From assembly GCA_025617745.1 (NCBI GenBank), contig CM046856.1:41476888-41540887 (forward strand): a DNA stretch of 64,000 nucleotides. The letters are read 5' to 3'. The position numbers were made by a program, and so were the translations under genes. The number at the start of each line of letters is the position of its first letter. Within the stretch, counting starts at the first letter, position 1. Source of the DNA: Heliocidaris erythrogramma. Lineage: Eukaryota > Echinodermata > Echinoidea > Camarodonta > Echinometridae. Under the pieces are notes generated by a model. It was not told the origin of the DNA, searched no databases, and was given only the letters and a program-made list of their open reading frames with translations. Shown here in pieces: positions 1 to 64,000 of this stretch.

Positions 1-503
1 CAGGTTTAGACTGGGTTACAACACTGCAGTTTAAAAACCGGAGTTCAGAATATTATCTTCTTTCTCTGTATGATGTTTATTTCTACATGTAAAACTATTA
101 CACAAATAATTATAAAGGACTTTTACTAGTCTGTTCCAACTTCATTACATATTATTGAACTTTCTACAAAGAAAATATCCTACATGTCTGATCTCTTTCA
201 ATTATTTACTTCCATATCCTTTAGAAAACTAAAATACAGCAAACAAAACACTGCTACAACATGTAATGCAAAAGGAATATCCTTTCAACAAAACTCTTCG
301 AAGAGAAAGAATCAACAACACATTCTAGAAGTATTGACATGAAAAATTTTCTTACCCTGTACGTTTACAGGTGTTTACACCCAAATCATCCTTATTATTA
401 TATAAAGCTAAAAATTTAGCTGATTTTATGACTACAAGTTCTCTTTTTTGTTCAATATGTACACTCAATAATATTAAAAGGAGGGTTAAAACCCTTCACT
501 CAC

Positions 504-593
504 TTGATAATGTCTGTCTCGCTCGACCAGAATAAAGTTTAGTCCTTGCATGCTTCGACCCAATGTAAGACCCCTCCTCACCCATGCCTCCAA
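504..593 (-). CDS. ELOA: Elongin A coding exon 6
   Basis: A 90-nt exon with a strong acceptor (TTTTACTTTTCTTGTGTACAG) and donor (TCAA|GTGAGT). Completing the split codon from exon 5, it reads VGGMGEEGSYIGSKHARTKL, then YSGRARQTLS. This aligns with vertebrate [21 protein letters not shown], just before the BC-box region. The phase fits exon 5 exactly, which is what identified it. It ends in phase 1; the next exon is to the left of the window. Confidence 0.82.
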
Positions 594-3500
594 CTGTACA
601 CAAGAAAAGTAAAACCGACAATTAAAATGAACATTATCAAATGAATACAATATTACAATGATCAACTATCTTGGACCAGGATTTGTACATTAATGTGTCA
701 AACAGTGTTATAAAACGGGTTAAAAAATGTAGCCATTCTGATTGGTCAAGTAACACCACGTGACCGTGCAAAAAAAAAAGGGATAACGCATGGCAAAAAG
801 GCTCTAAAGCATGGCTGAGCTGCGCATATGCGTACCTCTGATGAGTGCAAACTACGCAATGAAATCGCGTAGTTTAATTTGTCATTTTAGCGCAGGGATT
901 ACATGCGCGCACTGAAACGCGCATGACTTTTGTTGGCTGCGCTTCTGTGATGTCATCCAGGAAAGCAAATGGCAGCCTCCATGACTGTGCGATTCTTGGC
1001 GTTTCTATGGGGTTCGTAACCATTTTTATAGATTTCATAATCATATTGCCGATCCGTTTTTTAAAACTATTAATACATGGTTGTGAGTTCGTACGTTAGT
1101 GCGATCCTCAGAACGCAGGTTTTTTATCATGGTGTCCACACACTCGGCTTGCGCCTCGTGCGTATAGTATACCACGATAAAAACCTTTGTGTTGCCAGAT
1201 CGCACCAACGCACTCTCAACCATGTATTAATAGTATACTATCAATATATACAAGTTGATGATATGGGTGGGTAATTATGTGAAAAAAATAAAATAACATA
1301 ATTTTGTACAATGCAGCTTTTAGTGGATAATACCCTAAAATGCCCAATTTATGTATTCATCATATAATACAAATATTGACTGCTTTAAGGGCCAATGAAT
1401 TAAACTGTTGCCCCCTACATGATCACATAAATGTGTATGCCCTGAGACTAAGTCAAGGAGGCATGGTATCCTTGAGACCAGCAAGGGGTTATACATGTAG
1501 CTTTAAAGAGAAGGTCGAGTTCCGGGAAAGGTGACAAATAATTTGTGAGCTTTCTCGTTCCTCTTATGACAGTTTGGAAGAACATCATAGCAGAGATGTC
1601 CCCTGAAAATTAGTGCTCCTCAAATGCCCTCAAATGCCCTCATATTTGAAATATGACGAGAAATGGCTTATGTGTTTAGGCCGAACATTCATGCCTCATG
1701 TGTGTGCAGCTCCATATACATGTATACCCATTTCTGTGTGCAGTGCATGTGCTAGAATGGGTAAATTTCTTATCATTTTGATGATTCCACAACCCCACAG
1801 TACACATCAATTCTTTTGTAGACATTATCAACCTTTCCAACTTGCTTTGAGACAATTTCTTTCACAATGTAATTACACGACCTGAATTCAAATTCATCTT
1901 TAACCATAACCAAAACAAGGCATTAGCGATAATGTGTCTCACCCACATGCGATAATTAGAAATATCCATGCAACAGGTCCCCCAAGTGCATAAATACGCA
2001 TAAGTTATGCCTGCACATATCTACATTACTTATGTTTGGAAAGTGACGTTTACAAAGTTATGTCATAAGAGTCTTGCAGGTAAACTTTAACGTTTGACCT
2101 GAAATGACCTTTGACCTTATCATGTGACCTCCAACGGCTCCATAACATGCAGGTCCCCTGAGTGCATCTACAACCCAAGTTTGGTTGAAAAGTGAGTGAC
2201 GGTTGCAAAGTTATCTGTCATAAGAGAGTCTTGCAGGTTAACTTTAACGTATGACCTCAAATGGCCTTTGACATCATCATGTGACCTCCGACAACACAAT
2301 AACATGGAGATGCCCCTAGTGCTTCTATCACCCAAGTGTGGCTGCCAATGCAGTAACAGTTGCCAGGTAATGCATCATAAGAGAGTCTTGCAGGTGAACT
2401 TTAACGTTTGTGACGGACGGGCGGACGGACGGACGACGGACAGACGGACGACGGACGGACGCCATTTGGATCCCTTAGTCTCGCCTTCTCCTCCGGTGGG
2501 CAAGACAAAAACTAGAAATATCACTGGAGATGATGATTAATACCCCCGCCCTGTGACAACAGCCTTTCTTGACTTTTGGTCGAAAACTGAGGAAGTAGTT
2601 CGATCCGCAAGATTTTTCTGATTTACTGCCATAGATATGCCGTTTCCATGGCAACGCAGCTTCCGACACATCCAAAAAATATGTCTTGCACATCTTCCCA
2701 CCAAGACCAATGTGTGTACCAAATTTCATGACTTTCAGTCAAAAACTGAGGAAGTAGTTCGATCCGCAAGGTGTTTCCTTGATTTTCTGCCATAAATTTG
2801 TAAAAATCAGCACTGATTTTCTTATTTACTATAATATAAATCTACACTCAACCAAAAAAGTAAGTTCCCCCCTACCATTTTTGGATATATCTCAAAAAGT
2901 ATTTTACCGATTTTCATAATTCAAACGGGAATGGATAGGGAATTTTATTACTCATAACATTAATTTTATGTCAAAATGCATGGAAAAAAAAGTTGCACTT
3001 TAGTGATTTGCATTGACTTTTACACAAATAATCAAACAATCACTCATGATTCTGAACTTTTAAGCATGGTTTATTGCATATTTCTCTATCTCTTTCTTTT
3101 CATGAGCATACAGTTTAATAGGGAAGCATATTGTACCTGAAGAAATTCCTGAAATTACAGTACCAGTCAGAGATTTCAAGCTCACGTTGCCACGCTGTGT
3201 TGCGCTCGAACAGCTTAAGCCGGAACTCGTGAACGCTCAAGCTCATCACGCTGCCCTCGGCCTTTTCAGAACAATCTCCCATGCGATGACAGGTTTACGT
3301 CCGCGAATCACGGTGTAGAAAATCGCCTCCTTCTGTGGTGCGAATCGAACGTGTTATCGTACATTGTAGTAGCAATCACGTTCCGCGCGTGCTGCGCGGC
3401 TCAGACAGTATGCACGTACAGACTGTAGGCAAGTCATTGTGGAAAATGACCGAAGAACTGGGGTACTGGTGTATGGTGGTGTGACCATATTTCGCGCATG

Positions 3501-6500
3501 ACCTAAGTTCGCGCACAGGGCAATATCTAAAAAACTACAAAAGATTTCGAAAATCTGATAGCGCTATTAGATAGAGGAAGCTAAAATTACATATGCACTG
3601 TATTTTCTTTTAAGCTGGGTGAGAAATTATGAAGAAATTGACAAAATATCGGCAATTTTGCTACTTTTTGCGTCAGTTTCCGAAAAATATGAAGTTACCG
3701 ACAATGGTCCAAAAATCCTCATTTTGATAGAAGATATCATCAAAGTTGTAGGTAAAACGTGATACCAAATGATTGTATGATATTTTGTCTTACAAATGAT
3801 GCAATTATCTTCCCTTTGCTGGACCGCTATGTTGGATAACTTAGATGTTAATTTACGAGCGCGAACTTAGGTCTCGTGGTTTTTATGCCCTTTTTTTTTC
3901 AGTGTTTTGCGATCCGACACTGGGTTTTGAGATCGCGATATTTCCGAAATTCTTCGTCGATTAATGTTCTTGTTGAATCAAGTTTTAGTCCAGAATTTTG
4001 GTTTCCGTTTGGTATAAAACTTTATAAATAAATTATTGTAGAATATGAGAAATCAAGTATCGAATATCACATTTCTAATAAAAATTTGAATATGCGCGAA
4101 ATATGGTCACCCCATCATACATGTACATGTAGTTTATTTTCGGTATACAATGCCGTTGATAGCAGTCTAACTTCTGATCGTGACATATATTGATTTTCAT
4201 TGATTTCCTTTTATACCAAAACCTTTATAATGTGACAAGAAAAGTTTATAAAATAGCATAAAAGGGAGTAGCTGTTGAACGCAGTGTCTTTGACAAAAGC
4301 TCTTTCACATCGGTGCTACATGTACATACAGTCACAGTGTATACGTAGAGTAATAAATATTGAATAAAAAATAGAGGGGGGGGGGAATGACACAGAAGAG
4401 AGAGACAAAGAGAGAAAGAAAGAAAGAGAGAGATGTCAAAGAAGAGAGCCAAATTAGACTAAGAGAGACTGAGAGCATTCATTTTGTTCTTATATTGAAT
4501 TATATTTATGAAATGAGGTTCTTGAGCTTTTTAAAACAGAAAGACAAGGAATAAATATTGAATGAAAGATAAATGAAGTGGAACATAAGATAGAGAGAGA
4601 GAGAGTGAGATATGTCAAAGAAGAGCCAATTAAGTTAGCCAAAGAGAGACCGAGAGCATCAATTTTATTAATCTACAATGTAGCTAAGTTTGAAAATTTC
4701 TGCGTAGAAAATAACGGAAAGAAGAAGAGAGGGGAGCTGACAAAGGAGTTCGAGAGAGAGGGAGGGGGAGAATATGGGAGCTTGTTTAGAAAGAGAAAGA
4801 CCGAGGGAGAGCATGAATAAATAAACGATTCACTTTATTTGTTAGAAAACAAAAAGTTTTAAGAAGTAGAAATTCAAGATAAACACCAGATCAATACCAC
4901 ATCGCTCATTAAAAACAAGCGAAAAAATAATTCTACACAAAGTCACCAGCGGAATCAAAACGCAACAAGTTCTCGATCGAGTGATTGTTTGTTGACCCCC
5001 GAGTGACCTCATCCGAGGGTACCCTTACTATACATTCCATTGTACACCAAAAAGTTTGAGCGTGTTCGGCGCACGTTTGTTGTTCTTTGATCGCCCGCAC
5101 AACGTGCATCCCCCGGCCCAGGCACTACATCGCATGAGTACCCCCGGCCAATAGCCACTGAACAATGATCGTGAACCTTGGTATTGTCCACGAGGAGAGT
5201 TTTATTGATCCCCAACTCTCTTTCAATTGACTTCCTGGGTATCTTGGTTATATAATGAGGGTGTATTGTGTATTTTTTTGTATTTGTAAAGAACAGAATG
5301 TATCCCGAACGGGACTCTTTTAGTGGGTTCTAAGAGATACATTTACAATACATGTAAAGTAGATCAATAAACTATAGAGAGTGAATGAATTATATTCAAT
5401 TTGAACGTGGAAAGAAAATATAAGAACACCCAACTGTAATAGCTTTTAGTTTGCCAGGCAGAACATTTTGGACAGGAAAATGCTTTTGAAAATTATGGTG
5501 ACTATTGACCTCTATTATTATTTATGTATATAATTATTGCTTGCTTTTACCCCGCCTGACAAGGAACGCCAGGTACGCCACAAGATATTAGAGAAGGAAA
5601 ATGGATGAAATGAGAGCTAGAGAGTAGAGGCGTGCGACACATTGAAAACGAAGAGAGGAAGAGGAGAACTGGGGGAGTAAAAGGGGAGGGGAGAGAGGGT
5701 GAAATATAGAGATTAAATATGATGGGCAGCGAGAGAGAGAGAAAATCTGAAAGGGCGAGGGGATAAATAGAAAATGAAGGAAATATAGAGTAAAAAAAAA
5801 ACGGGAAGGGGAGGGGCAGAGAGAGGGGAGGGGAGGGGCAGAGAGAGGGGAGGGGAGGGGCAGAGAGAGGGGAGGGGAGGGGCAGAGAGAGGGGAGAGGA
5901 GGGGGGAATGAAATATAGAGAGTGAATACGATGGGCAGAGAGAGAGAGAGCTCGAGTGGACAGAGAGAGACTCGGAGAGGGAGAGGGATGTGGAGAGGGA
6001 AAAATAAAGAAGGAAATAGAGAGTAAAAAAAACCGGAAGGGGGAGGGGCAGAGAGACTGAGGGGAGAGGGATTAAATAAAGAGAGTGAATACGGTGGGCA
6101 GAGAGAGAAAGCGATATAATACTATCATCATCATGATCATCCTAATTATATCATCATCTTGATAATCATATCGTCAAAACCATTATCTTCTTCAATGCAT
6201 CAAAAAATATCATCAAGCCAAATTTTCTTCCCTGCCCGACCGTAACTTTATCATTTAAGTTTAACACCGGGTTTACTCACACATGATCATCATCATAATT
6301 ATGATCATCTGATATGATCATTATAGTCATCAATATCATCTTCATTAAACTCATAAAAAAATATCAAGCCAACATTTTCTCTCTACCCGACCATAACTTC
6401 ATCCTTTAACACACATTGGTTCCCTTTTGAAATTCGATCTGTTTATTCTATACACATTTCGCCCAATGCGGCCGTCGCGTTGTGAAAGATAAAAAAAAAA

Positions 6501-9500
6501 AGCACAGACCTCTGTGGGCTGCATGGCTGGCATATTTTTGCGCGTGTCATGACATGTGATTAACAAATGAGGTCACAAGCCCAATTTCGCGCGCACTCTA
6601 GACATTCTTTGGTTCCCACAACAAGCAACATGTGTTTTTATCTTCGCGAGCTGGGGTTGATGATTGCGGAGTAATTCCATCGCCAAATTACTTCCTGATG
6701 GGCGGAAAAGTCAAGTTTATTAGAAAAATGAGCCAATCAATAGACACGAAGATAAAGTTAATAGTCCCCTCTCTCTGAATCCCTCTGTCCCTTTCTCCGG
6801 TCGCTTCCCTCTTTCTCTTTTCACTCTCTCCCTCTCTCTCTCTTCTTTCTTCCAATCACCCCTTTTTCCTTCTAAACATTCTAATATTCTAGTAGCATAT
6901 AAGGAGGAAGAGGGGAGGAAAAAATTGATACGTTTTATTTATATTGTATAAAATATGTATCTCTCCCCTTTTAATTCTATTATTTGTCCATTTATTCTTT
7001 TTGTAAGTTTTTTAATCTCAAATCTTGTCTCTTATTACCGATTTACAGTACCAAACAGTTGAAAAAATTGATTCTCTTTACATTATCATTCATGAATCAC
7101 TTAGTTACCATATTTTATTTTCTTTTCTTCTCATCTTTCTTTCAGTCTCTCTGCACATCTCCCAACAATCTTTCTCCTTTATATCTCGATCGCTTTCCTC
7201 CAACAAGTCATGTGGCAGAACCAAAACAATGACATTCCTTATCAAATCGCATGGCAGTTTGTTTACAAATTAATACAGAGCAAAAATCAAAACAGAGCAA
7301 AAATCAAAAAGCCTGTCAGACAGCTGGAACCCAAGCTGGGTGTCACATTACAGATACGGGCGACCTAAGCTAACAGCAAACTCTCGTTTGCTATTGGTTG
7401 GTGAAGAATGATCTTTGGACTTTGAAGTTACAAACCAATCCAAGCACATGGGTGTGCAGTGAGAGTGACATGTGGGCGTGGTCATCCAGACCACGTGGAT
7501 GTTATACTAGTAGTCTGCAAGACAGGGGCGTAACTGATCCTGAATTTATGTGGAACGTGGCTTGTCTGGACCTAGGACAGCAAGATCACGGACTGTGTGA
7601 AATCTATCACTGTATGGACAAGGGTCACAAGGCCGAGGTCACTATTAAGATTCAGTGTACATGTAGTCAAGTAGGCCCTATTATCAACATTTTCTCTCGT
7701 ACAAAACATAAAATAAAATTGACATGAATATCATAGATGTAATAAACTCGTCTAAAAAGAAAAAAATAATGAAAGAGATGATGCATCATTTTTCGATTGT
7801 CTCAAATGTGGCAATGAATGCTTCGCGTGCTCTGTCCTAAAAAGATCGTGACCGAGTTTTAAAAAAAGGGTGAATGTACGAAGAACTGCGTCATGCACTT
7901 GAATACATGAAGCGTGTGTGTGAGTGTGTATAGATCGCCAATCATGACGGGAAACGAACTACTTTGCGGATTTTACTTCTGTTGCTTTTTATTTTTATCC
8001 TTGACTAAATCCTTTCTTTTCGTAACTAATTTTCCGTTAGAAAGTATGAACTGTAGTTTGGCATGAAAGAGCAAGCGGGTTTAATGTGGGATGTTTTTTT
8101 TCACCGAGGCGGGTTCAGCTGTAGATACATGTAGCTTCTTATAGAATTAAAACAAGTAAGCATATCAGAGAAGCGACCATGCTGCATACACATAAATGCT
8201 TTCTAGTGAAAATGTAGTATGATTATCAAACTTGAAGCCGTGGCAGAACAGAATAATTAAGTGAGGAAAAATTACTGTCTTGAATTTAAAACAATTTGCA
8301 GAGCTACACTGCTGAGTCAAATATAATCTGAGCGAGCCGTGCCATTATTGGTACATGTTACTGCCAAGTCTGCTCGTGACCCACGCCAGCAAGAAGGCGG
8401 GCTGAATTGCACATTCACGTTACTGAATGAGACGCACTTGAGCAATTTTACATCCGGGAATTTTGTCAATGTATCGAGGAACGCGCGTGCACGTAACGTG
8501 ATCATCGCCTTTTCACCTGTTACATTTGTAAGCCGAGGTACGAAGCAGCGGACCGAATCATTCAACGTTCGTGAGAGTGCGAATCACTACCCGCTGTTCA
8601 AAGGCTCGCTGCTGCAGCTCCGTGACCGATCTTGTTACTCACGCTACCGACAGCCGGATGCGGGGGATTAGCTCTGTGTGGTGTTAACGTGAGCTTGAAA
8701 TCTCTGACTGGTACTGTACATAACAATTTAAAAAGGTCATTTGCTAACTTGCATAGGAAATGTACACAATATGCTTCATAACCTTAAGTGCAACTTTTTT
8801 TGACATGCATTTTGACATAAAATGCATTTTTTCACACCAATAATGATATCTGGTGGCAATGATATGCCATTCATGTTATGAGTAATAAAATTTCCTATCC
8901 ATTCCCGTTTGAATTATGAAAATCGGTAAAATACTTTTTGAGATATATCCAATGCTAGGGAGGAACTTACTTTTCTGGTTGAGTGTACAGTATTGCTCGA
9001 AATAAAGTTGACAGATTAACGCACCCTAACGCGCAGATCGATGTGGGCCTGACTATCGCGTTAGTAACGCGCGTGAACGTTAGGCGAGTTTGGAGCGGCG
9101 GTGGTTCGGCCAGCGCAAGATAGGCGAACTACATTATTGAGGTGTTACTAGCGCGTTAGGATCGGCGATACTTATCAGTCGCGCGAGAGTCCATTTTTGG
9201 TCACGCACGTGTTGAATTACCGTGCGAGAATGCTCCACCGTAATTTCTCGCGTGGAATTCCCGCGCCTTTCCCATTAAATTTTTACACGATCGTGCCGTT
9301 CGATGTGGGTATATAGAGGGCATTTCTCTGGTTAAATAGTAGCATCCAACTCGAACTCCACGGGACTCCACGCCCTGCTCAACAGTGCAGCTGACGGGAG
9401 CGCGATGGGATATAAAAACGTCTTTTTCGCGCTCACGTGCGTTGGCAATCGTGGCTCGTAGCTAGCGAAAGTTCGAATCGGCTCCTACACTACCGCTCAC

Positions 9501-12500
9501 AGGTTTTGGCATCGGTATCGCACCGTTAACCTGTCGCCATGGAATGCAACTGCAATGTCGGTACTACACGCAGTATGGACATAAAGCTAGATTATGCCCG
9601 TATTACTATTAGCAGGTTGGCCAAGAGCGCGCCCAACACAAAAACATTTCTGAAGAAAGTCAAGCGAACACTGATGAACAATCTACATTTGATAACCAGG
9701 GGAGCGTTTCATCAAGTGTTTTGTCAGTGAGTTTTACCGACAAATTTGCTCTCAGCCAATTAGATGCAAGGATTTCAGTAGCTTATAACAGTTGTCGGTC
9801 AAAATCACTGACAAAACGCTTGATGAAACGCTCCCCTGGATAATGATAAACCCTCGAAATCATATATGATGAAGGGCACTAAAGACAGCCACAAAGAAAG
9901 CTTCACACATGCTTCTAAATGAGCTATGAGCTTCTGGGGGGGGGGGGGGGGGCTGCATGCGCATCTCCAACCTCCGGATCCGTCAATGATAATTGTACGA
10001 TTTTTACAAAAAATATTTGTGCATGATCATATCACGCTCACGACCATCTTGCCACCTGTTCACCGACCATTTCTCGAGTGTCGCCTCTCGCATCCATATT
10101 ATCATTTGTATATTCAACACTCGGCCGCGAACTGGTTTTGTATTATTGCAGAACAAGCGATTAAAGGGCGTAGTTTACAAACTCACTCAACAGTCGCTCC
10201 ATACTAGCACGTGGCATCTCATAATTCGTATACTAACTTAATTTTTAATATCGGCGAGCTTGATCTGACAATGTCACAATTTCCTGAAACTTTAGCAAAG
10301 TAAAAAATTACTGAAATCAGATTAGAGAGGTAACCCCACGTGATATTCTAGATGCACCTATTGTCTGCTACGTCTTTCCATGGAGGCTGCCATTTTGTGC
10401 ATGACACGGATCATTAGGTACCATATGCATTGATAATAGCCTACCTTTACAACAGATACGTCGCTTTGTTCTGATTGTATTACGATTGTTATTGGCCATG
10501 GGCCTAGATAATTGACGACCCATGAGTTCTAATAGCCATCCTGTAAAGCAGATTCCTCGCTTTGTTTTGGTATTGTTACGATTGTCTCCGTCCTTGACGT
10601 CAATTCTCCGTCCTTGACGTATATTTTTTATGAAGTATATTTTTTATGAACAAATTAAGACCTTTTAAAAAATATATAAAACTAAACTTACATTTCAGAA
10701 TATGTGACTTTATCTAATATATATTTGTCCTCTAAAAATCAATTAAAAGTTAACGATGAAGGAAATTTTACTTGGGATGAAAAATATGTTCGTGTACACA
10801 TAAAGTAATGGCAGCCCCCTTATTATTGCTAGCAGACGATAACTTGGCTGGAAAATAGTGATTTATATCTATATCCTGTGTTTTTACATGAAATTGCATG
10901 TATCAAATAAGAGGCATATACTACACCATTCAAAATAAGCTAATTCATACGCTGAGGTTAATTTCCCTTTAAGAGTACATGAGCGATATATCCAAAATAA
11001 TATCCTTCCTTATTCATGCGAAAGTGAAAAGCAAGGCCGGCAGCGGGAAGCAAAGAATGTCTAGAATGCGCGCGATCAACAATTTCCATTCTTAAACTAA
11101 ACTAGACCTCATTTGACAAGCGGTCTTTTATCACAAGTCATGGCACGCGCAAAAATAGGCCAAGCAGTCAGTGAAGGTTTGCGCCTTTTTTTTATTTTTG
11201 ATCTTTCACACAGCGGCTTCGTATAAGGAGATCGAATTTCAAAACTGCAGGTGCGTTAAAGGATGACAGTCACGGACGGGAGGGGAAGAAAACTTCATGA
11301 ATTTTTAAAATAAATTATGAATTTGATGAAGTTGATATTGATGACGATAATTGTTTTGATGATATGATTATCAAGATAATGATGATTAATGATAAGCATT
11401 ATATAATGATGTTATGATGATGATGATGATGATAATCATGATATAACGATGGTATGATGATGATAGTTCATTTTCATCTCATCATGATACAGATCGAATT
11501 TTAAAAGGGAATCGCATGTGCATTAAAGGAAGAAGTTACCGTCCGAAAAGGAAGAAAACTTCATATTTTTTGATGAATGATGAGTTTGATGAAGTTGATA
11601 TTCAGGGGCGTATCCAGGGGGGCGCAACGGGCGCAACAGGCGCCCCCCCCCCCCCCCTATTGGCCGTCGTAAAAAAAAATCCTCATACCAATTGAAAATA
11701 TTGTTCATTAAATAGGCTTCAAAATTGGTTACATATAGCACTATTTTGCATCTCAGCCCTTCTTCAGAAGCAAAAATTTTCCAAAGACCCCTCCCCCATG
11801 ACGGCGATCAATAATTCCTGCCCCCCCCCCCCCCTATTGGGAAATCCTGGATACGCCACTGATATTGATGAAGATAATTGTTTTGATGATATGATTTACC
11901 CCCTCGTGACCTTACAGAGCCGCTGTGATTTTGCCGCTGGCCTTTCATTAAAACGGAGACAATACCCATTAAATCCTATATAATATGCCGAAAGATTTGT
12001 TTACAAATTATAAATCCTATATATAGTTTTAAAAACAAGTATTGTTTGCTGACCCAGATTTGGTCTTGCTGGTAACTTACGTAACTTCGCACCTTGAACA
12101 ATAGGGAGCTTACCTGAGTTGTGGACAGATGACGCAGGTATTGAATAGGAGTTCTCTACTGTACAGCCAATTGAATAGGAGGAAATCGGACTCTTGACCT
12201 CTTCAATGCCTCTTCCTCTGACTACGAATTACTTGGTTTTCATAAAGCCTTAATTAGTCCACTGTTATGGTCGGGCCCTTATCAGGGCCACACATCTCCA
12301 AGAAAGAATTTTTTTTGGTTTTTTTTATCTTAATTATTTGTAAATATCTTGATTTGTCATTAATTTTTATATATAACAATGTTTGTATCTGCTTGAAAGT
12401 TTTTTATGTTTATGAACTCTCAATAAATACACACACAAAAAAAGAATAATTTTTTTCCTCTCTCGTGCTTCTCTTATTTGACCCCCTCCCTATGAACATG

Positions 12501-15500
12501 AATTTCAAGAAATCACACATGACAGAAATTCCTTTTGTTGTTTTCCTTGTTCCTTTCTCCTTCTCTTACTCGTCTCTTTCTCCTACCCCCATATTAACAT
12601 ATTGATGAATTTCAAGAAAATCACACATGAAACAAAAATTCATAATTCTCTTTATTCCTTTTTTTCTTCTTACTTCCTACTTCTCCTCTTAGTCCTCCCT
12701 TTCTACCCCTCCCCCTTCCATATGAACATATTGAATTTCAGAAAAGTCACACATGAAACAAACATTCATTATTTCCTTTGCCGTATTCATAATTAGCTCC
12801 GAACCTGAAACTTTTCACTGTTCTCTGTTTTCTCATTTAGAACCAAGTTAATAAATGGTAGTCCTCCCCTTAAATATCAGGCTATAAGACCATAAATTTT
12901 CCTCTGTTTCCGATAATTTAACACAATAATTTATATTTAATATCAAGCTCTCGCCCCTTTAAATTCCTCACTAGAAGACCAGCGTTAGAAGATTTACGAC
13001 ACTCGTAAATTACACAATGGCCACTATAGTTGATCTGCAGAAGGAGAGAAAGTGCCAGACCAGCAGTAAACAAACACGAGGTCACTGTAAGGGCATGCAG
13101 GCCACGTGCGTTTATCTCATGCATGTGCTGGGTCACAACATGACGCCTGAAGGGCCGGGGAGCATTTCATGAAGTGTCTTGTCAGTGATTTTTACCGACA
13201 ACTGTTATAAGCTACTGAAATCCTTGCATCTGATTCGCTGAGAGCAAATTTGTCGGTAGAATCACTGACAAAAAACTTGATGAAACGCTCCCCTGGTCTA
13301 TTGTTCTCCCTCTCCGATCCCTTCTATTACGCGCGCGCTGTTGGTACATGTACGTACGTGATGGTACGCTGGACGCTCATAGAGCCAGGCCGCCATGCCA
13401 GGCCAGGGAGGGAAACAAAATTCGAACTTTTTCTAGTGACCGTTGATTCTCTTAAAAGTAAAGTCAATTCTGCGGCATTTATTGGATATAAATAAGGAAT
13501 ATTTTCGGCGTATTTTCTACAGAAAACTGTAAATTGACACAAACAGGTACTTGGTCTGTTTTATAATTTTTCAGACATTTTGTAGTCGACTGAGATACGA
13601 GTATGATCGTGTCATGGGGTCTGCTATGTACATGATGTAGCTGGCTGTATGACCAAGGAGTAGCTCCTTGGTATCAAAAAACTTCAGCCCTCTAAAAACA
13701 ATTGAGCCCGTACGCCCATGCTTAAGAGGGTGTTTATTATTATGTTTGCGAAGGGGAAATTGAAAATTAAAAAGAGAGAGATTGGTCATCGAAGAGGCAA
13801 CAGGTTTGTGAAAGAGTAAAATTGCATTTAGAAATATATGGACACGAACGAGAGTAATGAAATAATTAAAAGTTATGAAGTGGAATTTCTCCAGTTCTTT
13901 CGTCTAATTCTTTCCACTTATTTTGCTCTTTCTTCAACCTTATTTCTTACACTGAGTGTGATCAGTTTGTCACGGGCGGTCACTGTTTCTTAAAAATCCA
14001 GCTTATGAATATTAATTAACAAATAAACATGGATAACTTTGGCGTTTATCATAAAGAGTATCACTAAGGATTATGAAAAAAACCCGAGCTTGGTTGTCAT
14101 TGTTTCCTATTCATATGCAGGCCCGTAGCCAGGGTTTCTAAAGGGGTTGGTAAAGTGGACCTTTTTGGAAAATAACATTATTGTATATTTGTAAACCACA
14201 CAAACTATCCACAATAAGTTTATATTTTACTACACTCTATAAGGAGCTAATTGTGATATGCAGGGTAATCAAAACTGTATTTCAGGCATGGATTGAGTTT
14301 TACCTTATACTAGTTATAGATGATTATGAAAAAGCACCACCTCCGTCCAGCCTAGCACCACAAATGATACAACACAAATACATATTTGCTGCCCCTCACT
14401 TAAGCCTAGCACCACAAATGACAACAACACTTCAGCCTAGCACCCCCCCACTCCCCCCCCCCCCCCCCCCCCCACTCACTGAGGTTGGGGGTACATTTCC
14501 CGGAAAAGGGGGTGGTTTTTAGCCGACAATCCTGGGAGAAATCTTCCCAGGAAAAGTTGAAAAGGGGGTGTGAAATATTAGTCAAATTCCCGGGAAAATG
14601 TAAATAGGGGGTCATTTTTCGCAGTCCTCTGGTGGTTTCCTCTCCCGGGATAGTGGAGTGGGGGGGGGGGGGGGGGGGGTGGTGGGTTAAATGTCCCGAT
14701 CCATGTGATTAAACAAAGATAAGTGACCCCTTGGTAAGGTCCCAGGGATAGGGGTCCCAATTTCGGGCATTTCCCTGAATGGGGGGTTGGGGCTAATTTC
14801 TTAAATTCCCTGGATAGAGGGCCCAATATCTCAGAAAATCCCCCATCATAGGGAGGTAATCAAATTCCAACTTCTCCGGGATAAGGGGTCACTTGTGAAA
14901 AGGAGGTACGAGCTTAGGCCCACCCCTTTTATGGGGAGTGGGGGCGGACCTAGCACCATACAGAAATAAACGATACAACACAAAATACAATGAATTATAG
15001 TGAATATGTTCATACAATATACGCGAGCGTGCGAGCCAACGATCTTGTCACGTCACTCATGTTTATTCAAGTCTCAATCCAGCCTAACCCTAGGGAGCTC
15101 CAACGCTGCGCGTTGGAGCCCCAGGTACAACTATCCAAAGTCGACCTCGCCCATTTTATGGCTAATCGCATCACTTAATTTCGGCAGGTAAGATAGAAAT
15201 TTGTACTTATACTTCAAGAGAATTACTGTAACTATCTAGCAGGCTCTTTGATTTTACGATTTAACGATTGTTTCGATGAAAAAAAATGGAATTTCCTCGC
15301 CGAGCCGATCTTTTCCCCGTACTGTACCGTCGATTCAAATGACTCGATCGCACTGTGTGATCGAGTCAGCGACGGTATACGGTACATTACACACAGTGCG
15401 ATCGAGTCATTTGAATCGACGATACAGTACAGGGAAAAGATCGGCTCGGCGAGGAAGTTTTATCGCGTTATTAGCGCGCTAATTAACGCGATATAGGTGA

Positions 15501-18500
15501 ACCAGCTTTTTAGTATCCCTCCGCCCTTCGTTAGATTAACGCGCGTTATTGAAAAGATTATCGCGAAGTGGGCCGACGGCGCGTTAGCGTGCGTTTAGGG
15601 TGTCAACTTTATTTCGAGCAATACTGTATATACCTACCTATTATGCTAGTCACTTGACTTCGCGAACCCGTTCGAGAACTTAACACAAATGAGTCACAAT
15701 ATTGTGCGCACCCCCCGTAATCCTATTGTTCTCCCCTTCGCCACTCACGCGCGGCAACACGCAATGGCCATCTTCCTCTTTTGCGAGCAACCCCAAGTAG
15801 AAACATGTTGCTTGCAAGGTGAAGGGAAGGAGGGAGGGTCATAGGTAGGTATATAGATTTATATAGTAAATAAGAAAATCAGTGCTGATTTTAGAAATTT
15901 ACTGCAATAAATCATATATACCTACCTATTATGCTAGACCAGCGCCCATTCAAAGACCAGGAGGCATGTTTCGAGAGAAGAAGGGAACAGGATTACAAAG
16001 AAGACACAGCGGCCTTCAAGGTAGCTGACGCAAAAATAGCCTCACCTGCAGGGACATCCCTAAGGTAGCAAGAAATGAAGGAATTGGACGAATGCCAATA
16101 AGCAGCCTTCAAAATATCATTAAGCGCCACACCTTGAAACAGAGCCCAAGAAATGCTGACACTACGAGTGTCATGAGCACGAGGCTTACTGTCTGACAAA
16201 AGAGCCTCTGTGCCAGCAGCCACAATAGCCTCGACAATCCATCTAGAAATGGAATCAAGAGAAGCAGGAGAAAAAGGCTCTCGAGTGATCAGGAACAACT
16301 GATCATCCTTACGATAAGACTTAGTCTTATCAATATACCATTTGAGAGCTCTAACAGGACACCAAACCTTGTCCTCGCGCACTGACGAAAATTCAGAAAG
16401 CGGACAAAGAAAAATCTCAACAGGGCCAGAGGAAGCCGTTTGATTCTTGGCAATGAAAGAAGCCTTAGGAATCAATCTAACGCCTTTTCTCTCCCAGCGA
16501 ACATGACCAGGAGTAAGACAGAGAGCATGAAGGGTACTGCGCCTCTGCCCAGAGGCAATGGCTACCAAGAACAGCGTCTTAAAAGATGGTGAGGCGAAGC
16601 TTCACCTAACGGCTCAAAAGGAGGCTTTGCCAGGGCTTCTAAGACCTTAGGCAGACTCCAAGATGGGACTAACTTAGAACGAGGAGGACGTTTCAGAAAG
16701 AAAGACCGAATCAAACCACTCAACAGCGGGGAATTAGAAATCCCCGAACCATCTGAGAACCCCAAATGAATGGCCCCAATCGCCGATCGGTAGCCTCTCA
16801 TAGTAGAGATGGATCTCCCTTTGTCAAATAGCGAGATTAGAAAATCCGCAACTGAACCAATAGGAGCCTTAGACGGGGTTTGATTCCGCTCTTTACACCA
16901 AAGGAAAAAGACCGAAAGACGGGAATTATAAATTTCCCTAGTAAAAACTCTACGACTGGACATTAAAAAGTCCACGGCTCTATCAGAGAGACCCGACTGT
17001 CTTGCAGATTCCCCGACAGGGGCCAAGCAGTCAAATGAAGGGACTCGGGACTGTGGTGAAGAATCCCCGAGATGGGTTGCAACACTAGATCCGCTCTTAA
17101 CGAAAGAAGGGACGGTTGAGCCACCAGAAGGCTCATTAGCTCCGGAAACCAACTCCTCCTGGGCCAAAAAGGAGCTATCACAAGCACCCGAGCCTGATCT
17201 TCCGCAAGACTCGCGGAATCAGCTGGAAGGGAGGGAAGGCGAACCCTCGAAGATTCTCCCGAGAGAGAAAGCATCCAGAGCCCAAGCTCCCTGACTGCGA
17301 ACACGGGAGCAGTATTTCGGAAGTTGGTGGTTCAGGACTGACGCAAATAGATCCACTTCCAGTGGGCCCAGGCGACTGCGAATGCGGCAAAAGACCTCTG
17401 GATGGAGCTTCCATTCTGATGGAAGACACCTGCCCCGGGATAGAAAATCCGCATTGAGGTTTTCCTGACCGGGGATGAAAGAGGCAACGGGCGTGATCGC
17501 CATGCGACGACACCACCTCCACAGCTGTGCTGCTAAGGCATTCAGGGTGGCAGAACGAGTGCCTCCCTGCCGATTGATATAAGCCGCCACAGTGATATTG
17601 TTTGTGAGGATCAGAACTGAACGACTGAGAAGTCGACTTCTGAAGTGGAGCAGGGTTAAAAGAACGGGGTCATCCCTATAGCTAGAAGGTCCGATAGTTA
17701 GCGGGTCCGATAGACCAACACCCAATAGAAGGTTCGATAGACCGAATGTACTAGAGGGTCCAGTAGACAGAAGGTTCTATAGACCGAATCGGCAGGAGGG
17801 TCCAATAGTCCGAAGGTTCTATAGATCGAATGACCAACGGGTCCGATAGTCAGAAGGTCCGATAGATAGAAGGTTCGATAGTCCGAATGTACATGAGGGT
17901 CCAATAGACAGAAGGTTCTATAGACCGAATCGTCAAAAGGGTCTAATAGTCCGAAGGTTCAGTAGGGGTCCGATAGTTAGAAGGTCCGATAGACCGACAA
18001 TAAATACGTATAAAGGGTAAAATAGTGGATAAAATGATAAGTGGGTAAAAAAATAAGTGATTAAAATAAGTGGGGCGTTATGTTTTCAGATGTTTTCAAA
18101 TGTGGGGGCGGGAATACCCTCCCCCTCCCACTTTTCATGCCTGAAAAGGGGGTTCCAACCAAAGAAAAATCAAAAAGGAAGAGGTTGAAAAGGAAAGAAG
18201 AAAAGAAAAGAAAGGAAAAGAAGAAAAGAAAGGAAAAGAAGAGAAAAAGAAAAGGAGAAATCATAAAGGAAAGAGAAGAAAACAGAAATTAAACAACTTC
18301 GCTCGCTAGTATTATTAGGGTTATTTACCAATGCCCATTATATTTTCATTATTGATATTAGTTATTAATATAATCCCCATATTTATTTATATAAATCAAT
18401 GCCAATTATAATAAGTCATATTCTTATGGAAGTTATTTGGTTTGCATCTTGAATCTCTAGCTAATGTTATGCTATTTTTCTAATCAAAGAATGTTAGCAA

Positions 18501-21500
18501 CATAACTGAAAGGAATCGAGCGGCAAGTTGACCTAAAGGGGCTAAAGAGATGAATTTTCAGAAATAATGGCCTGTGACCAATAGTCTCTTCCCAATATGA
18601 GAACGGAAGATGCCATTAACATGTTACACAGATTATGAGAACGGAATAACAATACGCTAGAACCTATATTCTCAGCACACAAAATTCTTCTTTTTTGTTC
18701 TCTTTCTCTCTCTCTCGTTCGCTCGCTTTGCTCGCTCTGCTCGCTCATACAATCAAGAAACTAGGCCTAGATTGTTTCTTGCAGCAAGCACCTCTTACGT
18801 CCTGCAGCAACAAGAAGCCCTAATATCATAATATTCGGGCAGTGAGGTATCCGACTATTCTCGAATTCCCCCACCCCTCCAGAAAAAGTGGTATAATTTA
18901 CCCGACAGAGTCCACATAATAAAATTTGCCACAAGAGCAGTAGTATAAAAGTATAAAAGCTGGTAGGAAAATATCACCTGACAACCCTCAAAAAAAAAAA
19001 AAAATTGGAAACGCCCCCTCCCAAGAAGGTGGTAGGGCCTAATTGAAACAATTTCGTTTTTATCGGTCAGAATCTTTTGTTGTCAGAATCTTATCTTTTG
19101 TTTTATCTTTTAATGAAAATTCAACTATAAAGTGCGCACCCCATAAGATTTCTTTGTTTAAAAAATAACACTAGAAGGGGACGCCCTTTCCTCAGCTTGC
19201 TCCACTAGAAAAAAATGCTTCGGGCATGATGGGCCTTGGGGCTTAGTGTGCACCATATACATGTAATTAGATTTCCATGTTTCAAAAATGGTCAGCGTTC
19301 CCCCATTGCCAATACATCGGTTTAGTGGCAAAATTAACCGGGGGGGCTGAGCTGCATGGGTGGACCACCCACGCCCCAAGGTGATGATGATGATGCTCTG
19401 ATAAAAATACTTTTAACATGTTGAAAATGTATAACAAAACTTTAAAATAAGTTCCTCATTTATTTTAATTTTTTTTTTGGGGGGGGGGGGGAGGGTGGGC
19501 CTACAGACCTAGTGCATCGGTTTATTACAATACACATAGAAGAAGATAAGGCAATTACCCTTTTATGAGATAAAACTATTAAAAACTTATTGTATCCACT
19601 TATTTTACCCTTTTTACGTTATTGTCGGTCTATCGAACCTTCTATCTATCGGACCTTCTTACTATCGGACCCCGTTAGACATTCGATCTATAGACCCTTC
19701 GGACGATCGGACCCTCCGCCAATTCGGTCTATAGAACCGTCTGTCTATTGGACCCTCTCGTACATTCGGTCTATCGAACCTTCTATCTATTGGGTGTCGG
19801 TCTATCGGACCCGCTAACTATCGGACCTTCTAGCTATAGGGCTGTAACCAAAAGAACTGCCATAAACTCCAGGACATTGATATGGGGAAGAGTCCCAAGA
19901 TGAGACCAATCCCCCGCGACCGTGCTGCCATTGCAATGTCCGCCCCACCCCAACCGAGATCGACGGAAGGGGGGTACGGAAGGACTTGCCTCGCGCGAGA
20001 AACGAGTCTCGTCCAACAAACGATCGTGCGACTCCGCTAGGAGAAGCCAGTCGTCCAGGTAGCAAAATAGCCGAAGGCCGCGGCGCCTCAGCGAGGCTGC
20101 CAGAACGGCTACAACCTGAGTAAAAACCCGAGGGGCTGGGCGCGGCCCGAAGGGAAGAGTGCGAAAGCGAAAAGTCTCTGAGAGGAAGGAAAACCCCCGG
20201 AAGATCGCGCAAAGCGCGATGAATGGGAATATGGAAATACGCATCCTTGAGATCTATCGAGATCGCGTAGTCCTTCCTCTTGATCAATGGGAGAATGGAG
20301 GCGAGAGTCTCCATTCGAAAATGTACTGAAGGAATGAATTTGTTTATTCTTTTCAAGTTCGGAGAAAGGGAAAGAGACGGCCGGTCTCTTACCCTTTCTA
20401 TAGCCCTGTTTTTCAACAGAGATTTGATCTCCGTTGAGGCATGAGAACGAGCCAGGGCAGACATGGGAGGTGAACGAGTTCTTATGGCCCCTCCGCGAGG
20501 CGGATAGATCTATGAAGAATCCGTCTCGCACGACGGAGAGCACAAATGCGTCCCCGGAGATGGCCACCCAAGCGGGGAGAAAGGAACGAAGTCGGCCACC
20601 TACCATGTCGAAAAGAACAAGCGCTCGGGGAAGACCATCAAAGCCTAGGCTTAGCCTTGTGCGAAGCCGTCACCTTGCCACGAGAACCTCTTGAAGAACC
20701 TCTGCCACGACGTCCCCCCTTCTGGTCTGAGCGACCGGGGGATTGGATTTGTGATATCCAAACCACTAGACGCCACCCACCCCGAAGCCCGCGGTCCAAA
20801 GCTCAACTAACACCACCCGCCCCAAAGCCGCATGCTCCGAGGCTGGCAAACCAAAATATTTCACAGCAAAGAACCGTAAAAACAAACACGAACCTTAAAG
20901 GCTCGGTGGCAAAAGGAAACACCCGCAAACACACAGATATAACTATGTGGGGCTGACCGTGAAAGAGAAAAATAATTGCCAAGAAAGGAATCAAAAATCC
21001 CTTGCAATCGGCAAGAGTGACATATAAAACACAAGAGTACTATAATCTTAGACGAATATAAGTACAGAAAAGTGCTTTTAATATGCGAAAAAGTGCGCTG
21101 AAAAGATATACAAAAAGACCTGATTTCAGGAGCGCAGTGACCCGACATCCTAACTCGACGGGGGCGAGCAAGAAAGAGGAAGATGGCCGTTGCGTGTTGC
21201 CGTGCGCGAGTGGCGAAGGGGAGAACAATAGGATTACGGGTGTGCGCACAATATTGTGACTCATTTGTGTTAAGTTCTCGAACGGGTTCGCGTAGTCAAG
21301 TGACTAGCATAATAGGTAGGTATATATGATTTATTGCAGTAAATATGCCGTTACCATGGCACCTCATCTTCCGACACATCCAAAAAATATGTCTTGCACA
21401 TCTTCCCACCAAGACCAATGTGTGTACCAAATTTCATGACTTTCGGTCAAAAACTGAGGAAGTAGTTCGATCCGCAAGGTGTTTCCTTGATTTCCTGCCA

Positions 21501-24500
21501 TAAATATGCCGTTACCATGGCAACGCAGATTCCGACTCATCCGAAAAATATGTCTTGCACATCTTCCCATTAAGACCAATGTGTGTACCAAATTTCATGA
21601 CTTTCGGTCAAAAACTGAGGAAGTAGTTCGATCCGCAAGGTGTTTCCTTGATTTTCTGCCATAAATATGCCGTTACCATTGCAACGCAGATTCCGACGCA
21701 TCCAAAAAATATGTCTTGCACATCTTCCCATTAAGACCAATGTGTGTACCAAATTTCATGAGCTTTGGTCAAAAACTGAGAAAGTAGTTCGATCCGCAAG
21801 ATTTGCAACGGACCGACCGCTCGACCGACCGACCGACCGTCGACTGATTCCTATATACTCCCCTCAAACTTTGTTTGGCGGGGATAAAAAAATGAATAAA
21901 ATTTGTTTTATAAACAGCATTTTGCATATGAGTCATACTCCTTATCATTATGACTGATTTGAAAGTTGCTTTTGAGGTTAAAAGAATGCATCATAAAACA
22001 AGGATACCAGTTAACCCAAAGGAGCCTAAAAGAGGCCCTGACAAGTTGGACCCCCGTCCATGCTGAACAACATAAGGTTTAAAAAGCATGTAATGAAAAC
22101 AGGCATCTAATAATGCTCTAAAATATGTATAGAGAGAGGAGGAGGAGGAGGAGGAGGAGGAGGAGGAGGAGGACGAGGACGAGGAGGAGGACGAGGAGGA
22201 GGACGAGGAGGAGGACGAGGACGAGGAGGACGAGGAGGAGGAGGAGGAGGAGGAGGAGGAGAAGGAGGAGGAGAAGGAGAAGAAGAAAAATAATTATAAG
22301 TAGTAGTAGTAGTTTTATATTTACCTTTCTTCTTGGGAGAAAGCTCTGGTAATCTGAGTGGCTTGTAGTCTGCCGAGATCTCTGGCAAATTGAAGGTAAT
22401 TTCCTGATGTATATCTTCAAGCTACAAATTTTTATTGAGAGACAAAGGTATTCATGTCCACACAACTTGAATATAAATCCAAACTCCTAAATATAACTAG
22501 AAATGTCCATTGCCGCGCAATGCGAATGTATCCACGGCACTGGCAGCGATTCGAAGGAGGGACAAAGAACCTTCCCCCCCCCCCCTCCCCTCACTCTAAC
22601 AAAAGGATGGTGTAGAGATTGCCGCCAGTGGCCCGGACTATTGTCAACACTAGGAGCAGCATCACCAAAACAATGTGTGTAGAATAGAGTATAATGCATC
22701 TGTATAGAAAATTCGAAAGAAATCTGTCAAGAAATGTGACCTCAGATGTGTAGATTTCACTAAGACACACCTCCATATAAAATTTGAAAGAAATCCGTCA
22801 AGAAATGTGGAAGTTACAGCGCACAAAATACATATGACCTTTGACCCTATAAAGGACGGAACAATGAGGGCAGCATTATCAAAAAGTATAAATTTGTAGA
22901 TTGTACCAAGATACTTATGCCAAATAATCACCAAATAATCATTATAAGCTCTACCTCCCCCCCCCCCTTCCCCATTCCCTGTAGAATTTATCTTTTTTTT
23001 TCTTTGCCTTTTAGGTTGTTGTTTTATAGTTTATTAGTTATATGCTATGAATTTATGTACTTTATCTTTTATGTATTGGGTGCCCCATTTATCAAGCATG
23101 CATGTGCTTTTAGGGGTATCCTAATCATTTAAACTGAATTTGCAATGTTTGTAACATGTATGATATGTATATTTGATTTGATTTTAAATGATTGAATAAA
23201 CCAAACTGAACTGAAAAAAAAACATCTCCATACAAAATTTGAAAGAAATCCATTACGAAATGTGGCCTGCAGAGTGCACTCACGCCATTCTCCAAAGTAT
23301 GACCTTTGACCCTATAAAAGACAGGACACTGGTGGCAGCATTACCAAAAACTATAGGAGCAGACTTTACCAAAATACACTTCCATACAAAGGTTGAACGA
23401 AATCTGTCAAGAAATGCAGAAGAGCGCAAGAAATGGACAAATGACCTTTGACCCTATATAGGACAGAACAATGAGGGCAGCATCACCAAAAAGTAAAGAT
23501 GTGTAGATGATACCAAGTTACATCGCCATGCAAAATTTTAAAGAAATCCATCAAGAAATGTGGCCTGCAGAGCGCACACAAAATGTGACGACGCGGCGGC
23601 GGAACGCTGCTGAATCCAAAGTATCCTCCGGCGTTCTGCCGGGGGATACAATAAAAAGTTTCAAATCAGAATGCAATCACATTGCTTGTGTATCAATATT
23701 TAAAAGCAAAGCACACATTTAATAACTTTGCTTTTCAATTCAGATGGCTACTTTATAAGGTCGGATTAGTTGTATTCCTTTAACCCAACACTTTTTTTTC
23801 AAAAAGTTAGCTTCGGATTATACGTAAAGCAGCTACTAGGGGTCACAAATGGACACACTATATCATACAATCTACAAAACTGTATCCTACAATTCACATT
23901 TTCACAAGGAAACATGCAAATAAGAAGAATTTTTGCATTGGTCAATGTTTAATTACCATAAAATTATGTAAATAAAATTTCTTCCAAGTAATATTAACCA
24001 GGGATGCCACTTAGAATTGATAAAAAAAGTAGGAAATATCATCTAGAATGGGCCCTTTTGTACATAAAAAGTGGTTTTCTATGGCTAAAAAAATGTTGAA
24101 AGAGTAGGAATTCATACTTTTGTCTGAAAAGTGGCATCCCTGATTAACAAATAATTAAGCTAGTACATTTGAATTAAAGAAGTCATAGGGACCATATTCA
24201 TACAGTTCCAAGGCACAAGGATTCATGTCAATAAAGAATCATGAGCATGCTTGTCTTTCTCACTCAGCAAGCTAGTAGATAAATCTTCTTACCTTTGGTG
24301 ACAATGATTGTGGAGTCTTTAGCTGCTCCCCTCTGTTTTTTCCATAGTTTTTGGAGTTAACTTTCTTGTTTCCTTTTCCAGACATGCTTGCTGATTTACT
24401 CCCTGAAGTTTTCTGACTAGTGTACTTTGATGATGAAGAATCACCTGCTCTTGCATGTGATGATGATGATGATGACTTTGAAGATGATTTTGAAGATGAT

Positions 24501-27500
24501 TTTGAAGATGATTTTGAAGATGATTTTGAAGATGATTTTGAAGATGGTTTGCTTATGGATGATGATGATGACTTCTTAGTGGTGTCTGTTGCAACAGTGT
24601 TCAAATGCTTGACAGGCTTCTTCACTTTTGTTGATAGCTTCGGACCCATAAGGATGTCTCCAAAAGACAAACCAGTGTTACCAAAACTCTGTGACTCATC
24701 CAAACTAATTCTACGATCTCCTGTGGAAAGCTCCCTCTTTATTTTTGGAGCAGGCATCGGCTGGGCACTCAAATTTGACTCTTTGTCCTCACCTAATTTG
24801 ACACTGCTATCGCCAGGGCTAGACTTACTTGCCAATTTTTCAGAAAGCTTGCTTTCTTTTGATTTAGAAATTACTCTATCATGCTCTCTTTGAGCAGATT
24901 TTTCAGCAGTTCTTGATGATTCAGAACCTCTGTCTGTTGACAGGGCAAGAGAGGCACTAACCGGTTTCTTCTGCACGGATGATTTGGAGGATGAGGCAGA
25001 TAATAATGATGCCTTAGATGAAGACTTGGAGGATGATTGTGATGGTATCTTGCTTGCTTTGACACCAGTACTCTTATGCTTTGTGAAAGCTTCATCTACA
25101 TCATCTATCACATCCAGAAAACTTGTCTGTAGCTCTCTAACAGAACCATTAAAAACATCTGAATCTGACTTCTTGGTCTTAGTCCTTACTTGAACATGTT
25201 TTGAAATAGATTTCTTCGGAGGGCTCTTACTCAAACTTCCCTCACTGCCCTTTTCTTTAACTGATGGTGATGATTTCATGATGGAATTTCCCAATTTGGC
25301 TTGCTTGGTAGGAGAACCATTTTTATCACCTCCCCTGTCTTTCTGTTTGTGCAATGGACTCTTAGTCTGTGAACTAGAAGGTGAACTCCCAATTCTGTGA
25401 GGGCTTGGAAACTGAGCTTGAGAGAAACTATCATCCTCAGGTTTCTTTTTCAATACCTTAGAACTTTCTGATGAAGATCTATCCTCTATCCTCCGTTTCT
25501 TGATCTGAGATGACAAAGTGGCACTCGAGTGTGTCCTTGGGGAGTCTTGGTATCGACTAGGAGATGGTTCGTGACGCCTTTTGGATGATACTCTTTCATT
25601 CTCGGATAAGGAAACTCTATAATTAGTTTCTTTGGACACATTTCGGTTTGAAGGGGCCTTAGGTTTTGAATCCCAAGGTGTGGGAGGTGGGCTGTCATAA
25701 GGTGGACTTTGTTCAGGATTGTAATGCTTACTGTATCTCTCTTCATCTCTGTCTGATTCACTGGACTCATCACTGCTACTATCCTCGTCATCTTCATCAC
25801 TTTCTTCATCATCCTCCTCCTCATCTGATGATCCAGATTTTGGTGAGGGCGAATGATCATGTTCTGGAGAAACTTGGGTTTTCTCTTCTGCATCCATCGC
25901 TTCTCTCACCTTGATAAGATACAAAGCATATAATAGGAAATATTTTGATTAGGTAAATATTTAAATTGAAAATCAGAATATCCTTCATGTCTTCAGATGA
26001 GAATACTGCTAACAAAATCAGTACGTTTCTGCTTCACATCCCTAAGCAGAGCTGCCAACCTTGTGCAACCAAAAAAAGGAATCATGATGGCCAAAAAAAG
26101 GAATTTACAGCAAAAAAAGGAATTTACAGCAAAAAAAAGGAATACCTTCAAACAAAACTTAAAACCTCGCGCGACATACTTCCATTGCAGAAATGCTCAT
26201 TTCTTATGCTGAAATGTCTTGTCACATTTTTCCCTTTGAGTTTGATGTGTGCTCACAGTCACGCATTACTTGGATCATATTCATAGGCCTACTTCATTAC
26301 TTGCCAACATTTGAAATCGAAAAAGAGGGACAAATATGGGGGGGGGGGGGGGGGGTTCAGGGGCAGCGCCCTGATGGGAGTCTCAAGGGGGCAACGTCCC
26401 CTTAAAACTGAGAAAATAGCACTATGGAGGGCCATTAGAGGCCATTATTAAATCAGCATCTCCAACTCCAGAGACAGAGTCCAAGGTTGATTTTCAAAAA
26501 CATAAATTAAATGTACATGTAATAGAACTAGAAAGTTTCAAAAACATATACATGTACATGTAATAGAACTAGAAGGAAAATTATACAAGTGTCAGGAATA
26601 TTGCATGACCTGCTACACCGTACTGGTTTTGATAAAAATGCTTTAGATTTTGGATTTCATTTTTTTTCTTTTTTTTGTTGAAAATCTAATATTATAAATG
26701 AGAACTTACACATGCAAAATGCAAATTCAACGCCTTTTGTGCTTGGCTTTATGACAGGAAATCGTTGTTTGTACTCCTTTTTAAACTTCTGTGACCGTTT
26801 TCTACTAATTTTGATCAAATCCTCTCCAGTTTCGCGAAATAATTCCGTTAAATCCACGATCGTGTCAAAGCCCGTGCGCAGTTCAGTAAGCGGTAATACA
26901 TTGTCCCACATATAGAGATCGGTGCTGTGCTTACATGCGTTTTGCATGGGTCGCACGCTACATGGGCACCGCTGCATGCGAATAAAACATATTTTCGCAG
27001 TCACACGACCCAGTCACACGAGGGAAGAGCGATCGAAACTTGCGTTATTTCAATGATATACTGTACATGTACGTACCATCGGTCAGTTTGGGGTCGGTTT
27101 CGTCGGTGGGACTGTAAGATTACGTGTATCGATAGCTCAAACCCGGAAGTCATAGACAACACTGTATTTTCGTATACTAGTACACAGAACACACGCAAAC
27201 ACTTTAAAAAAACCAAAAAACGTATTTCATGAAGAAAAAACGGAATGCCGTAATATTGGTTAAAAAGTGGTAATAATTCTGTCAAAAACGGAATGGTTGG
27301 CAGCTCTGCCTAAGGGTAAGATAATAAATTTCCACAGATTTTACAAAATTCCAGAAGATATTTAAATAAAAACTGCTATGAAATTTAAAACAAAACTACA
27401 GTAACAAGTTTGCAATCAACAGACGAGCTTACCAATTCTTTCCAATTTTGCACAAGGCGTTTCACAGCTTCAGTAATCTCCCCTCCTCGTTTCCGGAGCT

Positions 27501-30500
27501 TGTTCACGGATTTTCCAACCCCTGTCTCCTACAAGATTGCAGGGATATTAAAGATCACATTACAAGAAAATCACAAATATGGCAATCAATGTATCACTAG
27601 AAAATGGGAAGCTTACAGATGGCAGTCGTATAAGTTTTATGTCAACTGCGTATCTGATGATTATAAAAACATAAATAAAAGCTCTTCTAAGCATCTGGAA
27701 TATCCGAGGATTCGCCAGAAATATAGCGATGTTTTGATGTCGTCACACTCGGGATCGATCCTGCTTAAGCAGACGACGTCCTATAATGAATGAACGTAAT
27801 TGCAATGCAATTATTTATCAAATTATAAAGAGTTTGGTATATTTAACATGACCTTATTTCACACCATTCTAAAAGGGAAGGTGAAACTGATTCTGATAAC
27901 TGAAACCGTTTGATTGTAAATACACAGAAGAAGGGTCAATGATCAAACGCCGAACATGCCCTGGTGCAAGCAGCTGAAAATACAATGGCGTCTTATTTTG
28001 TTTACAAGTGACTGATTCCTTTATTTTTTTAACGTTGCATATTTCATCAAAATAATACCATACACAAAGTTAAGAGTGAGGCAACAGACTAACATTAAGA
28101 CTGACGCTAGTCAAGTAAGAGAAATAAGTGAACAGGAGATGACAAAACAGGCAGTGAAAAATGTGTAAGATGTTATGGGACATCGTCTGCTTAGACAGGA
28201 CTGGCCCCTGGTGTGTCGTCACACATCTCAGCAGCGTTCGAGGAGCTCTTCAGCTGCTATATCGGGGGGGCTGTATCGTTTACCGTTTACCGTTTTATAA
28301 TTGATAACAATCATTACTTCAAATGTTTCGAAACGTTGAATTTGGATAACCTTGTTTAATTTATGCCATATATGCAATAAAAAGTATTAAGCCAATATTT
28401 ACTTTGATGGAATTTTCTTGTAATGTGATCTTTAACATTAATTATCAAATTAAAAATGAAGCCAACAAAGAACAGCTTGCTTATAAATACACAACAAAGT
28501 TACAATAAATGCATTTGCACCCTCTGCATGGGCAAAGTCAATTGTAAGCAAAGCTTCTCGGCATGGAGCATGGATCAAATTTAAAGAAATATATATGGCT
28601 TTGCCGAATCATGCAGGGGGGGAGGGGGTGGTCAGTGGGGATCAAACCAATTTTGCAGGTTGAAAGTATGCATTTTGACACACTGATTGGTCCATATTGA
28701 GTGAAAATGGTCTTAAGGCATTCCAGGGAGTGGTTTGGGAGGACCAAAACAACTTTGGAAGTTGAAAGTATGCATTGTCACATTTATTACACTTGTCCGT
28801 AGCCCTGTTGGGGAAAATCTACACTTGGTTTTTAGAACCCCTCACACTTGGTATTAGTACCAAGGGTGTTACATGTATGTTACATGTATGTATGATGGGG
28901 AGCCCTATGTCTGCGCACCTAAGATTTTGACCTGAAATTCACATGAATCTCTTTAATATTCCTCTAAAGCTTACGGTAATTTTATATTATTCCTAATATT
29001 CTAAAGATTAAGTTTGCAAAAATTCTCATCAAAATTAGAGCAAGAACAATCATTTACATTAGAAATGGCAGCCGTGTCATTTCAACATTGAAAAAAACAA
29101 TGGTGCCCATGTGTGCGCACTCATTCATTTTACACGCAGTTCGGGAGTTCTGATGTGAACAACATTTTGAGGCTTGTGAATAAAATGCATGAAATATGTT
29201 TTTGACTCGTTTTTTGCATGAATACCTATCGCTATGATAAAGATGAAAAGTTTGTGTTCGTTGCGTGTTTTGTTTTATTAGAATCGCGCAGTTACATGTA
29301 CGCGTGTGGGCAGACTTGGGCACTCTAGCCATACTACTGGCAAGAAGGCTGATTTTAACTACATGTATGTCACATCAAATTTGGAGGCCTATTCTCACAA
29401 AGATTTAGGAATACCAAGCAGCTCCCCCTTCCCAATCATTTTACTCAAATCTTCCAATACCAAATTGTTGCAGACAAGCTTCCCATGGGGAAGGAGTCTA
29501 TTTGTTTATTAGGTGGTCTGTCGTAGTCGACAGACCACCTCTTAATTTCGTCAGAATTTTCTTTATTATTATTTATTTATTTATTTTTATTTTTCCACCA
29601 CTTTCTTGTTACCATGATTCCTCAATATCGGCTGAGTCAATTTTTATCAAAATCTCTACAGTCATGAAGACATATCAGATCAAGCTTGGGTAACTATTTC
29701 AAGGTCATCAGGTCATCGTGACGTCATCCAGGCGCCATTTTGTGAAATCACATTATCAATCATATCTTCATAACGAGTCATCAAAAATAAACCATATTTG
29801 ACACACATGAACTTCAGGTTAAGGGTCAACATAAAATGTCATCAAAATCCGCGCGCACATCATGACGCGCACGTACGCGCGCGTCAAAATTTAAAAATGC
29901 TCCAAATCACTTTTTAATCAAATTAGGGTATTGTTCAGGACATTTTAAGCATTTTAAAATTTCCTGTCCGTGCGCGTCCGCGCGCGCGTTATGCGCGCGC
30001 ACAGCGCGTAAAGAACGTAAAAATGTCATTTTTTCGCATGTTTCATCTTCCTGATACTATTCTTGACAATTTCCAACTATTTACAGTCATTCTCGACCTT
30101 CCATAATGTCGTACGCGCGCATCAAACTTTCAAATTCGTGCCCACGTCAATGGGCATTCTAATGTAAAAAGTGGTAAAAACATGCCTATCTAGAATCCGC
30201 CATAGCTCCTCAGAATGCACGGAAAACTCGCAATTCCTTTACATATTCTGAAAGCCTGGGAGTTGTAGATTTGAATTCATGTAGAAATTTTGCCGATCTC
30301 ATGTTCTAACGTCATCATATTTGCATATGAACTCAAAAAAATGATTTTGAAAAAATGACGTCATCATTTTTGTATTCTTTTGATAATATTTCAATAATAG
30401 GTTGTCGATTTTCTTCCAAATTTTGATATGTTATAGCCGAGACAATTTTCTACCAGATCAGTTTCTACCATTTTTCATTTTGATGACGTCATCACAGTGA

Positions 30501-33500
30501 AATTTTCAATTAAAGATGCCATGTCAGAATGTTCCCTATTTGCGTGTTATGTCTATGGAAGATGATTTTTTTTCGAATCATGAATCTACATGACATCGTT
30601 CTCTGAGCAGTATCTCAGTTATTTTTGGTCTATTTCCTTCCAGATTTTAATATGTTGTAGCTGAGACTATAAGCTTTTACAAGTGTGGTCTCCAATTTTT
30701 GATCAGATGTCGGGATCATGCCCAATTTTTCAGTACAAAATGTGATTTGAGAATCCCGTTTTCGTTTACGTGTTATCTCTATGGGAAATATTCTGGTCTA
30801 TCGGTAAAGCACATGACTACCATGGTCAAGGTACCTGGTTCGATCCCCGGGGCCGATATTTTTTTTTTTTTTTTGCTTCTTTTTGCCTGTCATTTTACCA
30901 TCCTCTTCGACTATTGTAACATAAAAAATCACAAATCATGTAATAAACTGCCTTATTTTCCATGTCTATTAGAAAGTAGTGTGCAGTAGTTTGTGTACAA
31001 CCCTATGGAAATTGTGATTTCCTGTCCTGTATTAGAGCTATGGGGTTAATCTCCCAAGTATCCTGTATCATCATCATTATTACCATCACCGTCATGATCA
31101 TCATCGCTATTATTATATCATCGCCATCATCATTATATCATTATAATCATCATAATCACCATTATCATCATCACCATAATCGTTTTACAATGACCGTTAC
31201 ACATTTTGCTACATTCCTGTCCTCAGGAAGCATCTCCATTCATGGCATTCTTGACATCCTGTCTTCTGTTTAGTATTTCCCCATTAATATGATCATCCTG
31301 ATTACAATCATGATCGTGCAAATTTAAGGACAGACCACCTAATTCGTCCTCATGACGAATTAAATTCTAGTTTTTATTTATTTTATTTTTTTACTGAACA
31401 ATAGCAACCAATTCATGCTGACATACTATAAACTTGACAATGATTACAAATCAACCAATAAACCGTACAACATATTTTGTGAAAAAAAAAAAACGTGTGA
31501 ATTTAATCAATATACAGTACAAGAAAATGAATTAAGAAATATCATGTACATCAACAAAAATTTCAATAAGGAAATATTGTTTGTGATTGTATTTCACTGA
31601 TAAATTACGTTCAAGATCTTTATAAAAAAAGGAGAAAAGGAGTAATCCTGGATACCCTAACAAAGGGATAGGAGCTAAATGACTCTCTTACCTGCAAAAC
31701 TTTCACTGTAATTGGCAGTCTGTCCAGCTTCTGGAGAATCCGTAAAATCTTTTATAAAGAAAATGAAATAATAAATAGAAGGTGCAATACAGACATGAAA
31801 ATTTCATAAAATTTGGTCTTCAATGCAAGGCACGATTCTACGGTTACAGTACCAGTCAGAGATTTCAAGCTCACGTTAACACCACACAGAGCTAATCTCC
31901 CGCATCCGGCTGTCGGTAGCGTGAGTAACAAGATCGGTCACGGAGCTGCAGCAGCGAGCCTTTGAACAGCGGGTAGTGATTCGCACTCTCACGAACGTTG
32001 AATGATTCGGTCCGCTGCTTCGTACCTCGGCTTACAAATGTAACAGGTGAAAAGGCGATGATCACGTTACGTGCACGCGCGTTCCTCGATACATTGACAA
32101 AATTCCCGGATGTAAAATTGCTCAAGTGCGTCTCATTCAGTAACGTGAATGTGCAATTCAGCCCGCCTTCTTGCTGGCGTGGGTCACGAGCAGACTTGGC
32201 AGTAACATGTACCAATAATGGCACGGCTCGCTCAGATTATATTTGACTCAGCAGTGTAGCTCTGCAAATTGTTTTAAATTCAAGACAGTAATTTTTCCTC
32301 ACTTAATTATTCTGTTCTGCCACGGCTTCAAGTTTGATAATCATACTACATTTTCACTAGAAAGCATTTATGTGTATGCAGCATGGTCGCTTCTCTGATA
32401 TGCTTACTTGTTTTAATTCTATAAGAAGCTACATGTATCTACAGCTGAACCCGCCTCGGTGAAAAAAAACATCCCACATTAAACCCGCTTGCTCTTTCAT
32501 GCCAAACTACAGTTCATACTTTCTAACGGAAAATTAGTTACGAAAAGAAAGGATTTAGTCAAGGATAAAAATAAAAAGCAACAGAAGTAAAATCCGCAAA
32601 GTAGTTCGTTTCCCGTCATGATTGGCGATCTATACACACTCACACACACGCTTCATGTATTCAAGTGCATGACGCAGTTCTTCGTACATTCACCCTTTTT
32701 TTAAAACTCGGTCACGATCTTTTTAGGACAGAGCACGCGAAGCATTCATTGCCACATTTGAGACAATCGAAAAATGATGCATCATCTCTTTCATTATTTT
32801 TTTCTTTTTAGACGAGTTTATTACATCTATGATATTCATGTCAATTTTATTTTATGTTTTGTATGAGAGAAAATGTTGATAATAGGGCCTACTTGACTAC
32901 ATGTACACTGAATCTTAATAGTGACCTCGGCCTTGTGACCCTTGTCCATACAGTGATAGATTTCACACAGTCCGTGATCTTGCTGTCCTAGGTCCAGACA
33001 AGCCACGTTCCACATAAATTCAGGATCAGTTACGCCCCTGTCTTGCAGACTACTAGTATAACATCCACGTGGTCTGGATGACCACGCCCACATGTCACTC
33101 TCACTGCACACCCATGTGCTTGGATTGGTTTGTAACTTCAAAGTCCAAAGATCATTCTTCACCAACCAATAGCAAACGAGAGTTTGCTGTTAGCTTAGGT
33201 CGCCCGTATCTGTAATGTGACACCCAGCTTGGGTTCCAGCTGTCTGACAGGCTTTTTGATTTTTGCTCTGTTTTGATTTTTGCTCTGTATTAATTTGTAA
33301 ACAAACTGCCATGCGATTTGATAAGGAATGTCATTGTTTTGGTTCTGCCACATGACTTGTTGGAGGAAAGCGATCGAGATATAAAGGAGAAAGATTGTTG
33401 GGAGATGTGCAGAGAGACTGAAAGAAAGATGAGAAGAAAAGAAAATAAAATATGGTAACTAAGTGATTCATGAATGATAATGTAAAGAGAATCAATTTTT

Positions 33501-36500
33501 TCAACTGTTTGGTACTGTAAATCGGTAATAAGAGACAAGATTTGAGATTAAAAAACTTACAAAAAGAATAAATGGACAAATAATAGAATTAAAAGGGGAG
33601 AGATACATATTTTATACAATATAAATAAAACGTATCAATTTTTTCCTCCCCTCTTCCTCCTTATATGCTACTAGAATATTAGAATGTTTAGAAGGAAAAA
33701 GGGGTGATTGGAAGAAAGAAGAGAGAGAGAGGGAGAGAGTGAAAAGAGAAAGAGGGAAGCGACCGGAGAAAGGGACAGAGGGATTCAGAGAGAGGGGACT
33801 ATTAACTTTATCTTCGTGTCTATTGATTGGCTCATTTTTCTAATAAACTTGACTTTTCCGCCCATCAGGAAGTAATTTGGCGATGGAATTACTCCGCAAT
33901 CATCAACCCCAGCTCGCGAAGATAAAAACACATGTTGCTTGTTGTGGGAACCAAAGAATGTCTAGAGTGCGCGCGAAATTGGGCTTGTGACCTCATTTGT
34001 TAATCACATGTCATGACACGCGCAAAAATATGCCAGCCATGCAGCCCACAGAGGTCTGTGCTTTTTTTTTTTATCTTTCACAACGCGACGGCCGCATTGG
34101 GCGAAATGTGTATAGAATAAACAGATCGAATTTCAAAAGGGAACCAATGTGTGTTAAAGGATGAAGTTATGGTCGGGTAGAGAGAAAATGTTGGCTTGAT
34201 ATTTTTTTATGAGTTTAATGAAGATGATATTGATGACTATAATGATCATATCAGATGATCATAATTATGATGATGATCATGTGTGAGTAAACCCGGTGTT
34301 AAACTTAAATGATAAAGTTACGGTCGGGCAGGGAAGAAAATTTGGCTTGATGATATTTTTTGATGCATTGAAGAAGATAATGGTTTTGACGATATGATTA
34401 TCAAGATGATGATATAATTAGGATGATCATGATGATGATAGTATTATATCGCTTTCTCTCTCTGCCCACCGTATTCACTCTCTTTATTTAATCCCTCTCC
34501 CCTCAGTCTCTCTGCCCCTCCCCCTTCCGGTTTTTTTTACTCTCTATTTCCTTCTTTATTTTTCCCTCTCCACATCCCTCTCCCTCTCCGAGTCTCTCTC
34601 TGTCCACTCGAGCTCTCTCTCTCTCTGCCCATCGTATTCACTCTCTATATTTCATTCCCCCCTCCTCTCTCCCCTCTCTCTGCCCCTCCCCTCCCCTCTC
34701 TCTGCCCCTCCCCTCCCCTCTCTCTGCCCCTCCCCTTCCCGTTTTTTTTTTACTCTATATTTCCTTCATTTTCTATTTATCCCCTCGCCCTTTCAGATTT
34801 TCTCTCTCTCTCGCTGCCCATCATATTTAATCTCTATATTTCACCCTCTCTCCCCTCCCCTTTTACTCCCCCAGTTCTCCTCTTCCTCTCTTCGTTTTCA
34901 ATGTGTCGCACGCCTCTACTCTCTAGCTCTCATTTCATCCATTTTCCTTCTCTAATATCTTGTGGCGTACCTGGCGTTCCTTGTCAGGCGGGGTAAAAGC
35001 AAGCAATAATTATATACATAAATAATAATAGAGGTCAATAGTCACCATAATTTTCAAAAGCATTTTCCTGTCCAAAATGTTCTGCCTGGCAAACTAAAAG
35101 CTATTACAGTTGGGTGTTCTTATATTTTCTTTCCACGTTCAAATTGAATATAATTCATTCACTCTCTATAGTTTATTGATCTACTTTACATGTATTGTAA
35201 ATGTATCTCTTAGAACCCACTAAAAGAGTCCCGTTCGGGATACATTCTGTTCTTTACAAATACAAAAAAATACACAATACACCCTCATTATATAACCAAG
35301 ATACCCAGGAAGTCAATTGAAAGAGAGTTGGGGATCAATAAAACTCTCCTCGTGGACAATACCAAGGTTCACGATCATTGTTCAGTGGCTATTGGCCGGG
35401 GGTACTCATGCGATGTAGTGCCTGGGCCGGGGGATGCACGTTGTGCGGGCGATCAAAGAACAACAAACGTGCGCCGAACACGCTCAAACTTTTTGGTGTA
35501 CAATGGAATGTATAGTAAGGGTACCCTCGGATGAGGTCACTCGGGGGTCAACAAACAATCACTCGATCGAGAACTTGTTGCGTTTTGATTCCGCTGGTGA
35601 CTTTGTGTAGAATTATTTTTTCGCTTGTTTTTAATGAGCGATGTGGTATTGATCTGGTGTTTATCTTGAATTTCTACTTCTTAAAACTTTTTGTTTTCTA
35701 ACAAATAAAGTGAATCGTTTATTTATTCATGCTCTCCCTCGGTCTTTCTCTTTCTAAACAAGCTCCCATATTCTTCCCCTCCCTCTCTCTCGAACTCCTT
35801 TGTCAGCTCCCCTCTCTTCTTCTTTCCGTTATTTTCTACGCAGAAATTTTCAAACTTAGCTACATTGTAGATTAATAAAATTGATGCTCTCGGTCTCTCT
35901 TTGGCTAACTTAATTGGCTCTTCTTTGACATATCTCACTCTCTCTCTCTCTATCTTATGTTCCACTTCATTTATCTTTCATTCAATATTTATTCCTTGTC
36001 TTTCTGTTTTAAAAAGCTCAAGAACCTCATTTCATAAATATAATTCAATATAAGAACAAAATGAATGCTCTCAGTCTCTCTTAGTCTAATTTGGCTCTCT
36101 TCTTTGACATCTCTCTCTTTCTTTCTTTCTCTCTTTGTCTCTCTCTTCTGTGTCATTCCCCCCCCCCCTCTATTTTTTATTCAATATTTATTACTCTACG
36201 TATATACTGTGACTGTATGTACATGTAGCACCGATGTGAAAGAGCTTTTGTCAAAGACACTGCGTTCAACAGCTACTCCCTTTTATGCTATTTTATAAAC
36301 TTTTCTTGTCACATTATAAAGGTTTTGGTATAAAAGGAAATCAATGAAAATCAATATATGTCACGATCAGAAGTTAGACTGCTATCAACGGCATTGTATA
36401 CCGAAAATAAACTACATGTACATGTATGATGGGGTGACCATATTTCGCGCATATTCAAATTTTTATTAGAAATGTGATATTCGATACTTGATTTCTCATA

Positions 36501-39500
36501 TTCTACAATAATTTATTTATAAAGTTTTATACCAAACGGAAACCAAAATTCTGGACTAAAACTTGATTCAACAAGAACATTAATCGACGAAGAATTTCGG
36601 AAATATCGCGATCTCAAAACCCAGTGTCGGATCGCAAAACACTGAAAAAAAAAGGGCATAAAAACCACGAGACCTAAGTTCGCGCTCGTAAATTAACATC
36701 TAAGTTATCCAACATAGCGGTCCAGCAAAGGGAAGATAATTGCATCATTTGTAAGACAAAATATCATACAATCATTTGGTATCACGTTTTACCTACAACT
36801 TTGATGATATCTTCTATCAAAATGAGGATTTTTGGACCATTGTCGGTAACTTCATATTTTTCGGAAACTGACGCAAAAAGTAGCAAAATTGCCGATATTT
36901 TGTCAATTTCTTCATAATTTCTCACCCAGCTTAAAAGAAAATACAGTGCATATGTAATTTTAGCTTCCTCTATCTAATAGCGCTATCAGATTTTCGAAAT
37001 CTTTTGTAGTTTTTTAGATATTGCCCTGTGCGCGAACTTAGGTCATGCGCGAAATATGGTCACACCACCATACACCAGTACCCCAGTTCTTCGGTCATTT
37101 TCCACAATGACTTGCCTACAGTCTGTACGTGCATACTGTCTGAGCCGCGCAGCACGCGCGGAACGTGATTGCTACTACAATGTACGATAACACGTTCGAT
37201 TCGCACCACAGAAGGAGGCGATTTTCTACACCGTGATTCGCGGACGTAAACCTGTCATCGCATGGGAGATTGTTCTGAAAAGGCCGAGGGCAGCGTGATG
37301 AGCTTGAGCGTTCACGAGTTCCGGCTTAAGCTGTTCGAGCGCAACACAGCGTGGCAACGTGAGCTTGAAATCTCTGACTGGTACTGTACATGTCGTTTTT
37401 CCGAAGGTTCGTATTTCCGAAGGTTCGTTTTTCCGAAGGTTCATAATTCCGAAGGTTCGTTCTTCCGAAGGTTCGTTCTTCCGAAGGTTCGTTACTCCGA
37501 AGGTTCGTTTTTCCGAAGGTTCGTTTGTCCGAAGGTTCTTTTTTCCGAAAATGAAATAGGGTTCATAATTCCGAAAATGAAAAAGGGTTCGTATTTCCGA
37601 AAATGAAAAAGGGTTCGTATTTCCGAAAATGAAAAAGGGTTCGTATTTCCGAAAATGAAATAGGGTTCGTATTTCCGAAAATGAAAAAGGGTTCGTATTT
37701 CCGAAAATGAAAAAGGGTTCGTATTTCCGAAAATGAAATAGGGTTCATATTTCCGAAAATGAAAAAGGGTTCGTATTTCCGAAAATGAAATAGGGTTCGT
37801 ATTTCCGAAAATGAAATAGGGTTTAAATTCAGAGAATACGGCGTCAATCCGTATTTTAGATAGGGAGGAGGGGAAAGACGGCCAAGTGTAAAGATATTCA
37901 TTTCGTACTCAATAATCATAACAATGATGACAACAATAATAATAAAATCCAGAGAAATAGCCATTATTATCGTAATTCATATCAATATTATGATTATTAT
38001 TATTATGATTATTATTATTATTATAATTATTATTATCATCATTATTGTTATTATTATTAATATTATTATTATTATAATTGTTCCTATTATAATAACCAAT
38101 ATTTGTGAGCGAGCGTAGAGAGCGAGCGCCTCAGGAATACATGTTTCATTTATCATAAAATGATATTACTTCGGTGATTTAAAATACATACTGATTTATT
38201 GAAGAAAGTGAATGATCGGATTCCGGATTAAATTTCCTACAACGAAATTATTTATATAATGTATATACAGCTTTGGAAAATGAGACACACCAAAGTTCCA
38301 AGTAGATCTTTACAAGCAGAAAATGGCCACGTAATGTTTTTGAAAGGGGGAGCTAATGCCTCTTGGCAGAATATCATACTCCCCATTCGTACAATTTGCA
38401 AGCGAGTTAGAAAAAACATAAAACCCTTTTTTATTGTAATGGAAATGCAATTTCGCCATCAAAAGACAAATATAGAACATGTAATAATGAGCCATCAATA
38501 ATATTACTGAACCCTACTGCCGAATATGGAATATTTGGGCACTTCACTCTCCCTAATGAAGGGCGTTCCCTGTCCCAAACTATTCCGTTTCTAAATCTTA
38601 CGCGCTAGTGAGCAAGTAAAAAAAAAAGAGATATTGTCTATAGAATAATGATTTTAGCCGACCATCTCGCTTCCCAAAATAAAAGGATGTTCGGGCACCA
38701 CGTTGCTGGTTTCCAGCGAGCCAAACATTGACACTTTATTATCTTTAAGATGTAATTACTTCGTGAACATAAATTGTGATTAAAAAAGTATACTATGAAA
38801 AGTGTAAACTAAAAATAAGTTGGGGTCGTCCTGCTTTCCTAGCCCTCAGAGCCATCTATTACAGAGTTTGACCAACTCGGCTCCATGTAGGTAGCAGTAT
38901 GGCGCTTGTTGCTTTGTTAGGCAAGCACTAAACAAAGGAATATTCGCCATGTTGTGCCCAAATAAACCGAGTTGGCCGAAGTCTGTAATATGGCTCTGTA
39001 GATGACTCTACAAGCCCTCCCCCCGGTCCCCAAAACAACAGCAATAAAAACAACAACATAATATTACAGAGAGTTCATAAAGGAGTCACTGCTATTGATA
39101 AGTGCCCCTTTTGTCTTGTGATAAGTGCCCTATACCTATATACCTATATATATATTTAATATATTGTACGTATATACTCTGATGTCGCTTACAAATTGAG
39201 CCCTAAAGTCCACAAAAGAACCACATAGGCCTACCTAGCTCAGAGAGGCTTCCTTTATAATAGATTCCGATCGCCTACTGATATCAGCATAATGAGAGGC
39301 AGTGGAGCAGGGGGCAGTTATACAAGAATGAGCAGTGCCCTTACATCAAAACAGGAAGAAGGACAATTTCTTTCTAATTTTTTTTAAGCTCGCTGGCTAC
39401 GCTCGCTCGCATGTACCATTGTCTTTTTATCATATTAGGAAAATCGCTGCTATTCAAAATATCTTCAATATGAATAATCAGACCATTGCACTCAACTGTA

Positions 39501-42500
39501 AAGTTATTTTTTCTTTTCTTTTTTTTTCTTTTTCATCTAGAACCATGCTAAGACATAAACAATAATGTGTCGAAAATGATATTCGATAGTGTATTAATCA
39601 GAATGTAGCGGTATACTATTGTCTCAGCATTTCCCGCAATTTTTTCACCCTTTGTAGGTGCCCTTTGCCCCCAAAGTGCCCCTTTTGTTGGTGCCCCCAC
39701 CCATTTTGAAAGACGCTCCGCCGCCCCTGCTATCACCCACACTGGGGGTTACTAAAGTTCTGGATTCTGATCTTTACCTCCTATTTTGCTCTTTTTAGTT
39801 ATATATTGTGATATGATTTACATTGCATACAAGAACTAGAAAGGCCGTCAAAGGCGGCAGACCCACGCCTTAACCCAATATAGGTTTTGTTTTGTTGCGA
39901 TTATTTTTGTAAGCAGTAGCCATTCAAAGGGGATAACAAGAGGCACATCTCCCCCCCCCCCCCATAAATATTGCCATATCCAGGTCATAGCTTTGTGTAT
40001 CCCCACCCTTGAAAAAATTCTTCTGAAAAAGATATTTTATTATTGAAACATCCCTCCCCTAAAAGTAATTGATTAGACATGTCAGAGAGCGTGGCGTGGT
40101 GAGAAAAAAAAATGTTAGCAATTTGTATTCAGTGTTCAGTCATGTAAGTGTTAGTAAATGTATTCATGTTCTATCTTTAAATTACATTGCAATTGGGGTT
40201 GTTTTTTTTTTTTCATCGGGCTTGGATAAAATATATATGACGACAAATAAAGTTGGATCTAGACTTCAAAATGACATGCATGCGAGGCACAGAGCTTACT
40301 CACTCAGCTCAGTCACTACCCATCAAAGTCAAAGTGGATACTGGCGTGCATGCCCGTATTCGGCGAACCTCGATCAGCCACCAAATTTTGCAAATCCACA
40401 CAAATTTTTTAAAAAATACAGTTTTTGTATATATTTTACAACTACGAAATCCACTCAAACAGACATAAATGAGGTATAAACTAGTTATATGACAGGACCG
40501 TTATAACCCAAAGAAAAAAGTTCAATCCTACTACAGTGAGCCAGGCACAGGCTGACTCCCTGGGGTTATGTACTCCCTAGCCCGACCAGATCCCCGTCAC
40601 TTCGCGACAGCGCTGTGTATAGTTATGTACGTACAGCTAGCTACACAGCCCACTAGCACTCACTCAGATCAACACACGCGAACGCTCGCGAGTGCGATAA
40701 ACTCACTCACGTCGAACAAACTCACCAGATTTTCACCGAAAACAATTAAAATCACGTACTACACGTCCACCAGGATAAAATAAATCACAAAAACTTCCAC
40801 AACAAAGTGGAAAGAACCGGGGAAAATAAACAGAAATGCACAGAAGATAAGAAATAGAGGAGAAGCCGTAGGGCTAGGGTAGCCTGAATCTAAATGAATT
40901 TGTGGATAAAAAAGGTATCGCGCGCGATAGCTATAGAGCCTAGCCGCCTATTAGTATACCGTACATAGCCGCTTTCGCAGTAGTAGTTCAAGCCGCGAAA
41001 AATCCCTTGTTGCTGGGATACGTTGGCTTTGAATATTCATTGCAGGCTCGTACGGATTTGAAGTGAAATGGCAAATAATGGGTCTAAAAGTCTTCTAAAA
41101 TTCATAAACCTGAAATAGACTTTTGGTGAGACGAAGTAATGAGTGTTTTGATTGGCCAAAATATTTCTGCATCTGCAGGCGAAGTTTGGGGTCATCAATC
41201 TTTCTAGTTTCTTTCCTGTCACTATCTGAACTGAAGTTCCTATACTTTACTACAGGGTCAAAACTTCAAGGTCACACAGAATGTGCAGGGGTCAACCAAT
41301 CATCACCAAAATCTAATCGATTCTTTCCTGTCACTTTCTGAACATTCCCTGAAAATTTGGTGCAAATCCGTTCACCCGTTCTCTTGTTATCTTGTACACA
41401 AACAAACAAACAAACAAACAAACAAACAAACAAAAAAAAAAAAAACAAACAAACATACGGAGCCCTTTACATAACCCTGCCGATTTCATCGGCGTGGGTA
41501 ATTATCTTTTGATGAACATTGAAGAGTGCATATGACGTCTATTATTCACAAGTAATATAATGTGATAATGCTGAACTCACTTTCATTTTCAGATGATGAT
41601 AGAATCTTAATTACATTCAAATGATCCTAATGATTGCTAAAGTTTTGCAACCATGGGCCTATTTCTATCTGTCAACCTCAAAACACATATAAATCTGACA
41701 AGATGATTTTGTGGTTTCAACGTGGAAAATATTATCCAGTGGATCCAAATTTCTACATATCCATAATGAAAATTATAGTGTCCAAAGCATATTATGCTAA
41801 GGCTGGCTACTAAAATAAGGCAGTTTTTTAACACGTAATTTTGTTCATTTAGTATGCATGAATGTGTAAAATTATTTAACTATATAAATTCATTATGCAA
41901 AACATAACATCATATTTGTAAACATATTTTTAGGCATTTTACTCCCATTGCAGGCTAATTTTGTGGGTTGTGACCATAGCTTTAATGCCAAATGTATTTA
42001 AAGTAGAGAAAACCTTAGGTTGGTGAAACATTGTAGATTGACAGATTGACGGGTAGTATATGAATACACAGATGAATTAAAAGTGAACATGACTGTCATC
42101 AAATAAACTGGGTAATTTTCCTGATCGGTAACTTATACGTAAAAATGAGAGTGTTAAGATATATCATTTCAGAGACTGGTAAAATATTAAGGTGCACAAA
42201 TATACTTCTTAGAATAATGTTTGTAAGTGTCTTTTGTTGATAGCATTTAAAGATGATAAAGTGTCCTTTTTTCTCGTTCTTTCGTAAAACTTAAACTTTT
42301 CTTGGATGCCTCGTTCAGCAAATATACACTTATTCGTATTGTAAAGTGCCCGAAATCCGACATATGATGCACCACGCGTTCCCCCGGGGTATAGCGTTGT
42401 ACCCCGCGGTACCATAGTGTCCCTATATTAATTAAAGAGTTGCGACAACTGGGGATTTGAACGCCATTTTGTTTCCACTATTACATAACATTTCTATTCA

Positions 42501-45500
42501 ATTCCGATGAGCACCTGGGTGTTCTCAATAGAAAGAATTCGAACGGCATTTTGTTTCCAGAAAAGTGAGACGTCCATGTCGCAACTCTTTAATACAGGGA
42601 CACTATGGTACCTCGGGTACAACGCTACCCGGGGTAACGCGTGGTGCATCATATCAAGTATAGGAGGTGATCATGTACATAAACTTTTCTCGTGTATTTC
42701 TTTGACAAAAATAAAATTGTAGGTTAATTCTTTCCTCGCTCTCTTCGCTCGCTCATAAAATTTAGAAAATGTAGAAACATAATGGTGGATTTTCGGGAAA
42801 GATGTGTCAGCCCCCCCCCCCCTCCCTACTTAAAAAAAAAGTTATGAGGCCTCTGTAATTATAAAAATTATAGTTAACCTATATCTGCGATTACTCGATA
42901 ATTTATGTTTGTATAAACTAAGTAAGCAAACAGTGGAACGACGGTTTTAAGTCACTTCGAGGGGCATGGTGACCGCATCCACTTGGTTTCAAACACGAGG
43001 CCCCCAAATACACGTAGTTATTGTATTAAGTTCCATTATATGAATTTTATAAAGATAACTGCGTACTGCACAATGTGAGATCACATGATCAGGCTTATAT
43101 GACTTATGATAAGATATATAAATTTTCCTACCGCACCCCTATCATGGGCCTTGCTAAAATGGGTTGGCGCAGGGGTGGGGTGTTGGGATGTCACTCCCCC
43201 TTTCATATTCAACATTGCTGTCAGTATATGCGCCACTATGTGGGCAAAAAGGAGGGAGAGGGAAGAGAAAGGAGAAAAGAAAAAGGTGAAAAGATTCATT
43301 AGAGGTTAGAAGGGGAAAAAGAGAGAAAAAGAAGAAAAAAGGAAAGAAAACAGAAAACCTAATTCCGATTTTTTCAACACTGAAATTCGTATATGCATAT
43401 GGGAATAAATAGATTATAAGAAAAAAGCGAAAGGAAAGCGACAGGATGAAGAAAGAAGAACTTTGAGAAGAGATTAACGATGAACATGGCTGCCCAAATA
43501 CAGTTTTGTATCTCAGACCCGGACGAGACTCATCTTTCTTTCACATTCCTTTAATCCAAATAGGACTGGAGGGCAATTAGCGCCCCCCCCCCCCCCCACC
43601 GCTGATAGTTTTAAAGGGCTTGCCGCGCGACCTTATGACTTTTTCTTTAGAGTGTAATGTATCTTTTGATACAAAATGTGTGTGTATTCCCGGGTATGGT
43701 GTTACGTAACATTTGAAGGTCATAAATGTCATTGAAAAATGGTAGGTTCGTATTTATGAATAAAACCATTAATCATTTGTACAGATTCTAATGAGTTGCC
43801 GGAAGGGGTCCAACCGTCTTCTTTCCTATTCCATTTTCTTTCTTTTTTTCTTATTTTTTCGCCTTCCGATGAGGGAGGGGTGGGGGCGTGCCCTCCCCCC
43901 CCCCCCCATTGCTACACCTCTGCTCCTGATGAATTTGCTTTTTTTACCAGGAATTATGAACCCTTTTTCATTTTCGGAAATACGAACCTTATTTCATTTT
44001 CGGAAATACGAACCCATTTTCATTTTCGGAAATACGAACCCTTTTTCATTTTCGGAAATACGAACCCTATTTCATTTTCGGAAATACGAACCCTTTTTCA
44101 TTTTCGGAAATACGAACCCTATTTCATTTTCGGAAATACGAACCTTCGGAATTATGAACCCTTTTTCATTTTCGGAAATACGAACCTTCGGAAATATGAA
44201 CCCTATTTCATTTTCGGAATTATGAACCTTCGGATAAACGAACCTTCGGATAAACGAACCTTCGGAATAACGAACCTTCGGAATAATGCAACAAATGTTC
44301 GGAATTACGAACCCTTTTTCATTTTCGGAATTATGAACCCCCAGGCATGGGAAATTAGTGTTTCGGAAATACGAACCTTCGGAAATACGAACCTTCGGAA
44401 AAACGAACCTTCGGAAATACGAACGAGATGCCCCCGATTCTACATGGACAGAACTAGAAGTTGTTGCAAAGAATCCCAGAGATCTTTGCTCGAGTTCCAC
44501 AGAGTGCATTGAAAGATGGAGTTGTGACATGAGCATAATAGTCGTACACGGACGATCATGGAGCTCCCAATACATGTAGTTCCCTCTCACATATATTCTC
44601 TTAGGGAGGGATCGACTATTTCAAGCTCCATGAAATGACTGACCAAACAGAACCGACCTCCAATGTCGCGATTCTTTGTAGATTCTATGTATCGCTCTGG
44701 AGTTCATGTACCCCCCTCTAAAATTGAAAAAATATGGAGATGGTCTAGAATGGTGTACCATAGAGTTAGGGTTAGAGTTACTGTTAGGGTTAGCAGGGGT
44801 ACATATGGAACTTTTTCCAAGATCTCAAATTTATTAATTGGATTGCAATGTGAAACAGTTCCAGGACAGCGCGACCCTGGATAACCCGACCACCTACATG
44901 TGTACCCTGGACAGCTCTCAAAACTCTACAATCGCCATGTTTAACGTCTTGTCTGTATACATTTACTTATAATATATCAGTTAAATGGCATTTATTGTAA
45001 AATGAGTGAATTTAGTTCATAAAATCTTGGCATCTTCTCTCTAGAAAACAAACTTACTGTATGTATGCAGTGTTTCAAATACTTATACATGTAGCTTTTC
45101 ACGTAAGATTACGGATGATAGTATTAATGCATTAATGAATCAATTGTTAACAGATTGGTCTCCACTATATTGTTCTTCGATTGCTAATGTTGCATATGAG
45201 TTGTTTTAATTTACATTAAAAACTGCATTTGATAACACTTACCTCTAACTAGGAATAAATTTAAAAGATCTTGTATTCGTAAACCCTGGATAACACCGAC
45301 TTTATTACGTTCCATATTAAGAAAAATTAGCTTTACAAAATTTGCTTCCATGATAGTAAATCTTCAAGTGAAAGAAAATATGAAAGATATACAGAAATAA
45401 AGTAAGTAATAAGCTCCGACATGCTAAGGAGTTTTTCTATTGCAATAAATTAAAACAAATGCAAAATAATATTAAAGGAACATGGTCTGTAATGAACAAA

Positions 45501-48500
45501 CTGTTGGGTAAGACCAAAAAAAGTCGTCCTAAATATTTCATACGTGATAACATACAAACTGATGATACACAACAGATTGCAGATGAATTCAATACATATT
45601 TCATAAACTCTTGTAAACAAGCTATTACTTCTCTTCAACAGGATGATAGTCATTCAAATTTTACAGATTATTTAAATGAACCTATTTCAGGTTCTGTAGT
45701 TTTAAAGCCTATCAATGAAAACAAAATTATAAAAAATTGTAAATCACTGCATAACAGCAAAGCAAGTGGTTTTGATAATATCAGTTCTGTTATTTTGAAA
45801 GAATACATTCCATTGTTAATCCTGTAACATACATTTTTAATCAATATTTAATAACAGGAATTGCTCCTGATAAATCAAAGATAGCCAAAATTACCCCTGT
45901 ACATTAAAAAGAGGACCCTCATGTATTTGAGAACTATAGGCCAATTTCAATACTTCCAGCCTTAAAATAAAAAATATTAGAAAAATGTTTACATAATCGT
46001 TTATTCTTATTTACATACTCATAATATTATTACTAATAGCCAATACGGTTTCCGTCCTAATCACTCAACTGTGCATGCATTGATAAATTTACAGGACAGT
46101 GTTATTTCTGCTATTAAATGCAATACATTTGGGATAGGAATTATTACCTTTCAAAGGCCTTTGATATTATGGATCATAATATATAAACTGAATTATTATG
46201 GTGTCAGGGGTATTCCATTGCAATGGTCTCAAAGTTATTTAAAATATCGTTATCAAAATAAGAATTATTCTTCTGACCATTCACTCATATATTATGGTGT
46301 TCACCAGGGGTCTATCCTAGGCCTCTTCTTATTTTTGATTTATGTTAATAATATTATTAAATCATCTGAAAAGTTTATATTTACAATGTATGCAGATGAA
46401 ACATTATTTTATACTCAGAATAACGTGTCAAATTTAGAGCAGGATGTTAAAGGTAAATCCAACCTTAATAGCAAGTTCCTTTGAAAGAAAGAGGAAAAAT
46501 TAGAGAAGCAAGATTGGTGAAAGTTTGAACAAAATCGGACAAGCAATAAGAAAGTTATGAATTTTTAAAAGTTGTAATCACTATACATATGGGAATTTCA
46601 AATTGGCCGAATATGTAATGTCATTGTGATGTAGCTGTGGACAACTCCCACATTCGCTCCAACACACAAAATGACTAAAATGTCACTTTTTTCAAAATGT
46701 ATTACCTACTCAGTACGATCTTTTTCTTTCATGAGGACCTACAAAAATCTCCAATATATTTTGAGTACTGCCCCGAGGGTAAAAGCGCCTCGAAGAAAAC
46801 CGCAAATTAAGGATATTTTTGTGTACGACAAACGGGAGAGTTGTCCACAAAAATGTCACAATCGACTCACCAAATTGCCAATTTGAGATTTGCATAGATG
46901 TAGTGATCTCATTTTTCAAACATCCATAACTTTCTTAGTCCTTGTCCAATTTCTTTCAAACTTTCACCATCTTTAATTTGTAAACAAATCTTTCGGCATA
47001 TTACTCCCAGTGTTAAAGATCGTATGCTCGATCTGTAATGAAAAACACAAGTCAGAAAAAATTGGAACCAGCGGGATTCGAACCTGTCATCTACTGCTTG
47101 CCGGGCAGCGACTTAACCACCAGGCTATTCTGGTTCACGGCCAATCTTTAACACTGGGAGTAATATGCCGAAAGATTTGTTTACAAATTAAAAATTCCTC
47201 CCCAGTCAAGCTTCTTCGCTTTCACCATCTTGTTTTTCTTATTTTTCTTATTTTTCTGCTTTCACACAAATCACTTTCTGAAGCTGAAGAATTAACACAC
47301 GATTGATTTTCTCTCTCTCCTTCTACATCACGCACCTGTTTCATAATCTTGACAGTTGCCTTTCTTTCTTTTGAAAGCTAACTCTTTTCTGTTCGCTCTT
47401 TACTTTTTACCAGATTAAACAACGATGAAACGGAATCATAATAAAGGAATATTTTTGTCCTGCTCTAGTTCATTCTACCTTTAAAAAATGTTTCTAAAAG
47501 CGTCTTTCTTTTCGCCATGTCAAAGAGGTATAGAATTTGCCCCTTTCGAAGAACAAGAATTAAGTCACACCCTGCAATTTTACTTTTGTAACAAAATCAA
47601 TCCCCACTGGTGATTTTGTTACAAAATCAACCCACACTAGTGATTTTGTTACAAAATCAACCCCACTAGTGATTCTGTTACAAAATCAACATGCACTACT
47701 GATTTTGTTACAAAATCAATCCTCCTCTAGTGATTTTGTTACAAAATCAACCTCACTATTGATTCTGTTACGAAATCAATATGCACTAGTGATTTTGTTA
47801 CAAAATCAATCCTCCACTAGTGATTTTGTTACAAAATCAACCCCCACATATGATTGTTACAAAATCAATCCGCAGTACTGATTTTGTTACAAAAGCAATC
47901 TGCACTAGTGATTCTGTTACAAAATCAATCCGCAGTACTGCTTTTGTTACAAAAGCAACCTGCACTAGTGATTCTGTAACAAAATCAATCCGCAGTACTG
48001 CTTTTGTTACAAAAGCAACCCGCACTAGTGATTCTGTAACAAAATCAATCCGCAGTTACAAAAGCAACCCGCACTAGTGATTCTGTAACAAAATCAATCC
48101 GCAGTACTGATTTTGTTACAAAAGCAACCTGCAGTATTGATTCTGTTACAAAATCAATCCGCAGTACTGATTCTGTTACAAAAGCAACCTGCAGTATTGA
48201 TTCTGTTACAAAATCAATCCGCAGTACTGATTCTGTTACAAAAGCAACCTTACTAGTGATTTTGTATCCGAAATAAATAAACGATACCTACTTGCGATAC
48301 TTTTAACTCGAACTGCATGTTATCGATATCACGAAGGAAGCAATTAACAAAAATACTGGTTTTCATCCCCAAAAATTTTAGCAATTTAAAATAAAATAAA
48401 ATATTACCACATTAGAACATATTTTTAATGAAAATATGACATATCATTGCACAAAACATATTTTTATTTCCAATAAAATTAACTGAAGAAGATTTTTGGT

Positions 48501-51500
48501 GGAAAAAGTGTCTCATGTTTATGCCCATTTTCCTTGCCGTGAGAATAGGCGTCTCTTCAGTTCAACGCGTACGGCGGATCGGATCGTCGAATCTACAAGT
48601 GATACGGCACAGTATCGTACACGTGCATCTTTCGTCAGCTCAGATTTGCATCAGGTGATTAATAATGTCACCCAATAACATCCAAAGAAATTAAAATTGA
48701 ATGATGATTTATTGCTCAAAGCCTCAAACAAATTGATTGCAACCCCTACCCCTGGCACTGCTCGCCTGCCCTTGACTGAGGATTGACTGAGGATTGACCG
48801 GTCGGCCCTGCCCCACTGGCACTGCCACATGACTGGCGCTGTACTGCAACGCAGCTGACCTGAGTGTGCGGCGGCTGGGCTAGCTGGCCAGGCCCAGCGG
48901 ACTGGCGCCCTTTTTCGTTTTGTCGTGATCTCGATTTCCCTCTGATAAGTCTTAATACTAGTCTTAATTGATATCATTGTTGTGAAATAATGACGATTTA
49001 ATATAAATAATGGAAATTTTTAATAAATGCAAAACTTTGCATTGAAATCGAAAAATAACTCTGAATTCTTTGCTAAAATTACTCACTTAAGTTATAATGC
49101 ATAAACAAGAAAGATATTCGAATAAATGTTTGGCCTAATTGCTATTGTATATTATTGAAAATATCTGCCAAAATTCATGTTGAGTCATGCATCCGGAATT
49201 CCGGATATATGTCTGGAAATAATCAAACGCACTGCACTTTCTGCCTTTGTAACGAACACACAGTTTTGTATCTTTTGTCTCTCGCGAACACGTCATTCTC
49301 GATAGTGAAGTCCCGCATTTACCCACATTAAGTCAAGACCTTCAGGCTTCACAAGCGTAACTCCGAACTATATAGGAAGTGATGAATTGTCACATGATTA
49401 TGCGTGCATGCTGTGTATAATGTAGATGAACAAACTACAAAGTCAACTGGATGTCGACATCGCAGTGGGCGTCGTGTGCACATGTTGCGAGTGATGCTGC
49501 GTGGACTGCGATGTTGACCAGATAAAATTGTGTAGAGGACAAGCATAAGGCATGGGGTGAATGAACTCTACAGTTTTCGAGCAATGCCATAAATGCAGTG
49601 AATGTGTAGGTCACTACTACAACTTTTTATATTTTAAATGAATTAAATATAAAATAAATGTTTTAATTTTATGGTAATGATTATATTTGAATTTATGCTG
49701 TTGCGTGATTTGCGTGGCCTTGGCAGACAATCACAATGTCATGAATGTGATGATAAGTTTAATGTTACATTTCAATTTCAGTCTATGCCAAAGTTACGAC
49801 AGTTTTACTATGACACTTTCCCAGCGGTTTCTTGTACTATCGTACAACGCGACGTACACTACGCAACATTACATGCTGAACTTAGACTTAGACTATTACT
49901 TTTATTAGAACTTAAGACTATTAAAATCGAGATCACAACAAAACAAAAACGGGCGCCAGTCCGCTGGGCCTGGCTGGCCAGCCAGCTAGCTCACCCACCC
50001 ACCGCACCCTCAGCTCAGCTCAGCTGCGTCGCAGTGCAGCGCCAGTGGCAGTGCCAGTGGGGCAAGGCCGGTCAATCCTCAACTCAAGGGCAGGAGAGCA
50101 GTGCCAGGGGCAGGGGTGCCATCAATTTGTTTGAGGCTTTTAGCAATAAATCATTCAATTTTAATTTCTTATTGGATGAAATATTAATCATACAGACCTG
50201 ATGCAAATTTGAGCCGACGAAAGATGCATGCGTCGATACCGTAGCGTGCGTAGCATTGTACAATAGATTCGACGATCCGATCCGATCCAGGTGCTGAAGA
50301 GACGCCTATTCTCACGGCAAGGAAAATGGGCATAAACCTGAGAGTTTTTTCCACCAAAAATCTTCTTCAATTTAATTTCATTGGAAATAAAAATATACTT
50401 CAAAGATATCAATATATATATTTTTTTTTAATCAAAAATATGTTCTGTGTTAATATACTCGGTTTTGTTTTTAATTACATAAAACTTTGGGGGATGAGAA
50501 CCAATATTTTTGTTGCTTCCTCTGTGAAATCGATATCATGCAGTTGGAGTCAAAAGTATCGCCAGTACGTATCGTTCATTTATTTCGGATACAAAATCAC
50601 TAGTTATGTTGCTTTTGTAACAGAATCAATACTGCGGGTTGCTTTTGTAACAGAATCAATACTGCGGACTGATTTTGTAACAGAATCAATACTGCGGACT
50701 GATTTTGTAACAGAATCACTAACTGTGCAGCTTGCTTTTGTCACAAAATCAGTACTGCAGATTGATTTTGTAACAGAAGCACTAATGCAGGTTGCTTTTG
50801 TAACAGAATCAATGGTGGGGTTGATTTTGTAACAAAATCACTAGAGAAGGATTGATTTTGTAACAAAATCACTAGAAGTGCATGTTGATTTTGTAACAGA
50901 ATCAATGGTGGGGTTGATTTTGTAACAAAATCACTAGAGAAGGATTGATTTTGTAACAAAATCACTAGTGCATGTTGATTTTGTAACAGAGTTACTAGTG
51001 GGGTTGATTTTGTAACAAAATCAATATTGGGGGATTGAATTTGTTACAAAATCACTAGTGTGTGTTGATTTTGTAACAAAATCACCAGTGGGAATTGATT
51101 TTGTTACAAAATCAATCCCCCACTAATGATTTTGTTACAAAATCCATCCCCACTTTTGATTTTGTTACAAAAGTAAAATTGCAGGGTGATTTTGTAACAG
51201 AAGCAGTCACGGTACACTTGGCGCCCCATAATAATACGGGTATATTTAATCTAACAGAGTTATGTCCGTCCAAGAAGGGTCTGACCTTGCGTTGAATATA
51301 ACATAGGAACCAATAAGTGCTAATCGACTTAACTTATTCACGACACTCTTAGATGCTTTCTCCCCAACAAAACGGAATATTTTTTTTATTTGCTTTTGGT
51401 TTTCCTTTGTGACTACCCCCCTGCTGCCAATCTCAAAGCAAACCAAGTGTGACTCGATATCCTTCCCCTTGATATCCTCGTTTAACTGACAATACCGTTC

Positions 51501-54500
51501 GACTTTCCTATCCCAGGCTTTCTTTATGTTGGGTTCAAAGGGGACGGAGTGTTCTACAAGGACTACCCATTTACCTGGAAAATACATCTTGTCTTATGAA
51601 AATGTCAGGCGCTCATTTCATACTTGATTCGGCCTTGTGCCTGTCTTGATACTTGGCTTGTGTTTACGGCCCCCATGCACACAAGCAAAGTCTATCTCAA
51701 AGTACAAGAGTGAGGAATTGAAAGTCCTTTTGGGAGCTCGTTTTTTGCCCGCCTCGATGGTTCTTGAGCATCTTGTGTAGAGATTCACAAAATGTGTCTT
51801 CTCCCATTTGTCTATCGCGATTTTTAATGCGTTGAAGGAGTCGAACTGCACTCCTTCGCGCAGTTCCATCACTACGTCCTCACGATCCTCTGTCGATTCC
51901 TCCATTGCCATGTTTTCTGTCATGTCTGTGGGGGGTTGTATGCATGGGGGTGGGTGCGTGCCAACAGCCGGCCAGTGAAGTGTGCGCAGAGTACGAAAAT
52001 GGAGCGTATGCGCATGTCGTAAGAATAGCCGGAGAATTATTCTTACGACTCGTCGTAAGAATAGCCACTGCCATTACTTACTGACACTGTCTATAGCCTG
52101 GTAACTATTAGATGTGAGGAATAATTAGCACACAATCATGATAGGCTAATTATTATACATTATAGGGGCATTTATATCGTGAAATCTGTCCCCGGAGACA
52201 AAAAAGATCTGGGGTACAAGATTTCTTCTGACAAGCGATTAGTCTCAACACTGGGTCTGAGGCCTGCATTTATTTAGTCAGTTATAACGATTTCACATCG
52301 AGATCACATCTCTATATACATTGCAAAAACCCATAGCATGTATAGGCGGAGACAGAAAAGACGATAAGATTAAGCCTGTCTATACTTAGACAGAAATAAC
52401 CGTCTGTTATGGGGAAATCTTTAATATTTCTGACATTTCTCAACCTTCCCCATAGACTCACAGGTATATGCCATTGCCGACTGTGTAGGAATGCAGCCAA
52501 CACACATCCCATACCTAAACTGCATCACTGTGCATTTTTGGCTATATTTAAGTGAAACTCATATATTGCAGTTTACTTAAATCTAAATACTTATGTTGAA
52601 TAATAGATGATTAAAACTTACCAGTTTGTTTTGTGACCTTTGAAGAGGGTTTCCTGAAATTTTGGGTACTTTTTGTCGATAACTCCTATCGAGACTGTCC
52701 CGTCACCATTTCGTATTTTTCACGATTATGATGAAGGGAGCCCTCAGCGCTCGTAGTGGTACCGGCGCGAACGGTTCAGCGATCTCCTACGAAGACCTGG
52801 AAGCAATGGTCATATTGACCATTAGGATCATATACATGTGTGTATACTGGGTATTGGGGATACAGATGTAATTTTGTTTGAAATGGAGGTTCTTGTGGGC
52901 AAACTGATACTTAAGTATCATTCTTTAGATTTTAAGTTATCAGTTCGTTAAGATACAAAATGTAGAAAGTTATAAAAACTTACATTTACAGCCCTCTTTT
53001 TGGTACTTGTTACCCACACCTCCATACGGATGACGACTGCTCTCAATATGTTGCGCACTAGTGAGGCCGCTCTACATGGTTACGCACCGTAGATACGTAC
53101 GCAGAATGTTACGCACACAAGCTATTCTACGAAGACCTGGAAGGGCCAAACTGACGACGTAAAAAAATAAAAAATATTACGTACGTACGTAGTAATTATT
53201 ACGTACGTACGTAATATTTTTCATTTTTTTTACGTCGTCAGTTTGGCCCTTCCAGGTCTTCGTAGGAGATCGACGAACCGATCGCGCCGGTACTACTACG
53301 AGCGCTGAGGGCTCCCTTCATCATAATCGTGAAAAATACAAACTGGATGCTGACGGGACAGTCTCGATAGCAGTTATCGACAAAAAGGACCCAAAATTTC
53401 AGGAAACCCTCTTCAAACGTCACAAAACAACCTGGTATTAAAGTTTTAATCATCTATTTTTCAACATAAGTATTTGGATTTAAAGGTCCCCTGTTATGAA
53501 ATTATAATTGGTATTTTGTACATGCATCTCATCTAAATTGAAAAATCACATCCGTTTGCAATAAATACGTATCAAGATATTTTTAAAATAATATTTCCCC
53601 CAGGTATTCATGTCCAAAACAGTCTGCTAAGCTCCGCCCCCTTTTAAACCCTGAATTCTCGTTCCGCGAGCATGATTGACGTGTGACGTCACAAACCGAC
53701 ATTGCCGATGCTTGTTCACAATATTGCCTATGTATTACATGTGCAAACTAACTTGCTGTTGTGTATACCACCTCGAAAACCACCTCTAAAGCCAAGCATG
53801 CCGCAACGCTGCGTTGTTGCAGGTTGCATAACACCACAAAGGAGGGTGTCAGTCTACATTTATTCCCTAAAGACCCAAATATAAGAAGGAAATGGACCGC
53901 AAAAGTAAAATTAACTCGCGCCCATTGGAAGGGGCCGAGTGAGCACAGTGTTGTGTGCTCCGAGCACTTTTGTGCGGAGGACTTCGTCTATAGCACGGGG
54001 CTGCGTATGGCATCAAGAAGAGGCCGTCCCTGAAACAAGTTTGATCATACATGTATCAATAATATGAAATTTGGCGACTCTGAGCTTTACCTCACAAGCA
54101 CCTCTCTCAATTGGTCTTTACTATTAAAAATGATTTTTTTTTTTGTTCTTGATGAAGAAAAAGATCTTTCTCCATAAAGAGTGTTATAAAAATGTTTATC
54201 ATGGTAGAGTGGAAACTCTACTGAAACAAGTTTGATCATACATGTATCAATAATGTGAAATTTGGCGACTCTGAGCTTTACCTCACAAGCACCTCTCTCA
54301 ATTGGTCTTTACTATTAAAAATGATTTTTTTTTTGTTCTTGATGAAGAAAAAGATCTTTCTCCATAAAGAGTGTTATAAAAATGTTTATCATGGTAGAGT
54401 GGAAACTCGGTATAAAGAGGTGTGATACACCAATATTCCTGATATAACAAGGCAATATTTTGGTCTCAAGTTTTTATATTCTTTTTTTTTTAAACTGATG

Positions 54501-57500
54501 TAACGAGATTCTGGATTTAACCAGGTAATTTTAATAGTCCCAAGGACCTCGTTATACTAAGTTTCCACCGTATAATATATTGATTTTTGTTACCACCCTG
54601 AATGTGGTGAAAGTGTAACGGGCAATTTTCAACCTACAGTTACAGGTTGATTCCTACTTCTCTACATTATACATGTAGTTCATTTGACAGAAAATCTGTT
54701 TTCCAATGATTCCCTCTCTCTCTTTCACCTTTTCTTCTCTTGTGCTTTCCCTCCCTTTCTCCCTCTTTTTGCCTATAATTCTCCACTTACACACATCTTC
54801 CCTCAACTTTTTATCTCTTTTTTCCCCCAATGATTCCCTCTCTATTTCTCCCCTTGTGCTTTCCCTACATTTCTCCCTCTTTATGCCCAAAATTCTCAAC
54901 CTTTATGCCCAAAATTCTCCGCTTTCACACATCTTCCCTCAACTTTTTTTATCTCTCCCTTTTTCCCCCAATGATTCCCTCTCTCTCTATTTCTTCCCTT
55001 GTGCTTTCCCTCCATTTCTCCCTCTTTATGCCAAAATTCTCCACTTTCACACATCTTCCCTCAACTTTTTTATCTCTCCCTTTTTCCCCCAGTGATTCCC
55101 TCTCTTTTTCACTATTTCTTCTCTTGTGCTTTCTGTCTCCCTTTCTCCTTCTTTTTGCCCAATATTCTCCAATTACACACATCTCCTCTCAACTTTATCT
55201 CTTTTTTTTTCTTTTTCCATTCTGCCAATTGTTGGTTTTGATCTCATTCACGCACTCACACCTTTCTTTTCAATTGTTAGTTTCATTCACGACAAGCCTT
55301 GCATAGTAAATGTGTTTGAGCTCTTCCAGAGATGACAAAAATATTCAATTGACTTGAAATATATTATTACTTCTGGAGAAATGTAGATATAGATGTATCC
55401 AGGAAATGGTTGTCTTACAATTGAACATCAAAAATTCAATAGGAGAATGCCCACCCCCCCCCCAAAAAAAAAAAACATAACAAAACAAAACAAGCAAAAC
55501 TGATTAGCTTCCAAAGTGTGTTTCATTAACAAATTAAACAACAAATGCCATAAAAAATAACAGACCTCATATGCCATTAACAATAGAGTTATCATTCTTG
55601 ACTGAGATACATGCATCTTTACAACATCCATTACAAAAAATGCTCTGGGCAAATACTTAGATGTGAACTCAGTTACCCAATTCCAATTTTATTTCTGACA
55701 GTGAAAATGAATATTCAATTCAAAATAAGCCTCCTAGACTACTCTTTTCCTCTGATACTTGAAGCAAAAACAGCAATAACATTTTTACCACATTGTCACA
55801 GTCAGTGTAGCACACCCTCATGTAATAAACCCAACTTTCAGGAAAACTGATATCCATGTATAGGAATTAAATATCATGAAAAGATAGACTGAACAATGAC
55901 GTACTAGCATTTTTAACATTTCTTATAAACAGTTATATACATGAAAAATGTATATGCTACCTAAGTGTTATCAAGTTAACAACTAGACCAACATATATCA
56001 GTACATAATAATAAATACAATAAATCAAATGAAAGAAGAAAAAAAAAATCTGTAGAAAAAATAATGTCAATTTGAAAAGAAATATGATGTGAAGCAACAA
56101 TAATGATGATCACATGAATGACCCAATTAAATAAAAGATGTTTGCCAGTCATTAGTACTGAATATTTTTTTCTTTCAAATAATGACTTTGTGTAAATGTT
56201 TACACTTATGGAACAACAGTTCTGATACATAAATATTTTTAAAATGTTCAATTCTACTATCACCTTTGCTTAATGTTGAGATTTGTGCATGTCATATCCA
56301 AGCCCCAGTAAAAAAAAAGTATGAGAATAATGGTTGCATAGGTTAAATTAAAGTTCCACAGAGCTGCCCTCCCTTTTGATTTTTTTGCAAAGGTTAAAAA
56401 AATATATATACATACAGTAAACTTTGAAAAGAAAATACCCTAAAGAGGTAAAATGCAGGGAATATTTCCAATTTAAAAAAAATATCTTTGAAAATCTATC
56501 TTAGAACAGTAATAAAAATCTCAGTAATATGGTGGAAGTAAAACATATTTTTCTGTAAACATAGATCTTGACAAGGTGGGGGAAAAACAGCAAAATTGTA
56601 TGTAGGTCTACGCCTCTTCAAAGCCCCTGTTCTGTTCTGATCCAGGATTGAGTAAAAGAGGGGGCACAAAAATGAAAGTTTGTCAAAAGGTAGACCCGTA
56701 TTTTTCTGGTCTTGTCAGCTTCTCGAAAAGTAGCTCAGTGAAGGGGGGGGGGGGGGGGGGGGGCAAAAAAAGAAATTCGCTAAACCTTCAAAAATCGCTC
56801 AATAAGGGGTTATTGGGGTCTAGTTTCCCCTCCATACAGTAATTCCCTGACAAGCAACAAAAAAAATCATACTTCTCTTCCAAGGGGGGGGGGGGGGAGG
56901 GGAACCGGGTCAGCTGTGCCCCCTGGATCCGCCAATGGTTCTGATGGAAATGCTGCACGGATTCTTGTCACGGCACAAGATGGGAGAGGAACACGTCCTG
57001 CCCTGCCTGGCTTTCCTATAAAAGATTTTTTTTTTTAAGAGTACAAAGGAAACTATGATTAGACAACTTCAAAACAATGCACAGTGTAGTCTATGATGTA
57101 GGTGATAGTGAGGTAACTTTTACTTTGAACTTCACAAATAAACAATAGAAGATTAGCTAATAATTTAGTTGTCAACATCGCAGTGTAAAATGTTGTGATG
57201 GGGAAAGAGGAAACAAACGTTAATCTGCACATAGGACAAGAAAATACATGTACACTGCAAATAGAATAATCTTTCTCTATTTACATTAAGGCTAAAACAT
57301 TATTTTATAGAATATCGTAATATTAAATAAGGAGCCAATTTGGCATATTGCATCCAAACTGCTTTATATAATACAGGAATACTGCAGTAAGGATTAAAAC
57401 AAAAAATATGGTGTACTCACTGATTTTCAGTTGCATCCTGCCTTGCCTGTCCGCCATACTGCTGCCGATACAGATAGCTAGTAAGCAGTTTCCATCACAT

Positions 57501-60500
57501 ACCGCTCCAGACACACTGGATGAAACCCTGGGTGGAGAAGAAGCAGAAGAAGAAGAAGAAGAAGATCATATCTATTGTCAGCTATAACGGTACCTACACT
57601 TACTTAGTGTAGCAGCACAAAGAAAACAAGCAAGGTAACAGGAGAGCTAAGAGTTTTCTGGATATCAATGTTAGAATTTACTAGAATCAAACGCTACCAC
57701 CCCATGCACCAGTAAAACTGCCCAAGCGCAAGCCAAGGCAGGGTCAGCAGGCGAACAACCAAACAGCGCGGGGTGTACCCCGGCCCTGCGCACATCGAGC
57801 TCACTGCCTCGATCAGCGAAGTATCAGCTCAGCCTCTCGGGCAATTTGCAAGCGTAAACAAGATTCATAATACGTGGATATGCGTGAATTAAACTTTAAT
57901 CGGTAATTTATTATAAAAAAATAATTACCAATTGTGTCTCCCGTCGATATCCTCTCCGTTATTAAAATCAGGGACGTCTCTGTCATCATCAGAATCCGAC
58001 ATGTCTGGCTCACTCAAACATAGTATACGGCCGGGCCCCTAATTCCTCTTCAATTTCTTCTGGGACTTGATGCTCCAAATCAGATATATCTGATCCTGAA
58101 TAAGTGTCCTGCCTGAAGAAGATGATGCCATCGTTGATGTAGGATTTTGTCTTTAAAAAGCTAAAATGAAGGTCTGAAATGGCACGAAGTCGAAGGGATC
58201 TACACGAAGCTCAATAGCCATAACACACACACATCGATACTGATCCAGCTTGTGTGAGTCGAGCGTTCTGTGGGTGACGTCACATGACGTCATCGATCGC
58301 TGGACCGATTTTCCAAAATTTTTAGGGGTGTTCCCAGTTATTTTTTTATTTTCAAGGTTACAGATTAATGAATGGAATTCAAGTAATATGATTGACAGAT
58401 CTGGATTCACAGTAGAAAAGTCTATTAAATGAAGTTCCTTTGTAATTCCATAAAAGGGGACCTTTAAGTAAACTGCAATATATGAGTTTCAATTAAAGGG
58501 TCACTAAAATAAAAAAATAATTGCCCATTTTTCGTAGGAAGGTGTCATCAGGAGCCAAAAAATATCCATCACACATTTTTTTATGCATTCAGTCATATTT
58601 TATAATCATTTGAAAAGTACAGTTTTGCTGATTTACACAGTCATAAGCCCCGCCCCTAAAAAAAACCCATCGAAGCGACATCGTGATCACGTGATCTGTG
58701 ACGGATGAAAAGTAAGGGAAAATATTCCAATAACCTATACCGTGCGCGCCCGGAGGCCCCCGGCAGGCCCAGCCCGGTGCCGAGCATGATATTCACCGCA
58801 TCAACCATTTGCATTGCGTATTTTCGTGTGTTTAATTCCTCACAATAACTTTGATTTCGGACACAGTTTCATCAATAATGCCTAATCGGTGTATAGTTGC
58901 GGGCTGTAGCAAGACCCCTAAAGATGGTGTAAGCCTACATCATTTTTCTAAAGATGAAAATCTACGGAAATTGTGGGTCGCAAAGGTAAAGCTCACGCGG
59001 GCAGAGTGGCAAGGGCCGGCAAAGTGAGTGGAGTACAATCTGCAGCGATCACTTTGCCGAAGATGATTTTGAGGATCCTGGCCTGTATTCCGAATTTGGC
59101 ATGAAGAGAAGGATAAGCTAGCTAAAAGATTCAGCTATTCCAACGATCAGACTTGGAGTCAAGTCTTCCAATCTGTTTTTCAACGACAGCAGCTGCAGCA
59201 GCTTCACCCGTAGACCGAAAATTCTGTCTCTCGTTCGTTAGTTAACAACTTCTAAGACGACCTAACGAACGAGAGACAGAATTTTCGGTCTACTTCACCC
59301 GTAACTCCAGGGAGCTCCAACGCGTTGGAGCTCCCTGGAGTTACTTCACCCACGGCCCTTCACCGTATTCTGCGAGGGGTTCAAACATATAATATGGTCG
59401 AATTTCCCCTTGCCACTCGAGCTTGTTTACCTTCGGGGTCTGATAAATCATCTGATAAATCAGAGTTCGTATCTGCATGGCTCAGAAAAGTCCTCCAACT
59501 CGGAATCGCGGGCACTTTTCCTCTCTCTATATAAGTTACTCGAATTCAGCCAAAATCTAAGTCAGTACTAACGTACTATGTAAAGCGAAGTAAAAAAAAA
59601 ACCGTGAGTGAAATAAACAAAACAAAAGCGTTCACTAGTCGCTATATACGAGGGGAACATAGTCACTGCCGTACTACAGATGTGTAGGACAGTGTACATA
59701 GAGACGCATAAAACGGCTGTGCACGCGTTTATTACCATTGCAAAACTTTCGTTCGGCAAGCTCAGATGGATGAGAACATTGTTCAAAAGAAAAGCTAAAA
59801 AAAAAACAAGAGCTGTATATTTGGGTAAAATCGTTTTCTGATCTTGTAGAAAATATATTGCCAATGATTATTCACTCCTAAGATTATATTGATTAATTTC
59901 CTTTTTTCATAAATTGTCCGTTGAACAGAGGGGTCAAATACCGCATTTTGTGTACAATATTATATGCTGCAGCCTGCAGATCTTGTGCCTCTTACTTTTC
60001 ATACGTCACTTGGAGGTTAGCCAATCAGCTCATGAGTTTTAAGGAACGGTCCCAAAACCTCTACCTTTCCCCCTTTTTCGCCAAAACGAGACATAATTTG
60101 GACAATCGATCGGCAGATTCGTGATTAGAAGGCAAAACTACATGGAAAGAGCACCCATTTTTTCTCTAATTTAGTCAACCTTTAAATATAGCCAAAAATG
60201 CACAGTGATGCAGTTTAGGTATGGGATGTGTGTTGGCTGCGTTACTACACAGTCGGCAATGGCGTGTACCTATGAGTGAATATGACCATTGCTTGCTGAT
60301 GTGCCCATAGACAGACGGGACGACCATGTATCACCAACAAGGTGGACGATCAGCCGACCTGAGCCTTAGGTCGCGTTGCCGTTACGAGTACGCCACTGAA
60401 TACATGCTACACACACAAACACACAGAGAACCACTTCCGGTTCCGGATATGGCCGTCCACACACTACGCGATATGTGATCATTCAGTCTCTATCGAGTCT

Positions 60501-62682
60501 ATGTACGGAGGTCTAGTGGAGCCAGACGAAGTCTCTGCGGAACAACCGACGATACAGAGAGACTGAAGCTTTTGGTCTAGTCTATACCACTCATAGCTAC
60601 ATTCCTATACTTCGTGTGTATAATGTAGGCAGTCATACACCTCATCTTTTTAAAACACCACTGCACAAAAGTCACCAATATTCACTCAAAATCGGCATTT
60701 AATTTTCAAAAACCGACCCCAAAATATCCAAGAAATACAATAAATTCAACTCACCAATGTTGGAAAAGATATTTACAAAAACGAAATCCGCAATTTACTG
60801 TTGATTCTCGCGAAACGAGCTATCGGAGTCATTGTGTACATTTCCTGGTCGCCGCGGGCGCTGACATCTCCCCAAAAGAGTTTTGTCCTCAAAAATTCGG
60901 TCCCTATGGCGTACAAGGAAAAGTTCTGATTTTCTGTGTGCGCGATCGTAAAGATCGATGTGCCCTTGCGATCCCGAGTTTCTTTGTGGACAAAAATTAT
61001 ATTGATCTTGTCCAAAACCGGAGAAATCCCCGCCGATTTGTTTCGCGATCGCGTGTTGTTTACATACTGCCGATGTCTTAGACTAAAATCGGCCAATAAA
61101 ATGTTTGTCCACGAAGAAACTCGGGATCGCAAGCGCACATCGATATTTACGATCGCGCACACAGAAAATCGGGACTTTCCGTGTATGCCACATAGGGACC
61201 GAATTTTTAAGGACAAAACTCTTTTGGGGAGATGTCAGCGCCCGCGGCGACCAGGAAATGTACACAATGACTCCGATAGCTCGTTTCGCGAGAATCAACA
61301 GTAAATTACGGATTTGATTTTTGGAAATATCTTTTCCAACATCAGTGAGTTGAATTTATTGTATTTCTTGGATATTTTGTTGTCGGTTTTTGTAAACTAA
61401 ATGCCGATTTTGAGTGAATGTTTGTGACTTTTGTGCAGTGGTGTTTTAAAAAGTTGAGGTGTATGACTGCCTAAATTATACACACGAAGTATAGGAATGT
61501 AGCTATGAGTGGTCTATACCTACATGTAGCCTAATCGTCTTTTCTGTCTCCGCCTATGGGTTTTTGCAATGCTTTAACACGCACTGGTGACAGAAAAGAT
61601 AAGTATAATTATAGAGATGTGATCTCGATATGAAATACATGTAGGCCTATTGATCTATTGCGTGAATAGGTAAGTTAACTGTCTAAAACAAAGTGGCAGA
61701 GTGGTTTTGAAGAGGGAAAAGAGGAGTCGATGGAATATTTACAGGTTAATTACAGTGAGTTAATTTCGTTTAAAAAGTGGTGATAGAAAAGACGATAAGT
61801 ATATAAAGATGTGATCTCGATGTGAAATCGCTATAACTGACTAAATAAATGCTGTTGAGAGAGTAACTTTGTTAGGTGATAAAAAGTGATATAGCTAGCT
61901 GTGCAATACGCTCGTTTCGCATCGAAAGAGATCCATTGAAAATCAGTGAACCGCAATGTGTGTGGAAATTCAGGTAGGCCTAGGCCTACCATGCCTACGG
62001 TATGTATGGCTAGAGTGCCCAAGTCTGCGCAGTGCCCATGTCTGCGCACACGCTTAACTGCGCGATTCTAATATAAAACAAAACACGCAACGAACACAAA
62101 CATTTCATCTTTATCATAGCGATAGGTATTCATGCAAAAAACGGGTCAAAATATTGAAAAAGGTCTTATTTCATGCATTTTATTCACAAGCCTCAAAATG
62201 TTGTCGTTCACGTAAAAACTCCCGAACTGCGTGTAAAATGAATGAGTGCGCAGACATGGGCACCATTGTTTTTTTCAATGTTGAAATGACACGGCCGCCG
62301 TTCCTTGTGTAAATGCCATTGTTCTTGTTCTAATTTTGACGAGAATTTTTGCAAACTTACTCTTTAGAATATCAGGAATAATATAAAATCAAGCTTTAGA
62401 GGAATATTAAAGAAATTCTTGTGAATTTCAGGTCAAAATCTTAGGTGCGCAGACATAGGGCTCCCCATCATACTGTCTCTAGAGACAGATTTCACAATAT
62501 GGCCATTATAGGCCCTAGTACTGTAGTAGACACAACATTATAACAAACGTAAACATTCCGCAAACACCATCAATGATTTTATCCACAATACAAACCTTAT
62601 TATTGGACTCAAGCACTGGATCGGCGTTCAGCTTTTTGAGCAGCAGCTGAACAGCTGCCACAACTTCGGCGTGATCTCCCAT
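504..62682 (-). CDS. ELOA: Elongin A gene, 5' six coding exons (partial)
   Basis: Elongin A is the large subunit of the nuclear Elongin (SIII) complex, which stimulates RNA polymerase II elongation and, through Elongin B/C and Cullin 5, helps ubiquitinate stalled polymerase. Coding exons on the minus strand: 62682-62596, 31748-31692, 27528-27433, 25909-24293, 22403-22325, 593-504. All junctions are GT/AG and the phases agree (0,0,0,0,1), giving 675 full codons plus one base. Residues 1-80 form a TFIIS N-terminal (TND/LW) domain, with LPITVKVLQETGVGKSVNKL close to the vertebrate LPIT..ILAETGVGKTVNSL. Residues 81-619 are a Ser/Lys/acidic low-complexity region. Residues 620-675 match the region just before the BC box. 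The BC box and C terminus lie left of base 504, outside the window or not visible in it. The gene spans over 62 kb because introns 1 and 5 are packed with mobile DNA. I am confident of the family. Confidence 0.93.
594..1066. other. Start of Elongin A intron 5, no recognised feature
   Basis: This AT-rich intron holds no open frame or repeat structure that I can support. A short A/T run sits near 770. Confidence 0.4.
1067..1233. mobile_element. Hairpin MITE, 167 bp
   Basis: CTATTAATACATGG at the left end is exactly complementary to CCATGTATTAATAG at the right. The match continues imperfectly inward for about 75 bp per arm (for example GTGCGATC and GATCGCAC, GGTTTTTTATC and GATAAAAACC), with a short G/C-rich loop near 1140-1165. 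A complete stem-loop without coding capacity is typical of a foldback MITE. The small frames on both strands are mirror images of the arms, not genes. Confidence 0.75.
1234..2055. other. Intron 5, no recognised feature
   Basis: No long frame, terminal repeat or RNA gene is visible. There is a short local duplication (CTCAAATGCC) near 1618-1640. Confidence 0.35.
2056..2470. repeat. Three ~154-bp tandem units plus GGAC microsatellite
   Basis: CATAAGAG..GTCTTGCAGGT followed by AACTTTAACGT occurs near 2064, 2218 and 2372. Between these, each unit carries 'tgacctttgacc' and 'catgtgacctcc' text. The array ends in a GGAC/GACGG microsatellite at about 2410-2462. This kind of tandem array with a GACGGAC end is a common interspersed repeat in marine invertebrate genomes; I cannot name the family. 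Confidence 0.65.
2540..2810. repeat. Diverged copy of the repeat at 21345-21830
   Basis: It shares blocks such as GCCGTTTCCATGGCAACGCA, CATCTTCCCACCAAGACCAA and GAAGTAGTTCGATCCGCAAG with the tandem array right of the DIRS element. About one and a half units are present here. Confidence 0.7.
3474..4117. mobile_element. Nested TA-flanked MITE inside copy 1
   Basis: TGGTGGTGTGACCATATTTC at the left and GAAATATGGTCACCCCATCA at the right are inverted, with TA on each side (3472-3473, 4118-4119). The same nested element is present in copy 2 (about 36430-37070), so it inserted before the host element multiplied. Confidence 0.7.
5640..6115. repeat. GA-rich tract with 22-bp minisatellite
   Basis: The purine-rich sequence contains CAGAGAGAGGGGAGGGGAGG-type units of 22 bp. 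Four CAGAGAGAGG blocks stand here, against three in copy 2 at about 34670-34740. This one unit explains most of the 19-bp length difference between the copies. Confidence 0.8.
9697..9838. mobile_element. hAT-like MITE, 142 bp, copy 1
   Basis: CAGGGGAGCGTTTCATCAAG and CTTGATGAAACGCTCCCCTG are perfect 20-bp inverted ends. The flanks GATAAC (9691-9696) and GATAAT (9839-9844) look like a six-base target duplication with one change. An inverted, diverged relative is at 13155-13295. Confidence 0.8.
9839..11035. other. Intron 5 / composite element interior
   Basis: There is a G run at about 9936-9951 and AT-rich sequence with no supported gene. A direct duplication (GTCAATTCTCCGTCCTTGACG) lies near 10598-10620. 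Confidence 0.35.
11036..11590. repeat. Diverged relative of the 5.5-kb element's internal module
   Basis: The order of blocks here (AAGAATGTCTAGA.TGCGCGC, CACGCGCAAAAATA, a poly-T run with ATCTTTCACA, GATCGAATTTCAAAA, then ATC/GAT-rich sequence) matches 6420-6720 and its mirror near 33900-34300. It is an older copy of the same repeat module. Confidence 0.65.
11603..11861. mobile_element. hAT-like MITE, 259 bp, with 5-bp target duplication
   Basis: The ends are CAGGGGCGTATCCAGG and CCTGGATACGCCACTG. The flanks are ATATT at 11598-11602 and 11862-11866. A related sequence at about 11324-11350 reads GAAGTTGATATTGATGA without the insert, so an empty-site relative supports the boundaries. The interior has C and G runs. 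Confidence 0.82.
11867..12465. other. Intron 5, possible LINE 3' tail
   Basis: Around 11983-12012 is one end of the family seen complete at 46977-47187 (ATGCCGAAAGATTTGTTTAC). At 12270-12445, GGGCCCTTATCAGGGCC is followed by T-rich sequence, AATAAA and an A-rich end, resembling a truncated LINE 3' end. The remainder shows nothing. Confidence 0.35.
12480..12800. repeat. ~120-bp pyrimidine-rich tandem repeat, three units
   Basis: TGAATTTCA(A)GAAAA.TCACACATGA recurs near 12500, 12606 and 12733, with T/C-rich text between copies. Confidence 0.65.
13155..13295. mobile_element. hAT-like MITE, 141 bp, copy 2 (inverted)
   Basis: It is the reverse-oriented relative of 9697-9838: the internal blocks AACTGTTATAAGCTACTGAA and GAGAGCAAATTTGTCGGT are shared in complement. 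The right end CTTGATGAAACGCTCCCCTG is intact; the left end has changed (CCGGGGAGCATTTCATGAAG). Confidence 0.78.
13296..14340. other. Intron 5, no recognised feature
   Basis: No gene or repeat structure that I can support. Confidence 0.3.
14340..14965. repeat. Degenerate G/C-run-rich repeat
   Basis: CTAGCACCACAAATGA recurs three times at 14350-14425. Long C (about 14450-14473) and G (about 14659-14680) runs follow, then repeated 'cccgggaaaa...ggggg' words to 14930. No coding signal. Confidence 0.5.
15293..15456. mobile_element. Near-perfect 164-bp hairpin
   Basis: The arms 15293-15359 and 15390-15456 are complementary with only about two mismatches over 67 bp, around a 30-base loop. The loop itself contains degraded arm sequence (GATCGAGTC, ACGGTATACGGTAC). 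It carries no gene; the frame across it simply reads both arms. Confidence 0.8.
15627..15790. repeat. DIRS inverted terminal repeat (3' end of element)
   Basis: It is complementary to about 21166-21326 over roughly 160 bp with scattered changes, including GCGAACCCGTTCGAGAACTT and ATTGTTCTCCCCTTCGCCAC. Confidence 0.88.
15846..15943. repeat. DIRS internal complementary region
   Basis: It contains AATTTACTGCAATAAATCAT followed by the element's terminal text ATACCTACCTATTATGCTAG, complementary to the extreme right end (21303-21345), plus an inverted AGGTAGGTATATA. In known DIRS elements this region templates closure of the circular intermediate. Confidence 0.8.
15993..17673 (-). pseudogene. DIRS RNase H to tyrosine recombinase (frameshifted)
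   Basis: The segment begins with RNase H text (ITVAAYINRQGGTRS, then FIPGQENLNADFLSRG, with N for the expected D in LTNN). It runs through the DIRS connector (PLEVDLFASVLNHQLPKYCS; VIAPFWPRRSWFPELMSLL) into the recombinase (SAIGAIHLGFSDG; VAIASGQRRSTLHAL; HDTRSVSISWALFQG; YWHSSNSFISCYLRD). The Arg, His-x-x-Arg, His/Trp and Tyr catalytic positions are visible. The frame changes near 16590, 17180 and 17220, so no intact protein is made. The 5' part is cut off by the foldback insertion at 17674. Confidence 0.87.
17674..19841. mobile_element. Foldback element 1 (tandem-repeat arms) inside DIRS
   Basis: CCCTATAGCTAGAAGGTCCG at the left and CGGACCTTCTAGCTATAGGG at the right are complementary. Each arm is made of 15-16-bp units of the form AGAAGGTTCGATAGACC / GGTCTATCGAACCTTCT (left about 17674-18000, right about 19620-19841). 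The insertion separates the DIRS RT (ending LEFMAVLLVTA) from its RNase H. The middle contains a GAAA-rich tract and nothing recognisable as a gene. Arms of short tandem units match the sea-urchin TU and Drosophila FB type. CTATAG at both borders is palindromic, so the target duplication cannot be read. Confidence 0.82.
18150..18290. repeat. GAAAA-rich low-complexity tract
   Basis: A purine-only stretch of AAAGAAAAG-type words in the core of foldback element 1. The Lys/Arg/Glu-rich frame across it is a composition artefact. Confidence 0.7.
19842..20640 (-). pseudogene. DIRS reverse transcriptase (frameshifted)
   Basis: Read on the minus strand, the text starts VGGRLRSFLPAWVAISGDAF and passes through EIKSLLKNRAIE and SIDLKDAYFHIPIH (motif A Asp). 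It continues with FRTLPFGPRPAPRVFTQ (motif B) and FCYLDDWLLLAES (motif C, both Asp kept), ending GTLPHINVLEFMAVLLVTA, the start of RNase H. At least two frameshifts (near 20440 and 20240) break it, and the foldback element truncates it at 19841. Confidence 0.88.
21166..21326. repeat. DIRS inverted terminal repeat (5' end of element)
   Basis: It is the complement of 15627-15790. The extra ATGATTTATTGCAGTAAAT to about 21345 is matched only by the internal complementary region, as expected for a DIRS left terminus. Confidence 0.85.
21345..21880. repeat. ~159-bp tandem repeat, three units, ending in a GACC microsatellite
   Basis: GCCGTTACCAT.GCA recurs near 21351, 21508 and 21669, with CATCTTCCCA..AAGACCAA and TGAGGAAGTAGTTCGATCCG in each unit. 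The array ends in (GACC)n near 21812-21838 and then CAAACTTTGTTTGGCGGGG. One diverged copy lies at 2540-2810. Confidence 0.75.
22130..22285. repeat. (GGA)n microsatellite with GAC interruptions
   Basis: About 150 bp of GGA/GAC triplets lie in Elongin A intron 5 just after exon 5. The apparent poly-Arg, poly-Leu and poly-Pro frames are artefacts of the triplet. Confidence 0.9.
22325..22403 (-). CDS. ELOA: Elongin A coding exon 5
   Basis: A 79-nt exon encoding EITFNLPEISADYKPLRLPE and LSPKKK, matching the vertebrate [27 protein letters not shown] segment. The acceptor ATCAG|GAA lacks a strong pyrimidine tract; the donor is AAAG|GTAAAT. It begins in phase 0, as required by exon 4, and ends in phase 1, as required by exon 6. 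A long GGA microsatellite lies only about 25-200 bp downstream in the intron. Confidence 0.85.
22630..23650. repeat. ~230-bp tandem repeat, about four units, interrupted by a LINE tail
   Basis: 'AAATTTGAAAGAAATCC.T.A.GAAATGTGG' and 'TGACCTTTGACCCTATA' recur near 22770-22850, 23230-23320, 23380-23460 and 23530-23590. The array ends near 23640 with GCGTTCTGCCGGGGGATACA. The insert at 22955-23222 splits it. Confidence 0.65.
22955..23222 (+). mobile_element. Truncated LINE 3' end
   Basis: T-rich 3'-UTR-like sequence with GGGTGCCCCATTTATCAAGC and AATGATTGAATAAACC ends in CTGAACTG and an A run. This resembles the 3' tail of a CR1/L2-type LINE, truncated at its 5' side. No coding part is left. Confidence 0.5.
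23999..24142. mobile_element. hAT-like MITE, 144 bp, with 6-bp target duplication
   Basis: The ends CAGGGATGCCACTT and AAGTGGCATCCCTG are perfectly complementary. ATTAAC flanks both sides (23993-23998 and 24143-24148). It lies in the intron just 3' of exon 4. The six-base duplication is shorter than the usual eight for hAT. Confidence 0.88.
24293..25909 (-). CDS. ELOA: Elongin A coding exon 4 (large low-complexity exon)
   Basis: A 1617-nt, 539-codon open exon (residues about 81-619). It starts VREAMDAEEKTQ after an AAG acceptor and ends PQSLSPK before CAAAG|GTAAGA. An acidic Ser/Glu/Asp block (about residues 105-140) is followed by Ser/Pro/Lys/Arg-rich sequence with KKRR-like nuclear-localisation clusters. 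SFGNTGLSFGDILMG near residues 500-515 corresponds to the vertebrate MSFESYL segment. A Ser-Ser-Lys tandem tract follows, near residues 540-565. The middle of Elongin A is poorly conserved in all animals, so the assignment rests on the flanking exons and phase. The absence of stops over 1.6 kb beside decayed repeats shows it is under selection. Confidence 0.92.
24466..24560 (-). repeat. 12-bp tandem repeat inside Elongin A exon 4
   Basis: GATGATTTTGAA (plus-strand sense) is repeated about six times and read on the minus strand as the codons of a Ser-Ser-Ser-Lys tract. It stays in frame. The length of the Ser/Lys tract probably varies between individuals, because short tandem repeats expand and contract. 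Confidence 0.85.
26047..27308. mobile_element. 1.26-kb hAT-like element with 6-bp target duplication
   Basis: CAGAGCTGCCAACC at the left and GGTTGGCAGCTCTG at the right are perfectly complementary, flanked by CCTAAG (26041-26046 and 27309-27314). The subterminal text is A-rich (AAAAAAAGGAAT.. repeats). It lies in Elongin A intron 3 and carries an unidentified frame on the minus strand (26657-27004). No transposase is recognisable, so it is non-autonomous or decayed. Confidence 0.85.
26657..27004 (-). CDS. Unidentified 115-codon frame inside the 1.26-kb element
   Basis: I do not recognise the product. From its internal Met (26948) the frame reads like a real charged protein segment, with LTELRTGFDTIVDLTELFRE and RKRSQKFKKEYKQRF. 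A good-looking splice donor (CATGT|GTAAGTTC) occurs near 26708, after which the frame continues into low-quality A-rich text. This suggests a coding exon captured by, or belonging to, the mobile element. It could also be chance. Confidence 0.35.
   Translation of the reverse strand: MTAKICFIRMQRCPCSVRPMQNACKHSTDLYMWDNVLPLTELRTGFDTIVDLTELFRETGEDLIKISRKRSQKFKKEYKQRFPVIKPSTKGVEFAFCMCKFSFIILDFQQKKEKK
27433..27528 (-). CDS. ELOA: Elongin A coding exon 3
   Basis: A 96-nt, 32-codon exon starting ETGVGKSVNKLRKRGGEI and ending VKRLVQNWKEL, the C-terminal part of the TFIIS N-terminal domain. The Trp in QNWKEL is the conserved residue of the LW motif. The acceptor is ...CAATCTTGTAG|GAG and the donor is TTG|GTAAGC, phase 0 on both sides. 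It joins directly to VREAM at the start of exon 4. Confidence 0.93.
27530..28880. other. Elongin A intron 2, no recognised feature
   Basis: AT-rich sequence. 'TTGAAAGTATGCATT' is repeated near 28660 and 28760. No gene or terminal repeats found. Confidence 0.35.
28883..29335. repeat. Dispersed ~450-bp repeat, copy A
   Basis: It matches 62010-62470 in reverse orientation along its whole length (for example GGGGAGCCCTATGTCTGCGC, ACATTTTGAGGCTTGTGAAT, CTATCGCTATGATAAAGATG). The copies differ by scattered substitutions and small indels. No coding capacity. Confidence 0.82.
29511..31340. repeat. Interspersed repeat bounded by AGGTGGTCTGTC
   Basis: It starts AGGTGGTCTGTCG, immediately followed by its own complement CGACAGACCACCT, and ends GGACAGACCACCT. 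The interior is rich in CGCGCG words and 'gatgacgtcatc'. It includes a tRNA-like segment (30791-30874) and ATC microsatellites (31065-31180). I cannot name the family. Confidence 0.5.
30791..30874 (+). ncRNA. tRNA-like promoter segment
   Basis: A TGGTCTATCGG A-box-like word lies about 33 bp before a good B box, GGTTCGATCCC (30837-30847). A 16-base T run that could end Pol III transcription follows. A full cloverleaf is not evident, so this is more likely a tRNA-derived part of a repeat than a functional tRNA. Confidence 0.45.
31692..31748 (-). CDS. ELOA: Elongin A coding exon 2
   Basis: A 57-nt, 19-codon exon encoding ILRILQKLDRLPITVKVLQ, the core of the TFIIS N-terminal domain (vertebrate LLKYLKKLSTLPITVDILA). 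The acceptor is a TTTTCTTTATAAAAG tract and the donor is CAG|GTAAGA. Both junctions are phase 0, so the exon joins exons 1 and 3 in frame. Copy 2 of the 5.5-kb mobile element begins only 98 bp upstream of its acceptor side. Confidence 0.92.
31847..37386. mobile_element. 5.5-kb TA-flanked DNA element, copy 2 (inverted)
   Basis: This 5540-bp element is the reverse complement of 3158-8716, with identical termini (CAGTACCAGTCAGAGATTTC ... GAAATCTCTGACTGGTACTG) and TA at 31845-31846 and 37387-37388. The two copies differ by very few substitutions and by one 22-bp minisatellite unit, so one or both moved recently. Copy 2 sits in Elongin A intron 1, its left end 98 bp from exon 2. Its right end is only a few bases from foldback element 2. 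Confidence 0.87.
37960..38098. repeat. (ATT)n microsatellite
   Basis: Imperfect ATT/ATAATT triplets; frames of poly-Ile are artefacts. Confidence 0.85.
38100..41110. other. Interior of foldback element 2, no recognised gene
   Basis: AT-rich sequence with 'gctcgctcgc' words (38105, 39395) and short runs. TATATACCTATATA lies near 39135. No supported feature. Confidence 0.3.
41115..41505. repeat. Interspersed repeat end with (AAAC)n
   Basis: AAAATTTGGTGCAAATCCGT is followed by CAAACAAAC repeats (41400-41455) and a small stem GCCGATTTCATCGGC. This is a typical end of an interspersed non-coding repeat. Confidence 0.5.
42359..42655. mobile_element. ~300-bp stem-loop element
   Basis: The arms (about 42359-42440 and 42575-42655) are complementary: CATATGATGCACCACGCGTT with AACGCGTGGTGCATCATATC, and GGTACCATAGTGTCCCTATA with CAGGGACACTATGGTACC. 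The loop contains a diverged direct pair of TTCGAACGGCATTTTGTTTCC. No coding capacity. Confidence 0.72.
42656..43790. other. Interior of foldback element 2, low complexity
   Basis: C runs (42810, 43585) and a GA-rich tract at 43240-43350. No supported feature. Confidence 0.3.
44427..45400. other. Elongin A intron 1, no recognised feature
   Basis: Includes a short TTAGGG-like stretch near 44765-44795, too short and imperfect to call telomeric. Confidence 0.3.
45402..46484 (+). pseudogene. Non-LTR (LINE) reverse transcriptase remnant
   Basis: Pieces in several frames carry LINE RT motifs: KASGFDNISSVILKEYIP, ENYRPISILPALK, SQYGFRPNHSTVHALINLQD, GVHQGSILGLFLFLIYVNNI and FTMYADETLFY. Stops and frameshifts (near 45828, 45905, 45966, 46020) break the frame. 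The catalytic F/Y-A-D-D box has become YADE, so it is dead even apart from the breaks. The style is that of jockey/CR1/RTE-like elements; I cannot assign the clade. Confidence 0.85.
46977..47187. mobile_element. 211-bp TTAA-flanked element carrying a tRNA-like core
   Basis: The terminal inverted repeats exceed 40 bp (TTTGTAAACAAATCTTTCGG at the left, CCGAAAGATTTGTTTACAAA at the right) and continue through TATTACTCCCAGTGTTAAAGA. TTAA flanks both ends (46973-46976 and 47188-47191). The centre holds a tRNA-like sequence on the minus strand. One end of the same family is at about 11983-12012. Confidence 0.85.
47065..47136 (-). tRNA. tRNA-like sequence or tRNA pseudogene
   Basis: The 72-nt segment has a perfect 7-bp acceptor stem (GAACCAG with CTGGTTC), an A box TAGCCTGGTGG and a B box GGTTCGAATCC. 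The anticodon arm would be a 5-bp stem with loop CCGGCAA, giving a GGC-like anticodon but C instead of the universal U33. The D stem and T stem pair poorly. It looks like a tRNA-derived Pol III unit, not a working tRNA. Confidence 0.5.
47568..51188. mobile_element. Foldback element 3 (3.6 kb, long composite arms)
   Basis: The ends CACCCTGCAATTTTACTTTT and AAAAGTAAAATTGCAGGGTG are complementary. Outer arm zones (47568-48262 and about 50590-51188) consist of ~30-bp units around TGATTTTGTTACAAAATCA, itself almost a palindrome. Inner arm zones (about 48270-48975 and 49890-50560) are single-copy and complementary (GAGAATAGGCGTCTCTTCAG; GGGCGCCAGTCCGCTGGGCC; ATTTATTTCGGATACAAAAT). The central ~900 bp has no recognisable gene. 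This two-zone arm plan is that of TU/FB foldback elements. Confidence 0.85.
51246..51587 (-). pseudogene. Reverse-transcriptase C-terminal region fragment
   Basis: The frame reads WVVLVEHSVPFEPNIKKAWD, then KVERYCQLNEDIKGK and CFEIGSRGVVTKENQK. The pattern 'V-E-x-x-V-P-x-E-x-N-I-x-x-A-x-x-R-K' followed by 'E-I/V-G-x-R-G' is what I know from the region after the RT in many invertebrate and fish retroelement proteins. Only this part is present, so I call it a fragment. It ends with a stop just left of 51246. Confidence 0.5.
51618..51923 (-). pseudogene. ZSWIM3/MULE-type N-terminal domain fragment
   Basis: The 101-codon frame has VQFDSFNALKIAIDKWEKTH, then SLLYFEIDFACVHGGRKHK and PSIKTGTRPNQ. 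This resembles the N-terminal DNA-binding region of ZSWIM3-like and FAR1/MULE transposase proteins (F-x-S/T-F..L..AI..YE, then L-Y..I.F.CVHGG). It ends at a stop directly before the neighbouring RT-like fragment. No transposase core follows in the window. Confidence 0.45.
51924..52255. other. Intron 1, short palindrome only
   Basis: GGCTATTCTTACGAC and its complement occur around 52018-52068 (AAGAATAGCCGG..TTATTCTTACGACTCGTCG). Nothing else is supported. Confidence 0.35.
52581..53479. mobile_element. 899-bp TTAA-flanked hairpin element
   Basis: ATCTAAATACTTATGTTGAA at the left and TTCAACATAAGTATTTGGAT at the right are complementary, with TTAA at 52577-52580 and 53480-53483. The arms continue to a centre near 53195 that is itself TACGTACGTACGTA repeats. 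The left arm is split by about 310 bp (52804-53122) bounded by a direct repeat of CTACGAAGACCTGGAAG. Non-coding. Confidence 0.82.
53798..54033 (+). pseudogene. THAP zinc-finger domain (frameshifted), element A
   Basis: From the ATG at 53798 the text reads MPQRCVVAGC. After a one-base shift it continues NTTKEGVSLHLFPKDPNIRR, KWTAKVKLTRAHWKG and SVVCSEHFCAEDF. This is the C2CH THAP pattern (C-x4-C, W, C-x2-H and the downstream F). THAP domains bind DNA and occur in P-element-type transposases and host regulators. No catalytic region follows: the frame ends and a 190-bp tandem repeat begins. The frameshift at about 53826 makes this copy non-functional. Confidence 0.85.
54031..54412. repeat. 191-bp tandem duplication
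   Basis: TGAAACAAGTTTGATCATAC begins both units (54031 and 54222), and the units are almost identical through GGTAGAGTGGAAACTC. The duplication ends where the pogo-like MITE begins. Confidence 0.85.
54397..54570. mobile_element. pogo/Tigger-like MITE, 174 bp
   Basis: GAGTGGAAACTCGGTATAAA at the left and GTTATACTAAGTTTCCACCG at the right are complementary with a few changes. TA flanks both ends (54395-54396, 54571-54572). 'GTGGAAACT..GTATAA.GAGG' is the style of pogo/Tigger termini. Confidence 0.75.
54700..55225. repeat. ~124-bp pyrimidine-rich tandem repeat, four units
   Basis: CCAATGATTCCCTCTCT or a close variant recurs near 54703, 54828, 54968 and 55089. Each is followed by CTTGTGCTTTCCCTCC and CACACATCTTCCCTCAACTT. 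The long frames on both strands follow the repeat. Confidence 0.85.
55230..56640. other. Interior of element A, no recognised gene
   Basis: AT-rich sequence without supported features. Confidence 0.3.
56640..56940. repeat. G-run-containing repeat
   Basis: Runs of G at 56742-56763 and 56884-56896 lie beside GGATCCGCCAATGG text typical of high-copy interspersed repeats. It cuts off the P2X7-like exon c at about 56938. Confidence 0.45.
56938..58131 (-). pseudogene. P2X7 C-terminal ('ballast')-like domain gene, element A
   Basis: Three exon-like pieces on the minus strand. (a) 58131-57929: ATG, acidic text with VPEEIEEELGARPYTMFE, then PDMSDSDDDRDVPDFNNGED, ending HN(W) at a GTAATT donor, with two frameshifts. 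(b) 57527-57421: a strong pyrimidine acceptor, then FHPVCLERYVMETAY, a frame break, and YLYRQQYGGQARQDATENQ before GTGAGT. (c) 57015 to about 56938: GRVPLPSCAVTRIRAAFPSE. These match, in order, the RPY..FEP, HPGF..VCL..WVL.TAY and R.V.PSC.V..IR..FP motifs of P2X7-C-terminal-like proteins. In vertebrate P2X7 this cysteine-rich cytoplasmic domain binds zinc and GDP. The exon with the WC.CG..C part was not found. This copy is dead. Confidence 0.68.
58878..59121 (+). pseudogene. THAP zinc-finger domain (frameshifted), element B
   Basis: ATG at 58878 begins MPNRCIVAGCSKTPKDGVSL, followed by HHFSKDENLRKLWVAKVKLT and RAEWQGPAK. A one-base shift at about 59025 then leads to CSDHFAEDDFEDPGLYSEFG. The C-x4-C, W, C-x2-H and DF features of a THAP finger are all present. 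The frame reaches TAG at 59119-59121. It is clearly related to, but well diverged from, the element A copy (similar spacing and AKVKLTRA text). Confidence 0.87.
59210..59292. mobile_element. 83-bp micro-palindrome with 8-bp target duplication
   Basis: GTAGACCGAAAATTCTGTCT and the following 12 bases are perfectly repeated as the complement at 59261-59292, around an ~19-base spacer. CTTCACCC flanks it (59202-59209 and 59293-59300). Confidence 0.85.
59301..59343. mobile_element. 43-bp micro-palindrome with 8-bp target duplication
   Basis: A perfect palindrome centred on ACGCGT (GTAACTCCAGGGAGCTCCAA and its complement) is flanked by the same CTTCACCC (59293-59300 and 59344-59351). It stands directly next to the previous one, so CTTCACCC appears three times. 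A diverged relative of its core (GGGAGCTCCAACGC / GCGTTGGAGCCCC) is at about 15091-15118. Confidence 0.87.
59360..59560 (-). pseudogene. P2X7-type N-terminal remnant, element B
   Basis: On the minus strand, acidic text (SDSELEDFSEP; SDDLSDPEGKQARVARG) runs into GEIRPYY and, after a one-base shift, MFEPLAEYG. This matches the acidic leader plus RPY..FEP motif that opens P2X7-C-terminal-like proteins and the piece in element A. The domain core itself is missing here. I rate this as a supported but short match. Confidence 0.5.
59600..60180. other. Right part of element B, promoter-like end only
   Basis: No frame is supported. The CCAAT-containing stretch near 60003-60028 is the only regulatory-looking text. 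Confidence 0.35.
60586..61512. mobile_element. ~927-bp near-palindromic element
   Basis: Arms of about 430 bp (TACCACTCATAGCTACATTC ... with the complement ending GCTATGAGTGG) pair around a ~75-base centre near 61012-61085. Long exact blocks include ACGAGCTATCGGAGTCATTG and CGCCGCGGGCGCTGACATCT. The overlapping frames of 147 and 122 codons on opposite strands read the same peptide from each arm, so they are palindrome shadows. The element lies in the right arm of the older palindrome. Confidence 0.82.
62010..62470. repeat. Dispersed ~450-bp repeat, copy B
   Basis: It is the reverse complement of 28883-29335 with modest divergence. It lies in intron 1, about 125 bp from exon 1. Confidence 0.82.
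62596..62682 (-). CDS. ELOA: Elongin A coding exon 1
   Basis: The exon encodes 29 residues starting MGDHAEVVAAVQLLLKKLNA, the first helix of the TFIIS N-terminal domain; vertebrate Elongin A has VVEKLQARLAANPDP at this place. The ATG is at 62682-62680. In-frame stops TAG (immediately before it) and TGA stand upstream, so this is the first possible in-frame start. The exon ends AAG|GTTTGT in phase 0. Sequence above 62683 would be 5' UTR and promoter; I see no TATA box there. Confidence 0.9.
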
Positions 62683-62948
62683 CTATAATCTTCAGCCCGA
62701 AAAGGGAAATCCCGGTGCTCAATTAATCTTCTATACCAAAACAGCCGAAAATACCATATAATGATCGAATTCCAAATATAAAACTTGGTTTTTGGATACG
62801 TTACATTCTGCCTTTCCTGTGCAAAAATTCCTAACACTAACTAACAGTAACACACTACTAGTAACAGTGCGTGAGTGACAGCAAAGACTTTATACGTACG
62901 TGCAAAGAGTGCTCACCACTTATGCTCACCAGCATATAGCACCAACCA

Positions 62949-63004
62949 ACGAACGACGTAGAGGGCGTCAACACTACAAGTGTTGACGCCCTCTACGTTC
63001 GTTG
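62949..63004. mobile_element. 56-bp micro-palindrome with 8-bp target duplication
   Basis: GTAGAGGGCGTCAACACT and AGTGTTGACGCCCTCTAC are perfect complements around ACA. The outer ends CGAACG/CGTTCG differ by a 2-base insertion. ACCAACCA flanks both sides (62941-62948 and 63005-63012). It lies about 270 bp upstream of the Elongin A start codon, so possibly in the promoter. Confidence 0.87.
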
Positions 63005-63173
63005 ACCAACCAGGAGTGAGAGCACAGCTTCGGCGCGCGTGTTTTTTTTTACCGTAACCCTAATGCGTCAAATTACTCATAATACGGTTTATTCCGTCAA
63101 GACTAGTCGGCATGAATATTCATGAAAACGAATTGTAGCGATATAATAAAACGAGCAAGGCCATCGAGCAGCT

Positions 63174-63246
63174 GTTCTACGTGGCGCAATCGGATAATCC
63201 GGTGCTCTCTTGGTGAAAGGCCCGCGAGTTCGAATCTCGGCAGAGG
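63174..63246 (+). tRNA. tRNA-like segment (pseudogene or SINE head), left copy
   Basis: A box TGGCGCAATCGG (63182-63193) and B box GAGTTCGAATCTC (63226-63238) are spaced as in a tRNA, but the acceptor and D stems pair poorly and no anticodon can be assigned safely. Confidence 0.45.
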
Positions 63247-63542
63247 TTTATAATACGAAATTTTCTTTTGCTGATTTAAAAATAAGGTGACTGAGAAAGA
63301 AAATACAAGTCCGATACTTGTAGTCTCTTTCAAACTCTTCAAAAAGGGGTTTCTGATGCGTTAGCGATACGGAAAAAAAGGGTAAGCACTGTAGAGGCAC
63401 CAATCCTGCAGCTGAGCTCATGAATATTCATATCAGAAACCCCTTTTTGAAGGCTTTGAAAGATACTACAAGTTTTGGACTTGTATTTTCTTACTCAGTC
63501 ACCTCATTTTTAAATCAGCAAAAGAAAATTTCGTAATATAAA

Positions 63543-63615
63543 CCTCTGCCGAGGTTCGAACTAGTGGTCCTTTCACCAAGAGGGGACTGGATTATCCGAT
63601 TGCGCCACACAGAAC
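63543..63615 (-). tRNA. tRNA-like segment (pseudogene or SINE head), right copy
   Basis: The minus-strand counterpart of the left copy, with TGGCGCAATCGG and TAGTTCGAACCTC. It is more diverged in the B box. Confidence 0.45.
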
Positions 63616-64000
63616 AGCTGCACGATGCCCTTGCTCGTTTTATTATATCGCTACCATTCGTTTCATGAATATTCATGCCGACTAGTTTTGACGGAATAAA
63701 CCGTATTATAAGCAATTTGACGCGATATGAATATTCATGAGCTCTGCTGCAGGATTGGTGCCTATACTGCTTACCAAAAAAAAGACGCCTCCGGCGCACA
63801 GTGAAATATCGCGATCGCCAAATATCCCCGGTTGAGTGGCTCAGTCCCAAAATAAAGCACGCGTATAATTTTGGTACATGATATGTCTATCATCCAGAGG
63901 GAAATGTTATAGTCTTAATCAAGATGTTTGTATTTTTTATTTTCTTTCTTTTTTTCTTCTTTGTCAGACGCTCCTAAAGTACCCCAACCCCCAATATTGA

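Follow-up and report, generated by a model that had tools for sequence, protein, structure and literature searches.

The closest described systems are Kolobok DNA transposons. Within these, Kojima and Bao (2022; PMC9587614) described a Kol0 lineage, including Kolobok-1_XT and others, which encodes a DDE transposase together with KolX, a second protein with the ballast fold, and they derived the tail of P2X7 from KolX. The spread of the lineage was exemplified in that paper by vertebrates, annelids, cnidarians and sponges, echinoderms not being among the examples, and the word THAP has no occurrence in its available text. That motif appears in the account of Hikosaka and Konishi (2018; PMC6004289), according to which Kolobok transposases bear DDE, THAP and H2CH motifs; the term 'KolX' is absent from the main text of that report. 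The P2X7 ballast domain, nanor and the 'ZCD' proteins, compared by Rump et al. (2020; PMC7016195), share the same cysteine-rich domain across invertebrates. Whereas we consider ballast-type sequences as parts of transposons, the main text of Rump et al. treats them as genes, with no occurrence of 'transpos' or 'Kolobok'. Two Ixodes ORFs are listed there that couple a ballast-type domain to a TolA or a 'TAHP' domain (the latter read here as THAP).

Given these sources, a pairing of Kolobok with a ballast-type protein is already published (PMC9587614) and its novelty is low. The sequence-only reading of the present locus had known of no description of the pairing, and in this it was mistaken, as the parts of PMC9587614 available contain the DDE transposase, the ballast-fold KolX and the P2X7 conclusion, with THAP given in PMC6004289. 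The two elements described below, A and B, very probably represent, in decayed form, two Kolobok families of the Kol0 (two-protein) type, and the best reading is that they add further families of this type, in an echinoderm. They resemble the Kol0 lineage, as far as PMC9587614 describes it, in TTAA target copies, 5'-RR ends and, for A, a second protein with a ballast domain, but that lineage has a DDE transposase whereas the copies here have no detectable catalytic core. With the Xenopus XKol transposons and T2-MITEs, in the description available from PMC6004289, they share a link to THAP-bearing Kolobok transposases, the TTAA target, ends starting with AGG and short non-autonomous members.

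Two TTAA insertions in an older inverted repeat

The window analyzed comprised 64,000 nucleotides of the Heliocidaris erythrogramma genome (contig CM046856.1). Element A (53484..58463, plus strand), a decayed and apparently non-autonomous Kol0-type transposon with inverted ends AGGTCCCC and a second copy elsewhere in the genome, is bordered by TTAA copies at 53480-53483 and 58464-58467. Element B (58497..60181, plus strand) represents a short, apparently non-autonomous Kolobok family with further copies; its inverted ends are AGGGTCACTAAA and AGGTTGACTAAA, and its TTAA copies lie at 58493-58496 and 60182-60185. Arm-to-arm alignment showed that both elements interrupt the right arm (53249..60277, minus strand) of an older inverted repeat, the left arm of which (52456..52803, plus strand) holds both empty target sites, with a single TTAA at 52577-52580 for A and at 52548-52551 for B. 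With A and B omitted from the right arm, 330 of 348 aligned bases were identical, with two 4-base gaps. Among the 11,919 TTAA pairs in the window, the inverted ends of A (22/28 matching) ranked sixth and those of B (20/28) seventh; two of the five pairs ranking above them (23 to 28 of 28) are the inverted repeat that hosts A and B.

The outermost bases of both elements are AG...CT, in agreement with the Kolobok termini rule 5'-RR ... YY-3', and the 4-bp TTAA target duplication of Kolobok is seen in each, with TTAA on both sides and a single TTAA at the empty site. The ends read AGGTC, AGGGT or AGGTT, not AGGRR as in Xenopus T2-MITEs (as described in PMC6004289). A and B are confirmed as two separate TTAA insertions with AGG-type inverted ends, and the shared plan with TTAA copies that had been proposed for them was borne out by the flanking TTAA, the empty sites and the ranked inverted ends. 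Scans of the window for tRNA genes and Rfam families gave no matches.

As piggyBac also targets TTAA, the elements might be piggyBac-type transposons that acquired a THAP exon and a ballast-like gene. We consider this highly unlikely and rejected it: the target fits, but A and B start with 5'-AG, that is 5'-RR, which PMC9587614 in its available part gives for Kolobok as against piggyBac; neither element gave a Pfam match to a piggyBac domain; and THAP is stated for Kolobok transposases (PMC6004289, as available). In addition, the piggyBac versions of the ballast-type protein described in the available part of PMC9587614 are without most of the seven cysteines, whereas an A-type copy at locus L029 (see below) retains CSCSGGC...CC as well as DC and PSC further on.

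THAP exons and remnants of a ballast-type gene

A THAP domain was detected in both elements by Pfam (PF05485, cut-off 23.9 bits). In A, a frameshifted THAP exon of the transposase gene (53798..54033, plus strand, start codon 53798) matched at E 2.2e-9 and 38.4 bits, above the cut-off. The frameshifted exon in B (58878..59148, plus strand, start codon 58878), which includes an AIPTIR box, matched in two frames, the first above the cut-off (E 7.8e-6, 27.0 bits, profile positions 1-62) and the second below it (E 1.8e-4, 22.7 bits, positions 46-86). From start codon to left end the distance is 314 bp in A and 381 bp in B, so the claim of a plus-strand THAP finger 310-380 bp inside the left ends held.

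Neither element gave a Pfam match to a catalytic (DDE) transposase domain in six frames, nor did the THAP strand of the second A copy, at locus L028; the Kolobok DDD/E core with its C/DxxH signature was likewise not found by Pfam in these same frames. A database search with the THAP region of A against long proteins returned 20 candidates, with zero at E <= 0.001. Since Pfam detected no catalytic core in A, B or the THAP strand of the L028 copy, Kolobok membership rests on the ends, THAP and KolX, and we file A and B as decayed non-autonomous Kolobok relatives, not complete elements.

Opposite THAP, the minus strand of A holds collinear pieces of a KolX gene. The remnant of exon 1 (57928..58131, minus strand, start codon 58131) includes an SDISDL stretch, RPY(T)MFE followed by a frameshift, and PDFNN.EDIDG; it was matched in two pieces by tblastn with the ballast-type protein P0002 (E 8.8e-10). 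Exon 2 is represented (57420..57534, minus strand; two pieces, tblastn E 1.07e-12) by HPGF.PVCL..YVMETAY and, in another frame, YRQQYGGQARQDATENQ; its first half was not found in A, and a longer exon 2 is present at L029 (3006-3257). The exon 3 remnant, GRAGRVPLPSCAVTRIRAAFPSE (56939..57007, minus strand; tblastn E 8.6e-9), agrees with P0002 in 22 of 23 residues. The final residues, SEQNRGFEEA and a stop (56611..56640, minus strand), agree in 8 of 10 and were assigned by position, tblastn alone giving E 3.5. The end of exon 3 is split by a later insertion (56642..56937), which is flanked by 8-bp repeats (56634-56641 and 56938-56945); in L028, in L029 and in both units of locus L030, the counterparts of A 56641 and A 56939 abut.

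When a 5.8-billion database was queried with these minus-strand pieces joined together, P0002 came up at E 2.1e-22. With a profile built from P0002 and 26 relatives, two A pieces (8.7e-8 and 8.4e-6) outscored all others among the window's 3302 open stretches, although, as P0002 had been retrieved with A's own pieces, later scores of P0002 or the profile against A are not independent. Pfam found no ballast domain in the stop-masked minus strand of A or in the whole joined peptide, and one 27-residue piece, from exon 3, matched PF20478 at E 0.011, below the cut-off. Against the PDB the joined pieces gave a single match (E 0.62), which was not P2X7. P0002 residues 79-120, which hold six of the seven cysteines taken as zinc ligands (read from alignments), found no counterpart in A. 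On the sequence comparisons, we judge the minus-strand pieces of A to be homologous to ballast-type proteins.

PF20478 covers residues 70-203 of P0002 (E 1.4e-16), a profile of 25 of 85 ballast-type proteins matched P2X7 in the PDB at E 8.1e-11, and when the predicted fold of P0002 was compared with the PDB, P2X7 filled the first 14 of the 25 places, with one match reaching E <= 0.001. RPY..FEP, which had been named as a P2X7 C-terminal-like motif, does not qualify as one, as it precedes the PF20478 region of P0002; a frameshift interrupts it in A.

A P2X7-like minus-strand segment had been claimed for both elements. This stands for A, by its homology to P0002, but not for B, the minus strand of which holds only the RPY..FEP motif and an acidic stretch, the ballast domain itself being absent. 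This piece of B (59377..59482, minus strand), which is similar to KolX exon 1 and falls in two frames (SDLSDDLSDPEG and IRPYYMFEPLAE), scored E 5.4 with the KolX profile and E 6.3 in tblastn with P0002. The pattern PYx(1,2)[FY]EP, picked after the motif had been seen, turned up in 2 of 1500 simulations of B and had a single occurrence in the window. B likely shares in the KolX gene, but the case is thin because it consists of the motif, the acidic stretch and the profile E of 5.4.

Further copies and the origin of the ballast-type gene

Further copies were sought in the 1.06-Gb genome around its PF20478 matches of ranks 1-20 and 23, which gave 20 loci, each 10 kb long (rank 18 shares a locus with rank 11, and neither rank 21 nor rank 22 served as a center). 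L029 and L030 were added for their L028-like match pattern, so these two are not a random sample. The second A copy (L028:3040-7645) is TTAA-bounded and 85-91% identical to A in the main aligned pieces. It has THAP pieces on one strand (19.4 bits, below the 23.9-bit Pfam cut-off) and, on the other, KolX residues 1-78, 79-107 and 157-206 in pieces, with frameshifts in exons 1 and 2 and without residues 108-156. At L029, neither a THAP match nor KolX exon 1 was present. The two A-type units of L030 are separated by 5.5 kb, and both have THAP pieces on one strand and, on the other, exon 3 as the only KolX exon shown. A KolX with a ballast-type domain, as in Kol0, is represented in A by exon remnants and in L028, L029 and L030 by pieces. 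Further copies of B were found at L028:728-2400 (94.8%), L010:1427-3121 (92.5%) and L015:1-1569 (95.3%, the left end lying beyond the locus). All observed A-type and B-type copies are decayed; the further A-type ones are broken or partial, and none retains all KolX exons.

Another TTAA-bounded repeat family, C, has its own ballast-type gene, with the domain openly readable in several copies. A Pfam scan of two of these (L012 and L016), covering one strand, that opposite KolX, found no THAP. Genome-wide, 150 matches to the ballast domain were reported, counted by exon, whereas PMC7016195 gives each species between one and a few (<10) genes.

These copies bear on whether the ballast-like exons belong to the element at all. 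They might derive from a host gene (P2X7-like or nanor-like) at the landing place, or from a single cargo capture by A, and echinoderm ballast-type genes do carry ordinary-gene annotations. However, the exons sit within A, both of whose ends are fixed by the empty site; matching exons recur in A-type copies on two other chromosomes (L028 on C2, L030 on C15) and on A's own (L029 on C4); family C has a ballast-type version of its own; and Kol0 elements of other animals likewise carry the gene (PMC9587614, in the part available). Their position inside A's fixed ends and their presence in further copies led us to reject this explanation, which has very little probability left. That the short peptides are chance resemblances, homologous to nothing, is scarcely credible and was rejected for A: B taken alone offers one motif at profile E 5.4 and Pfam alone no above-cut-off ballast domain in A, but A has significant matches at three places in the correct order, and the query built from its pieces brought up a PF20478 protein at 2.1e-22 from the 5.8-billion database.

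The proposal that the ballast-like gene encodes a second protein of a TTAA family, helping to explain its copy number, is upheld by the A-type and B-type copies elsewhere and by family C. Of the two terms in the earlier wording, 'cargo or a second protein', the latter fits: KolX figures in Kol0 as the regular second protein (PMC9587614, in the text available), which makes 'cargo' the less likely term. Overall, the earlier interpretation is partly supported.

A proposed two-protein Kolobok element

On the Kol0 reading, a full element would have a transposase gene near its left end, beginning with a THAP DNA-binding domain, and on the opposite strand a KolX gene starting near the right end, probably spliced, to judge from exon gaps and splice-like borders read by eye. 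KolX would be small and would share its zinc-binding fold with the P2X7 ballast domain. The transposase would cut the element and paste it into TTAA, which would thereby be duplicated; because no catalytic domain was detected in A or B, the catalytic step would have to be supplied by other copies. B may have been derived by an internal deletion sparing the first exons of both genes. The convergent layout of THAP and KolX was not found stated in the parts of PMC9587614 available, and from the main text of that paper the words 'convergent' and 'opposite' are absent.

To assign KolX a helper role in the transposition complex is guesswork. Since a ballast-type gene is kept in some TTAA-bounded families (family C) in which no transposase was detected, KolX might even be a selfish module that promotes the movement of its element with a borrowed catalytic protein, and the tail of P2X7 would then be a domesticated transposition helper; we regard this as improbable, as the A-type copies all have incomplete sets of KolX exons and the THAP scan of family C covered one strand of two copies. 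What the locus adds, from an echinoderm, is sequence evidence for ballast-type proteins as members of TTAA transposons, consistent with the published origin of the P2X7 tail, and it suggests that the label 'P2X purinoceptor 7-like' on invertebrate genes may often denote genes of transposons.

Stretches fitting a KolX pattern were seen in viral contigs (11 and 24) and in prokaryote genome contigs (22), with none confirmed. For A-type KolX exon 3, six pairs of four units showed 0 synonymous and 0 to 6 non-synonymous changes, and dN/dS for KolX of family C was 0.44 to 0.91 (21 pairs of seven copies, frameshifted stretches included).

Insertion sites and boundaries of elements A and B

The window corresponds to positions 41476888-41540887 of contig C4, in a genome of 1.06 Gb and 26 contigs. 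Elements A (53484-58463) and B (58497-60181) both have TTAA at either side. The strongest evidence for their boundaries is a natural control within the window, an inverted repeat whose left arm (52456-52803) is uninterrupted and whose right arm (53249-60277) is broken up by A and B. After removal of A, B and one TTAA copy for each, the arms aligned with 330 of 348 bases identical and two 4-base gaps. The left arm holds a single TTAA opposite A's place (52577-52580) and another opposite B's (52548-52551), showing that A and B inserted separately, at target sites 29 bp apart, into a pre-existing arm. The arm therefore predates both elements, unless both were excised cleanly from its left counterpart. 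The flanking TTAA and these empty sites bear out the target copies proposed in the sequence-only reading. When 11,919 TTAA pairs of the window were tested for inverted ends, A ranked sixth and B seventh.

THAP exons and the ballast-type gene

A THAP finger had been placed near the left end of both elements, and Pfam confirmed it in A (E 2.2e-9) and in B (E 7.8e-6, with a second frame at 1.8e-4, below cut-off). The THAP start codon lies 314 bp inside the left end in A (53798) and 381 bp inside it in B (58878), and both copies carry frameshifts. The two THAP stretches are 66.7% identical over 144 alignment columns; as the DNA comparison gave no significant match outside them, A and B were treated as different families.

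The ballast-type segment noticed on A's minus strand was likewise upheld. With its pieces linked by X spacers as query, a 5.8-billion-sequence database returned a single protein out of six candidates, P0002 (E 2.1e-22), which carries PF20478, the P2X7 ballast domain (E 1.4e-16). By tblastn, P0002 residues 17-78, 121-157 and 176-198 are collinear on A's minus strand; A yielded no match to residues 79-120, where the first cysteine cluster lies, or to 158-175. The start codon and last ten residues of this gene, KolX (after the ballast-fold second protein of the Kolobok Kol0 lineage), were assigned by position. A later insertion, which has 8-bp repeats and is absent from the related loci L028, L029 and L030, interrupts its tail. 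Pfam gave no ballast match on the stop-masked minus strand of A or on the joined peptide, and single pieces reached E 0.011 and 0.087 against PF20478, both below cut-off.

Searching with P0002 gave 85 proteins, itself counted, 80 of them marked with PF20478; named relatives came from echinoderms, molluscs, corals, nemerteans and one fish. Of the ten best organism-named matches, all but one anchovy protein belong to Lytechinus, Diadema, Acanthaster or Asterias, which points to an echinoderm, probably an urchin, as the source of the window. When 25 of these 85 proteins were made into a profile, six PDB sequences matched at E ≤ 1: four were P2X7 (best E 8.1e-11), the remaining two malaria proteins (E 0.7 and 0.86). 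The AlphaFold2 model of P0002 had a mean pLDDT of 74 (below 50 for residues 17-59). Foldseek with this model gave 25 PDB matches at E ≤ 10, with P2X7 at ranks 1-14 (one at E ≤ 0.001; TM-score 0.38-0.42 by query length).

For the minus-strand ballast-type segment claimed for B, kinship with KolX is likely but thinly supported. B shows only an exon-1-like motif and an acidic stretch; the motif, a pattern picked after sighting, arose in 2 of 1500 simulations and is thus improbable by chance, and the KolX profile gave the piece no support (E 5.4). Among the matches listed, L028 and L015 have the RPYYMFEP piece in their B copies, and the acidic piece occurs in these two and in the L010 copy as well. 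These three copies, found in the 20 fetched loci, are 92-95% identical to B and so do not count as independent evidence for the motif. The best reading of B is a relative that lost its interior but retained the first exons of both genes.

Further copies and a third TTAA family

The 20 loci were fetched round high-ranking PF20478 matches, and L029 and L030 were added for their likeness to L028. A second TTAA-bounded A-type copy lies at L028:3040-7645, with 19 of 24 end bases matching. It has THAP pieces at element positions 322-575 in two frames (Pfam E 0.0019, below cut-off) and, on the opposite strand, frameshifted pieces of KolX residues 1-78, 79-107 and 157-206; residues 108-156 were not found there. 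L029 holds KolX residues 79-157 and 157-206 in two stretches and one element end, with no THAP match and no KolX exon 1. In L030 there are two A-type units at a spacing of 5.5 kb. Both have THAP pieces and, on the other strand, KolX exon 3 (157-206), and both lack exons 1 and 2; a TTAA-flanked left end is visible once. They are probably one insertion, duplicated. Exon 3 is identical between these units (1-2321 and 5482-7839), perhaps a tandem duplication, and a third PF20478 match lies another 5.5 kb beyond the second.

Pieces of both genes thus occur on opposite strands in four of the five A-type units (A, L028, L029 and two in L030), and point towards one another in A, L028 and L030. Every one of the five keeps at least one KolX exon, and none keeps the gene whole; outside A, exon 3 reads open in all four units.

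Ten of the 20 loci (L012-L018 and L023-L025) share a repeated unit spanning their PF20478 match, the family assignment covering 11 of the 20. Units of this third family, TTAA-bounded and with a ballast-type gene, lie at L012 2292-8702 and L016 3998-7765, with inverted ends beginning AGGCGGTCCATCG or GGGCGGTCCATCG; L015 and L018 have one such end apiece. THAP was not found on the strand opposite KolX, the one searched, in L012 or L016. The genome gave 150 reported PF20478 matches (150 of 463 first-look candidates scored), which is not a gene count, as one gene may match exon by exon. Ballast-type genes are present in many copies, and transposons plausibly account for a good share of them. The loci L026 and L027, which lie on different contigs, are 98.6-99.7% identical over ~6.7 kb in two pieces; the similarity surrounds a ballast-type gene that is itself in two stretches.

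Transposition, earlier reports and other repeats

Insertion at TTAA was precise, the ends match, and several copies exist. By analogy with the Kolobok literature, the elements would move by cut-and-paste, using a DDE transposase supplied from another copy; a putative role of KolX in assembling the transposition complex is a guess. Available sections of Hikosaka and Konishi (2018, PMC6004289) list DDE, THAP and H2CH as Kolobok transposase motifs and TTAA plus AGGRR for T2-MITEs. Those of Rump et al. (2020, PMC7016195) describe the ballast domain across Metazoa, with no mention there of transposons, and Ixodes ORFs that fuse it with a TolA or 'TAHP' domain. TTAA elements with THAP and a ballast-type gene are real and well explained. 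The pairing had been thought undescribed, which did not hold: the available text of Kojima and Bao (2022, PMC9587614) already contains the central idea, a DDE transposase paired with KolX in the Kol0 lineage and an origin of P2X7 from the latter. New here are families from a probable echinoderm, the control that the empty sites provide, and the convergent arrangement of the two genes, of which no statement was found in the available portions of the related literature.

The window holds other repeats. An inverted duplication (3156-8718 and 31845-37388) spans 5.56 kb at 99.55% identity, its copies ~23 kb apart. A 5.6-kb TTAA-bounded unit (15680-21273), with 28 of 28 inverted bases after TTAA identical, contains a weak minus-strand reverse-transcriptase match (19817-20509, E 4.5e-4, below cut-off) and is perhaps a DIRS-like retrotransposon. 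A reverse-transcriptase fragment (RVT_1, E 6.5e-11) lies on the plus strand at 45981-46481. The ~0.8-kb TTAA-bounded unit at 60650-61449 has long inverted ends that match at 26 of the 28 positions next to TTAA and were also set side by side over 80 bases. Minisatellite arrays at 47584-48278 and 50578-51208, of a ~30-base unit, match each other in inverted orientation.
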